Of a DNA stretch of 55,581 bases, positions 1 through 55,581 are shown piece by piece. Position numbers and translations under genes: made by a program. The notes under the pieces are model-generated. The model worked only from the letters and a program-made list of their open reading frames with translations. It was not told the DNA's origin and ran no database searches. The DNA is taken from NCBI GenBank assembly GCA_003662995.1, contig QMZC01000003.1:1-55581 (forward strand), read 5' to 3'. Source of the stretch: Archaeoglobales archaeon. GTDB lineage: Archaea > Halobacteriota > Archaeoglobi > Archaeoglobales > Archaeoglobaceae. Position 1 is the stretch's first letter. Each line of letters begins with the position of its first letter.

Positions 1-1
1 A

Positions 2-169
2 GATCGCCAAAGCCTCGAATACATCCCCACATCTGGTTTCATGAGACAGATGCTCATTTTATACCTGAAAGAGAAAACAGGACTTGGCAAGCAGAAGATA
101 GAGACGATTCTCGATGCAATTGCTGAATTTAGAAAAGAGATAGAGAAAGAGATAAAGAAGGCTGATTAA
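2..169 (+). CDS. C-terminal fragment of a hypothetical protein
   Basis: An open frame runs in from the left edge and stops with TAA at 167-169, leaving 55 C-terminal residues. The visible part is charged and helical, ending in a lysine/glutamate-rich helix (FRKEIEKEIKKAD). It ends one base before the next ATG, so it is the upstream member of the same plus-strand operon. No family is recognised and the start lies outside the window. Confidence 0.55.
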   Translation, partial: DRQSLEYIPTSGFMRQMLILYLKEKTGLGKQKIETILDAIAEFRKEIEKEIKKAD

Positions 170-170
170 C

Positions 171-323
171 ATGGCTTGGCTTAAAGTTTTTGACAATATA
201 TACATAAATTTGCAACACATCATCAGAATAGATTTCACGGAGTTCAACCAGCACGTAAAACTTGTTTTTTACACTCAGCAAGGTGCTATTGTCTCAAAAA
301 GATTGCAGATAACGAAAGTTTAA
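171..323 (+). CDS. Small hypothetical protein (50 aa)
   Basis: The ATG at 171 follows the previous stop by one base, and a 50-residue frame ends at TAA 321-323. The stop is immediately followed by the AAGGAGG ribosome-binding site of the next gene. The protein is rich in beta-branched and aromatic residues (begins MAWLKVFDNIY) and resembles a small beta-barrel, but no family is recognised. Position in a tight operon is the main support. Confidence 0.45.
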   Translation: MAWLKVFDNIYINLQHIIRIDFTEFNQHVKLVFYTQQGAIVSKRLQITKV

Positions 324-335
324 GGAGGCTCAGAA

Positions 336-539
336 ATGAGAAAGGATAGAGAACTGTTACTAAAAGACGTATTGTACAGAATGGCTTATCTGTGGTTGGT
401 ATGCGACAGGGAAGAACGTAGAATTGTAAAAGAAGAGTTCAATAAATTCATGGATGACATCGTTAACAGGAATGACGATGACGATTACGATCCTCTTGCA
501 GAATACGACTATTCTGCTGTAAATTTTGAAAGTGGTTAG
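336..539 (+). CDS. Small acidic hypothetical protein (67 aa)
   Basis: A strong Shine-Dalgarno AAGGAGG at 322-328 sits 7 bases before the ATG. The 67-residue product has a basic, helical N-terminus and a very acidic C-terminal tail with a run of aspartates around residues 46-52. It is a typical small accessory protein of an archaeal plasmid or virus. No function is inferred. Confidence 0.55.
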   Translation: MRKDRELLLKDVLYRMAYLWLVCDREERRIVKEEFNKFMDDIVNRNDDDDYDPLAEYDYSAVNFESG

Positions 540-552
540 GGGAGGTTCAGAA

Positions 553-696
553 ATGAACTGCAACCATTACTGGATTGATGGTTTCAAACTCTTTCCGAAT
601 TTCTTGGCTGGGTACTTCGATGTCTGCACGAAATGCGGTGCAGTTAGAGCAAAGCCGGCAGTATTGAGGGGGTGCATGGCTGATGCGACAGAATAA
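553..696 (+). CDS. Small CxxC zinc-knuckle protein (47 aa)
   Basis: ATG at 553 follows GGGGAGGTT by a good spacing and the frame ends at TAA 694-696. The 47 residues contain C3, H5, a CTKC knuckle at about 26-29 and a further C near 41, suggesting a tiny metal-binding protein. It overlaps the next gene by 14 bases. Short zinc-knuckle proteins are frequent on archaeal mobile elements and often bind nucleic acid. The specific role is unknown. Confidence 0.5.
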   Translation: MNCNHYWIDGFKLFPNFLAGYFDVCTKCGAVRAKPAVLRGCMADATE

Positions 697-868
697 AGCC
701 AAACCGACTAGAAAATCAAAAGAAACGTGGTTTCACTGTCCCAAATCAAGAATGCTCGTTAACGAGCAGATTTGCAGGAATTGCGGTGAGTTTAGCTCCT
801 GCAATAGGCAATCGCATCGGGTTAAGAGATCGGTTGTTGTCAGAAACGAGAAGTATTTCGGGTGGTGA
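683..868 (+). CDS. Small basic zinc-knuckle protein (61 aa)
   Basis: The ATG at 683 lies inside the end of the previous gene, preceded by GAGGGGGTG. The 61-residue product is strongly basic at its N-terminus and has cysteines arranged as C19, C31, C34 and C40 with nearby histidine (FHCP, ICRNCGEFSSC), compatible with one zinc site. It ends one base before the next ATG. It is probably a nucleic-acid-binding accessory protein, without a recognised family. Confidence 0.5.
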   Translation: MRQNKAKPTRKSKETWFHCPKSRMLVNEQICRNCGEFSSCNRQSHRVKRSVVVRNEKYFGW

Positions 869-869
869 T

Positions 870-1541
870 ATGGAGTTCATAAGAATCCACTACATTGGTA
901 AAGGACTTTATGACATCAATTCCTTCAAAAAAGAAGCTAAGAAGTACGGCGTAGCAAGAGCTCTACCATCAACGATCATTAAAACTCTCAAATGGGGAGA
1001 TAAAATTTACCTGGCAACTTACGAGAAATCAAGAGGTGTAGCGATAATCTTCGGCTACTTCATCATCCATGGAATCAACTACAACGGCTCCGAAAGACTA
1101 AAGCAGGCAGTAAGAAGTGATGAAAGACTGAAAGTAGTTCATGAACAGTACAGTGGAAGAGAAGTGAAAAGAAGGTGTGGCAGCTATCAGATTGGCTCTG
1201 TAACCTACGTCGATAATGAGCTAAAAGAGCTGGTTGAAATCATTGAGGATAACGCTGTTATCGAGACGGAGAAGGCCGTGATAAAAGAACGGTTCAAGAT
1301 TTTCGTTACCGGAAGATTTTACGAAACTCCTTTAATTCAGGTTGAGGCTCCATTCAGCCGATCTATTGTTAAAATTCCTGTAAGCAAGCTGGGATCTAAC
1401 GTTTTGTTCAAAGTTGAGGGGGAAACCGTGAAAACCAGAAGTTTAGCAAGCATTAACGATTACAAGCAGAGAAAAAGGCTGACAAAGAAAGATAAGGCTG
1501 TTTTCGAGAGTAAGGGGTTAACCGCTTTTGCGGAGGTTTAA
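870..1541 (+). CDS. Hypothetical protein (223 aa)
   Basis: I choose the ATG at 870 because it follows GGTGGTGAT at proper spacing and abuts the previous stop; an upstream in-frame codon at 786 would overlap that gene heavily. The 223-residue protein is mixed alpha/beta, basic, without transmembrane segments or a recognisable catalytic motif. Its C-terminal third is beta-rich and basic. It lies directly upstream of the Topo VI-A-like gene with a two-base gap, so the two are probably co-translated. No family is recognised. Confidence 0.6.
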   Translation: MEFIRIHYIGKGLYDINSFKKEAKKYGVARALPSTIIKTLKWGDKIYLATYEKSRGVAIIFGYFIIHGINYNGSERLKQAVRSDERLKVVHEQYSGREVKRRCGSYQIGSVTYVDNELKELVEIIEDNAVIETEKAVIKERFKIFVTGRFYETPLIQVEAPFSRSIVKIPVSKLGSNVLFKVEGETVKTRSLASINDYKQRKRLTKKDKAVFESKGLTAFAEV

Positions 1542-1543
1542 AG

Positions 1544-2698
1544 ATGTCACGCAGATCAAATCTATGGGCGAATGTGGAAGATATAATCCTGCAACACTAT
1601 GACGAATTAAAAACAAGAAGAATCAGAGGAAGCTACTATATCGTCCGTGAATACTTGACAAAACGACTTAAAGAAGGTAAAATAACTGAAGAGGAATTCA
1701 ACCATTTCTTAACTGCCCAAGGTTATGCAACCTACAGAGATGATTTATGGCCAAGCATAGAAAAGCAATACGGACTTGAGAGACCTGAGGCAAAACCAAT
1801 TGGTGTCATATACGACAGAGGAATTGAAAGACCAATAAGTGAGTTTGAAAGAGTATATTACAGAGCAAGAGGCTTCATATTCGTCGAAAAAGCTGATGAA
1901 GCAGAAGACCTAAAAGAGTTAAGTCACCATGGATGGACAATTGTAGCAGGGCAGGGTTTCTCAACAAGGCTAATGAGACAACTTTTCAAAGAGGATGGCA
2001 GACCAGTTTTAGCCCTACATGACTGCGATACAGCAGGAGAATGGATTTACAGAGTTTTTGATATTGGGAGTAGAAGAACAAGGCATTTACAGTTATGGCT
2101 TGAGAACGTTGTTGATTTAGGTTTACATGAAGATGATGCCAGCTTGCTGGCATTACCTTCGCAGCCAGAAGCTGGGAAATTCAGGAAATTTAGAACCAGT
2201 AGAATTGAATTGTCCGCTTTATCAGTTCTAAAAGTTAGGTGGAACGTTGAGAATCCAGTATTAGCTTACACAATTGCAAAGATGAAGAAGCTTGGTATAA
2301 GAATAACACCAAAACCAGAAGAGGCTAAAGAACTGCTAAAAGAGCTTGTTGAAGAGAGAATAAAAGAGGCTTTTGATGAAATAAGTGACAAGCTATGGGA
2401 ACTTTTTGAAATACCATCTAAAATAGCATCTTCATATGCAGAAGAGCTTGTTTATCCAGATTCTGAAATTGTTGATGCAGATATCCCGCAAATAAATTTA
2501 GTTTATTTAAACTTCGACGATCCGATCAAAAGATTGAAAGAATCCTTAGAAAAAGAATTCGAGAAAATAAAGCCTGATGTAATCGATGAAGCACAGAAGG
2601 CAATTGAAAATGCTAAACTGCTTGATGAAGATGATTATGAATGGATAGTAATTGGTAGATTGGGTGATAATCGAGTTCTTACAGCACTGGGGGTATAA
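1544..2698 (+). CDS. Stand-alone Topo VI-A/Spo11-like Toprim protein (Mini-A type)
   Basis: The 384-residue protein has the Toprim core of the Topo VI-A/Spo11 family: a conserved glutamate in FVEKADEAEDL (about residue 110) and the metal-binding HDCDTAGEW motif (about 159-167) within a long family-typical stretch (GQGFSTRLMRQLF). No Topo VI-B (ATPase) partner is encoded nearby, so it belongs to the stand-alone A-like proteins sometimes called Mini-A. The start is set by GGAGGTTTAAAG before ATG 1544. A close paralogue is encoded at 48678-49835 on element C, with long stretches of near-identical DNA around the Toprim core. It is probably an element-borne DNA cleavage or topology enzyme; no activity is shown by sequence alone. 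Confidence 0.8.
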   Translation: MSRRSNLWANVEDIILQHYDELKTRRIRGSYYIVREYLTKRLKEGKITEEEFNHFLTAQGYATYRDDLWPSIEKQYGLERPEAKPIGVIYDRGIERPISEFERVYYRARGFIFVEKADEAEDLKELSHHGWTIVAGQGFSTRLMRQLFKEDGRPVLALHDCDTAGEWIYRVFDIGSRRTRHLQLWLENVVDLGLHEDDASLLALPSQPEAGKFRKFRTSRIELSALSVLKVRWNVENPVLAYTIAKMKKLGIRITPKPEEAKELLKELVEERIKEAFDEISDKLWELFEIPSKIASSYAEELVYPDSEIVDADIPQINLVYLNFDDPIKRLKESLEKEFEKIKPDVIDEAQKAIENAKLLDEDDYEWIVIGRLGDNRVLTALGV

Positions 2699-2700
2699 TA

Positions 2701-2994
2701 ATGATCGACGTACCAGGATACTCCTGGGAATTCCAGGAAGAGGAGGCTGAGTTTGCGGAGAAGTTCTTCAACTGGTATAATAAACTGCAACCAACGGAGA
2801 AAAAGAGGGTTCTCGATCAGCTTGCCGACTTACTTTACGAAACGGGCTTCGAATGCACGTTCTGCGGGAGGAGAATCAGCGGTAAAGACGTCGTATTTCT
2901 GACAAATTTACCGGTTTGCAAAAGATGTGATGCTCACCTCCACAGCCCCGTTGTGAAGATGAGGCTTGCTAACACGAGAAAGATAAGAAGGTGA
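2701..2994 (+). CDS. Zinc-ribbon protein (97 aa)
   Basis: The start follows GGGGGTATAAT two bases after the Topo VI-A-like stop. The C-terminal half has a four-cysteine ribbon, CTFC at about 54-57 and CKRC at about 73-76, with a following histidine. The N-terminal half is an acidic helical segment rich in aromatic residues. It overlaps the next gene at TGATG. It is likely a small nucleic-acid-binding or adaptor protein of the element. Confidence 0.6.
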   Translation: MIDVPGYSWEFQEEEAEFAEKFFNWYNKLQPTEKKRVLDQLADLLYETGFECTFCGRRISGKDVVFLTNLPVCKRCDAHLHSPVVKMRLANTRKIRR

Positions 2995-3692
2995 TGCTTA
3001 TGCAGGCAGATTGGGCTATTTCAAGTTTTGTGAGCACGATGGCCAAGTATCGTGGGATAGTTGAATACTATCCTGACCGAATTAAAATCATCCTTGGTAA
3101 TGCAATTGATCCTCAAGATATTGAATATCTAACCGATGGTCCAATATGGGAGCAGGCTTACAGATTCTTTAATTGCTCTCCGAAAATCCATCTCTGGGCT
3201 TCGGATAGCAATATTGTAATCGTTTTTGAGAAGGGAGAAGTCAAAGATGGTAAAGAAGCCAAGGAAGAGAAGGGGGAGGACGATAATCAACTTGATGGCG
3301 ATCTCAAAAAAGAAATCGCCAAAGGCGACGACAAAGGCTACGAATACAAAGTCGACAAGGAGAATGATTTTGTTGTCGCAAGGCATAAGGGTGGAACCTG
3401 CCAGATTTCCATGCCCCTTTCAAAGCTAAAGAAACTCTATGAGTTGTTGCCAGAGCAATTCACGCCTAGAGACCTGATGGAGAAGGGTAAAGAAATAGGA
3501 GTAAATATTCACTATTCCCAGGCCTTGGCTTTGATCAGGGTATTTTCTCACGTTGAATTCAACGCCGAGATTACTAGGGTAGGAAGGCAAGTCATAGGCA
3601 TCAAAGATGTGCAGGGTTACCTGAGGGATGAGAACAGGAACAAAATGAGGTTGGAGAGGGAAGTAATTGGTGATTCTTGGGGGGAGGCATGA
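2994..3692 (+). CDS. Hypothetical protein with acidic/basic linker (232 aa)
   Basis: ATG at 2994 overlaps the preceding TGA by one base (TGATG), which decides the start. The N-terminal 75 residues form a mixed alpha/beta domain; residues 80-115 are a highly charged low-complexity linker of K, E, D and G; the C-terminal 110 residues look globular. The last four bases overlap the next gene (ATGA). No family is recognised. It is translationally coupled to its neighbours, suggesting a shared role in the element. Confidence 0.55.
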   Translation: MLMQADWAISSFVSTMAKYRGIVEYYPDRIKIILGNAIDPQDIEYLTDGPIWEQAYRFFNCSPKIHLWASDSNIVIVFEKGEVKDGKEAKEEKGEDDNQLDGDLKKEIAKGDDKGYEYKVDKENDFVVARHKGGTCQISMPLSKLKKLYELLPEQFTPRDLMEKGKEIGVNIHYSQALALIRVFSHVEFNAEITRVGRQVIGIKDVQGYLRDENRNKMRLEREVIGDSWGEA

Positions 3693-4066
3693 TGCCAAGA
3701 GGTAAAGAACTCTCAATCAAGGAGATCGAGGAGTATCTCAGATCTAGGGAAGAGATGGTTAAGAAGCTTAAAGAAGAGGAGGAAAAGAGAAGACAACAGG
3801 CAATTAAATTCTTCAAATCCCGCACATTTAAAATCGGAAAATTAAACGGGGAGAAGTCAGACACAGAGATAGCAATCAAATATACTCCCATCATTCTAAA
3901 ATTAAAACAACAGTATAATATCGATTTCAGGGTTGAGGAGTGGAACGGGATCATCTACGCAATCCCACACTGTAATTTTCCAACCAACTTCACCATCAAT
4001 TTTAGCGAGTTAGAAGTGGCAGCAAGATGGTATGGAGAGAGTTTGATGGCTTTTTTGGAGGTTTAA
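3689..4066 (+). CDS. Hypothetical protein (125 aa)
   Basis: Two consecutive ATG codons at 3689 and 3692 follow GGGGGAGGC; the first gives a four-base ATGA overlap with the upstream gene. The first 50 residues are a charged helix (rich in E, K, R), probably coiled coil; the remainder is alpha/beta. It ends one base before the next start, which carries its own GGAGGTTTAAA site. No known family is recognised. Confidence 0.55.
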   Translation: MMPRGKELSIKEIEEYLRSREEMVKKLKEEEEKRRQQAIKFFKSRTFKIGKLNGEKSDTEIAIKYTPIILKLKQQYNIDFRVEEWNGIIYAIPHCNFPTNFTINFSELEVAARWYGESLMAFLEV

Positions 4067-4067
4067 A

Positions 4068-4856
4068 ATGAGTGTTCATCAAAAAATCTGCTCAGCTAAA
4101 ACTATTTTAAAGCAATACGCCAACTACAACAAAAAATACGTGTTCTTTAGCGGAGGAAAAGACTCCATTGTCTGTCTTGATTTAGCAAATCAGATTTTAG
4201 AGGATTTCAAGATAATTTACATCCACATTACAGGTAACACTCATCCCAAGTGTGACAAATTCGTTGAGAAGGTAGCAGACGAATACAACAAGGAACTAAT
4301 TACCCTGAAATCCCAATATGATTTCTTTGATATTCTACAAAAATACGGTTATCCCGGAATTCTGTGGAAAGGTTCGAGGTGGTGTCTTAATCGGTTCAAG
4401 GATAGAGTGATAAAAGAATACGAGAAAACCAACCCGATATACGTTTCAATAGCAGGGATCAAGGCTTTTGACTCCCGGAGGCGAATGATCCTCAGCAAAC
4501 AAAAAGGTGTTAGAATATCTAAAAAGCATGGATGGGGCTTAATACAGCTCTATCCGATATGGAACTGGACACACAATGACGTCTATGCCTACCTCGAGGA
4601 AAACAGTTTACCCCTGAACGAACTTTACAGAAAGATAAATTCCGCTGGAAATTGCGTTTTCTGCCCGGCAATGCGTAAAAAGACCTTCATGCTCATTAAG
4701 TGCTACTGTCCTGAATTTTTTTGTAAGTGGATAAGGGCCCATAGAAATTTAAGGAAGGATTACCAAAATGGGTGTCTTAGAGGGTTGAGGACAGTCTTTC
4801 ATAAATTTGACCGGTTATATGATCTATATTGCAAAAATAAGACTCTGGAGGTTTAA
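4068..4856 (+). CDS. PAPS-reductase-like adenine-nucleotide alpha hydrolase
   Basis: This 262-residue protein starts 10 bases after a strong GGAGGTTT site. It carries the PP-loop SGGKDS (residues 28-33), which binds the ATP/adenylyl group in PAPS reductase, N-type ATP pyrophosphatases and DndC. A C-terminal NCVFCPAMRKK segment and extra cysteines (CYC, about 217-219) suggest a metal or Fe-S site. In this family the chemistry is sulfate reduction, adenylation or sulfur transfer to nucleic acid. DndC-like partners (DndD, DndE) are absent, so phosphorothioation is not supported. It lies in element B's operon, suggesting an accessory modification role rather than sulfate assimilation. Confidence 0.75.
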   Translation: MSVHQKICSAKTILKQYANYNKKYVFFSGGKDSIVCLDLANQILEDFKIIYIHITGNTHPKCDKFVEKVADEYNKELITLKSQYDFFDILQKYGYPGILWKGSRWCLNRFKDRVIKEYEKTNPIYVSIAGIKAFDSRRRMILSKQKGVRISKKHGWGLIQLYPIWNWTHNDVYAYLEENSLPLNELYRKINSAGNCVFCPAMRKKTFMLIKCYCPEFFCKWIRAHRNLRKDYQNGCLRGLRTVFHKFDRLYDLYCKNKTLEV

Positions 4857-4904
4857 AATTAAGGAGAAATTGAGTAAGCTCTCAAATTGGTTGGAGGTTT
4901 GATT

Positions 4905-5129
4905 ATGAGTCTAAGCTTATCAATTTCAAAAAAAGACGGATTGGACGTTTATCAATACTTCTGGAGGAATAAACCCCTCACCCATACCTTGCCAAGTTTT
5001 ATTAATAAGATCAATGGAAAGACAATTGAGGAGGCTGCAAAGGAGCTTGGAGTTTGGTCTGTTCAACTTCTAATCATACTGGGGCATTTAAAAAAAGCTG
5101 GCTATATCAAGGAGGTGATAATTAAGTGA
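4905..5129 (+). CDS. Small winged-helix-like protein (74 aa)
   Basis: ATG at 4905 is chosen because GGAGGTTTG sits 5 bases upstream; an earlier in-frame start at 4887 lacks this. Residues 38-70 (GKTIEEAAKELG followed by a helix and KKAGYIKEV) resemble a helix-turn-helix with a short wing. It overlaps the next start. It is a plausible element regulator, weakly supported at family level. Confidence 0.5.
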   Translation: MSLSLSISKKDGLDVYQYFWRNKPLTHTLPSFINKINGKTIEEAAKELGVWSVQLLIILGHLKKAGYIKEVIIK

Positions 5130-5254
5130 TTGCAGATAAGCTTGATGTAATTCGGATGATAAAATACTGGGAAGTCTTAGATGAACTAGAGAAAGAGACT
5201 GGAAAAAGCAAAGAGCAGCTAATAAGAGAATTTAAAGAAAAGGTTAAGGCTTAA
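5126..5254 (+). CDS. Small helical hypothetical protein (42 aa)
   Basis: A GTG start at 5126 overlaps the previous stop by four bases and is preceded by GGAGGTGAT. The 42-residue product is one charged, helical unit (ends EFKEKVKA). It stops three bases before the convergent integrase stop. Translational coupling and the strong ribosome-binding site support it; function is unknown. Confidence 0.4.
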   Translation: MIADKLDVIRMIKYWEVLDELEKETGKSKEQLIREFKEKVKA

Positions 5255-5257
5255 TTT

Positions 5258-6373
5258 TTAACCAATCAATTCTTTTAACATCTTCTTTAATTCCTGTTTA
5301 AATACATCTCCCTCCAAAACCTCTCTTACAGCTTCACTTGTCAATGGATAACCGCATCTCACGCAGAACTTCTCGATCTCATTGTTCTGCATCTGACACC
5401 TCATGCATGTAACAAGTTTTGTCTTGTTATTCTCATCTTCCCTTTCCTTCAACCCATAAATCTGCAAATACTTGTCCTCAATATCCCTACCACTTAGATG
5501 GACATACACTCTCGCCATTTTTGAGCCTTGAATCCACCCTGCAAACTCGCACAACTCAGCCTCGGTCATGTGTTTTGCCATGACTGTCAACCTCGAATGC
5601 CTGAAGATGTAGGGGTTTATTCCATTTTTTACTCCAGCTTTTTTAGCATATTTTTTGAATATCTTGCTGAAGTGAGAGTAACTTAAGAACTCCCCTAAAT
5701 AGTTTGAAGCCAGTGAACAGAAAACAGGTTTTTCAGGATCCTTGGCAAATGGATGGATCATCAGCCACTTTTTCAATGTTGAGGCAAACAGAACAACCGG
5801 CAACCTTCTCTCTCCAGTTTTGCCCTTTAATGAAACTCTGAAACCGTATGGTGTTTCAACAACATCCCTGATTAGCATTGATTGTAACTCATTTGGTCTC
5901 GCTGCCGTCTCATAAGCTACGCCCAACAAAGCAGCATCCCTCCAGTCCACCTCACTTGCAACTTGAACCATTTTTTTAATGGTGTCTTCGCTGAGAATTT
6001 CAGGCAACCTCTCCTCATGTCTTTTGATTGTTAATGTGAATTTATCCAACTCCTCTTTTCCAAGACACTGCAAAATTTTACGCATAGTTAATTTTATATC
6101 CATCTTAGTCCATTCTGCATACTTCGATGTATTAACAATAGCAAGAAACTCCTCAATATCTTCCTCATCAATCTGGTCAAATGGCTTGTTCAGCCATTCA
6201 GAAACTACTTTAGCATATCTGCAAAACTTAACAACTCTCTTCTTGTCCAATCCTTGAGCAAGTAGATATTTCATGAATTTTCCAGCAATAAATTCGCCAT
6301 TGTATTTAATTTCCTTCGGATACCTTAGTTTAATATTGGTGATGTCTCTGTCCGGATTGTAAAATGTACCCAT
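5258..6373 (-). CDS. Tyrosine recombinase/integrase with C-terminal zinc ribbon (element B)
   Basis: This 371-residue XerC/D-type integrase has an N-terminal SAM-like core-binding domain and a C-terminal catalytic domain. Catalytic landmarks are R (AARPNE, about 160), HSR (IFRHSRLTV), and the tyrosine in ARVYVHLSG. A four-cysteine ribbon (CMRC...CVRC, about 325-341) follows the catalytic domain, an unusual extension shared with the integrase at 6525. The start lies 57 bases from the 18-bp att core at 6430, as expected for an integrase next to its att site. It would integrate or excise element B, which extends left out of the window. Confidence 0.92.
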   Translation of the reverse strand: MGTFYNPDRDITNIKLRYPKEIKYNGEFIAGKFMKYLLAQGLDKKRVVKFCRYAKVVSEWLNKPFDQIDEEDIEEFLAIVNTSKYAEWTKMDIKLTMRKILQCLGKEELDKFTLTIKRHEERLPEILSEDTIKKMVQVASEVDWRDAALLGVAYETAARPNELQSMLIRDVVETPYGFRVSLKGKTGERRLPVVLFASTLKKWLMIHPFAKDPEKPVFCSLASNYLGEFLSYSHFSKIFKKYAKKAGVKNGINPYIFRHSRLTVMAKHMTEAELCEFAGWIQGSKMARVYVHLSGRDIEDKYLQIYGLKEREDENNKTKLVTCMRCQMQNNEIEKFCVRCGYPLTSEAVREVLEGDVFKQELKKMLKELIG

Positions 6374-6429
6374 GTTTCATACTGAACTGAAGAGTATAAA
6401 AAAATGGTAGGGAGTCACCCCAGCGTTTT

Positions 6430-6447
6430 AGTCCCGCCTCCCGGATT
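6430..6447. other. Candidate attachment site: 18-bp copy of the tRNA-Tyr 3' end
   Basis: The 18 bases agtcccgcctcccggatt are identical to 37584-37601, which form the 3' acceptor and T-stem end of tRNA-Tyr. Outside the 18 bases the two loci diverge. The copy lies in the 151-base gap between two divergent integrase genes. This is the expected signature of tRNA-targeted integration, with the intact tRNA rebuilt at 37586-37679 and this fragment left at the other end. It may also be the right border of element B. Confidence 0.8.
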
Positions 6448-6524
6448 AGTAACCTCTGGTTCAGTTCCCTGATGACTTTCAGGAAGGCGTGTAAGTATAT
6501 AACATCGATATGCGAGGTGGTTCC

Positions 6525-7721
6525 ATGAACTTCTACCAACACCAGAGACTGTCCAAGGCACTTGAGAACTTCAGAAAGGAATGTCCAGAGGATTACGACA
6601 TCGTTTACGAGTTTGCTAGCGATCTCATTGCAGAAGGCATTTCGGAGTTCAGAGTTAGGGGATATGTGATTTATCTGAAAAAGATAATACAGACTGTAAA
6701 TAAACGTTTGAAGGATTTCGAGAAGGCGGATGTAAAGAGGGTCATTAACCACTATCAGCTCCTTCGAAACAGTGGAGAACTCTCTGACAGCTCGGTTTTT
6801 GAAGTCAAAAAGACGCTCAAAAAATTTTTCAGGTGGTATGGGAGAGATGAGCTCATTAATTGGTTCTCAATTGGAAAAGTGAAGAACAGCTTGTCTCCTT
6901 CAGATCTAATAACAGAGGAGGAATTCCAGAAAATGATGAACGCATGCACGAATTCTAGGGATCGTGCACTGCTTTCATTACTTTACGAATCAGGGGCAAG
7001 AATTGGAGAAATTGGTTCGATGAGAGTAAAAGACGTTTCATTTGATGAATATGGTGCAGTGGTATGGTTGCCGAAAAGCAAAACGATCAGAAGGAAACTA
7101 AGAATTGTGTTTTCCGTAACGTATCTCTCTGCTTGGATGAGCGATCATCCCATGAGAGATGACCCTGAATCTCCTCTTTGGATTAAACTCACTGGAAAAA
7201 AGCGTCTTCAGGCTATGGAGTATAAAGACGTGCAGTGGCAGCTGAAGAAAATTGCAAAGAGAGCGGGAATAAAGAAGAGAATATATCCTCATTTGTTCAG
7301 GCATACGAGAGCTACAAGATTGCTGGCTAAGGTTCCTGAATCGATTGGGGCTAAGTACATGGGCTGGGTTAATGGTAGTAAGATGGTTGGCGTTTATGTG
7401 CATTTGGCAAGCGAGGATGTTGATGAAGCCATTCTGAAGATGTATGGAATTAAGACTAACAACAATAACAAAGATCTGGAGGTCAAGCAGTGTCCTCGCT
7501 GCTTGCAAGTAAATCCAGCAATATCCAGATTCTGTTCAAGGTGCGGACTTCCATTGACTGAGGAAGCAATCCAGGAAATCGAAGAATGGGAGAAGAGAAA
7601 GGCTGAAGCATTTAACGAGTTGACAAATCCACAGTTCATCAAAATCTTCATGGGAATGCAGAGGGAAATTGAAATGCTTAAAGCTGAGATTGAGAAATTA
7701 AGAAAAGGTGAAGTCAAATGA
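6525..7721 (+). CDS. Tyrosine recombinase/integrase with C-terminal zinc ribbon (element A)
   Basis: ATG at 6525 follows GGTGG at suitable spacing. The 398-residue protein has a core-binding domain and a catalytic domain with R in SGARIGEIG, HTR in LFRHTRATR, and tyrosine in GVYVHLASED. A four-cysteine ribbon (CPRC...CSRC, about 325-340) and a C-terminal coiled coil follow. It is a diverged paralogue of the integrase at 5258-6373 (both share a GW-x3-GSKM-x3-VYVHL block). It overlaps the Orc1/Cdc6 gene by four bases, making an integrase-initiator operon at the left border of element A. Confidence 0.93.
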   Translation: MNFYQHQRLSKALENFRKECPEDYDIVYEFASDLIAEGISEFRVRGYVIYLKKIIQTVNKRLKDFEKADVKRVINHYQLLRNSGELSDSSVFEVKKTLKKFFRWYGRDELINWFSIGKVKNSLSPSDLITEEEFQKMMNACTNSRDRALLSLLYESGARIGEIGSMRVKDVSFDEYGAVVWLPKSKTIRRKLRIVFSVTYLSAWMSDHPMRDDPESPLWIKLTGKKRLQAMEYKDVQWQLKKIAKRAGIKKRIYPHLFRHTRATRLLAKVPESIGAKYMGWVNGSKMVGVYVHLASEDVDEAILKMYGIKTNNNNKDLEVKQCPRCLQVNPAISRFCSRCGLPLTEEAIQEIEEWEKRKAEAFNELTNPQFIKIFMGMQREIEMLKAEIEKLRKGEVK

Positions 7722-8803
7722 AGTATTTGCGATGGGATGAAACCCTGTTTAAGGATGAAAGTGTTTTTGATCCAGACTATTTACCCGATGCTTTACTCCA
7801 TCGAGAGAGGCAATTAACAGCATTAGCAGCCAACTTAAGGCCAGCTTTAAGAAATTCAACTCCTATTCACACCCTTTTATTTGGTCCACCGGCAACTGGC
7901 AAGACTTCGGTGATGAGAACAATCCTAAATGAAGTAAGCGATTATGCTTACACAGCTTACATTCGCTGTCCTTTAGCGAGATCAGCCTACAAGGTTATGG
8001 CAAGGATATTTGAGCGGGTATGCAAACATCAGCCTCCGCAAACAGGCATATCGATAACGAGGCTCTACGATTCTATCTGCCAGAAGCTTGCCGATGATAG
8101 AAAAGCTTTGATCGTTGCTTTGGATGACTTCAACTTCCTGGATGATGATGCAGCCAACGATATCCTTTACACCCTTTTAAAGGCTCATGAAGAGTATGCC
8201 GTTAAAATTGGCATTGTTACAGCAACTACTGAAAGGGTTATGCTGGACATGAAGACTGGGGCAATTTTCCATCCCGACGAGATTTACTTCCCTTTGTACG
8301 ATGAGGAAGAAATCAGGAGCATATTGAGGCAGAGGGTTAAACTGGGCTTTTATGAGGGAGCGATGACGGATGAAGCATTCGATAGAATTGTTGAGTTAAC
8401 AGCTAAGGCTTGTGATCTACGTTTTGGGATGTACCTGCTCAGAATGGCAGGAATTGAGGCTGAGAGAAGAGCAAGCAGAAAAGTGGAAATAGGAGATGTT
8501 GAGAGAGTATATGAAGGTGGAGCAAAGGTATTCCTTGCCAAGTCCATTTCAGCCCTAAATTCAGATGAAAGGGAAACTCTCAAGATCATTTACTCGATCA
8601 AAGGAGACGTAAGCTCAGGCGATGTTTACAAAATTCTGAAAGCAGAGGTAAACATGAGCTACACACGCTTCTACGAGATAATCAACAAGCTTGAAAGGCT
8701 GAGGCTGATTGACGTTGCAATGGGCAGAAAAGGCAAGGGAAGGACGAGGTACATAATCAAAAAGTACGATGCCGATGTTGTGATGGCTGCTCTGGAGTTA
8801 TAA
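7718..8803 (+). CDS. Orc1/Cdc6-family replication initiator
   Basis: This 361-residue AAA+ protein has Walker A GPPATGKT (56-63), Walker B ALDDF (about 145), sensor region TATTE and a C-terminal winged helix (about 275-361). Archaeal Orc1/Cdc6 proteins bind origin boxes and load MCM. Its coupling to an integrase and location inside the tRNA-bounded segment indicate the initiator of element A, not the chromosomal one. Its end overlaps the convergent transglycosylase gene by 47 bases. Plasmid-type Cdc6 homologues have this size. Confidence 0.88.
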   Translation: MKYLRWDETLFKDESVFDPDYLPDALLHRERQLTALAANLRPALRNSTPIHTLLFGPPATGKTSVMRTILNEVSDYAYTAYIRCPLARSAYKVMARIFERVCKHQPPQTGISITRLYDSICQKLADDRKALIVALDDFNFLDDDAANDILYTLLKAHEEYAVKIGIVTATTERVMLDMKTGAIFHPDEIYFPLYDEEEIRSILRQRVKLGFYEGAMTDEAFDRIVELTAKACDLRFGMYLLRMAGIEAERRASRKVEIGDVERVYEGGAKVFLAKSISALNSDERETLKIIYSIKGDVSSGDVYKILKAEVNMSYTRFYEIINKLERLRLIDVAMGRKGKGRTRYIIKKYDADVVMAALEL

Positions 8804-9878
8804 AATCCATAACCAACTTATAGTACTTAGTTCTTCTTAATCTTTTTTCTATAAATTTAATTATATTATTTTTAATTAAAGCTTTATGAAACATTTTTTC
8901 CTCTTCTTTAAAGATGAATGCGTTGTGTATGGCTCTATTATAAAAAGTACTATGTTTAGAATTATCTAATGCATTTTTTCTCTCGCTTAGTGATTTGTTA
9001 ATACAAATTGGACATTCACATTTTTCGAGCAAATGATCTTCTTTAAGTTGTTTTCTACCATTTTTGGGAGAGATAAATCTATCACCGACACCAGGAAGTT
9101 GAATTGCCCCATAAGCTGCTTTCATCCTCCAGCTCATGGAGTCAACAGAATCTACACCTAAACTGAACATTAAATGCATTGTTGCAACACTACCAACTCC
9201 AAAAACATGCAAGAAGGCATCAGGAAATTCTTTTCTAATAATTGAAATTGCATCTATCATAAATTTAATTGTATTCATTCCATTTAGTTCTGAGATATTG
9301 GAAGTTTTCATATATCTGACTATAGGCACCAGGCTACCTACACCTACAACTTTAGGGTTGGTAATATCCTTTAATTCATCACAAGCTCTCTTTATCTCTT
9401 CCAATGTATACCCATGAACAACAGGCATCAAAACTATATCATGCGAATTATTAAGCATAAATCTTGTATTTTTTAATGTTTTCTTCCATCTTTTTATTCT
9501 GCTATCCAAATCTGATGGGTTAAAGGGGAAGTCCAGCACAACGCCAATATCTGGTTCTGCTTGTTTGTATATTTCGAGGACTTTTGCGGGAGTGATGTGT
9601 ATATTTTTCTTCATAAGTTGAAAGCCTCCAGAATCCATCATTACCAACCCATCAGTATTTAGGAACTCATGAATTAAGTTAATCATTATTTTCTTTTCAA
9701 CAATCTCATAAGCATTCACCATTATTGTATTCACATCAAAATACTCCCACGGGCGAGGTTTTTTCTTTATCATGCAGCCAAGCCATAAAACTGGTGTTTT
9801 TATTTTTTTACCGTTAAGATTTAGTACACCTAAGCGAGCATTTGTAGTTTTATCCTCCTTAATAACTCTAAATTTCAT
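8757..9878 (-). CDS. DpdA-like 7-deazaguanine transglycosylase (TGT fold)
   Basis: The 373-residue protein is a tRNA-guanine transglycosylase family enzyme. It keeps the base-binding DSGGFQ (D82), the nucleophile motif VDSMSW (D246), and the zinc site C287-x-C289-x2-C292-x25-H318, the exact family spacing. Archaeal tRNA-modifying ArcTGT is normally longer, with C-terminal PUA and associated domains; these are absent here, as in DpdA (formerly TgtA5), which inserts preQ0 into DNA. It starts after AAGGAGGTTCT and overlaps the DUF5591 gene by 11 bases, last in an operon with HerA, NurA and a giant ATPase. I infer base exchange of preQ0 into DNA; a tRNA substrate cannot be excluded by sequence. 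Confidence 0.82.
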   Translation of the reverse strand: MKFRVIKEDKTTNARLGVLNLNGKKIKTPVLWLGCMIKKKPRPWEYFDVNTIMVNAYEIVEKKIMINLIHEFLNTDGLVMMDSGGFQLMKKNIHITPAKVLEIYKQAEPDIGVVLDFPFNPSDLDSRIKRWKKTLKNTRFMLNNSHDIVLMPVVHGYTLEEIKRACDELKDITNPKVVGVGSLVPIVRYMKTSNISELNGMNTIKFMIDAISIIRKEFPDAFLHVFGVGSVATMHLMFSLGVDSVDSMSWRMKAAYGAIQLPGVGDRFISPKNGRKQLKEDHLLEKCECPICINKSLSERKNALDNSKHSTFYNRAIHNAFIFKEEEKMFHKALIKNNIIKFIEKRLRRTKYYKLVMDFITPEQPSQHRHRTF

Positions 9879-10395
9879 TTAGAACCTCCTTCAACGTTTT
9901 TAAAAGTACTGGTAGTTTGTACAGATTGTATGGTACAGTAACTGGGTAAAATAAGCCATCTATGCTATCAAGAATGATCTTCTTGTGGTGATTTGGGGTA
10001 AAAATTATGAAAACATTATGCATTTCGATTGCTTTTCTAAAAAATTGGCTTAACCTAAAAGTAAATACCTTTCTACCACTTTCAGTCATTTCGTTTGGTG
10101 GAAAATCATAGTGAGCCGCAGGGTATTTAGTTTCCCACTCCCTTGGTACGACTACTAGTGGTTCACCGATTATATACTCTTGAACTTTGGGAGTTAAATT
10201 ATGTTTGTTTAACATCCCAATAACTTTTTTATGCATAAATGAACGGGAATACGGCTTATGTTTTGTACAACCCAGTAGTAATGCTACTTCTTTTTCGCTT
10301 TCCCACTCTCTAATTACCGAGGAGTAGAAGGAAACTACATCTGGATGGAAAAAAAGGTCATCTCCACCACTCAGAGTTTCTACATTATCTACCAT
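9868..10395 (-). CDS. Stand-alone DUF5591 (archaeosine synthase ArcS core-like) protein
   Basis: The 175-residue protein matches the DUF5591 core of ArcS/TgtA2: a GCTKHKPYSRS motif (42-52) with nearby H55, followed by VVVPREWETKYPAAHYDFP (82-100). In ArcS this domain carries the C-x3-KPYS catalytic motif that converts preQ0 nucleoside toward archaeosine; the lysine of KPYS is present here (K47). ArcS itself is much larger and carries a PUA tRNA-binding domain, absent here. It sits between the giant ATPase and the DpdA-like gene. I infer that it modifies the base inserted by that enzyme, or acts in substrate handling. Function is inference; the family match is strong by eye. Confidence 0.75.
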   Translation of the reverse strand: MVDNVETLSGGDDLFFHPDVVSFYSSVIREWESEKEVALLLGCTKHKPYSRSFMHKKVIGMLNKHNLTPKVQEYIIGEPLVVVPREWETKYPAAHYDFPPNEMTESGRKVFTFRLSQFFRKAIEMHNVFIIFTPNHHKKIILDSIDGLFYPVTVPYNLYKLPVLLKTLKEVLNEI

Positions 10396-10405
10396 CTTCT
10401 CCCCC

Positions 10406-13400
10406 CTAAACAGCTAAAGACACACCCAGCTTCAGATATCCTTCCTTCACAAGTTTAGACAGTATTTTGTCAATTTTGTTAGAATCAATATCTAATTTAC
10501 TTTTAATAATACTGTATATTTGTTCAACCCAAATCATTCTAAATCTTCTGCTTAACTCGACTACAGTCTCCAATACAAGTACTTCTTCCTCGTTTAGGAT
10601 GTTTTTAATCAGCTCATAAAATTTATCTCTGATATTTATTTTTTCCTTTTCTATTTTACTTAATTTTATTGTTAGCGTAATAAGTTCTCCATCTATCTTA
10701 AACTTCAGCGAATCCATATAGCTCAATAGAGTTGTAAAAGCAGAAGATAACTCTTCATGCTTTTTCTTGACCACACTAATAGTTCTGGTTAAACGCTCTA
10801 GATATTCCAATGTACTTCGTTTATATTCATTCCAAGTGTCCTCTAAGTTGTTTCTGATTTGACTAAAGCCAGAACCTATATCTTTTAAGTGATCGATCAA
10901 ATCTAGCTCTTTGGTTACATAGTTTAAGAACTCCTTAGGATCTTCCTCCAAATGAGACGAAATCTCAGCTGGTAACGAATTTAGCTTATCCAGTAAAGTA
11001 TTGAAGTTCTTTTCTACTTCTTCAAGTTTTGGTTTATAATCTTCTAAATCAAAGATTTCATTTGCTTTACCTATGAAACTTTTAGTCTTTGATGCGTTTT
11101 TGAGTAGTAATTTTTCTTCCTTATATAAATTATCTATATATTCAATTAATTTTTGCATTGCACTTATGTTCTCTTCAATCGGCTCTAAATATTGATCAAC
11201 GATTTCCTCTAATTCGGCAATTGATTTATTAGCGATTTTAGTCTCTTTTAAACTTGGCATGAGATCTCCTAAACAAGTTCTAAGATATTCAAGCAAGATA
11301 GAGGAAAGAACGTACTCCTTGGTAAATTCCTTTGACTTGATTGTTAATGAAATTTTTTGAATATTTGTATTAATTCCATTGAATTTTTTGCTTATCTTTT
11401 CTAATCCACTCGATGCATTCTCTATAATTTCATCAATTTTTTTGGCTAAAGAATCAATAATAAATAATTTTACATTAAAATACGGATACTCATCTGTCTG
11501 TTTTCTGTAATCAAAAAGCTCGTCACCGTTAAAGTTATCATAATATTCCCTAAAAATGTTCTCAAGTTCTTCGTAACTGCCATAACTCTCGATCTCTTTA
11601 ACTTTATTGCTTAACTTTACGATCTCGTTATATTCCTTTATATCATTTAAATCAATAATTATCTTCAGCCATCTGTTAAAATCGTTACATACATTCTCTG
11701 CTTCGATTTTGAACTTCTCCAATTTTTCATTTAGGTCTTTAACTTTTTCCTCAGCTTCATTTTTTGCTTTTTTTATGGCATTTAGCCACTCTCTTGAAAA
11801 GTACTCTATTAATCTATATAGTAAAAAAATTTTTTGTAGACGAACATCAATGTCAATTATTCTATCAAGCTCTTCATATTGTTTAGATACAAAATCTAAG
11901 AAATCATTTAAAGTTATAACTTTTTCATCTCTTTGTTTTCTTACAAAGCAAAATCCATATTTTTCATCTTTATCGTCTAGTACTCTATGCAAGTTCTCAT
12001 ACGAAAAGTCTAATTTATATTTTAGCTCACTTTCGCCTGTTAGTTCAATTATATTCTTCTCTTTAATTATTCTGCCTTTATGTTCTAAAATATTTAAGAA
12101 AAGATGCTCCAAAATCCTCCTATTTGAACTTGTAATTATGAAATATTCTTCTAAGCTCTTAACATCGAGCTTGCCCTTTGCTGATCCTATGAGTTTTAAG
12201 ATCCTTTTCTCTACAGGATGTTCAATAACTCTATAAGTTCCGTTACTCTCTCTTTTTAAGAATCCATTATTTTCAAGATCTCTGGATAATTTTTCTAAGG
12301 TTTTAGCGCTCTCTATGTCAGGAATGAATCCAATTTTTGAACCATACTTGATAAATTTCTGCAATTCGGTTCTATTCCTATCAAATGCCTCTTGGACTGT
12401 TAAGTTTTCTCCAACAAAGTTTATATAGAACTTTAAGGTATCTGCAAGCTCCTTTGCACTCTTTGCAGAGTCAAGCTTTGGATCGGACACAACTAATCCA
12501 AGAGATTCTTGGTCTCTTAACCACTCTCTTAATTTTCTATCAAGTTCAATATCTTGCTGAACAACTTTCCTCGATTCAATATGGAATATTGCATCATCAA
12601 TTTTATCGGTATGTTCTAGATACATTTTGTGCATAATTATTATTCTCTTAGTTAATGTTGGATGCAGTTTAATTGGTATAATTATATTTTCTCCATTTTT
12701 ACCAAGTTCTTTCTCTTCGATTTTTTCTTCGCCTTTTTCAGTTATATCTCCAGTATATATAGCCAAAACGAGGTGTATTGGAGGCTTCCAGCCTTTGATA
12801 TATTTATGAATCTCGTCAATATCCTCTCCTTTAAGATCGCCATCTACAGCAAAAAACAGTGTGTTAATTTCTACATCATCTACATAAATTCTAACAAAAG
12901 TTAGACCTCTCTCTTCTCTTATCCTATCGATCTTGAAATTTTTGGACGCTTCAAGGATTGTCAATAAAGCATTCGGAACGTATTTCTCATACTGTTCTGC
13001 CAAACCTCTTGTGGTTTCTCTCCATAATTTCATTTTTAATTCTCGATCTTTAATAAATTCTAATTCTTTAGGAACCGGTGTGGGAAAAACTTGTAGAAGT
13101 AGTTCATCACTGGCTACGTAATATTTCTCATTGCTACACAGCTTTCTAAACTTATTTCTGATTTCTACTACTCTATCTTCGCTTATACCCTCAAAGAATG
13201 AAACGATACTCCTATCATCTATAGGTAAATAAATCTCTGAACGTAGTTCATTACTTAATAGGTCATAAAAAGTTATTCTATCTACAAAATCATCAAATAC
13301 CTCTATGTAATTATCAATTCTTATAATATCTCTATCTTTTTCTTTAACTATAAATTCTGATAACTTATTTTTTATGTCGTCCAAAGTTATTCCTTCTTTC

Positions 13401-14638
13401 GCCTTTGCAACACTTAAGATGGCCTTTTGGATACCCAATCGCTGTAAATTGTTATTGATTATACTAACGATGTTAGATGCATTTGTTACTTTTATTCTTT
13501 CTTCTATCTCATGTGATGCAAATGGTTTATATTCACCCACAAGCAAACTTAATGTATTTGCACATGCTTTCCCTAGTTCGGCTCTTTTTTGGTCTTTAAC
13601 TATATTTAAAATTCTATCATAATTTTCAACTTCAATACATGGAGTAGAGCCGCCATATACAAAAATTGTCTCATTTTTGAAAAAGTCCAAGAAAAGCTTG
13701 TAATCTACTACCTTCATTTTATCAGGATCATCAATCTCACTTGCCGCTCTATTCATCAACCTTGTAAATTTGCTTACCATATTACCTGGATTTCCGTGTG
13801 TTATTCTATATATTCCATTTAGAATTCCAATACTTTTTATTGGAAGGGGTTTTGGCAAATTATAATCAAAGCAGTATTTTAATAATTCCCATAGAAAGGG
13901 TATACCTTCATGTTTCCTAATTTCAGGTAACTCTATTACTCCTACCCTCCTCCCCAGCCCTCCGAAAATTAGCGATGTTTCCTCACTAACTTGAAGCTTG
14001 TAGAATGCGTCTGGTGTTGCAGCAATTATAAAATGTAAGTAACCTTCAAACTTTCCCCCCTCGTAGATTGGTCTAAACTGTCCATTAATTGTTTCTTTAA
14101 TACCGGAGATTATTTTCTTTAGAATAGGAAGATTCAAAAGCAGTTCTTCAAATTCATCAATAAAGACAACCAACTTCTCCCCATTTGTTGTCAATCTCAT
14201 TAGAGAATCCTCAACGAACTCATTTGGGTCATAAAAATTAGCTGGATCTGGTACGGCTGATATTTGGGATTCGGCCTTAATGCTTGCAAATAAGGCAACT
14301 AAGAACTGAAGAGAAGAAGACGGTGTTGCATTCATCAGCTTTTTTATATCTGGCAATTCAAAGGAATTAGAAAGGGTTGACGCTGAAACAAAAAATGCAC
14401 TATAACCAATTTCTTTAGTTATAGGTTCAATATATCTCTTAAACGCATCCGTTTTTCCTTCGCCCCATTCTCCAACAATAACCCTCATTGTGGGTTTTCT
14501 CTCAGATTTTACAATGTCTATAAATTCCTCAAGCTTCTTTTTAACATCCAGTCTGCTTTTAATTGTAATTCTTTCAAATCCCTCAAAAACAACACCCGCA
14601 TCGCTTGGTAGCTTATTAAAAATCTTTGTTGTTTCCAT
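10406..14638 (-). CDS. Large coiled-coil P-loop ATPase (1410 aa) of the DpdA/HerA/NurA operon
   Basis: ATG at 14638 follows AAGGTGAT and is preferred to an in-frame GTG at 14647. Walker A GEWGEGKT is at 56-63 and Walker B VVFIDEFEE at 157-165, so the first ~330 residues are an AAA/STAND-like ATPase. A long middle region follows, then roughly 450 residues of charged coiled coil, and a C-terminal winged helix (last ~70 residues). The architecture recalls large ATPases of BREX and Dpd-type defence systems, but I cannot assign it to either. It is separated by about 10 bases from HerA upstream and 10 from the DUF5591 gene downstream, so it is one operon. Likely a sensor, scaffold or loader. Confidence 0.75.
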   Translation of the reverse strand: METTKIFNKLPSDAGVVFEGFERITIKSRLDVKKKLEEFIDIVKSERKPTMRVIVGEWGEGKTDAFKRYIEPITKEIGYSAFFVSASTLSNSFELPDIKKLMNATPSSSLQFLVALFASIKAESQISAVPDPANFYDPNEFVEDSLMRLTTNGEKLVVFIDEFEELLLNLPILKKIISGIKETINGQFRPIYEGGKFEGYLHFIIAATPDAFYKLQVSEETSLIFGGLGRRVGVIELPEIRKHEGIPFLWELLKYCFDYNLPKPLPIKSIGILNGIYRITHGNPGNMVSKFTRLMNRAASEIDDPDKMKVVDYKLFLDFFKNETIFVYGGSTPCIEVENYDRILNIVKDQKRAELGKACANTLSLLVGEYKPFASHEIEERIKVTNASNIVSIINNNLQRLGIQKAILSVAKAKEGITLDDIKNKLSEFIVKEKDRDIIRIDNYIEVFDDFVDRITFYDLLSNELRSEIYLPIDDRSIVSFFEGISEDRVVEIRNKFRKLCSNEKYYVASDELLLQVFPTPVPKELEFIKDRELKMKLWRETTRGLAEQYEKYVPNALLTILEASKNFKIDRIREERGLTFVRIYVDDVEINTLFFAVDGDLKGEDIDEIHKYIKGWKPPIHLVLAIYTGDITEKGEEKIEEKELGKNGENIIIPIKLHPTLTKRIIIMHKMYLEHTDKIDDAIFHIESRKVVQQDIELDRKLREWLRDQESLGLVVSDPKLDSAKSAKELADTLKFYINFVGENLTVQEAFDRNRTELQKFIKYGSKIGFIPDIESAKTLEKLSRDLENNGFLKRESNGTYRVIEHPVEKRILKLIGSAKGKLDVKSLEEYFIITSSNRRILEHLFLNILEHKGRIIKEKNIIELTGESELKYKLDFSYENLHRVLDDKDEKYGFCFVRKQRDEKVITLNDFLDFVSKQYEELDRIIDIDVRLQKIFLLYRLIEYFSREWLNAIKKAKNEAEEKVKDLNEKLEKFKIEAENVCNDFNRWLKIIIDLNDIKEYNEIVKLSNKVKEIESYGSYEELENIFREYYDNFNGDELFDYRKQTDEYPYFNVKLFIIDSLAKKIDEIIENASSGLEKISKKFNGINTNIQKISLTIKSKEFTKEYVLSSILLEYLRTCLGDLMPSLKETKIANKSIAELEEIVDQYLEPIEENISAMQKLIEYIDNLYKEEKLLLKNASKTKSFIGKANEIFDLEDYKPKLEEVEKNFNTLLDKLNSLPAEISSHLEEDPKEFLNYVTKELDLIDHLKDIGSGFSQIRNNLEDTWNEYKRSTLEYLERLTRTISVVKKKHEELSSAFTTLLSYMDSLKFKIDGELITLTIKLSKIEKEKINIRDKFYELIKNILNEEEVLVLETVVELSRRFRMIWVEQIYSIIKSKLDIDSNKIDKILSKLVKEGYLKLGVSLAV

Positions 14639-14648
14639 AAGTATCACC

Positions 14649-16331
14649 TTATAAGTTATCTACAACATTAGTTTCACCAATTGTTGGTTTAACTTTTCTC
14701 TCTTCTTTAGGAACCTTTACTACTAAGGGGAACGGTACCGTAACCATTTGCCCAGTTACGATTACCTCGCCCGTGTCCAAAGTTGTAAGCCTTGCAACAA
14801 GTGATTGAGGCAAACCACCGGTTACACTCTTCACAAAACTAACATCCTCTGGAGAAACTCTATGAATTAAGAAAGTATTACACATCGAAAGGACTATTCT
14901 ATCAACAAAAGATGGTCTTTGAGAAATCAGACATAGCGATAAACCGAATTTTCTGCCCTGCGTAGCTATTGCAGAGAGCTTTGAATGAGCTAAACTTGAA
15001 GCAATTGGGTAAGATCTATCTGGACAGAAATTCTGAGCCTCCTCAATAATAAATAATAGGTACTTCTGAATTCCGTTCAGCTTGTATTCTGTGAATTTGT
15101 TAAATAAAATTGTAGCGAGATAAGTCATTACAAGCTGTTTCGTCTTTAAATCTACACCTGGTGCACCTTCAGCTGAAAAATCAATTATTGCTATACCTCT
15201 GTTATTTGTAATGTCATCTACAAATTTGTCACTTTTTAATGGCGAATCTGTAGATAGCAGTTTATATTTATCTTCTAAATTATAAAATTCATTTAATTGA
15301 TTATTTATAGCTCTAATAGTAGATGCAAAAAATCCTTCATTTTGTAACCTGTCTACATACTCTGACAAGGTATCCTTATCTCTATAGAAAAGATCGTGCA
15401 AAGACGAATATCCTGCTTCACGAATCAATTCGAAAGCTCTAATCAACCCACTGATTTGTTGTTCCGCCCCTTCAGTAGTTCCCTTAAAATATGTTACTAT
15501 AATTTCCGCCAACTCTGTGTAATTAAGCAAGTCAAGATTGATACCTATCGGTTTTACAAGTTCACTTCTCCTAAATTCTGGTTTCATGTAAATGTTGGGA
15601 AAAACGTATCTTTGGATCCAACCAGACTTTATCCAATCCAAATTTTCCAGTCCATTTTCGTCTACATAATTCACGTAGTCTAAGTAATCACCATGTGCAT
15701 CAATAATTATCATTGGATATGATACATGCTCAGAATCGTTCTTTGGTATATTCACAAGTTTTTCAATTAGATATCCTGTGTTAAATGATTTTCCACTTCC
15801 TGTTACTCCAAAAACAGCTAAATGCATCGGTATCTTCTCAACATCGAGAGGTATGGGTAAGCTACCGTATCCACTCAATGAACCAAATTTGATAATCCCC
15901 CTATAAACACCATCTGATATTCTTTTATCCTTTGGAACACCGAATAAGTCTTCTTCATAGTTTTCATACACTTCTGGATCAACCTTAACAACAATGTCAC
16001 CCGGTCTTGGTGGATACTCGATTTCTTTCTTGGGAACTTCTATAAGCAACTCTAATTTGCAAATTTCATACTGTCGAGCAACAGCCTCTGGGATTGGCCT
16101 TCCCTCTCTTCTTGCCTCACTCCAAGGATCGCCTTCAGTATAAAACGCATTGTAGGGCAAAATCTGAGAAACTCTACAAAGTATTTTTCTCTCTCCCGAG
16201 TTAATTATCAAAAGCATGCCTTCTCTTATCTTTCCTCTTTCTGCTTCTTTTAAGAGTTGGCACGTTGCCTCTCTTGTCGTCGCGCCGCTTAAGATTATTC
16301 CAACGGCATCTTTTGTAATCACCACACTCAC
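14649..16331 (-). CDS. herA: HerA-like bipolar DNA helicase/translocase
   Basis: This 560-residue FtsK/HerA-superfamily ATPase has an N-terminal beta (HAS-barrel-like) domain, Walker A GVTGSGKS (175-182), Walker B LFIIEEAQ with following catalytic residues, and the ATQGRKFGLSL...SQRP segment typical of HerA. HerA hexamers thread duplex DNA into the NurA nuclease. Its start overlaps the NurA stop by four bases, a classic herA-nurA coupling, but mre11 and rad50, their usual chromosomal partners, are absent. This is therefore an element-borne copy, probably for restriction or element processing rather than general repair. Confidence 0.88.
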   Translation of the reverse strand: MSVVITKDAVGIILSGATTREATCQLLKEAERGKIREGMLLIINSGERKILCRVSQILPYNAFYTEGDPWSEARREGRPIPEAVARQYEICKLELLIEVPKKEIEYPPRPGDIVVKVDPEVYENYEEDLFGVPKDKRISDGVYRGIIKFGSLSGYGSLPIPLDVEKIPMHLAVFGVTGSGKSFNTGYLIEKLVNIPKNDSEHVSYPMIIIDAHGDYLDYVNYVDENGLENLDWIKSGWIQRYVFPNIYMKPEFRRSELVKPIGINLDLLNYTELAEIIVTYFKGTTEGAEQQISGLIRAFELIREAGYSSLHDLFYRDKDTLSEYVDRLQNEGFFASTIRAINNQLNEFYNLEDKYKLLSTDSPLKSDKFVDDITNNRGIAIIDFSAEGAPGVDLKTKQLVMTYLATILFNKFTEYKLNGIQKYLLFIIEEAQNFCPDRSYPIASSLAHSKLSAIATQGRKFGLSLCLISQRPSFVDRIVLSMCNTFLIHRVSPEDVSFVKSVTGGLPQSLVARLTTLDTGEVIVTGQMVTVPFPLVVKVPKEERKVKPTIGETNVVDNL

Positions 16332-17431
16332 CTCATTCTACTTGCTACGAGTTGATCAAAAGGATCTACACTCCTACTTTTTGTTAGTATTTCCTCATAT
16401 AGGACTTCTGCAGCACCCTTTCTAATGTTACACTTTTCATGTGCAAGTAAAACTGGCAATGGATCTTGTCCAGGATATGTCCAATAGTCAAGTATATTGA
16501 TAACCTTACTTATCGTGGAATTAACCAAATCTACATTTTCAGATGGTGGAAAAGTAAAGGGAACGTCGATTCTTAATACCTTTGATCTTATATCTCTCTC
16601 ATAGAAAAATGACACCACATACACGTCATTTTCTTTGTATTCCTTGTAAGGCTTAGTATTTAGTTCGCTCAAATCAATCCAGTTTGTATATAGTGAACCT
16701 AACGAAATATTTTGTCTTAGTTTTGTAAAAAGCAATAACATCAAATGTTGGTCAGTTGGAAAACACTCTGCCTCTTTAACATTAAATTTGTTGATTATAT
16801 GATTAACAAAAAATCTATCACGGACTCTCTTAACACATCCAATCACGATTGAATTTTTTAAACACACTCTAAAAGCTTCACATCTGTAATTTATATAATC
16901 TTCATCATTACGAAATGAGAAAGGAGGGTCTATAATGGGACCATCTATAAAAACAACTGATTTGATATCTTTACTACCCCAATTTAAAATAGCTTTTGAT
17001 TCAGCGGTCAACATTTTTTCTTCAGCAGCCAATCTAATGCTCGGAGTATCTTGTTCATCAATTTCATCTATATCTGCCCAGAAAACCTCGACTTCTGGTT
17101 CAGATTCAAGTCCGTTTTTGAATAATATTCTAGTAACACTCAAAAATAGATACCATTTACCACCAATTCCGCCAACGAGCTGAAAGCTTCCATCTATACC
17201 AACTGCATACTTTTCCACTTCAGTCTCATTTATTTTATTATTTATGAAAAAGAAATCCTTACTCCATAAAACATCAACAATTTTTCCAGTCAAACCCCTT
17301 AAATTTCTTAACTCTCTTTGAGCTTTCTCACCTTTTATTTGTGCCGATTCAACGAGTTTGGCAAGTATTTCAGGCTCAGTTTTGTTGAATTCTATTCTTT
17401 TAAGCAATTCTTTTAACTCTTCATATTTCAT
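16328..17431 (-). CDS. nurA: NurA-family nuclease
   Basis: The 367-residue protein has the NurA motifs: the first metal aspartate in VGIDGSFQ (about 73-80), FIDGPI (about 182-187), the GCVKRVRD segment, and the C-terminal LLAHEKCNIRK block. NurA is a 5'-3' exo/endonuclease that acts with HerA. It is first in the minus-strand operon ending with the DpdA-like gene. No clear Shine-Dalgarno precedes ATG 17431, consistent with a leaderless transcript starting in the 165-base divergent region shared with vapB. It could be the effector that degrades DNA lacking the modification; that is inference. Confidence 0.82.
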   Translation of the reverse strand: MKYEELKELLKRIEFNKTEPEILAKLVESAQIKGEKAQRELRNLRGLTGKIVDVLWSKDFFFINNKINETEVEKYAVGIDGSFQLVGGIGGKWYLFLSVTRILFKNGLESEPEVEVFWADIDEIDEQDTPSIRLAAEEKMLTAESKAILNWGSKDIKSVVFIDGPIIDPPFSFRNDEDYINYRCEAFRVCLKNSIVIGCVKRVRDRFFVNHIINKFNVKEAECFPTDQHLMLLLFTKLRQNISLGSLYTNWIDLSELNTKPYKEYKENDVYVVSFFYERDIRSKVLRIDVPFTFPPSENVDLVNSTISKVINILDYWTYPGQDPLPVLLAHEKCNIRKGAAEVLYEEILTKSRSVDPFDQLVASRMR

Positions 17432-17596
17432 TATGTGATAAAATGAGAGATAATCTTACTTCAACATTTCGGTGTCTATTTATGTCTTCAGATTGAAGTC
17501 AATGAAAGAAAAGTTGAGAATATATCTATTTGGCTGAACTGACCGGAAAGATGGCCGACGGGAAAGTTATTTAAATTTCAAAGCTAAAGGATCTCC

Positions 17597-17785
17597 ATGG
17601 GAAAAGTCACAATAACACTCGACACACCAGATGAAATCGATCCATCAATAATCGAAGAAATCTTCAAACTAAAAGTGGATAAGGAAAAGTTTAAGGAGAA
17701 ACTAAAAGAGATAGAGAAAATAGCAAAGCGAATCGGGAAACCAAAGGAAGATCCGTTAAAAGTTCTTATGGAGATTAGAGAATGA
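17597..17785 (+). CDS. vapB: VapB-like antitoxin
   Basis: The 62-residue acidic/basic helical protein starts at ATG 17597 about 30 bases after a TATA-like TTATTTAAA (about 17564-17572). It overlaps the PIN-domain gene by four bases. Size, helical composition and coupling to a PIN toxin identify it as an antitoxin of VapB type; no AbrB or ribbon-helix-helix signature is certain. It probably neutralises the toxin and represses the shared promoter. Confidence 0.75.
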   Translation: MGKVTITLDTPDEIDPSIIEEIFKLKVDKEKFKEKLKEIEKIAKRIGKPKEDPLKVLMEIRE

Positions 17786-18189
17786 TTACAATAGATGCAT
17801 CAATTCTCGTCGATGCCTTGCTTGAGGAAATAGAGAGTGCTAAGGAGAGGCAGAGGAAATCAAAGGCTCTTTTAGCATTTTTGCTATCTCAAAATTTTGA
17901 ACTAAATGCGCCAAAAATTGTCTTGGTTGAGGTAACTTCAGCGATAAGAAGGCTTACGGGGAGAAAGGATGTAGATGATGCTCTGAATTTCATTAAGTCC
18001 AACATAAGCCTTTACGATGAAAAAGATATAATTGAGAATGCGATAGAGGTTGCAAAAGAGGGTTGCAGAGCCGCAGACGCTTATTATATATCAACAGCAA
18101 TGAAAACTGGTTCAATGCTTGTTTCTGCTGACAGAAGAATGGTTGACATCGCAAAGAGTATAGGAGTCAAAGCAATCTTGATCAAGTAA
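17782..18189 (+). CDS. vapC: VapC PIN-domain toxin ribonuclease
   Basis: The 135-residue protein shows the PIN acidic triad: D4 in TIDASILVD, a glutamate in VLVEVTSAI (about 49), and aspartates in AADAYY (about 96) and SADRRM (about 113). VapC toxins cleave tRNA, rRNA or mRNA unless bound by VapB. The pair sits between the DpdA/HerA/NurA operon and other defence-related genes, suggesting a stabilisation or addiction module of element A. Confidence 0.88.
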   Translation: MITIDASILVDALLEEIESAKERQRKSKALLAFLLSQNFELNAPKIVLVEVTSAIRRLTGRKDVDDALNFIKSNISLYDEKDIIENAIEVAKEGCRAADAYYISTAMKTGSMLVSADRRMVDIAKSIGVKAILIK

Positions 18190-18211
18190 TCAACAGAAGA
18201 ATTGATAAAAA

Positions 18212-18365
18212 TTAAAGGATTATCTCCTCGATCTTCTCATCTTTCATCCGTTCTGCTTCTTCCATTGCAGCCTTCAGCATTCTGAAGTATTTTCCTGCCA
18301 ACAAAGAATTCTAAGCTGCCTGATTTGAGCAAGATGTAACTTTTGGAAATGAGTATCTTTCTCAT
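18212..18365 (-). pseudogene. Small gene with a probable 1-base frameshift in an A-run
   Basis: ATG at 18365 overlaps the stop of the SWIM gene by four bases, so translation coupling is likely. Read straight, the frame stops at 18237 after 42 residues with an odd basic tail. Removing one A from the AAAA run near residue 24 continues into an acidic helical frame (KAAMEEAERMKDEKIEEIIL) ending at 18212. This looks like one ~50-residue protein disrupted by a base insertion, a sequencing error, or programmed slippage. Confidence 0.4.
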
Positions 18366-18718
18366 GCTGCCACCTCTGTCGGAGTTGTCTCTTCCTTAAC
18401 AGCTTCAGCATTCCTGCCATTCCCGTTAAATTTCTGTTTGTATCTCCTCACTACTTCAACTTCGATACCATCTCTACTCCATCCAATTTTCCTGACAGCT
18501 TTGAATACGGCTTCAATGTGCTTGCACGCGTAATCAATCTCCTCGCTGTGTTTTGCATAGTCGGGACATGAGCAAATCCACTTGTAGCCTATCCACTTCA
18601 CAACGTACTGCTTTGGTTTGCCAAAGGTTGAATTAAGACTTAGAACGCTGAATTCAGCTTCGTTTATCCTGTAAACAACCATTGTGAATTTCTTTTCCTT
18701 GTACTCAGTCGCTATCAT
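18362..18718 (-). CDS. SWIM zinc-finger protein (118 aa)
   Basis: ATG at 18718 is chosen over an upstream start at 18766 because GGAGG precedes it and it follows the stop of the upstream zinc-ribbon gene. The core has CSCPDYAKHSEEIDYACKHIE, matching the SWIM pattern CxC-xn-CxH. SWIM domains bind DNA or proteins in mobile-element and recombination proteins. A low-complexity T/E tail follows. It lies in a small minus-strand operon with a zinc ribbon upstream and a small gene downstream. Confidence 0.7.
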   Translation of the reverse strand: MIATEYKEKKFTMVVYRINEAEFSVLSLNSTFGKPKQYVVKWIGYKWICSCPDYAKHSEEIDYACKHIEAVFKAVRKIGWSRDGIEVEVVRRYKQKFNGNGRNAEAVKEETTPTEVAA

Positions 18719-18720
18719 CT

Positions 18721-18861
18721 TCAAGCCTCCAGAACAAGTCTTACAACTTCTCCACACCTGCAGCACTGCATGTATTCGATGGCTTTCCTCGCTGAATAGC
18801 TTGCATCAACAACCTCAAAGCATCCAACGTTTCCGCAAACCGGACATACTACGAAACTCAT
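18721..18861 (-). CDS. Small zinc-ribbon protein (46 aa)
   Basis: ATG at 18861 follows GAGGAGGTGATT and ends two bases before the SWIM start. The 46 residues carry two knuckles, CPVCG (6-10) and CCRCG (about 34-38), a compact zinc ribbon. It is first in its operon and is preceded by a GC-rich hairpin (18894-18918) whose loop could pair with the ribosome-binding site. Probably a nucleic-acid-binding accessory protein. Confidence 0.55.
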   Translation of the reverse strand: MSFVVCPVCGNVGCFEVVDASYSARKAIEYMQCCRCGEVVRLVLEA

Positions 18862-18893
18862 CGAATCACCTCCTCAGCGACTTCTCTGCTGGA

Positions 18894-18918
18894 AGCCGCC
18901 TCACTGGAGAAGGCGGCT
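18894..18918 (-). promoter_or_regulatory. Leader hairpin upstream of the zinc-ribbon gene
   Basis: On the minus strand a 7-bp stem (AGCCGCC/GGCGGCT) encloses an 11-base loop containing CTCC, about 33 bases before the start. The downstream Shine-Dalgarno GAGGAGGTG is complementary to the loop CTCC. The loop (CTCCAGTGA) and the CGCTGAGGAGGTG segment are shared with the leader of the ArdC-like gene. Proposed translational regulator; function is inference. Confidence 0.4.
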
Positions 18919-18975
18919 AAAAGACCAATAGTTGTCAATAAAAATTTAAAACGATAAACAAAAAATCTGAAATGT

Positions 18976-20130
18976 ATGGATAGGATTACACGCGGTCAAC
19001 TCAAGGAATTTGTACTTTCGTTTGTTAGACACATGAGAGAGTCTATATCTCAATACCCAAATGTTGAGCATACGTTCCCCGCATATATGTGGAGCCCTTA
19101 TCGAATAACATGTGTAATTTCAAAGAAGAACGGCGTCGCAATTGAATTTATAGAGAGAAGCAAAGATTGGGAGATATCCGTTCGCAAAACAGATAGGCGT
19201 ATAGAAGAATACCTTATCAAACTTCCCTGCAATAATGATAAAGCTTTCTTTGAGATAAATGGCGAATTCAATAGAATTGAGAACGTTAATCTCGTTACAA
19301 GAGATTTCTATGATGCGTTTAAGGATATAATTGACTACCTATGCAAGTCAACAACGTTTGTTATGGAGAAACCTTGTCTTTTTGTGAGGCTAAAAGCTGG
19401 CAGCGTAAAATTAGTTAATGTGGGTATCGCATACGTAAAAAATGGACGAAGAATCGTGAAAAAGATAAAATTCCTATGGCTCATAAGTACAAGTGCAAAA
19501 GAATACTTTACTAAGGAAATGGCAATACAACATGCAGAATTGGAGGTAAGGAGGTATCTAGATAGCCTAATACCAAGAATTCCAATAACCGCACTTGTAA
19601 GTGCACTTCAAGAATTTGAGAAACTGATATACAAAGAAGACACTGATGAGTCAGATATGCAAAAATTCTTAGAGGCTCATCCATTCTTTCTTTTGATGGG
19701 TTATGAAAGTGTCGAACCCAAGCCAAAGCTTTCGGAGGATCTAAAACCGGATTTTATCATAAAAACTCCAGCCGGAGAATATATCATAGTTGAGTTAGAA
19801 TCCCCGAAGAAAAAATTGTTCACGAGTGGAAAATTCATGCCCGAACACAAACATCTAAAAGATGCTAAAGCTCAGATAGAGGGATATTTAAACTATATTA
19901 AAAACAATATTGAGCATTTAAGATGGAAGTATCCAGATATGAAGGCAGAAAAAGTTCACGGTCTTCTTGTAATAGGCCTTAGCAACAACCTTACTCCAGA
20001 AGAAAGAGATCGTTTGAAGCAACTTAATGCAGAATTAAAAAATTATGAGATAAGAACGTATGACGAACTGGCCAGAAGACTTAAACAATTTTTAGAGAAT
20101 TTAGGTGTTAAATATGGCTCATTCGGATAG
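18976..20130 (+). CDS. Shedu-like (DUF4263) nuclease-domain protein
   Basis: The 384-residue protein has an unrecognised N-terminal half (1-205) and a C-terminal domain resembling the Shedu SduA/DUF4263 nuclease: FLEAHPFFLLMGYESVEPKP, then LKPDFII (aspartate about 258) and YIIVELESPKKKLF (about 266-280), a PD-(D/E)XK-like core with ELESPK in place of the common ExK. A helical region with a conserved HKHLKDAKAQIEGY follows. Shedu proteins are single-gene anti-phage nucleases. It is divergent from the zinc-ribbon operon and overlaps a small gene downstream. Its place in a defence-rich element supports the call. Confidence 0.65.
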   Translation: MDRITRGQLKEFVLSFVRHMRESISQYPNVEHTFPAYMWSPYRITCVISKKNGVAIEFIERSKDWEISVRKTDRRIEEYLIKLPCNNDKAFFEINGEFNRIENVNLVTRDFYDAFKDIIDYLCKSTTFVMEKPCLFVRLKAGSVKLVNVGIAYVKNGRRIVKKIKFLWLISTSAKEYFTKEMAIQHAELEVRRYLDSLIPRIPITALVSALQEFEKLIYKEDTDESDMQKFLEAHPFFLLMGYESVEPKPKLSEDLKPDFIIKTPAGEYIIVELESPKKKLFTSGKFMPEHKHLKDAKAQIEGYLNYIKNNIEHLRWKYPDMKAEKVHGLLVIGLSNNLTPEERDRLKQLNAELKNYEIRTYDELARRLKQFLENLGVKYGSFG

Positions 20131-20323
20131 AGATGAGCTAATTTTGTACCCGCATAGAGTAAAAGTTAAAGTAGCCACCTATTTTTTTAATACTCACGTT
20201 ACTTTATCCACTCTCAGAGAGCTACATGGCGAAATAATTTCAGAACCAGTTGTGATACATTTGAGGGAAAGTATAGAATTGGGTAAGGGTAGTATTAAAA
20301 TTAAAAATTTTAAGGAAAGATAA
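20114..20323 (+). CDS. Small hypothetical protein coupled to the Shedu-like gene (69 aa)
   Basis: ATG at 20114 lies 17 bases inside the end of the Shedu-like gene. The 69-residue product is beta-rich with a basic C-terminus (KIKNFKER). No family is recognised. Overlap suggests translational coupling and possibly a partner or regulator of the nuclease. Confidence 0.5.
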   Translation: MAHSDRDELILYPHRVKVKVATYFFNTHVTLSTLRELHGEIISEPVVIHLRESIELGKGSIKIKNFKER

Positions 20324-20332
20324 AAGAAAAAA

Positions 20333-20620
20333 TCAGTAATCCTCAGGCAGCATAAGCGTTATAACGCTTCCGTTGTCATCAACCCAAACTCTTTTGCCAT
20401 TGACGACGATTTCCTTCATGCCTGGTTGTCTGAAATGCCTTGCCGTCTCCAAGCCTTCAACAATTGCCTTAGCAAGCTCGTACTTGTCCAGCTTTGCAAT
20501 TAGATTCGTTGTTAGATCTACATCCCTGTTTGCTATTCTGCCAGCTTTGAAGATTACTCCATCTTCTATTGCATCCTGCCTTGTGTAAACATCTATGATG
20601 TCTTCGTCACACCATTCCAT
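20333..20620 (-). CDS. DUF6573-like accessory protein (95 aa)
   Basis: The protein has the pattern IIDVYTRQDAIEDGVIFKAG near its N-terminus, which resembles the DUF6573 family found on conjugative and integrative elements, often near antirestriction genes. It ends with an acidic leucine-rich segment. The start is preceded by AGGTGATAC. It is the last gene of a minus-strand operon headed by the ArdC-like gene. Function is unknown. Confidence 0.55.
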   Translation of the reverse strand: MEWCDEDIIDVYTRQDAIEDGVIFKAGRIANRDVDLTTNLIAKLDKYELAKAIVEGLETARHFRQPGMKEIVVNGKRVWVDDNGSVITLMLPEDY

Positions 20621-20647
20621 CGTATCACCTGAATTAAAAAAGAAAAA

Positions 20648-21058
20648 TCAGCAGATCACATCAATCCTGTTTTCAGCGAAAGCTTCTGCGAACGTTCTTG
20701 GCTTGATTTCCTCTTCCTGTTCTGGTCGCCGATGACAATTCAGAATTTCATTGAGTTCCTTATGCCTTGCAAGCTCTTCAATGAGCTTTTCGAGTTCTTC
20801 CATCCTCTTGTTCAGAACTTCAACGAACTTCTCAGCCTGCCAAGCCTTAACCCTGAAATTTATTGATGCTCCTGCATTCCCTATTTTTACTTCAACATCG
20901 GCATAGATTTCTCTTCCGTTGTAGAAACACCATTTATCGCTGTTTACGATTTCCTGCCTGAACACTCTTTTTATTGCCCTCTTTACGGTTTCCTCTGGCA
21001 AGCCCCTTGTTTCAAAGCTCGCTCTGATGATTACCTCAACAACTTCAGGCATTTCCAT
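20648..21058 (-). CDS. Hypothetical protein (136 aa)
   Basis: GGAGGTTG lies directly before ATG 21058, with a second ATG at 21052 at better spacing; either is possible. The frame overlaps the preceding 42-aa gene by up to 14 bases. The N-terminal half is alpha/beta (EVVEVIIRASFETRGLPEE), the C-terminal half a coiled-coil-like helix ending with cysteine and histidine residues. No family is recognised; operon context suggests an antirestriction or mobility accessory. Confidence 0.5.
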   Translation of the reverse strand: MEMPEVVEVIIRASFETRGLPEETVKRAIKRVFRQEIVNSDKWCFYNGREIYADVEVKIGNAGASINFRVKAWQAEKFVEVLNKRMEELEKLIEELARHKELNEILNCHRRPEQEEEIKPRTFAEAFAENRIDVIC

Positions 21059-21173
21059 CAACCTCCACGTAAACAGCCCGAATCTGCTCTGCTATGTCTT
21101 CAAGTCCGTTCTCCCTGCAGAACTGCTTGATTCTTTCTTCTTCCTTTCTATCTCTAATAAACTTCCTTTTCAT
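21045..21173 (-). CDS. Small helical hypothetical protein (42 aa)
   Basis: ATG at 21173 follows GGAGGTGGTTTG. The 42 residues are a charged helix beginning MKRKFIRDRKEEE. It overlaps the following gene. A 9-bp stem hairpin at 21204-21232, overlapping the 3' end of the ArdC-like gene, lies about 31 bases upstream. Supported by its strong ribosome-binding site and position. Confidence 0.4.
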   Translation of the reverse strand: MKRKFIRDRKEEERIKQFCRENGLEDIAEQIRAVYVEVDGNA

Positions 21174-21201
21174 CAAACCACCTCCTGCAGACTTTGTTGA
21201 T

Positions 21202-22086
21202 TCAAAGCCCGCTCGTTTGGGAGGCGGGCTTTCTTACTGGCATTCCTACTGCTTCAACTGACTTTCTGGATGTCCTCTCAACAACAAAGCTGACAACCCT
21301 TTCAACCCTCGCAAAAGCCTTGAAAAGTTCTGTGAATCCGTAATGTTCGATATACTCCTTTACATTGCCTAAAGGGATCTTATAGCCCATCAGATAAGCG
21401 ATAACAGCAGCACTGAACTCAGCAACAACTTCTTGAAGTTGTATCTGACCTCCCTGTATGCCATGCAAATGATCATCAACAGCATGTGCTAATTCGTGCA
21501 GAAAGACAATGAGTTCGGGAGATGCGAGTTTTATAACCTTCGTTTTTATGTTGTACGTGCCGTAGTAATTCCTGAAAGCTGTAGTCTCCACCCTCAAGCC
21601 AAGTTCCTCAATGATGCCGTTGAATTCATATGGGATTTCGATGCTGAAGTTCTCTTCTGGCAACGGTTCGCCTTCAGTGTCTTCATAGCGAAATACCGGA
21701 ACTGGCTTAAACCCTACAAGCTTTTCAACGAATATTGTTTCTTCGATTTCAACTACTTCAACTTCTACGTTTTCGTTCATCCTTTCTTCTTTTCTCTCGA
21801 TTTTCACTGGAACTTTCTTCCTTATGGGGGCGAGGATGTAGAATGCCTTTGCTCCCTTTTTAACTCTCCTGCCGACCTTTTGCCACTGTCTGAAACCTCT
21901 TGCATCTTCTGTGTTGTTCATGAGCATTATCAGGCGGTTGAAGAAGCTCCAGTTGTCTGATGGCTTTCTGTTCCCTTTGAATACTGCCAAAGCAACTTTT
22001 TCTGGATTGTCTTCGAATGCTTTTAGCACGGTTTCTATTGCTTCTCTAATTCTGCTCTTCTTATCTGATTTAACACCACTCGACAT
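21202..22086 (-). CDS. ArdC-like antirestriction protein
   Basis: The 294-residue protein has the ArdC architecture: an N-terminal ssDNA-binding domain (about 1-95) with NWSFFNRLIMLMNNTEDARGFRQWQKVGRRVKKG, and a C-terminal metallopeptidase-like domain with HELAHAVDDH (about 193-202). ArdC proteins of conjugative plasmids bind ssDNA and protect incoming DNA from restriction. An unusual charged insert (about 95-130) separates the domains. ATG 22086 is preceded by GAGGAGGTG and a leader hairpin. In element A it would protect the element on entry. Confidence 0.75.
   Translation of the reverse strand: MSSGVKSDKKSRIREAIETVLKAFEDNPEKVALAVFKGNRKPSDNWSFFNRLIMLMNNTEDARGFRQWQKVGRRVKKGAKAFYILAPIRKKVPVKIERKEERMNENVEVEVVEIEETIFVEKLVGFKPVPVFRYEDTEGEPLPEENFSIEIPYEFNGIIEELGLRVETTAFRNYYGTYNIKTKVIKLASPELIVFLHELAHAVDDHLHGIQGGQIQLQEVVAEFSAAVIAYLMGYKIPLGNVKEYIEHYGFTELFKAFARVERVVSFVVERTSRKSVEAVGMPVRKPASQTSGL
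21204..21232 (-). promoter_or_regulatory. Hairpin before the 42-aa gene, overlapping the ArdC-like 3' end
   Basis: A perfect 9-bp stem (AAAGCCCGC/GCGGGCTTT) with an 11-base loop CTCCCAAACGA on the minus strand. It overlaps the last codons of the ArdC-like gene and precedes the next start by about 31 bases. The loop again contains CTCC, complementary to the following GGAGG. It could act as an intra-operon terminator/attenuator or as a translational switch. Confidence 0.4.
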
Positions 22087-22110
22087 CTCAACACCTCCTC
22101 AGCGAGCTAA

Positions 22111-22138
22111 AGCCCGCTTCACTGGAGTTTAGCGGGCT
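22111..22138 (-). promoter_or_regulatory. Leader hairpin upstream of the ArdC-like gene
   Basis: On the minus strand AGCCCGCT pairs with AGCGGGCT (8 bp) around a 12-base loop AAACTCCAGTGA, 25 bases before the start. Its CTCCAGTGA loop sequence and the CGCTGAGGAGGTG ribosome-binding segment match the leader at 18894-18918, while the stem sequence differs but remains paired. The loop CTCC can pair with the Shine-Dalgarno GGAG. Confidence 0.45.
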
Positions 22139-22238
22139 AAAGAAAGTGGTATACGAATCCCTAAAAGCCAGAATTTGTTTCATTGTAGATTTGATATATA
22201 TTCAGACTCTTTAGGATACAAAAGGTCAAAACGACAGA

Positions 22239-22251
22239 GATTTATATTAAT
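22239..22251 (+). promoter_or_regulatory. TATA-like box of the type III-C operon
   Basis: The sequence GATTTATATTAA at 22239-22250 is a good archaeal TATA box in the 270-base gap before cmr1. It would start transcription near 22275, giving an ~80-base leader before ATG 22357. The rest of the gap (22139-22356) holds no supported gene and no CRISPR repeats. Confidence 0.4.
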
Positions 22252-22356
22252 GCAAGCACTAATAATTTGAGTAAAACTGGGATAGGAAAGAGCATTCAAG
22301 ACAATGAGCTAGATAGTTTATCTGAAGCATAAAAATGATTTTACGGAGATGAGGAA

Positions 22357-23427
22357 ATGAGAGAACTTACTGTTAAAATTAAACCCTTAACTCCTATATG
22401 GACAGGGGATGAAGATAGGGAATGTAGAACATTAAGGGAGACTAGCATAATCGGAAGCTTGAGATGGTGGTATGAAGTTTTGGTTAGAGGATTAGGTGGG
22501 AGTGCATGTGACTCAACTTCTGATAACAGATGTCCAGATAAAGACGGGAATCATTGTGATGCTTGCGAATTATTTGGATGCACGGGTTGGGCAAGGAAGT
22601 TTCGACTAGAGATAGAATCTAATAAGTTAGCAGTTATTCCCGAAATCAAAATAGGAACGCGGGAAAAGAGAGTTATCAAAGGAAAAAAGAAATACTTAAA
22701 ACGAAATGTAGCAGGATTTATGGCTGATGGATCAATAATTCTGAAATTTATACCACTAAGAAAAATATCTTCAAACGAGTGGGCTTTATTAAATAAAGCA
22801 TTGGATATAATAGCGAATTATGGTGGATTAGGAGCAAAAATATCACAGGGCAACGGTGTAATTGAAATTGTTGAAAATAATTTACCATATAGGGATAGAA
22901 AACCCGAAAGTGCTATATTAAAAAAGGAAGGTAATACTATTAAATCACCAAATCTAAATGACTTCTTCTTTTACAAGTTTCATATTAAATTCAAAGATGG
23001 AATATCTAACTTAATTGACAGGAAAGTTTTCTGGACTCATGCTTCGGATCATAATGGCTTTAATGATAATTGGGAAAACTGGAGAAAACTATGGAATGAT
23101 TACTGTTTTCTTCCAATAGCATTTCATATAAGGGACGCCATAAGACAGGTGGAGGATGATAAAAATAAACGGCACGAGATATTTGGCGAGTTGGGAAAGG
23201 GTTCAAAGATTTTTGTTTCTCATGGATATAAAACTGGCGATAAAACAGTAGAAACAAGGATTTGGGGATATGATGTGAAAGAGAGTATTAAAAATAAAAT
23301 AAAGAAGGAATTGGAAAATAAATTAAAAGAAAAATTGTTTTCAAAAGAAGAATATAAAGAAAGCTTAGAAAGTTGCATTTTAACAGAAGAAAAAACGGGT
23401 AGAGAGATCTTGGGGGTAGTAAGATGA
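22357..23427 (+). CDS. cmr1: Cmr1-family Cas7-like RAMP (type III-C)
   Basis: This 356-residue RAMP begins with the Cmr1 signature: LTPIWTGDED then TLRETSIIGSLRWWYEVLVRGLGG (about 25-50), followed by a cysteine-rich insert (CPDKDGNHCDACELFGC, about 67-83) that probably binds zinc, and a glycine-rich loop (NYGGLGAKISQGNG). Cmr1 caps the 3' end of the crRNA-bound effector. It is first of six overlapping cas genes, and overlaps the next by four bases. The C-terminal 100 residues are helical and charged. Confidence 0.88.
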   Translation: MRELTVKIKPLTPIWTGDEDRECRTLRETSIIGSLRWWYEVLVRGLGGSACDSTSDNRCPDKDGNHCDACELFGCTGWARKFRLEIESNKLAVIPEIKIGTREKRVIKGKKKYLKRNVAGFMADGSIILKFIPLRKISSNEWALLNKALDIIANYGGLGAKISQGNGVIEIVENNLPYRDRKPESAILKKEGNTIKSPNLNDFFFYKFHIKFKDGISNLIDRKVFWTHASDHNGFNDNWENWRKLWNDYCFLPIAFHIRDAIRQVEDDKNKRHEIFGELGKGSKIFVSHGYKTGDKTVETRIWGYDVKESIKNKIKKELENKLKEKLFSKEEYKESLESCILTEEKTGREILGVVR

Positions 23428-24347
23428 TGCACGATTATTATCTAAAACTTTTATTAGAATCAGTGGATGAAGACAAGATTAGATCGTTCGAGGAGTGGGA
23501 AAGAGAAAACAAGAGAAGACTAAAAGGAAAAAGTGTAGAAGAGAAACGCATTATTTGGCAACAAGAAGAAATTGTAGGGGGGAAGAAGAAAGATTTGATT
23601 CTTTCAAAAGAAAAGTATGTTAATGACTTTTATCCTAAACCAACGGATTTACAAAACCTCCCTAGAAAATCTGTACTCATAAAAATCTCTTTCACTCTCA
23701 AAAAACCTTACACAAGCAAGGATGAAGGAGAATTTCATATTATTGATGGTAGATTTGAAAACCCAATTGTTAGAGATAAATTCACTGGACTTCCGATGGT
23801 AAGACCATCAACATGGAAAGGACATTTGAGATTTTCTGCTGAAAAGGTTGAATACGATGAAGAAAAGAAGAAAAGGATTATCAAAAGGCTCTTCGGCTCA
23901 GAATCTGGGGAAGATGTGGCACTGAAGGGAAGGCTTTACTTCTTCCCAACTTTCTTTAAAAGCGATGCAGAAAAAGATGTAATAACTCCCTTGAGGAGAG
24001 ATACAAGAACTCCCATAAAAGGTAGAAGCCCAATACCTATTGAAGTTGTGAAACCTGGAAGTAAAGGAGAGTTTTACCTTCTCTATATTCCATATCCAAA
24101 GGGAAAGGATTTCAAAAAGGAGGAAATTAAAGAGGATTTAATGTTTCTTGCTAAAGCTTTGAAATTGATGTTTTATATCTATGGATTCTCGGCAAAGAAA
24201 ACATCTGGCTTTGGAATAATTGAAGAAAAACTAAATGAAGGAAAGTTCTGGATAAAATCTAATACGAAAATTAAAGAAGAAACATTCTCCCGATTGGATG
24301 AACTGGAGAATAAATTAATAAGTTATTCGGAGGGTAAAGATGAGTAA
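23424..24347 (+). CDS. Cas7-group RAMP (Cmr6-like), type III-C
   Basis: The 307-residue protein has a charged helical N-terminus (1-65) and a RAMP domain with FTGLPMVRPSTWKGHLRFSAE (about 112-132), FGSESGEDVALKGRLYFFP and a C-terminal glycine-rich loop KKTSGFG (about 257-263). These fit a Cas7-group subunit, most like Cmr6. ATG at 23424 overlaps the Cmr1 stop by four bases and its own stop overlaps cas10. It should bind crRNA as part of the effector. Exact subunit numbering is uncertain. Confidence 0.7.
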   Translation: MMHDYYLKLLLESVDEDKIRSFEEWERENKRRLKGKSVEEKRIIWQQEEIVGGKKKDLILSKEKYVNDFYPKPTDLQNLPRKSVLIKISFTLKKPYTSKDEGEFHIIDGRFENPIVRDKFTGLPMVRPSTWKGHLRFSAEKVEYDEEKKKRIIKRLFGSESGEDVALKGRLYFFPTFFKSDAEKDVITPLRRDTRTPIKGRSPIPIEVVKPGSKGEFYLLYIPYPKGKDFKKEEIKEDLMFLAKALKLMFYIYGFSAKKTSGFGIIEEKLNEGKFWIKSNTKIKEETFSRLDELENKLISYSEGKDE

Positions 24348-27300
24348 CTGCCTAAACAAAATTAAAAATAAAAGAGAAATGATATTAACAGGAGAAATAG
24401 GAGCGTTGCTTCACGATATTGGAAAGTTGCATCCTGATTTTGTTAAAAGCAAGTCTATTGAAAAAACAGCCACTGATTACCATGCACAAATTGACAAATT
24501 TTTAGACCCGGACTTACTAAGTTTAATTAAAAACAAAAAATTCGAGATAACAATATATTCAAACACTACAAATATTTACAAACTTATTGCAGAACATCAC
24601 AATTATAACATAAATGATGGACTTGTAAAACTTTTGCAAGGATGTGACCGAAAGGATTCGGCAGACGATAAAGGAATAGTGAGAAAAAAGCAGTCTATAA
24701 AAAGCACAATTATCTCCTCTCCTTTTGGATATCCAAAAGAAAAAATAGATTTATATTGCCTCCAGAAAAGATTTAAGGATTTGGAAGCCAATCTAATCGG
24801 GTTATTTAGAAATTATATATCAGGAACAATAAGTCTTACTTGTTTTAGAGAATCTCTAATAAACGCACTTAAAGCATATTTTCCACATACTCTTGGAGAA
24901 ACGAGAATACCCGCAAACGATGTCACCCTGTGGGATCACTCCTATTCAACAGCATCGCTGTTTAAAACCGTTTTAGCAGAGATGATATGTGGAGTAGATC
25001 CGGATCTCCAGAATTTAAAATGGAGAATTTTTGGTATTTGTTGGGATGGATTAGGATTCATAAATAAAGGGAGAAAGATTGCAGAAATTAAGGCAAGAAA
25101 TGAGATTATTGAAAATATCAAAAAGGAATTAAAAAGGAAATTCGAGGATGAAATTCCTATAGGAAATGCGGTTTATGAAGATACAAATGGTATTTATTTC
25201 ACATTTCCTGATTTGGCTGATGAATCAAAAGACCTTGCTAAAGAATGTGCAAAAGAGGCGCTGAAAATAATATACAAGATGAGTGATAGTGAACTGTGGC
25301 CGTTTTTCACCTTAAGCAAAACCTCAGGGACACTTACTATCATCGCTGATGAATTAAAATTTGCATCTGAAAAGAAAAAAATACCAAAGATGAGTCCAAC
25401 TCTGTTTATTGAAGGTAGTGAAGAATGGGTTTTTGAAAATCCTGAGATTGCCACACCTTCTGAAGGACAAGATGTCTGTCCTATTTGCAGGATAAGACCA
25501 AAGGATGTGAAAAAGGAAAGGTGTGATATCTGTGAAGAAAGAAGAAGAGGAAGACTATTGCGATGGCTTTCAAACAGGCAAGATACAATATGGATTGACG
25601 AGGTTGCAGATATAAACAACAGAATCGCTCTGATTTCCCTGAATTTTTATCTTGACAAATGGCTTGATGGAACGATGATTGGAACTACTTATTCGCAGAG
25701 CTTTGAGGACTGGTTGGATAAAGAAAAAGAGAATTTGTCCAAAATACAAGATGTATTAAAAGAAAAAATAAAAAAACAGATTGATAGTTTAGAAAAGGCT
25801 ATTGAGAATATGAAAAAAGCAAAAGATCCCAGCAAGGTTAAAGCCAGAATAAACGAGAAGATCAAAGAAAAGAAAGAATTAGAGCAAAAAATAAAGCAAC
25901 TTACATTTATTTTAATCCCTGAGAAGAGAACGATCTATAAGGTTTTAGACATATTTTTCAAAGTAAAAGATAATGATAGAGAAATTGCTGCAAAAATATT
26001 AGATACATTTTTCGAGGAAAACATTGGATTGGATAAAAACACTCTTGAAAAACATTTAACTAACATCAAAGAGAGGATAGGAACTAGTAGCTTAACTAAA
26101 GAAAATCTAGCAACCTATCTTTTCACACAAAACCCATCTCCTGCCCGATTATACAGAATATGGCAAGAAACAGAAGAATTCTTTGATCTAGTAATTGGAA
26201 AGATAAAGGATAAGATTTATAGCATCAAATGGAAAAGAATAAAGTTTTCTGTGAATTATATCGACTTAAAATCCAAACTAAAGCAGGGAAAGAGAATAGA
26301 AAAGGGTACTCCTTACATAATCCAAATAGATAATTTAGAGCCCCAAAAACTCCTCGTTTTTCACAATGAGAACGGAGAATTCTATACAATAGAATCTCTT
26401 GGAAAATTCAAATTTAACAACAAAATGGGGGAAGAAGCCGTTAAAGAGGCATTAAAACATGGATTCAAACATTTTGCTCTGGAGGATGATCCAGATAAAA
26501 ATTTATTACAGTTAAGTTATGATGAGAAAATAAAACCTGATGAGAATAGTATAGAAACAGAAGAATACTACCCCCTAATAGAAATCAACAAATCCCCGCT
26601 ATCACTTCGCTTAATGGTTCCGGCTTTGGATTCCATGAAAGTTATAGAATTGGTTACAAAACTCTACAATGAGAGATTTGAGAAGGTGTTGGGAAAACTA
26701 CCATTGAACGCTAAACTACTCGTGGCAAAAAGGAAATTTCCGCTCTATATTCTCCTCGATGCAGAAAACAGAATGCTTGAAGGGGAGGGATTTAAAAAAC
26801 AGATGCCAATAACCCCATGGTGGAACGTGAACGGAATGAGAAATGACAAATACTATGGTTTTTATCCGACAAAACCAATAGAAGAAGACGGAAAATACTC
26901 TCTTGACGATTTATCTTCTATCTCTAAAGGGAAAGTCTTCCACCTTTATCTAGGATATTTTGACTTTGATCTGCTTTTAGGAACGACTGATAGATACAGC
27001 ATATATTATAAAGGTGGAAAGAGAGGGTGCGAGGACTACAAACTATTTACAGGAAGACCTTACTATTTCTACCAAATTTCTGAAATACTGGAGTTGTGGG
27101 ATGTATTGTCAAATCTCCCAAGCTCACAGATAAATTTCATTGAAGAAATGCTTACTTCAAAATTAAGGGAATGGAGAAGTGTCGAAGATGAAAATAGACA
27201 GAATATATTTAGAGAATTCGCAGAGGCTACCTTAAAAGATGCTTTTGGCGGTAAATGGAATGGACTAAGAGACGAAACCAAGTCTTTCCTTGTATGTTCT

Positions 27301-27381
27301 GCCATTAATGGACTTTTACTTGACACCATAATTCTTTTCAGACATATAATAAAAGTTAAGGGGGTTGATGAATATGAATGA
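24340..27381 (+). CDS. csx11: Csx11/Cas10-like large subunit, HD intact, palm motif absent (type III-C)
   Basis: The 1013-residue protein has an N-terminal HD nuclease motif LLHDIGKLH (about 23-31) with further H residues, a central zinc ribbon CPICRIRPKDVKKERCDIC (about 380-398), a long coiled coil (about 460-530) and a C-terminal region with a YFDFDLLLG segment. I find no GGDD palm motif anywhere, so cyclic oligoadenylate synthesis is not expected. That combination is the hallmark of type III-C (Csx11, MTH326-like) effectors. The HD domain should cleave ssDNA at transcribed targets. It overlaps both neighbours. Confidence 0.82.
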   Translation: MSNCLNKIKNKREMILTGEIGALLHDIGKLHPDFVKSKSIEKTATDYHAQIDKFLDPDLLSLIKNKKFEITIYSNTTNIYKLIAEHHNYNINDGLVKLLQGCDRKDSADDKGIVRKKQSIKSTIISSPFGYPKEKIDLYCLQKRFKDLEANLIGLFRNYISGTISLTCFRESLINALKAYFPHTLGETRIPANDVTLWDHSYSTASLFKTVLAEMICGVDPDLQNLKWRIFGICWDGLGFINKGRKIAEIKARNEIIENIKKELKRKFEDEIPIGNAVYEDTNGIYFTFPDLADESKDLAKECAKEALKIIYKMSDSELWPFFTLSKTSGTLTIIADELKFASEKKKIPKMSPTLFIEGSEEWVFENPEIATPSEGQDVCPICRIRPKDVKKERCDICEERRRGRLLRWLSNRQDTIWIDEVADINNRIALISLNFYLDKWLDGTMIGTTYSQSFEDWLDKEKENLSKIQDVLKEKIKKQIDSLEKAIENMKKAKDPSKVKARINEKIKEKKELEQKIKQLTFILIPEKRTIYKVLDIFFKVKDNDREIAAKILDTFFEENIGLDKNTLEKHLTNIKERIGTSSLTKENLATYLFTQNPSPARLYRIWQETEEFFDLVIGKIKDKIYSIKWKRIKFSVNYIDLKSKLKQGKRIEKGTPYIIQIDNLEPQKLLVFHNENGEFYTIESLGKFKFNNKMGEEAVKEALKHGFKHFALEDDPDKNLLQLSYDEKIKPDENSIETEEYYPLIEINKSPLSLRLMVPALDSMKVIELVTKLYNERFEKVLGKLPLNAKLLVAKRKFPLYILLDAENRMLEGEGFKKQMPITPWWNVNGMRNDKYYGFYPTKPIEEDGKYSLDDLSSISKGKVFHLYLGYFDFDLLLGTTDRYSIYYKGGKRGCEDYKLFTGRPYYFYQISEILELWDVLSNLPSSQINFIEEMLTSKLREWRSVEDENRQNIFREFAEATLKDAFGGKWNGLRDETKSFLVCSAINGLLLDTIILFRHIIKVKGVDEYE

Positions 27382-28288
27382 AGATGCGGGAATAAAAAGG
27401 GTTTATGCAAGAGCTCTCGACCCAATACATATAGGGGCCGGAGGGTATAGACTTGGAAGAGTGGATAATACGATTGTGAGAGACCCAGCGACAGATGTGC
27501 CGAAAGTACCGGGAACTTCAATTGCAGGTGTTGTAAGGGCGTTTTATACGGTATATCTGATGGAAAATGATAATGAATGTAAAAGTAAGAGTAACGAAGA
27601 AGAAAAAAAGAAATGTGCGGAAGAGAAGGCTAAGTTGGTTTTTGGCGACGAAACAAAAAAAGGCATTTTGCGATTCTACGATGGACAGATAGTTTTCTTT
27701 CCAGTTTCGTCGATTCAGGGGACTGTGTGGATTACAACGAAAGAACTGATTGAGTACTGGTTTGGGGAAATAAAAGATAAAAATGGAGAAAAAATAAAAA
27801 TTCCAGATGAAATTGGTAATGAAGCTTATGCAATTAAAGGGATAAACACTGATAAACCCCTAAATCTTGGCTGGTTATTGCTTAAAGTTGAGAAAGCTGA
27901 AAACGGAAAAGAGGTTGTTCTGCCCTCAGAAATAGATAAATGGGTGAAAAGAATCGTCCTCGTGTCAGAGAAGCTCTTTTCTCACATAGTAAACGACAAT
28001 CTTGAAGTAAGAACCTCTGTAAAAATAGATCCAGAGACAGGAACAGCCGAAGCAGGAAAGTTATTCACCTATGAAGCAATACCACGGGGAACAGTGTTCG
28101 GATTTGAAATCGGTGTAGATAAGCACAGAGATGGGAGCGTAGATGTTAATAAAATAATAAATGCAGTTTCACCATACTTTAAATTTCTTGGTATAGGTGG
28201 GATGGGAACAAGAGGTTTTGGTAGAATTGAGCTGGCTATAGAACAAAAAGTAAAATCTCAAGGAGGTGAAACTAATGCTCAATCTTGA
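27374..28288 (+). CDS. cmr4: Cmr4-family Cas7 backbone subunit (type III-C)
   Basis: ATG at 27374 is used; earlier in-frame codons at 27365/27368 would increase overlap with cas10. The 304-residue RAMP starts RVYARALDPIHIGAGGYRLG, with VPGTSIAGVVRAFY (about 42-55) and a C-terminal glycine-rich loop GIGGMGTRGFG (about 275-285), characteristic of Cmr4. Cmr4 forms the backbone and its aspartate-containing thumb loops cut target RNA at 6-nt intervals; D32/D38 in RVDNTIVRDP are candidates. It overlaps cmr5 by 14 bases. Confidence 0.87.
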   Translation: MNEDAGIKRVYARALDPIHIGAGGYRLGRVDNTIVRDPATDVPKVPGTSIAGVVRAFYTVYLMENDNECKSKSNEEEKKKCAEEKAKLVFGDETKKGILRFYDGQIVFFPVSSIQGTVWITTKELIEYWFGEIKDKNGEKIKIPDEIGNEAYAIKGINTDKPLNLGWLLLKVEKAENGKEVVLPSEIDKWVKRIVLVSEKLFSHIVNDNLEVRTSVKIDPETGTAEAGKLFTYEAIPRGTVFGFEIGVDKHRDGSVDVNKIINAVSPYFKFLGIGGMGTRGFGRIELAIEQKVKSQGGETNAQS

Positions 28289-28640
28289 TTACGAATGCAT
28301 GAAATACGCTCAGGAGATAAGTAAAATCAGTGATTCCAATCTTGAAAATAATCTAAGAAAGGCTCTTGGAGTTTTACAGGAAGATGGCGTTTATGCAATG
28401 TTTCTCTGGCTTGAAAGTAAGGAGGGGAAGAACATAAGAAAAATTCTTATTAGATTGTTAAATGAATCAGAGATAAGAAAACATCTTCTGACTAATTCGA
28501 GTAATTTTCCTGAGGATTTCAGTAAGTTTTGTGAGAAGTTAAGGGAAATTGCCCGGGATATAGATAAATTACTGTTTGTGAAGAAGCTCCTTGAACGCAC
28601 ATTAATCTATGCACTATATCACACAAAAATAGGTGAATAA
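28275..28640 (+). CDS. cmr5: Cmr5-like small subunit (Cas11), type III-C
   Basis: ATG at 28275 follows AGGAGGTGA. The 121-residue all-helical protein has the small-subunit pattern DYECMKYAQEISK and ALGVLQEDGVYAMFLWLES, matching Cmr5. Small subunits line the effector filament and contact target RNA. It lies between cmr4 and the Cas5-like gene and ends one base before the latter's ATG. Confidence 0.8.
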   Translation: MLNLDYECMKYAQEISKISDSNLENNLRKALGVLQEDGVYAMFLWLESKEGKNIRKILIRLLNESEIRKHLLTNSSNFPEDFSKFCEKLREIARDIDKLLFVKKLLERTLIYALYHTKIGE

Positions 28641-28641
28641 G

Positions 28642-29559
28642 ATGTGGAAAAAAGTTGATATTGTATTTAAGTTAAAAAGCCCCCTCCACATTGGATATAT
28701 GCCCTTTAAGGGCTCTGTAGTTTCACCTACACGGTATTATGTTCCCGGAAGAAACCTGTGGGGTGCTATAACAAAGAGGGTAACAGAGTATTTATGCGAA
28801 AAACCTAAGACAGACGATTACAAGAAAATAGGCAAGCAAGTTATGGAGAATTTTAGATTCTCATATTTCTATCTTTATGATGGAAGAACGATCTATTTTC
28901 CTCGTTATACAGATGAAGGACTTAAATACGGAAATAATAAGGAAGAAATAACTAAATCAGAATTTGAGCGTAGATTCATAGGAAGTCTTATTTCAACAGC
29001 GATAGACAGCAATGGAACTGCGAAAGATGAAAGTTTGCATGAAATTGAATTCATAAATAACAGATTTAAGGATGAAAACGGGGACTTGAAGGATGTGAAA
29101 ATCGCAGGATGCATTTGGGTCAAGGAAAATGCAAAAATAGAGGATAAAAAGGTTATTATAAACGATAAGGGAATCTTTATTGGAAATTTTAACGCAATTC
29201 GAGAACTCATTCTTGGTGGGGAATCAAAGTACGGCTTTGGGCATGTTTTGCTTGATTCGATTAACAGAGTAGAATCTTCAAATCTTGCTCCTTTTAAGTG
29301 GAAAAATCCTGAAAAAATAGAAATAAAGTCAAATGAACCCATAGTCACCCATTTGAAATATAGTAAAAATATAAACTTTAAAGGAGATATAGAACTTTTA
29401 GCCGGAAGAGGATATTTTGACCCCCAAGATCCTGTAAAGGCATCTGATAAGCCAGGTAAGGTGATATTAAAGCCAGAATACTATCTTTCACCCGGAACTG
29501 TGTTAAATGTGAATATTACTGGAAGATTAAATTGGGATGGTACTATAAATAAAATATGA
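28642..29559 (+). CDS. Cas5-group RAMP (Cmr3/Csx10-like), type III-C
   Basis: ATG at 28642 follows AGGTGAATAAG; an in-frame GTG at 28633 would overlap cmr5. The 305-residue RAMP has SPLHIGYMPFKGSVVSPTRYYVPGRNLWGAITKR near the N-terminus and the glycine-rich ILGGESKYGFGHVLL (about 190-204). Position and motifs fit the Cas5-group subunit that binds the crRNA 5' tag (Cmr3-like), though Csx10-type assignment is also possible. It is the last gene; no cas1, cas2, cas6, CARF effector or array follows. Confidence 0.72.
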   Translation: MWKKVDIVFKLKSPLHIGYMPFKGSVVSPTRYYVPGRNLWGAITKRVTEYLCEKPKTDDYKKIGKQVMENFRFSYFYLYDGRTIYFPRYTDEGLKYGNNKEEITKSEFERRFIGSLISTAIDSNGTAKDESLHEIEFINNRFKDENGDLKDVKIAGCIWVKENAKIEDKKVIINDKGIFIGNFNAIRELILGGESKYGFGHVLLDSINRVESSNLAPFKWKNPEKIEIKSNEPIVTHLKYSKNINFKGDIELLAGRGYFDPQDPVKASDKPGKVILKPEYYLSPGTVLNVNITGRLNWDGTINKI

Positions 29560-29659
29560 GTCCTACTGTCTTCAAACAATTCATTCCATTCTAATTTGCG
29601 AAATCTTTGGGGTGGTGGGTGGGGGAGTTTGTGGGTAGTTCTTTAATAAAAAATCAAAA

Positions 29660-30028
29660 TCAGACAAGTGATGTTAACTCAATCTTTATCCATCTTCCGT
29701 TCTCATCCGTCTCAACGCATGTATTCATCCTTGCGTTTTCCTCGCTGAAATCGATTTCAAGGGGTTCAAACTCCTTTAGCTCTTCAAACCTGAGCAAATC
29801 GTAGTATTCGATGTCATCTGCCGTTATTCGATTACACTGGTAGATGCATGGCAATGCATCGCCTGTTCTCTGCTTTCTGATGATGATTCTTCCATTCCTT
29901 ACAAACACTTGCTTCCTCCAACCTGCTCTGCTTAGCTTTCTGTGGTTTCTACATAGTCTGCACCTACTCAACAAGTTCCAAAGTCTTATATATTCGACAG
30001 AGAACTCAATACTACCCAAACAAACCAT
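29660..30028 (-). CDS. Hypothetical protein with CxxC/HNH-like N-terminus (122 aa)
   Basis: ATG at 30028 is preceded by GGAGGTGGTTTAA. The N-terminal third contains CRLCRNH (about 24-30), compatible with a half zinc site of an HNH-like protein; the rest is acidic alpha/beta. No convincing catalytic set is visible, so function is not assigned. Its ribosome-binding site lies within a perfect 10-bp hairpin (30032-30071), suggesting translational control. Confidence 0.5.
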   Translation of the reverse strand: MVCLGSIEFSVEYIRLWNLLSRCRLCRNHRKLSRAGWRKQVFVRNGRIIIRKQRTGDALPCIYQCNRITADDIEYYDLLRFEELKEFEPLEIDFSEENARMNTCVETDENGRWIKIELTSLV

Positions 30029-30031
30029 TTA

Positions 30032-30071
30032 AACCACCTCCTTTTCTTTTTCTCTTTTGCGGGAGGTGGTT
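30032..30071 (-). promoter_or_regulatory. Shine-Dalgarno-sequestering hairpin
   Basis: On the minus strand AACCACCTCC (30071-30062) is followed by a 20-base A/G-rich loop and GGAGGTGGTT (30041-30032), a perfect 10-bp stem. The 3' arm contains the GGAGGTGG ribosome-binding site of the gene starting at 30028. The stem would hide the site until opened by heat, a ligand, a protein or a ribosome. Seen directly in sequence; regulation is inference. Confidence 0.5.
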
Positions 30072-30330
30072 CTTCGAATCCTCAAACAACAGCATGGAGC
30101 GAGGCGAACGAGCGAGCGTGCCCGGCTTATGTGCTTTTCGAGCGAGGCAGGCTCGCAGAAGAATGGGTGGTGGGCGGGGATGGTGAGCAGAAGTGGGATG
30201 GTCTTTGATGACATACAATCCAGCGAGCCTGTCGAGCGTGCCGAAGCGAAGCGGAGGGCGAAAAGCCAATATGCCGGGACAGCCATTATTAGGCTGAGCG
30301 AGTGAGTGAGCGGAGCGGTCAAATCTTTAC
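30072..30330. other. GC-rich, GAGCGA-repetitive intergenic island
   Basis: About 250 bases between the minus gene at 30028 and the plus gene at 30398 are much richer in G+C than all flanking DNA and contain many GAGCGA/GCGAG words and short inverted pairs (for example GCGAG and CTCGC within 30143-30160). Reading frames across it on either strand give low-complexity basic peptides without ribosome-binding sites. In an AT-rich hyperthermophile such islands are often structured RNAs, but a foreign insertion remnant is equally possible. Confidence 0.35.
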
Positions 30331-30397
30331 AATTTTACATACATTTTGACGAAAACTAAAAAAATAGCCAGAAGGTTCGAATTTAAGGTGATACACT

Positions 30398-31255
30398 ATG
30401 TTAAGGAAGCCAGATAAAATCCCCGAAATACAGCCATCCCTTAAAATGGCTAAGGAGGAATGGTCTAGATTCCAAATAGAGGTTTATCTAAAAAGCAAAA
30501 GAGATTTTAGGAAGTAAAGCACACGTGATTTTTTCACCTTCCATTACTGATAAAGAACGGAAGCTAAGAACGCGACCCGACTGTCTAATTCTGTGGGGAT
30601 CAGACACCCAGATACAAGGTTTAGTGGCAGTTAATGCAACTATAAAGTACCATCTCGACGATATAAGAACGAGAATAGAAAGACTAAGAATGCTGAGGAC
30701 TATAACAGGTGTCCGTTAAGCTTAAGTTCTCTATTTTATTCGAACCCAGATGAAAGTTATCCATGCTACGATTGTTCAGCATGTTGGCGTCCATCTTTTA
30801 TACCATTTATCGTAACCAAAGAACCCTACGAAGGAGTTTCGTATTGCTTAGTAGATGACAAATACCACTTAGTAGACTTTGATACCTTCCAGACAATTCT
30901 TAATGATTTTGACGAAATTAAGAATCATGAGTTCCCCAACCAGTTTATAATCAACAAGCATATGCCGAAATCGTGTCCTTCCTGTGGTAAATATCTACAC
31001 CTTATTACAATTTGGACTTGCCCATACGTTGATAGTTATTTTATTCAGGGTTGTGATCACCCCTATGAAGAGGTCGATCATGGAAAGTGGATATACAGGC
31101 ATGAAGTGTGCTGCAAAGAAGTGTGTCCAGAATACGTAGATTGTCTGAAAGAAGAAAAACCAGGCTTTATGTGTTTCAACTGCGGTACATGTTTTACAAC
31201 AGACGATAAGCATGTAGATACATGTGTAGATTGTGAATATGAGTTGCTTATATAA
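30398..31255 (+). pseudogene. Cysteine-rich zinc protein gene with two compensating frameshifts
   Basis: Three pieces read as one ~285-residue protein. ATG 30398 (after GGTGATAC) runs to a stop at 30515. Dropping one A from the A-run at 30490-30494 continues as YLKAKEILGSKAHVIFSP in the frame that ends at 30719. A second shift near 30700 then continues RCPLSLSSLFYSNPD to 31255. The product has many CxxC pairs (CYDCSAC, CPSC, CFNC, CVDC) typical of multi-zinc proteins. The last piece also reads alone from ATG 30962 (97 aa). Decay or sequence error cannot be separated here. Confidence 0.5.
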
Positions 31256-31256
31256 T

Positions 31257-32306
31257 TCAATATATAATTTTAATTGATTGTAGAAATGGCCTAATGTCCT
31301 CTTTTAACATCTCTGCCGACATAGGTATCCCTATTAGTTTTGGGAAGTATGGTGTATGGGGAGACCAGATGAGAACTTTTCTGCTTTTTGCTACTTCTAG
31401 ACATGTAGAAATCACTTTACAAAGCTCAAATTCTTTCTTAATTATTTTATCGTATTCCTCAGGAATCATCGACAGTACTGAAGACAAGTGAGAACTACCC
31501 AATTCTGTTATAACCATTCTTGCATTTTGCTTAAAGGCTTTTCTAAGGTGGGCACTAATCTTTTTTATATCATACCTTATATCCAGCTTCTTAGAAATAA
31601 TACTTTTTACTTCAGTTCCTATCCCTTCAATAGTAAAATCCGGAGCCTTATTCGCTTCAGAGGCCACAATAGCAAACTCAGGAGCAAGCCTAGAAGCTAT
31701 CTGAGCTTCATAAGCACATCCTATAAGCTTAACAGGAAGAAGCCCTTTTCTCTCTTTTGTAATACCTTCCTGAAGAGCGGCACTATATTCCCTAATTTTA
31801 CCTTTCGGATTTTTTATTTCTGTATGAACATTATAAAATTCAACAAAAGAAATTAGTATAAAAAGCCACTTTGGAAGAATAGTTATATAACCAGTTCTCT
31901 CTTCCTTCTCTTCTACAATTTTACAATATTTGATTAATCTGTTTCCAAATTCAGGCGCTTCATTTTTCATTTCTTCAAGTAATTTATAAAGTTCTTGAGA
32001 AGAAAGGTCTGAGAACTCCTTGATATTTATCATTCTGCACCCTAATTTGAGTAACCCGCTTTTTGTAACCTTGAACTCATCTGACTTTAATTCAGGATCC
32101 ACAAGCACGTATATCACATCATTCGGGGATGAGACTTTACATACAACCCCTCTATCGAGCACAACTTGCATCTTACTCAAATCCCATACCCTTATTTCCT
32201 TCTTCCCATGTCCCAGTAGGATTGATCTTTCTTCTTTGGGGCCAAGAGTATATGTTTTTACGAATCTTCCATGCTGTATTGTTAATTCATTATCAGTTTT
32301 AGCCAT
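31257..32306 (-). CDS. Predicted PD-(D/E)XK nuclease-like protein (349 aa)
   Basis: The protein has an unrecognised N-terminal 170 residues and a C-terminal segment with YEAQIASRLAPEF (E about 198), APDFTIEGIG (D about 222) and TEVKSI (E/K about 230-232), the spacing of a PD-(D/E)XK nuclease core. A helical C-terminus follows. It is convergent with, and two bases from, the frameshifted cysteine-rich gene. It may be an orphan restriction or defence nuclease; exact family is not recognised. No clear Shine-Dalgarno precedes ATG 32306. Confidence 0.55.
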   Translation of the reverse strand: MAKTDNELTIQHGRFVKTYTLGPKEERSILLGHGKKEIRVWDLSKMQVVLDRGVVCKVSSPNDVIYVLVDPELKSDEFKVTKSGLLKLGCRMINIKEFSDLSSQELYKLLEEMKNEAPEFGNRLIKYCKIVEEKEERTGYITILPKWLFILISFVEFYNVHTEIKNPKGKIREYSAALQEGITKERKGLLPVKLIGCAYEAQIASRLAPEFAIVASEANKAPDFTIEGIGTEVKSIISKKLDIRYDIKKISAHLRKAFKQNARMVITELGSSHLSSVLSMIPEEYDKIIKKEFELCKVISTCLEVAKSRKVLIWSPHTPYFPKLIGIPMSAEMLKEDIRPFLQSIKIIY

Positions 32307-32340
32307 GTTACTACCTTAACAACACCTAACTCTTTAAGAG

Positions 32341-33132
32341 TTACTTCCTTATTTCCCTAAACAAACTACTCCTCAGGAAGTAAATCAAGATGAAAAAAGC
32401 ATAAACAGGAGCATACGCAACACCCAAACGGTATGCAATGATTATCCCGAATCCGATGAGAATAATAAGTAAAACGGGGAAGAGAGTTACGGAATCAGCT
32501 TCAAGCTTCAAACCCTTCTGATTTTCGAATTCAAAATCCTGTAAAAACTCAAGCAGCTTTGAATTCCTTAAAGCCTTTCTTTCGTCTTTAACCCCAACAT
32601 ACAATCTCTCAATCTTTCCAGCAAGAATAAGCTCCCTCAGGAAAACTAATGCTTGCTTCGAAGCATTTTCAAAGTTATCTATTGCCAGCGATATTTTACA
32701 GTCTGATTGAACTATGGCTTTAAACTTCTCAGCATTAGTTGTTAAACCCCTTGTTTGAATGCCAGCATACAAACATATCGTTTTCAGGATGTAGGAAGCT
32801 GCGGGATAGGTTATGTAAACAAATCCTGACTGGTATGCGAGCTGCTTGAGCTTCATCGTTTCCGTTATGCAGAATCTACCTCCGATCTCTTTCTCTTCTT
32901 CAATTTTAACCTCGGGAACCCATGTTGGGTCAAAAAGCCTCAGAATCTGTTCTCCCCTCCTTGTAATTCTTGCTTTTCCACCCTTCCATTCTATAAGCCC
33001 CTGTTCCTTTAATTTCTCAAGCCTTCTGTAAAATGTAGCCCTTGAAAATCCCCAGTCTTTTGATGAGTAGACTTCAATTGGTTTTGCTTCTTCCTTGAAT
33101 GCCTTAAGAAGTTCTATCTCCTTGTCAAGCAT
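32341..33132 (-). CDS. Winged-helix protein with C-terminal membrane anchor (263 aa)
   Basis: Residues 1-70 form a winged helix (FSRATFYRRLEKLKEQGLIEW followed by ARITRRGEQILRLF). A central alpha/beta domain (80-210) and two C-terminal transmembrane segments (about 213-232 and 236-254) follow, so it is a membrane-tethered DNA-binding protein. It overlaps the DUF457 gene upstream by 19 bases. It may sense membrane or element state; no known family is named. Confidence 0.65.
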   Translation of the reverse strand: MLDKEIELLKAFKEEAKPIEVYSSKDWGFSRATFYRRLEKLKEQGLIEWKGGKARITRRGEQILRLFDPTWVPEVKIEEEKEIGGRFCITETMKLKQLAYQSGFVYITYPAASYILKTICLYAGIQTRGLTTNAEKFKAIVQSDCKISLAIDNFENASKQALVFLRELILAGKIERLYVGVKDERKALRNSKLLEFLQDFEFENQKGLKLEADSVTLFPVLLIILIGFGIIIAYRLGVAYAPVYAFFILIYFLRSSLFREIRK

Positions 33133-33956
33133 TCTATCACCCTTATCCTGATTTTGTCTTTCCCGTTCGTTCCATCGTAAAGCTCGTAGAACAGATCCTT
33201 TCCCGTGCCAAGGAAATCGATCCAGCCATAGCCGTTATTGTATGCTGTAACAATTTCATCCATTACTTTGAGCCTCTTTAAAACAATGCGTTTCTCTACC
33301 TCCTTCCTCACAACTTCATGCATTTCTGTTATCCTGACGGATTTAATCTGCTCTTTACCAATTATTTTTAGTTTGCCGTTTACTACTATTCCTATTTTGC
33401 TATTCCCATCATCCCATACGATTTTCTTTTGATTAAAGCTTTTTAATACTCCATTCTCATAAAATGAGATATCAACCCATATATCGTTTGATGAGCGATA
33501 ATAGAAAATTTTGTCGAGCTCTGTGGTTGATGCTGCTAAGCTGAAAGAGGTTGTTAAGATTACGACTGCTGTTAGGAGCATCAGTTCAGCATTTGATCCA
33601 GTCTTTATCCTCCAGGCTGCTGGAAGGAAGTGGTATGTTGTTTCTCTAAATGGGTAAAGAAGCATGACTCCCGATGCGGTAAGCATATCTGCAAAGAGAT
33701 GGCTTAAGTATGCTGATAGAGCTATGATGAAGAGCCTCAAATCAAAGATGAGCGGTAGAGAAGTTAATAGGGCAGCATAAAGCGTGTGGGTGTATGTGCG
33801 GTGCTTCATCCCGAGCAGTGAGTCGAAGTCTGCCATAACCGCATACAGAGATAAAACCACCCAGAATTCATACCGGGAAGTTAAATCAATGAGTAAGGCA
33901 ATCTCAAGCAGTTTGATGAAGAATGATGCAATTGCTACGTGAGTAATCCACCTCAT
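33114..33956 (-). CDS. Membrane-bound metal-dependent hydrolase (DUF457/YdjM-like)
   Basis: The N-terminal 160 residues contain five or so hydrophobic helices with conserved histidines and aspartates: MRWITHVAIA, ADFDSLLG, HRTYTHTLYA and HLFADMLTASGVMLLYPF. This is the COG1988/DUF457 membrane hydrolase pattern. An extra ~110-residue soluble C-terminal domain is present. The start overlaps the upstream gene by four bases. Such proteins are often carried by plasmids and phages; substrate unknown. Confidence 0.78.
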   Translation of the reverse strand: MRWITHVAIASFFIKLLEIALLIDLTSRYEFWVVLSLYAVMADFDSLLGMKHRTYTHTLYAALLTSLPLIFDLRLFIIALSAYLSHLFADMLTASGVMLLYPFRETTYHFLPAAWRIKTGSNAELMLLTAVVILTTSFSLAASTTELDKIFYYRSSNDIWVDISFYENGVLKSFNQKKIVWDDGNSKIGIVVNGKLKIIGKEQIKSVRITEMHEVVRKEVEKRIVLKRLKVMDEIVTAYNNGYGWIDFLGTGKDLFYELYDGTNGKDKIRIRVIECLTRR

Positions 33957-34633
33957 TTAACCACCTCGGCTCTCTCAAGAAGGGCAAGATATTCTTCAGC
34001 CTCCTCCTTTGTTGAAATCTGTTTATTCCTGGTATCGGAAGGGTGGTGGGTGTTGCAGGTTGTGGATTTTATCTCATCAGCCCTCTTCCTCAGCTTTTCG
34101 GCAAATGTTTCGAGTTCATAGCAAAGAACAAGCAAGTCATCGCCGTACTTCACGTTCTTCCTGAAAGATCTGACGAATCCCGCAATAGCCTTAGCTATAA
34201 TCTCGTAAATCTTGTAAGCGTATTCGACCTTGATAACATACACCGATTTGGCTCTTGAACACCTTGGAGGAATCCTTCTTGTCACTCTATCTGCGATTAT
34301 GTAGTAGTGGCGAAAGTGAATTAAATGGCCAAGCTTTTCATCGAACATCCTGCTCAGCTCTGCGATTAGTATTTCAACTCCTCTCGGTGTAATTCTTTCC
34401 ACTCTGCAAAAGTGAAACAGCCATAGCCTGTAATTGCCATCCTCAAGCAGAGGAATTGGAATTGCTATTGCAACAGCATTCTCATCTGTGACGTAAAGCT
34501 CATCCGCTGCATAGCCGTAATCTCTCGCCTTTGGAAACCAGTAAGAGAATTCATCCAACAGCATTTCAATTGAAAATGATTTTGATGAGTTTTTAGAATT
34601 AGAGTGTTTGTTAGAATCGTTTTTATCAAGCAT
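33953..34633 (-). CDS. Hypothetical protein (226 aa)
   Basis: ATG 34633 follows AAGGAGAAAGGAG and overlaps the upstream stop. The first 20 residues are S/N/K-rich and disordered; residues 24-180 look alpha/beta with a conserved-looking YVIKVEYAYKIYEIIAKAI helix. No membrane segment or catalytic motif is recognised. It lies mid-operon between PCNA-proximal genes and the DUF457 gene. Confidence 0.55.
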   Translation of the reverse strand: MLDKNDSNKHSNSKNSSKSFSIEMLLDEFSYWFPKARDYGYAADELYVTDENAVAIAIPIPLLEDGNYRLWLFHFCRVERITPRGVEILIAELSRMFDEKLGHLIHFRHYYIIADRVTRRIPPRCSRAKSVYVIKVEYAYKIYEIIAKAIAGFVRSFRKNVKYGDDLLVLCYELETFAEKLRKRADEIKSTTCNTHHPSDTRNKQISTKEEAEEYLALLERAEVVK

Positions 34634-34880
34634 ACTCCTTTCTCCTTAGTCCTAACAGAGTAATAAATAGAGTATTAAAGAGAGTATTTAATAGAGTAAT
34701 AAACAGAGTACTCTTTTGTTTACTCTTTTCTTTACTCTTTTTATACTCTTTTTTATACTCTGTTATCTCTTTCTCTTGAACTCCTTTCTCCCTGTAAACT
34801 GTTATTTCTGCTCTGATTTTTATAATATGCTCACTTTTCCTTGATTCCGAAAATCTCCTTGAAAAATAGTTGAAAGTCAT
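34626..34880 (-). CDS. Small low-complexity protein (84 aa)
   Basis: ATG at 34880 lies in CCATGAC, overlapping the stop of the upstream zinc-knuckle gene by four bases, which selects this start over one at 35000. The first half is basic (MTFNYFSRRFSESRK); the second half is repetitive EYKK, EKSK and TLF units, caused by the DNA repeat at 34640-34760. Probably a real but fast-evolving small protein. Confidence 0.4.
   Translation of the reverse strand: MTFNYFSRRFSESRKSEHIIKIRAEITVYREKGVQEKEITEYKKEYKKSKEKSKQKSTLFITLLNTLFNTLFITLLGLRRKEYA
34640..34760. repeat. GAGTA/TACTC low-complexity tandem repeat with dyad
   Basis: The left half holds repeated GAGTA(A/T) units and the right half repeated (T)ACTCTTTT units, so the halves are roughly inverted copies and could fold into a long imperfect hairpin. 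It lies inside the 84-aa gene and just upstream of the start of the 226-aa gene. It may be slippage-prone DNA or a regulatory structure. Confidence 0.45.
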
Positions 34881-35158
34881 GGTTCTGCAAGTTGAATGAT
34901 TTTTCTCTTTCTCTGTCTTTTCCTCTCCCTTGCTTTCCTGCATTCCTCGTATATCTTCAGCAGTTCGGGATAGTATTCGGAACAAATTCCTATGCTGCAC
35001 GTTTCAATGCTTACACTTCTCTCACTCTCGTGCTTGATTGCAAGCTTTACTTCATTGCTGATCGATTTCCTTCCCTTCGAGATAAGCTTGCCCCATCTTC
35101 CGCATCTGGGACATTTAACTTGGATTGTTATTCCGTTGAACTTCCATTCTATATTCAT
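34877..35158 (-). CDS. Zinc-knuckle protein with basic C-terminus (93 aa)
   Basis: ATG at 35158 is preceded by AGGTGATTGA. CPRCGRWG (16-23) is a rubredoxin-type knuckle, and two later cysteines (SIETCSIGICSEY, about 53-58) may complete the site. The C-terminus is strongly basic (EECRKARERKRQRKRK), suggesting nucleic-acid binding. It is in the long minus-strand operon running from PCNA. Confidence 0.6.
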   Translation of the reverse strand: MNIEWKFNGITIQVKCPRCGRWGKLISKGRKSISNEVKLAIKHESERSVSIETCSIGICSEYYPELLKIYEECRKARERKRQRKRKIIQLAEP

Positions 35159-35356
35159 TCAATCACCTTTATAATCATGTGCTATTTTAAAAATAGAGGC
35201 TCTGTAAGGCAATGTGTTGTTGATATAATGGTTTGCATATCCCTCGAAAAAACTTTGATTTTCGCCGATTCCATTTATAAATGACTTCGATTCTGAGGGG
35301 GTGGTTTTGTTTTTCCGTGAGTCAGTCCATGAGTCGATCATCGATGCAAACATCAT
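35159..35356 (-). CDS. Small hypothetical protein (65 aa)
   Basis: The frame starts at ATG 35356, overlapping the stop of the helix-turn-helix gene by four bases, and ends exactly before the next ATG. This exact fit is the main support; composition is ordinary and no family is recognised. Confidence 0.4.
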   Translation of the reverse strand: MMFASMIDSWTDSRKNKTTPSESKSFINGIGENQSFFEGYANHYINNTLPYRASIFKIAHDYKGD

Positions 35357-35550
35357 TTCCTCGCAACCCTTTCAAAGTCGGCAATTGATATCAGCCACTT
35401 GCCTGCTATGACTATCCTCCTTATTCCAAGCCTCTCGATGTTTTTCTTCAGTGTTTCCTTGTTAACGTTCAAGTACAATGCAAGCTGTTCTGCAGAAATC
35501 CATCCCTCTTTTGGCAAGCAGCCAATTATTTCCTCCTCGCTCCTGCTCAT
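35353..35550 (-). CDS. Small helix-turn-helix protein, excisionase-like (65 aa)
   Basis: ATG at 35550 follows AAGGTGATG. The sequence EGWISAEQLALYLNVNKETLKKNIERLG (about 15-42) is a MerR/excisionase-type helix-turn-helix followed by a short wing (VIAGKWLISIADFERV). It could be the excisionase or a regulator of element A. It overlaps the end of the upstream zinc protein by about 90 bases. Confidence 0.6.
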   Translation of the reverse strand: MSRSEEEIIGCLPKEGWISAEQLALYLNVNKETLKKNIERLGIRRIVIAGKWLISIADFERVARK

Positions 35551-35713
35551 CTTCATCACCTTTGAAAAGAGATAGCGGAATTATCCCTCCTGTTCTTGCG
35601 ATGAGCCTACCATGACATTGTTTGCAAAGAAAAAGCCACTTCATGAAGTCCTCATTTGCATAGACTGTGAGTGGTTGAGCTTCGCTGCTTACACCGCATA
35701 TCCTGCATTCCAT
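35462..35713 (-). CDS. Zinc-binding HNH-like small protein (83 aa)
   Basis: The first 40 residues carry CRICG (3-7) and CKQCHGRL (30-37), an HNH/zinc-ribbon arrangement, but the catalytic histidine set is not convincing. The last 30 residues overlap the start of the helix-turn-helix gene in another frame, an unusually long overlap; the true end or a frameshift is uncertain. It overlaps the upstream 116-aa gene by 25 bases. Confidence 0.45.
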   Translation of the reverse strand: MECRICGVSSEAQPLTVYANEDFMKWLFLCKQCHGRLIARTGGIIPLSLFKGDEDEQERGGNNWLLAKRGMDFCRTACIVLER

Positions 35714-36039
35714 GCCAAGACCTCGTATTTGCCTGGAGTTGCCTTCAACTCTCTGGCTATCTTTTCCATCTCCTTCCGCTTTTCCTTAATCCAGAGCTTC
35801 AGATCGTCGATTGCATTTCCTGTTCTGTGTTTTCTCACATCTTTATCGTTCCACCTTGCAGATTCAACGAGCACGCATTTGACAACCGAATTTCTGCCAA
35901 TTCCGTACAGAGTTAGCTTGACGTAAGCTATGTCGCCTATTGGTCCAATGATGTTCGATTCGATCTCGTAATGGACATCGCTGCTTGGATCTACCTTGCC
36001 GATGAACTCTTCAATGCTGTGAACAACTTCAACGAGCAT
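35689..36039 (-). CDS. Hypothetical protein (116 aa)
   Basis: ATG at 36039 follows AAGGAGGTGGAACA, so the upstream in-frame codon at 36057 is rejected. The protein is alpha/beta with a basic region WNDKDVRKHRTGNAIDDLK (about 68-86) and a helical, lysine-rich C-terminus. It overlaps the NTPase gene by 11 bases. No family recognised. Confidence 0.5.
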   Translation of the reverse strand: MLVEVVHSIEEFIGKVDPSSDVHYEIESNIIGPIGDIAYVKLTLYGIGRNSVVKCVLVESARWNDKDVRKHRTGNAIDDLKLWIKEKRKEMEKIARELKATPGKYEVLAWNAGYAV

Positions 36040-36601
36040 TGTTCCACCTCCTTGCAAAGTTTATATGGGAGAGAACAAGGTCAACACGCCTGTCAACTGG
36101 AATGGCTGGAACGTAGAGAGTTCTGTAGGGAACAAGCCTCCTGATAACGAATTCCTGCAATTCTCTGTATGCTAAATCAGGTGTTCGGAAGCCATCATCA
36201 ACGCCAGCTTTAACTGCCTGACAGACGAAAAGCAGGTTGTATCTCCTTTCGAGTTCTCTTTTCATGAACTCCTTGAGGTAGCGGTTCAGCAGGCTGATGT
36301 CGTCGTGGTAGAAGATTGTGAAGAAGAGATTGTCGTAGATCGTTCTGTCCGTAAGTACGATGTCATGATTTGCAAGCTCTTCGTCTTCCCTCCTCACCTG
36401 CTCCCTGAACACTTCAAGCTGGAATTTAGTTGGAGAATACATCCTGATCTCTGCAAGGCTTTCAAAGCCATATCGCTGTTTCCAATCGTTGAAGACATCC
36501 CTTGCAACCTCCGTTACTACTCCGCAGTTAATTTTCTCGGCAATTGCGTTGACGAGCGTTGTCTTGCCTGAACCAGAAGCTCCAGCAAAACCGATCAACA
36601 T
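36029..36601 (-). CDS. Small P-loop NTPase/kinase (NadR-kinase-like AAA_28)
   Basis: The 190-residue protein starts with Walker A GFAGASGSGKTTL (4-16) and has a Walker-B-like DIVLTDRTIYDNLFF segment (about 79-93), a combination seen in the AAA_28/NadR-like nucleotide kinase group. Its ATG overlaps the PCNA stop (TAATG). Element-borne versions may act on nucleotides or NAD; specific substrate is not assigned. Confidence 0.68.
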   Translation of the reverse strand: MLIGFAGASGSGKTTLVNAIAEKINCGVVTEVARDVFNDWKQRYGFESLAEIRMYSPTKFQLEVFREQVRREDEELANHDIVLTDRTIYDNLFFTIFYHDDISLLNRYLKEFMKRELERRYNLLFVCQAVKAGVDDGFRTPDLAYRELQEFVIRRLVPYRTLYVPAIPVDRRVDLVLSHINFARRWNNAR

Positions 36602-37317
36602 TATCTCACCTCGATGCGTGGAGCTATGAAGTAGAGAATGGTTGTGGAGAACTCTGATTCAATGCCTATTCTGACGGGTAGATCAGTTCCTATTGCTATT
36701 CTAACGGCATCATCTTTGTTCACAACCTTTGCTATCTCCTTCAAGTACTCCAGGTTGAGCATGACCCTTGCCCGCTCACCTCCAGCATAACCTTCAGAAA
36801 GGTCTATCCTGATATCTTCCGTGTCACCTTCGGCAACCATGTAGAATCCGTTTTCTCCTGCCGAAAAGATAACGTTATCAGCAATTCTTGCTGCCATTGA
36901 GACGGCGTTTTTGAACTCATTGCCATCAACAATAGTTTCGGCTTTCAAATCAAGAACGGGAAGCTTTGGTTCTTGTTTGAGCAAGGATGGATCAATCAAA
37001 GCTATGCTGTAGATAGCCCTTCCTGCCTTCAGCTTCAGAGTTTTGCTATCAGCATCAATTTCAACAAAGCCATCCTTTACAGCCTTCAGAACATCGTTCA
37101 GCCTGCTGACGTTTATTCCGATAACTCCTTCTTTGGCTTTGAATGCCTCGAAATCCTCTTTTGGAATGAAGATGTCTGTAAGGCAGACATTCCCTGCGTC
37201 TACTGCTCTGATAGCTATTCCCTCCTCACTTATCCTTACACTTGTTTCGCTGAGAAAAGCGTTTGAAGCCCTGACTGCTTTCTTCAGCAGTCTTGCATTC
37301 GCTGTAGCGCTAAGCAT
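36601..37317 (-). CDS. Element-encoded PCNA sliding clamp
   Basis: The 238-residue protein has the two-domain PCNA fold: an N-terminal RISEEGIAIRAVDAGNV, the interdomain region DPSLLKQEPKLPVLDLKA, and a C-terminal ending YFIAPRIEVR in place of the canonical LAPRIE. PCNA trimers tether polymerases and nucleases to DNA. It lies inside the tRNA-bounded segment next to element genes, so it is a second, element-borne clamp. It overlaps a 64-aa gene upstream by eight bases. Confidence 0.9.
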   Translation of the reverse strand: MLSATANARLLKKAVRASNAFLSETSVRISEEGIAIRAVDAGNVCLTDIFIPKEDFEAFKAKEGVIGINVSRLNDVLKAVKDGFVEIDADSKTLKLKAGRAIYSIALIDPSLLKQEPKLPVLDLKAETIVDGNEFKNAVSMAARIADNVIFSAGENGFYMVAEGDTEDIRIDLSEGYAGGERARVMLNLEYLKEIAKVVNKDDAVRIAIGTDLPVRIGIESEFSTTILYFIAPRIEVR

Positions 37318-37504
37318 TGCCGTTCACTCCTTTTTTGCCCTCTTTCTCCTTCAACTCCTCAACAAAAAAGACGAGAGCCAGGACATTCGCTGATTCCCTC
37401 TGCCGTACAACTTCAGGAAGGCTATCGAGCCATTCCTGAAGTTTTTCTCTGGTTTGCTTGTTGTTTTTGTTCTCCACTACAACCTTCCCAACCAAACCTA
37501 ACAT
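37310..37504 (-). CDS. Small hypothetical protein upstream of PCNA (64 aa)
   Basis: ATG 37504 lies about 25 bases downstream of a TATA box (37529-37536), so the message is nearly leaderless. The product is charged and helical (EKLQEWLDSLPEVVRQRES). It heads the operon PCNA, NTPase and downstream genes and overlaps PCNA by eight bases. No family recognised. Confidence 0.5.
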   Translation of the reverse strand: MLGLVGKVVVENKNNKQTREKLQEWLDSLPEVVRQRESANVLALVFFVEELKEKEGKKGVNGNA

Positions 37505-37526
37505 GCACTAATTGGAAAGAGAAAAG

Positions 37527-37543
37527 CTTATAGGTGTATACGC
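37527..37543 (-). promoter_or_regulatory. TATA box and palindrome heading the PCNA operon
   Basis: On the minus strand CCTATAAGC (37536-37528) lies about 25 bases before ATG 37504, a good archaeal TATA position for a leaderless message. It overlaps a near-perfect dyad AGGTGTATACGCCT (37532-37545) that could be an operator. It is 40 bases from the tRNA/att border. Confidence 0.5.
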
Positions 37544-37583
37544 CTAACTGAAAGTCATGGTAGGGATTAGAACTAAAAGAAAA

Positions 37584-37601
37584 AGTCCCGCCTCCCGGAT
37601 T
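37584..37601. other. Attachment site within the tRNA-Tyr 3' end
   Basis: These 18 bases, identical to 6430-6447, cover the end of the T-loop, the 3' T-stem, the 3' acceptor strand, the discriminator and two flanking bases. They mark the right end of element A, whose integration recreated a complete tRNA. Confidence 0.8.
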
Positions 37602-37679
37602 TGAACCGGGGACCACGCGATTTCTGCTTGGCAGAGTGGCAAACTACAGTCGCGCGCTCTGCCTCTGAGCTAAGGCGGG
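37586..37679 (-). tRNA. tRNA-Tyr (GTA) with an anticodon-loop intron
   Basis: Read on the minus strand the acceptor is CCCGCCT/AGGCGGG with discriminator A; D-arm TAGCTCAGAGGCAGAGC; anticodon stem CGCGA/TCGCG with loop CTGTA, giving anticodon GTA; T-arm CCCGG TTCAAAT CCGGG. About 20 bases after the anticodon, including TGCCACTCTGCCAAGCAG, are an intron at the canonical 37/38 position. C1:G72 is the archaeal tRNA-Tyr identity element. CCA is not encoded. A TATA box lies at about 37703-37710. Confidence 0.93.
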
Positions 37680-37700
37680 TCGGTAAAGTGGTACTCTAAT

Positions 37701-37710
37701 CGATATAAAA
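37701..37710 (-). promoter_or_regulatory. TATA box of tRNA-Tyr
   Basis: TTTTATATCG on the minus strand lies about 25 bases upstream of the tRNA 5' end at 37679, the expected archaeal promoter position. Confidence 0.55.
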
Positions 37711-37788
37711 AACTTGTGCCGGTTTTATTCTGCTTATGTTAATACCCAATCAAAACAAATTTATTGTTTCTCCAATTAAACACCACAA

Positions 37789-40122
37789 ATGTACAGATTA
37801 ACGGTTAAAGGGATTGTTCAGGGTGTTGGATTTAGGCCTTTCATTTACAGACTTGCAAAATCGATGAATTTAAAGGGTTATGTAAAGAACACAGGGGACG
37901 GAACGGTAGAGATTGTAATAGATAAAAGCTTGGAGGAATTCCTTACAAGATTAAAGAACGAAAAGCCTCCAATTTCTCAAATTGATGATATTAAGGTTGA
38001 AGAAATTCAAAAAATTACCTATAATGATTTTGTTATAGAAGAGAGTAGTGGGAGGGGCGAAGAATTGTCATTACCGCCTCCGGATGTAGCGTTGTGTGAG
38101 AAATGTTTAGAGGAGGTATTTGATGTTAAGAATAGGAGACACATGTATCCTTTCATTTCGTGCACCGATTGTGGGGCAAGATTTACCGTAGCGATAAGGT
38201 TACCGTACGACAGGTATAACACTACTTTTAACGATTTTCTATTGTGCAAAGAATGTGAGAAAGAGTACTGGAACGTTGAGGATAGGCGTTATTATGCGCA
38301 ATCAATAGCGTGTGGGGTTTGCGGACCCAATTACGAGTTTGTTTACGATGGAGGCGTGATAAAAGGCTTAGATGGAATAAAAGTGGCTGCAAAGTTTGTT
38401 GATGATAATAAGATTGTAGCGATAAAAGGTTTGGGCGGTTTCCATATTGCCTGTAAAACCAATGACAAAGTTATCTTAAGATTGCGGAAGTTGCTGAACA
38501 GACCACAGCAACCTTTTGCTGTGATGGTCAGAGATATTGACACTTTAAAGCGTATAGCCTTTGTTAGCGGAGGTGAGGAGAGGGAGTTACAATCGCACGT
38601 CAGACCGATTGTTGTTTTAAGAAAAAGAGAGAACAAAGAATTTGAGGCTGTAGCACCGAAACTTAACACTATAGGAGTTATGCTTCCCTATACAGCTTTG
38701 CATCACATTCTTTTCCATTTTATGGATGCTGACTTTGTTGTCATGACATCTGCAAACTTGCCAGGGGAGCCGATGTACATAGACGATGGGATTTTCAATA
38801 TGAAACTCGATGGATATTTGAGACACAATCTGAAAATCCATAACAGGTGCGATGATTCGGTTGTAAAGTTTGTAGGTAAAAGAAGAATGATAATTAGGCG
38901 TTCAAGAGGATTTGTGCCGAAAACAATACAAATCAACTCCAATTACACAGCCATCGCCTTTGGAGCTGAACTGTACAATTCAATGGGCATCTTAAAAGAT
39001 AAAAAAGCCATACTCTCTCAATATATCGGCAACACGGCAAACTTCCAAACGTTCAACGAGTTTTTCAAAAGAGCAGTTGAGTTTTTCAAGAACTTTGTGA
39101 ACCTCTCGAAAATAGATTACGTAATCTGCGATTTGCATCCCTTTTACAACACAACAAACTTTGCTGAAAGGTTTTCTGAAAAAGTTAATGCCAATTTAAT
39201 CAAAATTCAGCATCACTTTGCCCATGCTTTGTCTGTTATGGCTGAGAAAAAATTGAATAAAGCCGTTGCTATTACGGTTGATGGTGTTGGGTATGGTTTA
39301 GATGGGAACATTTGGGGTGGAGAGGTACTTTTGGTCGATTTTGATAAAAACGTGTTTCAAAGGATTGGAAGGTTGGAATACATAAAACTTTTAGGGGGGG
39401 ATTTGGCTGTAAACTTTCCACTGCGAACTTTGTTTTCTATTGTTTACGGCTATAAGCGAGAATACGATTGTCTGAGTAGGTATGAGAGATATTTAAATGA
39501 GAATGAAAGTTTCGAGTTGTTTGCCAAGCAGTATGAGAGGAATTTAGCCGTTATCAAAGCATCGTCTGCTGGAAGGGTTTTAGATGCCGTTGCAGCTTTG
39601 CTTGAGGTTTGTTTTGAGAGAACCTATGAGGGGGAACCGGCGATGAAATTAGAAGCTATTGCTGAATGCTCAGATAAATTTCCAAAATCAAGCTCAAAGC
39701 CAAGTTCAGCGTATAAACCAATAATAGATGAGGTTAGAGAGAAAGCGAAATACTCAATGTTTGGTGATGAACCAAAACACGGTAATGTAAAGGTTTTGAG
39801 AATATCTCCAATTGTATGTGATGCATTGGAGAAGTACGATGATGGAGAATGCGGTAAAGATAAAATAGCTCTTGACGTGATAGAATATCTCGCAGATGGT
39901 TTATCAACCATCGCAATAAATACCGCCAAAAAATACGATTTACCGGTTGTTTTAAGCGGTGGTGTCGCATACAACTCTATATTCACACCACGTGTTGAAA
40001 AAAACGTTAAAAATGCAGGAGTTGAGTTCTACACAAACGAACTAGTCGCTGCAGGGGATAACGGAATATGCTTGGGACAACTGTATTTAACTATTCTTAG
40101 TAATATATTAAATTTTAAATAA
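37789..40122 (+). CDS. hypF: Carbamoyltransferase HypF (NiFe-hydrogenase maturation)
   Basis: The 777-residue protein has the full HypF order: acylphosphatase domain (VKGIVQGVGFRPFIYRL, 1-85), two zinc fingers with four CxxC pairs (about 103-185), a YrdC-like domain with KGLGGFHIACKTND (about 213-226), and a Kae1-like carbamoyltransferase domain with HHFAHALSVMAEK (about 475) and a C-terminal LSGGVAYN. HypF makes the carbamoyl adenylate for the cyanide ligands of NiFe hydrogenase. ATG 37789 lies about 28 bases after AAATTTATTG, so it is leaderless. It overlaps ribB convergently by eight bases. It is chromosomal, just outside element A. Confidence 0.96.
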   Translation: MYRLTVKGIVQGVGFRPFIYRLAKSMNLKGYVKNTGDGTVEIVIDKSLEEFLTRLKNEKPPISQIDDIKVEEIQKITYNDFVIEESSGRGEELSLPPPDVALCEKCLEEVFDVKNRRHMYPFISCTDCGARFTVAIRLPYDRYNTTFNDFLLCKECEKEYWNVEDRRYYAQSIACGVCGPNYEFVYDGGVIKGLDGIKVAAKFVDDNKIVAIKGLGGFHIACKTNDKVILRLRKLLNRPQQPFAVMVRDIDTLKRIAFVSGGEERELQSHVRPIVVLRKRENKEFEAVAPKLNTIGVMLPYTALHHILFHFMDADFVVMTSANLPGEPMYIDDGIFNMKLDGYLRHNLKIHNRCDDSVVKFVGKRRMIIRRSRGFVPKTIQINSNYTAIAFGAELYNSMGILKDKKAILSQYIGNTANFQTFNEFFKRAVEFFKNFVNLSKIDYVICDLHPFYNTTNFAERFSEKVNANLIKIQHHFAHALSVMAEKKLNKAVAITVDGVGYGLDGNIWGGEVLLVDFDKNVFQRIGRLEYIKLLGGDLAVNFPLRTLFSIVYGYKREYDCLSRYERYLNENESFELFAKQYERNLAVIKASSAGRVLDAVAALLEVCFERTYEGEPAMKLEAIAECSDKFPKSSSKPSSAYKPIIDEVREKAKYSMFGDEPKHGNVKVLRISPIVCDALEKYDDGECGKDKIALDVIEYLADGLSTIAINTAKKYDLPVVLSGGVAYNSIFTPRVEKNVKNAGVEFYTNELVAAGDNGICLGQLYLTILSNILNFK

Positions 40123-40822
40123 ACAAGTTCATCTTTATTTCTTTGAACTCCTTGTAGGCTTCAACAATCTCTTTACCACCTATAAATGGAATCCCGCTCT
40201 TTTCAGCGTATTCCATCGCCTTGTTCTTTGTCAAAGCTTTACCTGTTTCAGCATCGAGCATCTCACAAATGGCGACTGCTGGTGCAATTCCTGCCATCTC
40301 TGCCAATGCAACACTCAACTCGGTTTGCCCAACTCTGTTGTACGTTAAATCCTTAGCTGCCCTAAGCAACGCTACATGCCCAGGACTTCTAAATTCACTG
40401 CCCAAATCAAACTCATTGCCAACCATTACGTAATCTACAACTTCTCCAATTCTCCTTATCGTCAGTGCCCTATCGTTGTCTGTAATTCCAGTAAACGTAT
40501 CTCGGTGATTGACCCAAAGTGAGAATGATGACCTTGAATCGTATTTTATATCGTTTGCGTTGGAGATTGAGGCTATCTCTGGCAAATCTTTGCTTGCTAT
40601 CCTCAATATGTCGTGCATAAACGGCAATCTTAACTTCTCAGCAGCTATCGGATGTATTGCGACGCAAATTAACCCTCCACCATCCATTCGCATCATTGCA
40701 ATGTCTCTGGGTGTTACGTTTAATGCAGGAATGGCTATGTCCGTCTCACCCTCCCTATCATCAAAGTCGAATATCAATACCGGGTCCCCACTCCTAAATG
40801 CCCTTAATGCTTCCTCAATCAT
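40115..40822 (-). CDS. ribB: 3,4-dihydroxy-2-butanone 4-phosphate synthase
   Basis: The 235-residue protein matches archaeal RibB: the acidic loop DFDDREGETDIAIPA (about 19-33), MRMDGGGLICVAIHP, a FTGITDNDRALTIRRIGE segment and SEFRSPGHVALLRA. It converts ribulose 5-phosphate to the four-carbon riboflavin precursor. Its start overlaps the riboflavin kinase stop by four bases, forming a flavin operon. No GTP cyclohydrolase II domain is fused, as usual in archaea. Confidence 0.95.
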   Translation of the reverse strand: MIEEALRAFRSGDPVLIFDFDDREGETDIAIPALNVTPRDIAMMRMDGGGLICVAIHPIAAEKLRLPFMHDILRIASKDLPEIASISNANDIKYDSRSSFSLWVNHRDTFTGITDNDRALTIRRIGEVVDYVMVGNEFDLGSEFRSPGHVALLRAAKDLTYNRVGQTELSVALAEMAGIAPAVAICEMLDAETGKALTKNKAMEYAEKSGIPFIGGKEIVEAYKEFKEIKMNLFI

Positions 40823-41481
40823 AGGTACACCTCCACTTCAACAAAATCTCCGTCTTTTATTCCATAATCTCTAAGCTTTACTGGAGCTATTACCTCCAAA
40901 ACATCTGAAGGGTAGTGTGTTCTCTTTGGCAGAACAACAGCCCCTTCAACACCATTTACCTTGCACTTAAACGCCTTGACGTCTCCAAAAGTTCTGTCAG
41001 GCGTTTTAAAACCTTCAATTAAAATTCCCTCTTCTTCATCCAGCCTACGTCTAAAGTAAAGTTGCTCTTTGGGTATCTTCAAATTTAACGTTCCGGGATA
41101 TGGATCAAAACCTAACTTCTCAACAAACTGCTTTTTGTAGCCGTCGAGGGAAACGTAATATCTCCCTTCACCAACTCCACTGAAAACCTTACCCTTTATT
41201 GTAATAACTTCACCCTCCTCGAATATCTTCTTGTAGTCTAAATATTCCTTATACAACTTCCTCTTCCCTTTCTCCGTAATGACTATAAACTGTCCATCTT
41301 TTGTTAGCGTTCGCTCGATTAGTTCGTCACTCTCCAAATCCTTCAGCTTCCTTGCAGCAGTCTGCAAGCTTTGGTTTATCTTGTCCGCCAACTCTTTTGA
41401 GCTAATCTTCAACACCTTTTTTGATGCGTTCATTAACGCCAACTGTTTCAACACTTCAAGCATCTCATTTATGAGAAACAT
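40819..41481 (-). CDS. ribK: CTP-dependent riboflavin kinase with N-terminal HTH
   Basis: The 220-residue protein has an N-terminal winged helix (about 1-85, KISSKELADKINQSLQTAARKLKDLE) and a C-terminal DUF120 riboflavin kinase domain with KGKVFSGVGEGRYYVSLDGY, DPYPGTLNL and PKRTHYPSDVLEVIAP. Archaeal RibK phosphorylates riboflavin with CTP; the fused form (RbkR) also regulates riboflavin genes. An internal ATG at 41463 is an alternative start. The 91-base gap to the element C integrase is AT-rich with dyads near the start, possible self-operators. Confidence 0.93.
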   Translation of the reverse strand: MFLINEMLEVLKQLALMNASKKVLKISSKELADKINQSLQTAARKLKDLESDELIERTLTKDGQFIVITEKGKRKLYKEYLDYKKIFEEGEVITIKGKVFSGVGEGRYYVSLDGYKKQFVEKLGFDPYPGTLNLKIPKEQLYFRRRLDEEEGILIEGFKTPDRTFGDVKAFKCKVNGVEGAVVLPKRTHYPSDVLEVIAPVKLRDYGIKDGDFVEVEVYL

Positions 41482-41572
41482 CTCATGAAATAAAAAAGTT
41501 TTGGAATTTATTTATTCAGATAAATCATGACAGTGGTTAAATTTATTTTTTTATTAGTGTTTAATAAGGTTA

Positions 41573-42697
41573 ATGGTTAAGCAAAGACATGCACAAAAGA
41601 GAGCAATTCACTTATTCTTTAATGAGTTTTTGAAAAAGCCTGTTAATGAAGTAATAAAGGAAGTTGAGGAGTTTAGAGAGAAATCAAAAAGAGATTATGG
41701 TTTTCTGGAAGATTTAATACTTAAGTTTTACGAGTATTGTTATTATGAGCTTGGATTAGAACCAGATTCAGCAAAAACCTATGCTATTGAGGTTAGAGGC
41801 TATTTTTCAAAGATAGGCTTTGCTGTTAGAAGGCTTAATTATCCAAAGCTGGAGAGGAGGAGAATTTCAGCGAAGTATGAAATAGATAGTGAAGTTGTTT
41901 ACAAACTTATTAATGTGCTTGGTGATATAAGGGACAAATTGATTGTTTTAATGAAGTTTCAAGGGGGTTTTGATAATTCCACGTTGGTGAACATTAGGTT
42001 GAGAAATCTTGTGCCTCTGAGGGACTTCTATAAGCTACAGAATGGAAATGTGATTGAGGTCATAGAGCAATTGGAGACACCATTAGTGATCTGGGGAGAG
42101 AGGCATAAGACAGGCAACCGATTCAAAACTGCTGTTGGTGAAGATTGCAAAATGATGTTGTTGAATTATTTAAGAGAAAGGCAAAGGAGGTATGAAAAAT
42201 TAACTTGGGATAGCTACGTGCTTACATCATGGAAGCCTTTGGGGGCTAAGCTTTCTTTGGTTACAATTAACACAAACATTCTGAACAAGGAAACATACAT
42301 AAATGCGGGTTTGATTACTGAAGAAGAGTTAGAGAATTATACATTCAATCCTCTAAGACCTCACGTTTTCAGAGCCTACTTTAAGTCGATTCTGAAGGCT
42401 AAGGGAGTAAATGATGATATTGTTGATTATATGGCTGGACACCGAACAAAACATAATGGGGCTTATGATCTTTATTCGGATGATGAAATAAGGCAAGCAT
42501 GGCTTAAGGCTGAGGATGAGTTTACAGTTTTAGGAGAGGCTAAAGTTAAAAAAATAGCTGAGAAAGAGGCAGAGAAAAAATATAAGTCTGAGTTGGAAGC
42601 TTTGAAAAGGGAAATGGAGGAGTTAAAGCAGATTTTGCTAAGGGGTTATGAGATTAAAAGGGAGATTGAAGGAAAGTTGAATAAAGTAAAAAAATAA
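41573..42697 (+). CDS. Tyrosine recombinase/integrase of element C
   Basis: The 374-residue protein has a core-binding domain (1-110) and a diverged catalytic domain with PHVFRAYFKSILKAKG (HxxR equivalent), VDYMAGHRT and a candidate tyrosine in HNGAYDLYSDDEIRQAW; the first catalytic arginine is less clear. A C-terminal coiled coil (about 320-374) follows. It resembles archaeal plasmid/virus integrases and is unrelated in detail to the two zinc-ribbon integrases. It marks the left side of element C; its att site was not found. Confidence 0.85.
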   Translation: MVKQRHAQKRAIHLFFNEFLKKPVNEVIKEVEEFREKSKRDYGFLEDLILKFYEYCYYELGLEPDSAKTYAIEVRGYFSKIGFAVRRLNYPKLERRRISAKYEIDSEVVYKLINVLGDIRDKLIVLMKFQGGFDNSTLVNIRLRNLVPLRDFYKLQNGNVIEVIEQLETPLVIWGERHKTGNRFKTAVGEDCKMMLLNYLRERQRRYEKLTWDSYVLTSWKPLGAKLSLVTINTNILNKETYINAGLITEEELENYTFNPLRPHVFRAYFKSILKAKGVNDDIVDYMAGHRTKHNGAYDLYSDDEIRQAWLKAEDEFTVLGEAKVKKIAEKEAEKKYKSELEALKREMEELKQILLRGYEIKREIEGKLNKVKK

Positions 42698-42788
42698 TTA
42701 ATCTATAAAATCCTATTACTATCGTTTTACAGTCAAAGTTTAAATAGCTGTAAAAAGAATTAACTGCTACCTCAAGGAGGCGATATAA

Positions 42789-43058
42789 ATGGCTTTGTTG
42801 GATGAAGAATTGAAAGATTATCGTTTTAGAGCCGTAATCAAAACTGGAAACAAAGATTTTGCAGTTAAAACGGATGCGAGAAAGATTGCTTTGAAGAATA
42901 ACATTTCAAAACGTGGAACGTTGTATAAGCTTGAGTTTGAACAGATCCAAATTGAGATTGGTGAAGATCTGATGGCTGAGTTGTGGGAATTGTTAGTTTA
43001 CATGCTGCCTGAGAAAGTAGTGAGAAAGACGATGGAGGAATGCTTTAGTTATTGTTGA
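42789..43058 (+). CDS. Hypothetical protein (89 aa)
   Basis: ATG 42789 follows AAGGAGGCGAT, with a TATA-like TTTAAATAGC about 50 bases upstream. The product is alpha/beta, ending in a helix with cysteines (EECFSYC). No family recognised. It precedes a RelBE module by 56 bases. Confidence 0.55.
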   Translation: MALLDEELKDYRFRAVIKTGNKDFAVKTDARKIALKNNISKRGTLYKLEFEQIQIEIGEDLMAELWELLVYMLPEKVVRKTMEECFSYC

Positions 43059-43114
43059 GAAAAGTATTTAACTTTTTAAAAGGAAAAATAGTCAATTAAC
43101 AGGCGAGGGGGAAC

Positions 43115-43339
43115 ATGTCTTTAAAAGTTTTGATTGACATTATAGAGGACATTGAAGCGTTTATTAGTAGGCTGGAAAAAAGGAAAGAGGAGCTTGAAGA
43201 GTTGAAAGACGAGTTGTTAATCTATAGCGATGAAAAGTTCATGGAAAGTATCAGAAAAGGATTAAAGGATTTGGAAGAGGGCAAATTTAAAAGATGTGAG
43301 AGCATTGATGACGTAAGGGCTGTTTTTGATGAGTTATAA
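43115..43339 (+). CDS. RelB-like antitoxin (74 aa)
   Basis: The 74-residue protein is a coiled-coil antitoxin (IEAFISRLEKRKEELEELKDE, then KFMESIRKGLKDLEEGK), overlapping the RelE-like toxin gene by 11 bases. The KFMESI-x3-LKDLEEG pattern recurs in the antitoxin at 43719. The start follows GGCGAGGGGG. Confidence 0.75.
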   Translation: MSLKVLIDIIEDIEAFISRLEKRKEELEELKDELLIYSDEKFMESIRKGLKDLEEGKFKRCESIDDVRAVFDEL

Positions 43340-43586
43340 AGCTGATTTTTCAGATGAATTTCTCAAGACGGCGAGTAAATTAAAAAAGAAGGATAAAACA
43401 ACCTTTAAGAGATTAACACTAAAAATTGAAGAGATACTTAAGAATCCTGAGCACCACAAACCCATCAAAGGTGAGATGAAGGGATTAAGGAGGGCACATA
43501 TAGGCTCTTTTGTGATAGTTTTTAAAGTTGAAGGAGAATATGTTAAATTTGTTGCTTTTAAGCATCATAACAAAGCGTATAAGTAA
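43329..43586 (+). CDS. RelE/ParE-family toxin (85 aa)
   Basis: ATG 43329 is inside the antitoxin end. The sequence has the RelE pattern: SDEFLKTASKLKKKDKTTFKRL, NPEHHKPIKGEMKGLRRAHIGSFVIVFKV and a C-terminal FKHHNKAYK. RelE toxins cleave mRNA on the ribosome. The R/H and C-terminal tyrosine positions needed for activity are present. The 132 bases downstream contain only a short possible gene remnant. Confidence 0.85.
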   Translation: MSYKADFSDEFLKTASKLKKKDKTTFKRLTLKIEEILKNPEHHKPIKGEMKGLRRAHIGSFVIVFKVEGEYVKFVAFKHHNKAYK

Positions 43587-43718
43587 TTGGTTGAGTAGTA
43601 GGGCGTTGAGATTTTACTTCCAAAAGATGCTAAGCTGACAGAGTTTATTCTAAAGCTTTGAAGGTGAGAGTTGAGGGTTAACGAATATCTTTATAAATAC
43701 TAGATTTAATTGATTACT

Positions 43719-43916
43719 ATGCAAGCAATTGAGAGCAAAAACATACTTCAAGAACTAAAAGAGTTGAGAGACAAGCTTGATTCTATTATTGAGACTCTTG
43801 AGATTATGGCTGATGAAGAATTGATGGAGTCTATAAAGAGGGGAATGGAGCAAGCAGAGAAGGGAGAAGGAAGAGATTTTGATGAATTTCTTAAAGAATT
43901 AGGGTTATCTGATTAA
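43719..43916 (+). CDS. Antitoxin-like protein (65 aa)
   Basis: ATG 43719 lies about 28 bases after TTTATAAATAC, so it is probably leaderless. The helical protein (LKELRDKLDSIIETLEIMADEELMESIKRGMEQAEKGEG) is a paralogue of the antitoxin at 43115. Its stop overlaps the convergent RelE-like toxin by four bases, so the pair is arranged tail-to-tail rather than as an operon. Confidence 0.65.
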   Translation: MQAIESKNILQELKELRDKLDSIIETLEIMADEELMESIKRGMEQAEKGEGRDFDEFLKELGLSD

Positions 43917-44173
43917 TACAATTTATCTCTATGTTCAACAAAGATTAGCCAAATTTCTTTCTTGTCCTCTTTGATTGTGTAAATAATTCTATATTTGCCC
44001 ACATGTAATGACCTACAACCTGAATATTCATAAGAAAGAGGTTTACCGGAATAGGGAATTTCTGAAAGCTTTTTAATGGCTTTGGCTAATTTCTCGGCTA
44101 GAGGTTTATCTTTTTTTGTTAAGTCTTTGAAGGCTTTTTCGAATTCAGGAGTTGCTATGATTTTGTAGGGCAT
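43913..44173 (-). CDS. RelE-family toxin on the opposite strand (86 aa)
   Basis: The protein has the RelE fold signature: TPEFEKAFKDLTKKDKPLAEKL, YSGKPLSYEYSGCRSLHVGKYRIIYTI and a C-terminal EHRDKLY. It is complete. Its probable antitoxin is the convergent gene at 43719-43916; no antitoxin lies upstream on its own strand, where the 44208-44317 repeats are found instead. Confidence 0.82.
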   Translation of the reverse strand: MPYKIIATPEFEKAFKDLTKKDKPLAEKLAKAIKKLSEIPYSGKPLSYEYSGCRSLHVGKYRIIYTIKEDKKEIWLIFVEHRDKLY

Positions 44174-44207
44174 GGAGCTTTTTGAATTTGGGGATATTTA
44201 AAAATGC

Positions 44208-44317
44208 GTTGACGATGATAGGAGTCAACTCTGTTAATTTCTTGGCAATAGCAGGAAAATTTAATTTATGTTACAAGTTGACGATGATATGAGTCAACGT
44301 CAAAGGTCCTATCATCG
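44208..44317. repeat. Two 22-bp GTTGAC...GTCAAC repeats plus an inverted third copy
   Basis: The units at 44208-44229 and 44277-44298 differ by one base, each being a dyad GTTGAC-N10-GTCAAC. A third piece CCTATCATCG (44308-44317) is the reverse complement of CGATGATAGG in unit one. They lie upstream of the minus-strand RelE gene in a 339-base gap (44174-44512) with no supported gene. Likely operators, a recombination or replication site. Confidence 0.55.
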
Positions 44318-44512
44318 CCGGCTTCGAGCCCGCATAGACAATGCAGATTATTTGAGTTATTTGTTGAGATATATGAATAGAACGATTAATTCTACCGCTA
44401 ATATTATGCCTGTTATATAGAGGATCCATCTAACCACTCTTGTGAGCATTTAGTCTCCCTCCTTTGAATTTTTAACGGGCTTATCAGATTCTTTTAGGTG
44501 ATTGAGTATTTA

Positions 44513-44977
44513 TTATCTCTTTAGTTTGTATTTTTGGAGATTACTCTCTTTTTTTAGTTGAATTTTTAAGTTTCGTTGTTTGAATCGTACTTCAAATTCA
44601 TCAAAAAATCCTACTCTTCCGAGAAGTGGGGGGACTTCGGCGTTAGGATCGATCAATATTGCAATTGGAATTCTAAAAGTGTATTTTTCTCTTTTCTTTG
44701 AAACTTCAATAAAAATGGTATCGTAAATAACATTTGTAACTCCACCTATACCACGAGTTTCTTCAAGTTTGGAATCGTCAATTTTACTGAGATCAAATCC
44801 AAGTAATTCTGCCAAATCCCTTGGAATTAAAGATATATCGGCTCCTGAATCAACAAGTGCAATAACGTTTATAGGTTCTAAACTGGAATCTTTTGGGTAA
44901 AAAAGAATGGGAATTGAGGGAGTATAATGGACAGAGCCATCAGGATATTCTATTGGCTTGTATTTGAAAGTAATCAT
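44513..44977 (-). CDS. Retropepsin-like aspartyl protease (154 aa)
   Basis: The active-site motif ALVDSGADISLIPRDLAELLG (about 40-60) gives the D-S-G triad of retropepsin-like proteases, followed by a flap-like GIGG and hydrophobic-hydrophobic-G (PLLGRVGFFDEF) near the end. One-domain forms act as dimers. It lies five bases after a DUF5678 gene, a pairing common in archaea. Role unknown. Confidence 0.8.
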   Translation of the reverse strand: MITFKYKPIEYPDGSVHYTPSIPILFYPKDSSLEPINVIALVDSGADISLIPRDLAELLGFDLSKIDDSKLEETRGIGGVTNVIYDTIFIEVSKKREKYTFRIPIAILIDPNAEVPPLLGRVGFFDEFEVRFKQRNLKIQLKKESNLQKYKLKR

Positions 44978-44982
44978 AAATA

Positions 44983-45213
44983 TTAGAAAATTAAAGTTCT
45001 CTCCTTTGGTATCTTTGCTAAGAGTGGTTTCTTGCTTGGGTATTTCTTTTTAGCTTCTTCATAAACTTCTTTTGCATTTTTACCGTATGATGCAATTTCA
45101 TCATCTACAATAGCAATCCAGTATCCTATGTACTTCGATAAATCAGTATTAAGGTAGTAGGTGTAAGAATCAATAATTTTTGATTTTGCTGGCATTTTTA
45201 TCACCTGTGTCAT
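44983..45213 (-). CDS. DUF5678-like protein (76 aa)
   Basis: The C-terminal half has DLSKYIGYWIAIVDDEIASYGKNAKEVYEEAKKKYP, matching the DUF5678 pattern of a small beta-hairpin and helix. ATG 45213 is inside a TCACCTG context on the plus strand, giving AGGTGATAAAA before it. Co-transcribed with the aspartyl protease. Confidence 0.7.
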   Translation of the reverse strand: MTQVIKMPAKSKIIDSYTYYLNTDLSKYIGYWIAIVDDEIASYGKNAKEVYEEAKKKYPSKKPLLAKIPKERTLIF

Positions 45214-45278
45214 ACTCTATGTTATATTATGGTATATAAACATATTGAGTTTTATCAGCAATTTTGCACTTTTAATTG

Positions 45279-45413
45279 CTATTTTTGTAATTCACTAAAT
45301 AAATTTATCAGGCTCTTTCGGCATCCAGAATGGTATTTTTTGAATTCTTTTTCCATTTCTTCTATGTGTTTAACAATTTTCTTACCTAAAGGGGTCAATT
45401 CATAAGCTTTTGA
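45279..45413 (-). pseudogene. Truncated, frameshifted copy of a winged-helix regulator
   Basis: Reading the minus strand, AYELTPLGKKIVKHIEEMEKEF closely matches the C-terminal part of the regulator at 46859-47218. The copy lacks the N-terminal DNA-binding part and is frameshifted afterwards (PKEPDKFI remains visible in a second frame). It is a duplication relic in a 224-base gap between genes. Confidence 0.65.
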
Positions 45414-45437
45414 TAAATTTCTATCAAATATCCTCAG

Positions 45438-45881
45438 TTAGGAATTTTTTAATGTGTTCAATCTTCTGCTTTTGCCGATAAGTGCCTTTAATAATCTTTC
45501 AAACTTATCAAGTCTTAAATGTATAATTTTATGCAGTTCGTATGGATCATTGGGTAATCCAAAATCTCTTAGATCGGTTCCGACTTCTTTTGTAGCAGTA
45601 ATAATCCAATCTTCAAGTTTTGGGCATATAACAACTGTTTGATTTCTATTTTTATTATCAATTAAAAGTTTCACATCATTTTCTTCGGCAAGTAGTTCTA
45701 GTCTCTTAAGATAATTGGGTTGAGTACTATATGGATCTTCGTCAATCAAACCTTTAGAATTTCTATTTTTGCTAAGTTTTTTGCATACATCTCCTTTGCC
45801 GCTAGCATGAGTTATTTTCTTTCTCGGAATGCCAAGCATTTTAGCGAGAGTTGTTTCTGGGTAGCATTCCACATAGAGCAA
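45438..45881 (-). CDS. Toprim-like partner of the AAA ATPase (147 aa)
   Basis: The protein begins LYVECYPETTLAKMLG (an early conserved glutamate, as in Toprim E) and later has LLIDNKNR and EDWIITATKEVG, resembling small Toprim/DUF3226-type proteins encoded after OLD-like ATPases. It starts two bases after the broken ATPase. Together they resemble Gabija/OLD-like or septu-like pairs, but the family is uncertain. Confidence 0.45.
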   Translation of the reverse strand: MLYVECYPETTLAKMLGIPRKKITHASGKGDVCKKLSKNRNSKGLIDEDPYSTQPNYLKRLELLAEENDVKLLIDNKNRNQTVVICPKLEDWIITATKEVGTDLRDFGLPNDPYELHKIIHLRLDKFERLLKALIGKSRRLNTLKNS

Positions 45882-45883
45882 AA

Positions 45884-46845
45884 CTACCCCTCCAAAAATC
45901 TTTCAATCTCGAAAAAGACACTTGCATCCAAATCTAAAATTTCAGATTTTTCATCGTCAGAAAGAGGTTTAATCTTAGTCTGATAGTCTTCAAAATAGGT
46001 GATAAAAACCTGTATGTCTTTTGTAGGAGTTTTTTCCAAGAGTGAAAGCAGTAAGTAAGGGTTATAGGTAGATATAAAATACTGATTGGATCTATCGAGT
46101 GCTATCCTCTCTGCAAGGAATTTGGTGTAAAATGGAAAGGAGTTGGCTTCTGGTTCTTCGAAAATAAGGATTGAGTCTTTATTTGTTTCAATTGCTGCTA
46201 AATAGAATATGATTCTTTGCATTGTATCGGAAAGTAAGTGTAGGGGTAAGAAACTATTAACCCGAAAATTTCTTTTTGGATCTCAATAATTTTCTCAACA
46301 GGCTTAACAACCAATTTAAGCCCAAATTTGTTTAACAGCTCATAAGCATCTTTTCGAACTTCTGTATTTGTGAGCAAAATTGTTAAAAGATTATCGCCAT
46401 GTGGTGGATAAAGGAAATTGGGTTCAGTTCTTGGGAATTGAGTCATTATTTGGAATTTATAGAACTTGAATGGAGGAATAGTTACTTTTCTTTTAGCACT
46501 ACTTAAACCGCCACTAGGATTGAGGGTTGCAACATGTTCTTTATTGCAAGTCACTTCAAAATTATTTCCTATTGATTTGATCTGAATAGTGTCCCCATTA
46601 AATTTGAAATAGATGTCATTGCTTATATTCATATCATAGTATAGATTAATCATATTCTCAAATCTTATGAAATTTTTAAGAGAGTACTCGTTATCTAAGA
46701 AGGACAAAAAACCCAAACTCTCTAAGATGTTCGACTTACCTGTATTTGGCTCGCCAATGAAGACGTTAATCTTTTTACAATCTAATTTTAGATGTTTGAT
46801 GGATTTGAAGTTTTTAATTTCAAGATTTTTTATCATTTTTGTCAA
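45884..46845 (-). pseudogene. Frameshifted OLD/AAA-type ATPase
   Basis: A TTG start at 46845 after AAGGAGGTG begins NFKSIKHLKLDCKKINVFIGEPNTGKSN, with Walker A GEPNTGKS (about 32-39). The frame ends near 46198, while a second frame to 45884 carries the rest: FLPLHLLSDTMQRIIFYL, Walker B ILIFEEPEAN and FISTYNPYLLLSL. The two overlap around 46255 (ACCCG...), where a one-base change joins them into a ~315-aa ATPase. As read it is broken, so the cassette with the Toprim-like gene may be inactive unless this is sequence error. Confidence 0.65.
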
Positions 46846-46858
46846 TTTCTACACCTCC

Positions 46859-47218
46859 TTAATCTTTGTCTAATAACTCATTAATAAATTTATCAGGTTC
46901 TTTAGGTAACCCCTTATGATACTTCTCAAACTCTTTTTCCATTTCTTCTATGTGTCTAACAATTTTCTTACCTAAAGGAGTTAGTTCATAAGCCTTTGAG
47001 CCTGTTGGAGTGTCATGGATAACCGTGATTTGGATTAAGCCTAAATTAAGGAGTTCTCTAATGCTGTGGTAGAGGTCTTTTTTATAGAGAGATTTTTCCA
47101 AATCACTCCATTTTTTTGGATTGTCTTTTAATGAGAGTAAGACTTTAAGATTAGATTTTTTAGATAGGCGTTTAAGTAGGTTGTATTTTCTTTCCACATT
47201 TAATTTTTTTAGTTCCAT
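46859..47218 (-). CDS. Winged-helix transcription regulator (119 aa)
   Basis: The protein has a winged helix (LLKRLSKKSNLKVLLSLK, WSDLEKSLYKKDLYHSIRELLNLGLIQI) and the wing/tail YELTPLGKKIVRHIEEMEKEF. It is divergent from the small regulator at 47322 across a 103-base region with repeated ACTAACCAAA/GGTTAGT words. A truncated copy is at 45279 and a distant paralogue at 48031. Confidence 0.75.
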   Translation of the reverse strand: MELKKLNVERKYNLLKRLSKKSNLKVLLSLKDNPKKWSDLEKSLYKKDLYHSIRELLNLGLIQITVIHDTPTGSKAYELTPLGKKIVRHIEEMEKEFEKYHKGLPKEPDKFINELLDKD

Positions 47219-47239
47219 ATATATTATGTTAAGTTATTA

Positions 47240-47315
47240 GAAAGACTAACCAAAGTTATTCTTTTAGAAAACTATAAATATGGTTAGTGGAAAGTATAAC
47301 TAAAGTTAGTTAGGT
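47240..47315. promoter_or_regulatory. Divergent operator/promoter region with TTAGT/ACTAA repeats
   Basis: ACTAACCAAAG (47245-47255), GGTTAGTGG (47282-47290) and TAACTAAAGTTAGTTAGG (47297-47314) surround a TATA-like ACTATAAATAT. A related word ACTAACCAAA recurs at 48391-48400, upstream of the second regulator pair. These are probable binding sites for the flanking regulators. Confidence 0.5.
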
Positions 47316-47321
47316 GGTTAC

Positions 47322-47516
47322 ATGCAAGTTAGTGGAAAAGTTCCGAATGAATGGAAACCACTAATTGAGAAAGCAATGAAGCAAATGGGCGTTGGAGATA
47401 ACTTAAGTCGTTATTTGTGGCTATTGATTTGGCAGAATCTCAACGAACTTGGACTTTTAGGAAAAAACGGGCAGGTTGTCGAACACGAAGAAAAAGTTGA
47501 GGAAGTGGTTGCATGA
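47322..47516 (+). CDS. Small DNA-binding-like protein (64 aa)
   Basis: ATG 47322 follows TAGGTGGTTAC. The helical product (VPNEWKPLIEKAMKQMGVGDNLSRYLWLLIWQNL) resembles archaeal ribbon-helix-helix proteins. Its last ~25 codons are nearly identical to DNA at 48595-48652, evidence of a duplication. Confidence 0.6.
   Translation: MQVSGKVPNEWKPLIEKAMKQMGVGDNLSRYLWLLIWQNLNELGLLGKNGQVVEHEEKVEEVVA
47454..47488. repeat. 35-bp direct repeat, copy 1 (second copy 48595-48629)
   Basis: The 35 bases beginning CTTTTAGGAAAAAACGGGCA are identical at 48595-48629, and similarity continues to about 47522 and 48660. Copy 1 encodes the tail of the 64-aa regulator. The RelBE and winged-helix genes lie between the copies. 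Confidence 0.8.
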
Positions 47517-47518
47517 CT

Positions 47519-47776
47519 TCAACGCTTGTAAACTCTGCTCCTCTTATCAACTTTGGAAACAACAACGAGCTTTTTGGAGTCATCAACTTTATAAAGAATC
47601 CTGTAATCTCCAACTCTGACCCTATAAGTGTCCTTTCTGCCCTTAATTTTCACATACCGAACAGAATATGGATTAATGAGTTCAGAGATCTTCTCTTTGA
47701 TTCTCTCGGCATCTTTCTCTGGGATCTTCTTGAGAAAATTGATAACTTTAGGGTGGATATAAACTTCGTAGCTCAT
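47519..47776 (-). CDS. relE: RelE-family toxin (85 aa)
   Basis: The protein starts MSYEVYIHPKVINFLKKIPEKDAERI and has YVKIKGRKDTYRVRVGDYRILYKV and a C-terminal KVDKRSRVYKR, the full RelE signature with catalytic basic residues. It overlaps its antitoxin by four bases. Confidence 0.88.
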   Translation of the reverse strand: MSYEVYIHPKVINFLKKIPEKDAERIKEKISELINPYSVRYVKIKGRKDTYRVRVGDYRILYKVDDSKKLVVVSKVDKRSRVYKR

Positions 47777-47988
47777 TCTTTCAAGGCTTCATCGAGCTTT
47801 TCAAGAGGTATAAAGTCTGATAAATCGTCCTTCTTGATTTTCTCCTCAACTTCTCTAAGCAATTCTTCTTCCTCTGGTGTTAAAGTTGAATCAATGAAAT
47901 CCTCTAAAAGCTCCTCAAGACGTTCAAGTCTTTCTCTCATCTCTCTGATTTCCTTAAGAACATCGGAAAGTGAAACGGTTTCTTGCAT
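47773..47988 (-). CDS. relB: RelB-like antitoxin (71 aa)
   Basis: A coiled-coil protein (VLKEIREMRERLERLEELLEDF) followed by an acidic segment LTPEEEELLREVEEKIKK and a C-terminal toxin-binding tail (DFIPLEKLDEALKE). It is upstream of and overlaps the RelE gene, a standard operon. Confidence 0.8.
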   Translation of the reverse strand: MQETVSLSDVLKEIREMRERLERLEELLEDFIDSTLTPEEEELLREVEEKIKKDDLSDFIPLEKLDEALKE

Positions 47989-48030
47989 CGATAATTGTTA
48001 CGTTGAAGAAGTTGAAAAGGGTTTCGATGA

Positions 48031-48336
48031 TTATTTTGATTTTGCCAAAATGTTCTTAATTTCCTTGAGTTTAGTTAATATTCTTTGTCCTAATGGAGTC
48101 AATTCATATTTTGCTCTTGTAGAATACTTTTCCTCATCAATTACAGGTCGAATCAATCCAGCTTTCCAAAGTCTAACTCTATTGTCGTTTATAACCTTAG
48201 CTGGAGCTTTAACTAGTTCTTCAATTTCTGTGAATGACTTTGGAGAATCTTCAAGAGCAAACAGAAAATCAACTGCCTTAGAATACGAGAGGCTTTTAAG
48301 CAATTGTTGCAGTTCTGTAAGGTTTTCTTTGTCCAT
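48031..48336 (-). CDS. Winged-helix transcription regulator (101 aa)
   Basis: The winged helix SFTEIEELVKAPAKVINDNRVRLWKAGLIRPV is followed by YELTPLGQRILTKLKEI, the same tail motif as the regulator at 46859. It is divergent from the small gene at 48461 across a 124-base region with TAGTAACT/ACTAACC repeats, so it probably controls both. Confidence 0.75.
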   Translation of the reverse strand: MDKENLTELQQLLKSLSYSKAVDFLFALEDSPKSFTEIEELVKAPAKVINDNRVRLWKAGLIRPVIDEEKYSTRAKYELTPLGQRILTKLKEIKNILAKSK

Positions 48337-48460
48337 GCAAAATTTGTTAGAATTTAATAAATTTATTAGTATCCTTAATTGTTGGATAGTAACTAACCAA
48401 ATCGTAAGATTTATTAAGTTTAGTAACTTATTAGTTAGTAACTATAAGAGGTGTTAGTAC

Positions 48461-48601
48461 ATGCCAACAAAGGGCGTTCATTTGGATGAAGAATGGATAC
48501 GGATGTTGAAGGGGTTTTGTGGTGAAGGAAAGGAATTTGGGAGTATTAGCGAGTACTTAAGAGCTTTAGTTAGAGAGGATTTAAAGAGACGGGGCTTTTA
48601 G
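48461..48601 (+). CDS. Ribbon-helix-helix protein, probably truncated by frameshift (46 aa)
   Basis: ATG 48461 starts a small ribbon-helix-helix-like protein (GVHLDEEWIRMLK, SISEYLRALVREDLKR). It stops at 48601, but a one-base shift would add a tail (GLLGKNGQVVEHDRVEEV) nearly identical to that of the 47322 gene and ending at 48654. The tail is the second copy of the 35-bp repeat. Either the gene was fused with a duplicated end or recently frameshifted. Confidence 0.55.
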   Translation: MPTKGVHLDEEWIRMLKGFCGEGKEFGSISEYLRALVREDLKRRGF

Positions 48602-48629
48602 GAAAAAACGGGCAGGTTGTCGAACACGA
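48595..48629. repeat. 35-bp direct repeat, copy 2
   Basis: Identical to 47454-47488. Here the repeat is out of frame with the small ribbon-helix-helix gene and runs into the start region of the Topo VI-A-like gene. Confidence 0.8.
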
Positions 48630-48677
48630 TAGGGTTGAGGAAGTGATAGCATGATTTCAACTTCTATAGGTAAAAAA

Positions 48678-49835
48678 ATGCCACGCAGGTCAAATCTTTG
48701 GGCGAATGTGGAAGAAATAATTCTGCAACATTATGATGAGTTGAAAACAAGAAGAATAAGGGGAGGCTACTATATTGTGGGCGATTACTTAGCACAAAGA
48801 TTGAAAGAAGGCAGAATTACAGAGCAAGAATATAACCATTTCCTCAGTGAGCAGGGATATGCAACTTATAGGGATGACTTATGGACTTCCTTAGAGAAAA
48901 AATATGGGCTTGAGAGACCTGAAGCCAAACCACTTGGTGTAATATATACTCTTGGTGAAGAACTACCCATAGAAAAATTTGATGAAGTTTACTACCGTGC
49001 AAGAGGCTTTATTTTTGTCGAGAAAGCTGACGAGGCTGAAGATTTAAGCGAGTTGAGTTTTCATGGATGGGCAATTATAGCAGGGCAGGGTTTCTCAACA
49101 AGGCTAATGAGGCAACTTTTCAAGCAGGATGGCAGACCAGTTTTAGCTTTACATGATTGTGATACAGCGGGAGAATGGATTTACAGAGTTTTTGACATGG
49201 GTAGTAAGAGAACAAAGCACCTTCAACTTAACCTTGAGAACGTCATTGATTTAGGGTTGCATGAAGAAGATGCCATCAAGCTGGGATTACCACCAAGACC
49301 AGAAGCTAAGAAATATCAAAAATACAGAAGAGAGCGATTTGAACTATCAGCTTTGGCAGTTTTAAAAACAAGATATGGCGTAGAAAACCCAGTTTTAGCT
49401 TATACTGTTGCAAAAATGAAGAAAATGGGAATTAGAATAACACCAACTCCAGAAGAGCTTAGATTTTTACTTAGATATGAAATAAAAAGCCAAATCAGGC
49501 GTTCTATCAAAGAATTAGTTGATAAACTGTATGAGATTGTAGAATTACCATCCCAATACCAAGAAGAGATTGCTGAGAATCTGAGTTATCCAGATGGCGA
49601 AGCTATAGAAGTTATTGTTTCAGAGCTTACAGCACAATTGGTGGACTTGAAGCCAATTGAAGAACTAAAAACAAGAATACAACAAGAACTTGAAAAGATA
49701 AAGCTAAAACTCATAGAGGAGGCTCAAAAAGCAGTAGATGATGCAAAAATCATTGATGAAGATGAATACGAAAGGAGAGTGGTTGATAGTTGTGATGCTA
49801 ATAGAATTATCTCTGCGTTGGAGGTTAAACCATGA
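48678..49835 (+). CDS. Stand-alone Topo VI-A/Spo11-like Toprim protein, second copy
   Basis: I use ATG 48678 because the paralogue at 1544 begins at the matching codon (MPRRSNLW versus MSRRSNLW); ATG 48651 adds nine residues encoded by duplicated DNA. The 385-residue protein keeps FVEKADEAEDL, GQGFSTRLMRQLF and HDCDTAGEW, the Toprim metal site. No Topo VI-B gene is present. The near-identical core DNA shared with 1544 shows recent common ancestry or gene exchange between elements B and C; the C-terminal third has diverged. Confidence 0.8.
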   Translation: MPRRSNLWANVEEIILQHYDELKTRRIRGGYYIVGDYLAQRLKEGRITEQEYNHFLSEQGYATYRDDLWTSLEKKYGLERPEAKPLGVIYTLGEELPIEKFDEVYYRARGFIFVEKADEAEDLSELSFHGWAIIAGQGFSTRLMRQLFKQDGRPVLALHDCDTAGEWIYRVFDMGSKRTKHLQLNLENVIDLGLHEEDAIKLGLPPRPEAKKYQKYRRERFELSALAVLKTRYGVENPVLAYTVAKMKKMGIRITPTPEELRFLLRYEIKSQIRRSIKELVDKLYEIVELPSQYQEEIAENLSYPDGEAIEVIVSELTAQLVDLKPIEELKTRIQQELEKIKLKLIEEAQKAVDDAKIIDEDEYERRVVDSCDANRIISALEVKP

Positions 49836-50065
49836 CAGAAATGAAAGACTTTTACGGAAATGTAATCAAAGAGGGCGATGAGGCTATTGTTTCAGCATTT
49901 AGTTTTGATTTTCCATGGTTAACGATGGCTAAGGTCAAAGTTATAAGAATAAAGAGAAAGTGGGCTATTGTAGAATACAACAATGAGCTATATGAGATTC
50001 CAAAAAGCTGGTTAATTAAGGATTTTCTGAAAGCGAATGAAGAGGCTATTTTACAGGGGGCTTAA
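49832..50065 (+). CDS. Small SH3-like hypothetical protein (77 aa)
   Basis: ATG 49832 overlaps the upstream stop by four bases. Sequence DFYGNVIKEGDEAIVSAFSF and TMAKVKVIRIKRKWAIVEYNNELYEI suggests a small KOW/SH3-like beta barrel. Co-translated with the Topo VI-A-like gene. Confidence 0.6.
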   Translation: MTEMKDFYGNVIKEGDEAIVSAFSFDFPWLTMAKVKVIRIKRKWAIVEYNNELYEIPKSWLIKDFLKANEEAILQGA

Positions 50066-50067
50066 CC

Positions 50068-50268
50068 ATGCTTTCATTATTTGTTATTGATTACAATGAG
50101 TTTAAGACAGGATTTGAAGCATTAGAGCTTTTGTTAAGGGCAAAAGAGGCAATGAAATACAATAATACATTGAAAAAGCATGTTGATGAATTGCAGAAAC
50201 TCATTGAAAAATGTTTTTCAGATTATTTGTGGTTAGTCAAGAATTTAGCGGAAGATTACAAAGGTTAG
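50068..50268 (+). CDS. Small helical hypothetical protein (66 aa)
   Basis: Starts three bases after the previous stop with GGGGGCTTAACC upstream. The 66 residues are helical and ordinary (LLLRAKEAMKYNNTLKKH). No family recognised; supported by tight spacing. Confidence 0.5.
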   Translation: MLSLFVIDYNEFKTGFEALELLLRAKEAMKYNNTLKKHVDELQKLIEKCFSDYLWLVKNLAEDYKG

Positions 50269-50280
50269 GGAGGCTTAGCT

Positions 50281-50382
50281 ATGCTTGATTTTCTCAAAGG
50301 CTTGTGGCGGATTCTGAGAGGGAAGCCGATTTTTCCTTATAGGAGGGTTAGATATGACTATACAACAGCTTGTAGAAGGTAA
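50281..50382 (+). CDS. Very small basic protein (33 aa)
   Basis: ATG 50281 follows GGGAGGCTTAGCT. The 33-residue basic product (begins MLDFLKGLWRILRG) overlaps the zinc-knuckle remnant at 50354. Small size makes it uncertain. Confidence 0.3.
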   Translation: MLDFLKGLWRILRGKPIFPYRRVRYDYTTACRR

Positions 50383-50410
50383 AACGTGCCCTTGTGGTTC
50401 AGAGCTTGGT
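50354..50410 (+). pseudogene. 5' remnant of a duplicated zinc-knuckle gene
   Basis: ATG 50354 follows AGGAGGGTT and about 55 bases match the start of the gene at 50872 (MTIQQLVEGKTCPCGS versus MTIQQLIEGKTCPCGS). After this point the second CPNCG knuckle is lost and the frame continues antisense to the AbrB gene at 50399-50566. It is a relic of duplication flanking the AbrB pair. Confidence 0.6.
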
Positions 50411-50566
50411 AATGACGATTTTATTCTCTTCAGGATAGACTTCAACTCTCACCTCTTCTCCATGTTCAAAAGGAATTGCGTCACTAATTCGTTTTTTAAT
50501 GTAGATTCTGGCAGCCCCTCTAGAATCAAAGTGGATTTTTCCAGTGGTGACGAAAGATTTTGCCAT
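50399..50566 (-). CDS. AbrB/MazE-type swapped-hairpin DNA-binding protein (55 aa)
   Basis: The minus-strand frame from ATG 50566 to stop 50399 encodes a complete AbrB-like domain: AKSFVTTGKIHFDSRGAARI, then GEEVRVEVYPEENKIVITKL. It is a paralogue of the plus-strand AbrB protein at 50660 and is divergent from it, with 93 bases of shared AACATTTGG/AAATGTT repeats between. It probably represses both. Confidence 0.65.
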   Translation of the reverse strand: MAKSFVTTGKIHFDSRGAARIYIKKRISDAIPFEHGEEVRVEVYPEENKIVITKL

Positions 50567-50659
50567 AAATTTTCACATTTACTCAAAGGTTTAAACATTT
50601 GGTTTGTTAAAATATGTTGTAACATTTGGAAACATTTAAATAAGATTGGAGGTTAAAAT

Positions 50660-50875
50660 ATGTTAACAAATGTTATAACAGGTGAAAAGATGATAGGGGT
50701 TGGAAAATTCCATAGAGATAACAAAGGGGCAGGAAGGTTTTATATACCAAAAGAACTTGCTAAAAAACTCAATTTTGAAAATGGAGAACAAACAATTATC
50801 GAAATTTCAGAGACAAAGATAGAGATTAGGCGTTTGAAAGATATTGTTGAGAGAAAAATGGAGGCAAAACAATGA
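50660..50875 (+). CDS. AbrB-family transcription regulator (71 aa)
   Basis: ATG 50660 follows GGAGGTTAAAAT. The AbrB domain reads IGVGKFHRDNKGAGRFYIPKELAKKLNFENGEQ followed by a basic tail. The upstream gap contains AAACATTTGG, TAACATTTGG and ACAAATGTTATAAC words, likely operators. Its stop overlaps the zinc-knuckle start by four bases. Confidence 0.8.
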   Translation: MLTNVITGEKMIGVGKFHRDNKGAGRFYIPKELAKKLNFENGEQTIIEISETKIEIRRLKDIVERKMEAKQ

Positions 50876-50988
50876 CCATACAACAGCTTATAGAAGGTAA
50901 AACATGCCCTTGTGGTTCAAAGCTTGAGATTGATGGTAATAAGCTGAGATGCCCGAATTGCGGTTTTAAGGTTGTGATTAAGGAGTGA
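50872..50988 (+). CDS. Zinc-ribbon protein (38 aa)
   Basis: The 38 residues have CPCG (12-15) and CPNCG (about 28-32), a complete minimal zinc ribbon. It overlaps the AbrB gene by four bases, which fixes the ATG. It is the intact version of the remnant at 50354. Confidence 0.65.
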   Translation: MTIQQLIEGKTCPCGSKLEIDGNKLRCPNCGFKVVIKE

Positions 50989-50994
50989 AACAAA

Positions 50995-51168
50995 ATGCAA
51001 CCAATAACCTTAGCTGAAAAATTGGCGAAAGAAAACTACCAGATCAAACCAATCGAGTGTGCAATGTGTGGTAAGCGATTTTCCCAAGATCAAATCGTGT
51101 GGATTGGCACGGATTGTTGTCCTGTTTGTGTTAAGTGTTATAGAGCTTTGAGGAGGAATAGACTATGA
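50995..51168 (+). CDS. Zinc-knuckle protein (57 aa)
   Basis: ATG 50995, six bases after the previous stop, gives a 57-residue protein with CAMCGKRF (22-29) and CCPVCVKCYR (about 41-50), a double-knuckle zinc site, and a basic end. Overlaps the next start (ATGA). Confidence 0.6.
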   Translation: MQPITLAEKLAKENYQIKPIECAMCGKRFSQDQIVWIGTDCCPVCVKCYRALRRNRL

Positions 51169-51422
51169 AAGAGGCTAATGAAATTGCAGAAATTAAGAAA
51201 GAGCTTAGAAATTTGAAAATAATAGCAATTGAACAAGTAAAATTCTTGGAAGAATTAAGAGAGGTTTTCAAGGAGGGGTTGAAATTGGTTTCAAAGTGTA
51301 AATGTTTCACGCTTTTTGATCCATTCAAATGCAGATTGCCAAATCCACGCATTTGCAGATATTTTGATAGAGAATTGATGGAATGCTCCCAGCCTTGGAG
51401 GGTTAGAGTTGCAAAAGTATGA
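51165..51422 (+). CDS. Cysteine-rich helical protein (85 aa)
   Basis: ATG 51165 overlaps the previous stop and follows GAGGAGGAAT. The first half is a coiled coil (EIAEIKKELRNLKIIAIEQ); the second has CKCF, C and CRYF...C residues compatible with metal binding. It overlaps the next gene by 14 bases. Confidence 0.55.
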   Translation: MKEANEIAEIKKELRNLKIIAIEQVKFLEELREVFKEGLKLVSKCKCFTLFDPFKCRLPNPRICRYFDRELMECSQPWRVRVAKV

Positions 51423-51813
51423 TTTTGAAATTTTTGATCCTGTAAAGGAACGCAACGAAAAAGCATACAACAATGGCAAGAAGGGGGAGCAGATAGCATT
51501 AAGAGATTTTGATGAAATAATTTTTGTAGATAGATTAGTTGATGCAGAACTTAACGGTAAACCTTTAGAAATAAAAGCATGCCAAGAATGGCAATCTAAC
51601 GGTAAAGGAAGGTGTAGGGGGAGATTTGTTTTAGATAAAGAGCAGCATGATTATTTAATTAAAAATCACGGTTATTACCTGTTTATTGTTTTCAAAGAAG
51701 ATGGTTCGAATATTTCTAAGCTTGTTAAGGCTGTTGATGTTGAATTTAAGAGAAAAATAAGCTGGTTATCAATTTTTCATGCTCCTCAAGGAGGAGAAAA
51801 TTTAGGGAGGTGA
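51409..51813 (+). CDS. PD-(D/E)XK nuclease-like protein (134 aa)
   Basis: A TTG start at 51409 with GGAGGGTTAGAG upstream is chosen. The core has KGEQIALRDF (E about 27), VDAELNGKPLEIKAC (D about 45 and E-x-K about 53-55), the layout of a PD-(D/E)XK fold such as Holliday-junction or phage nucleases. It lies in the gene row upstream of Rep and may process replication or integration intermediates. Confidence 0.6.
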   Translation: MQKYDFEIFDPVKERNEKAYNNGKKGEQIALRDFDEIIFVDRLVDAELNGKPLEIKACQEWQSNGKGRCRGRFVLDKEQHDYLIKNHGYYLFIVFKEDGSNISKLVKAVDVEFKRKISWLSIFHAPQGGENLGR

Positions 51814-51817
51814 TAGG

Positions 51818-52147
51818 ATGGTTGAGGAAGCCAAGAAGGTAGAAAAGAAAGGAGTAGGAAAGGAGAAGGTAGAAGGAAAGGAAGAAGTAAAGGAAAAAGG
51901 AAATGGAAAGAAACCGATTGAGACCGTCAACATCTTTACAACAAACGGAATGTTGAGTTTTTCAGTATGGGAAGGAGGCAGCATAAGCGTTAGAGTTAGC
52001 AAGAGAAAGGACAACAGCGATGAATACATCAACGTGTGGCAAGGGAGGATTTCACCAGTCGATTTCATTTCACAGTTTGGAGATCTAAAAACAGTAGCAA
52101 AGACAGCACAGAACGAGCTTAAGAAGGTGTTGGGGCAAGAGATCTAA
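51818..52147 (+). CDS. Hypothetical protein with K/E-rich N-terminus (109 aa)
   Basis: ATG 51818 follows GGGAGGTGATAGG. The first 35 residues are almost all K, E, G and V (disordered); residues 38-109 look like a small beta-rich domain with a C-terminal helix, possibly single-strand-binding, given the SFSVWEGGSISVRVSKRKD pattern. No family certain. Confidence 0.55.
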   Translation: MVEEAKKVEKKGVGKEKVEGKEEVKEKGNGKKPIETVNIFTTNGMLSFSVWEGGSISVRVSKRKDNSDEYINVWQGRISPVDFISQFGDLKTVAKTAQNELKKVLGQEI

Positions 52148-52173
52148 TTTTTCTTATTTTTAGAGGGTTAGGA

Positions 52174-52278
52174 ATGGAAGAAGATAGGGAATGCTTGATT
52201 TGTGGTAAGCCGTTGTATCTGTGTTCATGTGAGTTTAGAGCTTTTCATAATCGTTCAATTAATTTCTTGAGACTATGA
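52174..52278 (+). CDS. Tiny zinc-knuckle protein (34 aa)
   Basis: ATG 52174 follows GAGGGTTAGGA. The 34 residues carry CLICG and CSC (about 7-19), a possible zinc site. It overlaps the next gene by four bases. Confidence 0.4.
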   Translation: MEEDRECLICGKPLYLCSCEFRAFHNRSINFLRL

Positions 52279-52562
52279 ATGAAATTGAGATTTTCCTAAA
52301 CAATGTAAGAGGGGAGTGGTGGAGCAGCGAAAGGAGAGTTGGCAAGCATACACGAAAAACAAACGGTGAAAAATACGTTAGTCCAAGAATAATCTTAAGC
52401 AGCGATTACAACAATCTAATAGGTAAGAGGTTCAAGCTATACGTTGCAGAGGGTAAAGTGGTTGAAGAGTGGTATAGCAGAACAGAGGAGAGAAAGGGAA
52501 CGATGTTAATCCTCTTTTTTGAAGATTTTGAGGATGGCAACGATGACTTTGATGAGTTCTAA
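52275..52562 (+). CDS. Hypothetical protein (95 aa)
   Basis: ATG 52275 overlaps the previous stop. The protein is alpha/beta with a basic N-terminal half (SSERRVGKHTRKTNGEKY) and an acidic tail (FFEDFEDGNDDFDEF). It ends seven bases before the first iteron of the Rep origin. No family recognised. Confidence 0.55.
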   Translation: MNEIEIFLNNVRGEWWSSERRVGKHTRKTNGEKYVSPRIILSSDYNNLIGKRFKLYVAEGKVVEEWYSRTEERKGTMLILFFEDFEDGNDDFDEF

Positions 52563-52569
52563 CGGTCCA

Positions 52570-52706
52570 TTGTGGACACAATTTCCTGGAACTCGAGTTG
52601 TGGACACAAGCCTCCAGGATCCATTTTTGTGGTCACAATTACAGACTTGTAAGATCTCAGGCAGCCAAGATTGTGGACACAATTACCGAGCTGTATGTGG
52701 ACACAA
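52570..52706. repeat. Five iterons (TTGTGGACACAA), candidate replication origin
   Basis: Copies lie at 52570-52581, 52598-52609, 52627-52638 (TTGTGGTCACAA), 52671-52682 and 52695-52706 (first base changed). Each is a dyad TTGTG-N2-CACAA. Spacing is 28, 29, 44 and 24 bases. They fill the gap just before the HUH Rep gene, the standard place for Rep-binding iterons and self-repression. Confidence 0.75.
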
Positions 52707-52721
52707 TGGACCTAGATTAAG

Positions 52722-54620
52722 ATGGAAAGGGTTGTTTTTGTAGCCTCTCCCTTCGCACAACCTCATGAATTTTGCGGGATAGATGGGGAAATCTACACAA
52801 TAAGACCAAATGCCAAACTCATTTTACCACGTTTAAATGCTGAAATTTTGGCAAAGAACAACCAAGGTATAATTGTATCAGATTATCAAGAACCTAAGGA
52901 TGTTTTTGATGAGTATTTGGATAATCAAGTTGATCCTTATTCCCTCCTCAAAGGTGAAGAGGATCCGGTAAAGGAATGGGCGAAGTGGGCTTATCAACAA
53001 GAGCTTAAAAAACCAAATCCCGACATAGACAGGCTTTGGGAGCTTAGACTCCTCAGCCAAGGCAAAAACCCAGCGGAAATACTCTACAAAATCCACGACA
53101 CAAAAACACCAAATGAGATAACAATCGATTTATCAAAATCACCAAATATTAATCGAGATTCCAAACCCCAAAGCCCCACGGGTTTATGTTCACTTAATAT
53201 TAATAGCACAGAACCACATTATTTAGGGAAGCCTAAATTTGAGTATAAGGGGGAAATGATAAAGTTGGCGTTGGATACTTTCTTGTTTAAATGCGTTACA
53301 ACATTGCAGGCATTTAGCTTGAAAGGTTTGAATTCTGTTGTTGATGACTCTTTTGTAATCTTTGATTACGATTATACGAGATGTGAGCCGCATGAGGAGC
53401 TTTTGAAAACCTTAGATAAAATGGGCTATGATGTTGAAAGGGATTTTTATGTTTCAATGTTATTCGAAAAGTTTGAGTGTTCTGAACATGGAGATGTGAT
53501 TAAGCCTTGTATTGACTATGAAAAGCATTTTACTGAAGAAGGGGGTAGATTGAGATTATTTGCTGGTAGATTGCATCCATTAAACAAGATGAACGTTGTT
53601 AAAAAGGCAGCACAAATTAGATTGGAGCAATTAAAATATGTTGTTAAGGCTGTTGAAAATAAAACGGTAAGTTATAGGTTTTTTGATGGAGAATTGAAGA
53701 AAGTTAGACATAATAAACACAATTTAGCCTTAATTTGGTTTGTTTTTACTCTACCTAAGTCTTTGAGTGTTGATATGGCAGATTATATTTTAAGAAGTAA
53801 TGACAAACTGAAGGCAGTAAATGAGATTTCAAGAGAGTTAAGGAAAGCGGTTAAAAATACAATTAGAAGGTTTTTAGAGGATTATTTAAAAAAGAATGAG
53901 AATGTTCCGAATTTGGAAAAAGATTTTATGATTGGTTTGTTTACAAACATGCATCCTTGGAGTAGTGGAAATGCAGTAAAAGAGCCACATTTCCACGTTC
54001 ATGCTCCTTTGTTCAATTTTGTTATTTCAAATGGTGAATACATCCGTTTTACTCCCTATATTTCTAAAACATGGCTTGAAGGGTTAAAGAGGATATGGAA
54101 AGAGGAAGTTAGAAAGGCTATTTACAAAATTGGAGATTTGTCGGTTTGGATTGATCCTTATGTTTTTGTGGATCATGAGTTTTTTACTGTCTATTCTCAA
54201 TACACTTGGCTTGATCTTGATGAGAACGATGAGTTTGTTTATGCTGGGAAAATAGCACATCATTTTAGGTATAATGGTAGGAAGGCGGTTGTTGATCTGA
54301 ACGAGGCTTTTTACTCAGGAATTAAAGAGGAAGAGCTTGGCGATTTTGAGAGGGAGTGGATAGACTTCCTTTTGAACTACTCAAATAGAACGGGTTGCGT
54401 TGGATTTATGAACAAATGGAGGGAGAGGTTTGGCATAACTGATACAACTAGTTTGAAGAGGGCAGCAAGGGAGAGAGTGGAGTATTGTCCGATTTGTGGA
54501 AGGGAGCTAACTTATTGCGGAGTTGTTACGATTGATGAGATACTGAAAAAGAAGCGTCGGTTGATGATTTTGTGGTATTACAATCTGAGGTTTAATATTG
54601 AAATTTGGACAAAAACTTAA
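52722..54620 (+). CDS. HUH-superfamily rolling-circle Rep protein (632 aa)
   Basis: ATG 52722 lies 16 bases after the last iteron without a Shine-Dalgarno, so it may be leaderless. The protein has the three RCR motifs in order: motif 1 FVFTLP (about 340), HUH motif 2 EPHFHVHAP (about 421), and motif 3 tyrosines YSQYTW (about 490). A C-terminal zinc ribbon (YCPICGRELTYCG, about 588) follows, and the N-terminal ~200 residues are unrecognised. Reps nick the origin to start rolling-circle replication. It indicates that element C can replicate as a circle. Confidence 0.78.
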   Translation: MERVVFVASPFAQPHEFCGIDGEIYTIRPNAKLILPRLNAEILAKNNQGIIVSDYQEPKDVFDEYLDNQVDPYSLLKGEEDPVKEWAKWAYQQELKKPNPDIDRLWELRLLSQGKNPAEILYKIHDTKTPNEITIDLSKSPNINRDSKPQSPTGLCSLNINSTEPHYLGKPKFEYKGEMIKLALDTFLFKCVTTLQAFSLKGLNSVVDDSFVIFDYDYTRCEPHEELLKTLDKMGYDVERDFYVSMLFEKFECSEHGDVIKPCIDYEKHFTEEGGRLRLFAGRLHPLNKMNVVKKAAQIRLEQLKYVVKAVENKTVSYRFFDGELKKVRHNKHNLALIWFVFTLPKSLSVDMADYILRSNDKLKAVNEISRELRKAVKNTIRRFLEDYLKKNENVPNLEKDFMIGLFTNMHPWSSGNAVKEPHFHVHAPLFNFVISNGEYIRFTPYISKTWLEGLKRIWKEEVRKAIYKIGDLSVWIDPYVFVDHEFFTVYSQYTWLDLDENDEFVYAGKIAHHFRYNGRKAVVDLNEAFYSGIKEEELGDFEREWIDFLLNYSNRTGCVGFMNKWRERFGITDTTSLKRAARERVEYCPICGRELTYCGVVTIDEILKKKRRLMILWYYNLRFNIEIWTKT

Positions 54621-54693
54621 CTCACTCAAGTTTTGCTTTATCTTAGCTTAATTCAGTTAAGTGTTTATATACTTGAAGTTTACTTTTAATTTT

Positions 54694-55095
54694 ATGAAAT
54701 GGGTTAGAGAGTTTGTTGGAATGCTATGGACATGGATAAAAGGGCTTTTTAGAGCAAAACAAAGGAAAAATAGTATTTCTTGGCTCTCAATTCTGAAAAA
54801 CTTTGAGGTCTTTGAAGCTAAGAAATTGGCAAGGTTAGCAAGTTTGGCAGTGTTAGTTTTGGGCATTTATGGAAGTTACGGAGTTGGAATTGTAGCAGCA
54901 GAGGACAATGGAACATCCGGGATTAATTGGACGGCTTTGGGAGAGATGGTTAAGGGATTTGCAGATATAATGCCTGATGTTGCTAATTTGGTCATGGCAG
55001 TAGTGCCTATCTTGGTAATTTTGATATTCGTGGCATTCTTTAGAAACATGCTTGAAAAGATCGTTGGGCTAATCAAGGGAGGATTGAAGTTTTAG
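54694..55095 (+). CDS. Two-transmembrane protein, possible structural/envelope component (133 aa)
   Basis: ATG 54694 lies about 28 bases after GTTTATATAC (54663-54672), a TATA box, so it is nearly leaderless. A basic N-terminus, a signal-like hydrophobic stretch (LASLAVLVLGIYGSYGVGIVAAE, about 48-70, possibly cleaved) and a second membrane segment (VANLVMAVVPILVILIFVAFF) are visible. Similar small membrane proteins are virion, pilin or conjugation parts in archaeal elements; no specific family. Confidence 0.55.
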   Translation: MKWVREFVGMLWTWIKGLFRAKQRKNSISWLSILKNFEVFEAKKLARLASLAVLVLGIYGSYGVGIVAAEDNGTSGINWTALGEMVKGFADIMPDVANLVMAVVPILVILIFVAFFRNMLEKIVGLIKGGLKF

Positions 55096-55105
55096 GGTGG
55101 AGAGG

Positions 55106-55462
55106 ATGAGAAAATCTTCAATATTTCTTTTTTTAATTTTGATTTTTAGTTTAGTTCAAACTGCCAATGCTGTAACGATCACTTTTTCAGATTTGGATTT
55201 AGTAGGGGCGAAGAAGATTTTAATTTACAATCAATCGGGTGGTTTTATTGGGGAATTTAATACAACAGATACGGTTAATTTGAATAATACGGATAGTTAC
55301 ATTATTGTTTTCAAACCATCAGTTCAAGAAGCATATTTTAAAGATCCTCTTGGTCGAATGACGGAGTTTGCGAAGGCTAATCTGCCTGTTATTATGGTGT
55401 TTATGGGGTATATTGCGTTTGTAGTTGGAATGGTTATTATTGTATCGAGGGCGATAAAATGA
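55106..55462 (+). CDS. Secreted membrane-anchored protein (118 aa)
   Basis: ATG 55106 follows GGGTGGAGAGG. Signal peptide FLFLILIFSLVQTANA, a ~70-residue extracellular beta-rich part with N-glycosylation-type sites, and a C-terminal membrane anchor (PVIMVFMGYIAFVVGMVIIVS). Next in the membrane cassette with 54694. Candidate surface/envelope protein; no family recognised. Confidence 0.55.
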   Translation: MRKSSIFLFLILIFSLVQTANAVTITFSDLDLVGAKKILIYNQSGGFIGEFNTTDTVNLNNTDSYIIVFKPSVQEAYFKDPLGRMTEFAKANLPVIMVFMGYIAFVVGMVIIVSRAIK

Positions 55463-55581
55463 AAGCTAAAACAAAGTTTATTTTACTTTTAATCTTATTT
55501 GTTCTGAATTTTGCAGTTTTGGACAGTTTAACAACTCACATAGCCTTAAACAGCAATTGTTATGAGAGTAACTTTTTATTA
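55459..55581 (+). CDS. DUF5658-like membrane protein, partial
   Basis: ATG 55459 overlaps the previous stop by four bases. The first 41 residues include a membrane helix (FILLLILFVLNFAVLDSLTTH) and the D-x3-T...NSNCYESN pattern of DUF5658-like proteins. The gene runs out of the window on the right. Confidence 0.5.
   Translation, partial: MKAKTKFILLLILFVLNFAVLDSLTTHIALNSNCYESNFLL

Follow-up and report, generated by a model that had tools for sequence, protein, structure and literature searches.

A five-gene archaeal operon with a free-standing archaeosine synthase core, a transglycosylase, HerA, NurA and a large ATPase: a candidate 7-deazaguanine DNA defence system

Relation to described deazaguanine and HerA systems

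Deazaguanine marking of DNA with linked restriction is established for the bacterial Dpd islands, and archaeal hints are sparse. The Dpd system (DpdA-K; dPreQ0 and dADG in DNA) combines an enzyme of the TGT family with another that works on the nitrile, and has restriction genes linked to them. Corresponding elements occur in one operon of the DNA stretch analysed here (the window, 55,581 nucleotides of an Archaeoglobales genome), in which tailoring would fall to DUF5591 instead of DpdC, and restriction to HerA, NurA and a 1400-aa ATPase. PADLOC and NCBIfam scans of the operon proteins recognised no DpdB, DpdC or DpdD-K. The best reading is a Dpd-like logic that employs a different tailoring enzyme and a different restriction module; our literature search did not find this five-gene operon described.

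The closest viral precedent pairs the same two kinds of enzyme. Vibrio phage nt-1 encodes a free DUF5591 protein of 226 aa, flanked by QueD-like and FolE genes and two genes away from the DNA transglycosylase DpdA2, and the phage DNA contains dPreQ0, dADG and some dG+ (PMC6884629); ArcS homologues in phages had already been listed by Hutinet et al. 2019 (PMC6884629). A DUF5591 protein teamed with a DNA transglycosylase therefore has a precedent, and the claim in the original prediction that known phage dG+ routes avoid DUF5591 is not supported. The nt-1 protein is distant from that of the window: a fold search of viral proteins with the window DUF5591 model placed it second, and tblastn with the window protein did not find it. 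Unlike the window operon, the nt-1 cluster is viral, includes preQ0 synthesis genes, has a DpdA2-type TGT and lacks a restriction module. The Sulfolobus viruses STSV1, STSV2 and STSV4 carry the same two families as overlapping genes, with about 40% DUF5591 identity to the window protein, but in the opposite order and with a shorter TGT devoid of the Zn motif; the regions read hold no restriction genes. The tRNA enzyme ArcS has the DUF5591 core and its motif in common with the window protein, which differs from it in having neither the TGT-like domain nor PUA and in belonging to a separate clade.

The BREX-related capture (BRC) systems likewise unite a HerA translocase, an AAA ATPase and a TGT in one defence locus, and are defined by PglZ, DUF6079, STAND, DUF4007 and GNAT components (PMC12839542). 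The operon genes gave no Pfam matches to PglZ, DUF6079 or DUF4007, and no STAND or GNAT component was seen in them either; conversely, the BREX survey describes HerA loci with TGT and mentions neither NurA nor DUF5591 (PMC12839542). On a plasmid of Aulosira laxa (L124, 2808-10026), a DpdA-like TGT comes after HerA-, Mre11- and Rad50-like genes, an arrangement that may be a bacterial counterpart using another nuclease. In two haloarchaeal plasmids (L125, L126) a TGT is accompanied by a DUF6884/DpdC-like protein and by a BrxC/D ATPase, and L125 also has preQ0 synthesis genes; these loci look like an archaeal Dpd-like system. Together, the cyanobacterial and haloarchaeal loci indicate that TGTs recur beside DNA-processing machines.

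The operon, its proteins and its setting

Five genes form a single minus-strand operon in the order NurA, HerA, AAA ATPase, DUF5591 and TGT, with intergenic spacings of −4, +1, +10 and −11 bp (overlaps negative). The original prediction dealt with the last two; the complete operon, which it missed, is the more informative finding. The first gene (16328-17431) encodes a NurA-family nuclease of 367 aa (PF09376, E 1.3e-6) and overlaps by 4 bp the gene for a HerA-type hexameric DNA translocase of 560 aa (14649-16331; PF01935, E 1.8e-26; PADLOC HerA, E 6e-40), so that the NurA domain and the HerA central domain lie in adjacent genes, as in a HerA-NurA module. The third gene (10406-14647) encodes a large AAA-type ATPase of 1413 aa with Walker A (GEWGEGKT) and Walker B (DEFEE) motifs and a long C-terminal part.

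The DUF5591 gene runs on the minus strand from an ATG at 10395 to 9868 and encodes a free-standing archaeosine synthase core of 175 aa. Its assignment, proposed in the original prediction, was borne out by Pfam (PF17884, 65.7 bits against a gathering cut-off of 26, E 5.4e-18), by the core region of the NCBIfam ArcS model NF040592 (E 8e-20) and by phrog_34505 (E 4.6e-29), matches that make a chance assignment untenable. The NF040592 match is to the core only and reaches 71 bits against the 440 of this full-length equivalog, which spans TGT-like, core and PUA domains; as predicted, the window protein has neither a PUA nor a fused TGT domain. The ArcS core motif C-x3-KPY-x2-S-x2-H is present from C43 to H55 (C43-TKH-K47-PY-SR-S52-FM-H55; 10231-10269, minus strand), the Pro that precedes the Cys being Gly in the window protein. 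C43 and K47, the two residues singled out beforehand, are invariant across 17 relatives, as are P48, S52, E78, P79, P84, Y96, P100 and H137, and C43-x3-K47-P48-Y49-x2-S52-x2-H55 aligns with the core of the host's own ArcS, to which the window protein is 34% identical over 85 aa.

The predicted fold of the DUF5591 protein (pLDDT 80) retrieved a single PDB entry at E ≤ 0.001, the DUF5591 protein AF0587 (2Q07; E 5e-6, probability 1.00), with which the motif also aligns; SMUG1 DNA glycosylases came next, with marginal E-values. In a maximum-likelihood tree, the window protein and the TGT-paired DUF5591s of viruses and Asgard archaea share one side of a branch with 100/98 support, set apart from fused ArcS and a euryarchaeal form of 200-250 aa on the other side; one misaligned row was ignored, and L072, with a branch of 4.7, is an artefact. 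The 200-250 aa form is a free DUF5591 family found in many euryarchaea (L029, L031, L039, L045); it groups with ArcS and had no adjoining TGT in the four loci examined, and we rejected it as a relative.

The start of the TGT gene (9878-8757, minus strand) is overlapped by the last 11 bases of the DUF5591 gene, in line with the overlap noted originally. Its 373-aa product belongs to the TGT superfamily by its domain (PF01702, 86.7 bits, E 2.1e-24) and by both catalytic aspartates, Asp82 (DSGGFQ) and Asp246 (DSVDS); the CxCxxC Zn site is kept and a PUA domain is lacking. DpdA models match it (PADLOC, E 9e-10; NCBIfam, E 3e-9), and the archaeosine TGT model does so at E 2e-32, in each case under the cut-off, with 36.4 bits against the 200 required by the DpdA equivalog NF041059; its scores place it between these two families. 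As for the proposed DNA-type TGT partner, the enzyme is distinct from the host's tRNA enzyme, and the pair recurs in three Sulfolobus viruses, which points to DNA. Judging from its family, we infer that it works like DpdA, though it is not filed as DpdA. The TGT tree agrees with the DUF5591 tree, its deepest split being weak (61/86). A structure model of the TGT (pLDDT 53) was too poor and was set aside.

G+C is 0.32-0.35 over 9-18 kb, the AT-richer region in which the operon lies, and 0.40 ahead of it. This lower G+C, together with sporadic and often broken copies elsewhere, is compatible with a mobile defence locus, as are the neighbouring Shedu, type III CRISPR and PIN genes. The Shedu (SduA, DUF4263) nuclease gene (18976-20130) belongs to a defence island adjoining the operon; the type III CRISPR effector locus (22357-29559), with Cmr1, Cmr6, Cas10 (Cas10c type, 1013 aa), Cmr4, Cmr5 and Cmr3, and the PIN gene are also nearby. 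On the strand opposite to the operon, a BrxP-like PAPS-reductase gene (4068-4856; PADLOC, E 9e-22) stands next to two tyrosine integrases that carry zinc ribbons; it was dropped as a system member given its strand, and because none was seen next to the Asgard copies. A Topo VI-A/Spo11 Toprim-like gene occurs twice, near both window ends (1544-2698 and 48651-49835; 77% DNA identity), suggesting two related integrated elements. At 46198-46845, an open reading frame matches OLD/AriA-type ATPase models in their N-terminal portion and is followed by short same-strand reading frames; this gene looks split or broken.

Distribution in archaea and viruses

The operon recurs in a second phylum. Asgard genome G561 has NurA, HerA, an ATPase of 1402 aa and TGT in the same order as the window; in G562, NurA-HerA-ATPase extends to a contig end and a TGT opens another contig. 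In both, the DUF5591 gene is located elsewhere in the genome. HerA-ATPase (G563) or NurA-HerA-ATPase (G564) and a TGT-DUF5591 pair are found on separate contigs in two further genomes, and Asgard pairs occur in either gene order. ATPase homologues were detected in 4 of 224 Asgard genomes and in 2 of 394 genomes of the window's own phylum. All four Asgard carriers are among the 14 genomes with the tree-confirmed DUF5591 type, a co-occurrence with a hypergeometric probability of 1e-5 that is not corrected for kinship among genomes; the four may be close relatives and hence not independent. Several other Asgard chromosomes hold the pair in conserved synteny, lacking restriction genes and with Glu in place of the TGT catalytic Asp246, which suggests another or a lost function there.

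Within the window's phylum, the window's DUF5591 type was found in 1 of 394 genomes, its own (E 2.6e-79; next best 1e-19), and the HerA subfamily in four: the window's genome; G313, whose copy is truncated; G201, where a NurA-HerA pair sits at the end of a contig; and G271, where remnants lie close to transposase-like genes. The G313 copy, from another family, is 96.7% identical to the window in DNA, and dN/dS values of about 0.07 for HerA and 0.10 for the ATPase in this comparison indicate purifying selection on both. Across the two phyla, identity is 45-49% for HerA, 29-33% for NurA and 21-23% for the ATPase. NurA residues D80, D163, D168 and D227 are among those invariant with three Asgard homologues, and the Walker residues of the ATPase are likewise invariant. 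The large ATPase is probably a sensor or licensing subunit, a recognition role that its fast evolution would fit.

A scan of viral contigs with the single DUF5591 protein gave no match and the alignment search (A1) recovered STSV1 and STSV2 only; a TGT scan returned 17 loci, with DUF5591 at the two STSV loci and not at the other 15. Rod-shaped virus and other viral TGTs of the window type are unaccompanied by DUF5591. Plasmids yielded no relatives of the window DUF5591 protein, and phages, plasmids and viral contigs none of the ATPase. The suggestion that the pair is a viral-type self-protection unit on a mobile element, functionally unlinked to an ordinary HerA-NurA repair operon beside it, draws on the STSV viruses, which carry the pair alone, and on the integrases nearby, but is improbable given that a second phylum repeats the arrangement of HerA-NurA-ATPase with TGT, gene order included, that this HerA belongs to a subfamily of its own, detected in 4 of the phylum's 394 genomes, and that no viral copy of HerA or the ATPase was found.

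Proposed marking, restriction and alternative readings

We lean towards the operon being an archaeal 7-deazaguanine DNA restriction-modification-like defence system. By analogy with its family, the PUA-less TGT would replace chosen guanines in host DNA with preQ0, as DpdA does, and DUF5591 would then add an amine to the nitrile of the preQ0 already in DNA. That amine would be lysine if the protein behaves like ArcS, giving dPreQ0-Lys and also stopping reversal by the TGT. In the host, RaSEA could in principle turn the adduct into dG+. Going by their families, the large ATPase would sense unmarked DNA and license its translocation by HerA into NurA, which would degrade it.

In the window's genome, the host's ArcTGT gene (480 aa) and ArcS gene (548 aa) stand in tandem, and RaSEA is encoded as well (E 1.9e-125), so the operon pair is additional; a second, bacterial-type Tgt (399 aa; L101, 7812-9011 of contig C1) is also present, beside archaeal-looking genes. 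Full QueC was found neither there nor in the Asgard genomes G561-G565, so preQ0 must come from salvage or from enzymes that escaped recognition. RaSEA was not detected above cut-off in G561-G565, so that in Asgard genomes with the complete system the mark may remain the lysine adduct. ArcS of T. kodakarensis acts on the preQ0 nucleoside and nucleotide but not on the free base, and the TGT is prevented from exchanging preQ0-Lys back (PMC11298593), properties that make an ArcS core beside a transglycosylase sensible for either nucleic acid.

Lysine as the donor is an even call, and the most serious alternative keeps the DNA system and changes this step: DUF5591 may hydrolyse preQ0 to dADG as a DpdC equivalent, or use ammonia to give dG+. 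We rate this as possible, if somewhat doubtful. The dADG of phage nt-1 fits it, and the authors of that study suggest that phage ArcS may act like DpdC (PMC6884629); the lack of a RaSEA match in G561-G565 points the same way. A fold search with the window DUF5591 model also returned YaaA proteins and DUF6884, the DpdC-like family of the haloarchaeal plasmid loci. Against this, the ArcS motif, K47 and C43 included, is intact, and profile comparison with DUF6884 was weak (probability 9%), leaving homology with that family unsupported despite the shared fold neighbourhood.

The substrate of the pair is likely to be DNA. Its presence in three Sulfolobus viruses, where alone it would give self-protection, points to DNA as the target and speaks against the unlikely reading that the pair modifies an additional archaeosine-type position in tRNA or rRNA and lies next to unrelated HerA, NurA and ATPase genes. 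That reading would accord with the origin of TGT and ArcS as tRNA enzymes, with the housekeeping-like synteny of the Asgard pairs that lack restriction genes and with the acceptance by ArcS of minimal RNAs and nucleotides containing preQ0 (PMC11298593). It sits poorly with the lack of a PUA domain, with the full ArcS already present in the window's genome and in the Heimdall-type Asgard carriers, and with gene order in two phyla, the TGT directly following the ATPase in G561 and the pair following it in the window; among the sampled Asgard genomes, moreover, the ATPase occurs only where the window-type DUF5591 does.

Returning to the restriction-modification-like system, we offer its most specific form tentatively: self DNA would be marked with 2'-deoxy-preQ0-lysine by the TGT and a free ArcS core, ATPase-licensed HerA-NurA would destroy unmarked DNA in members of two phyla, and the pair would have been captured by Sulfolobus viruses. 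Such a compact archaeal version in five genes would tie archaeosine biosynthesis to immune defence, using the core of a tRNA enzyme for tailoring and a recombinational-repair nuclease as the effector, and could yield a new DNA base. It would also give a role to the PUA-less TGTs of Sulfolobus viruses and make testable the old report in which STSV1 DNA was said to be unusually modified.
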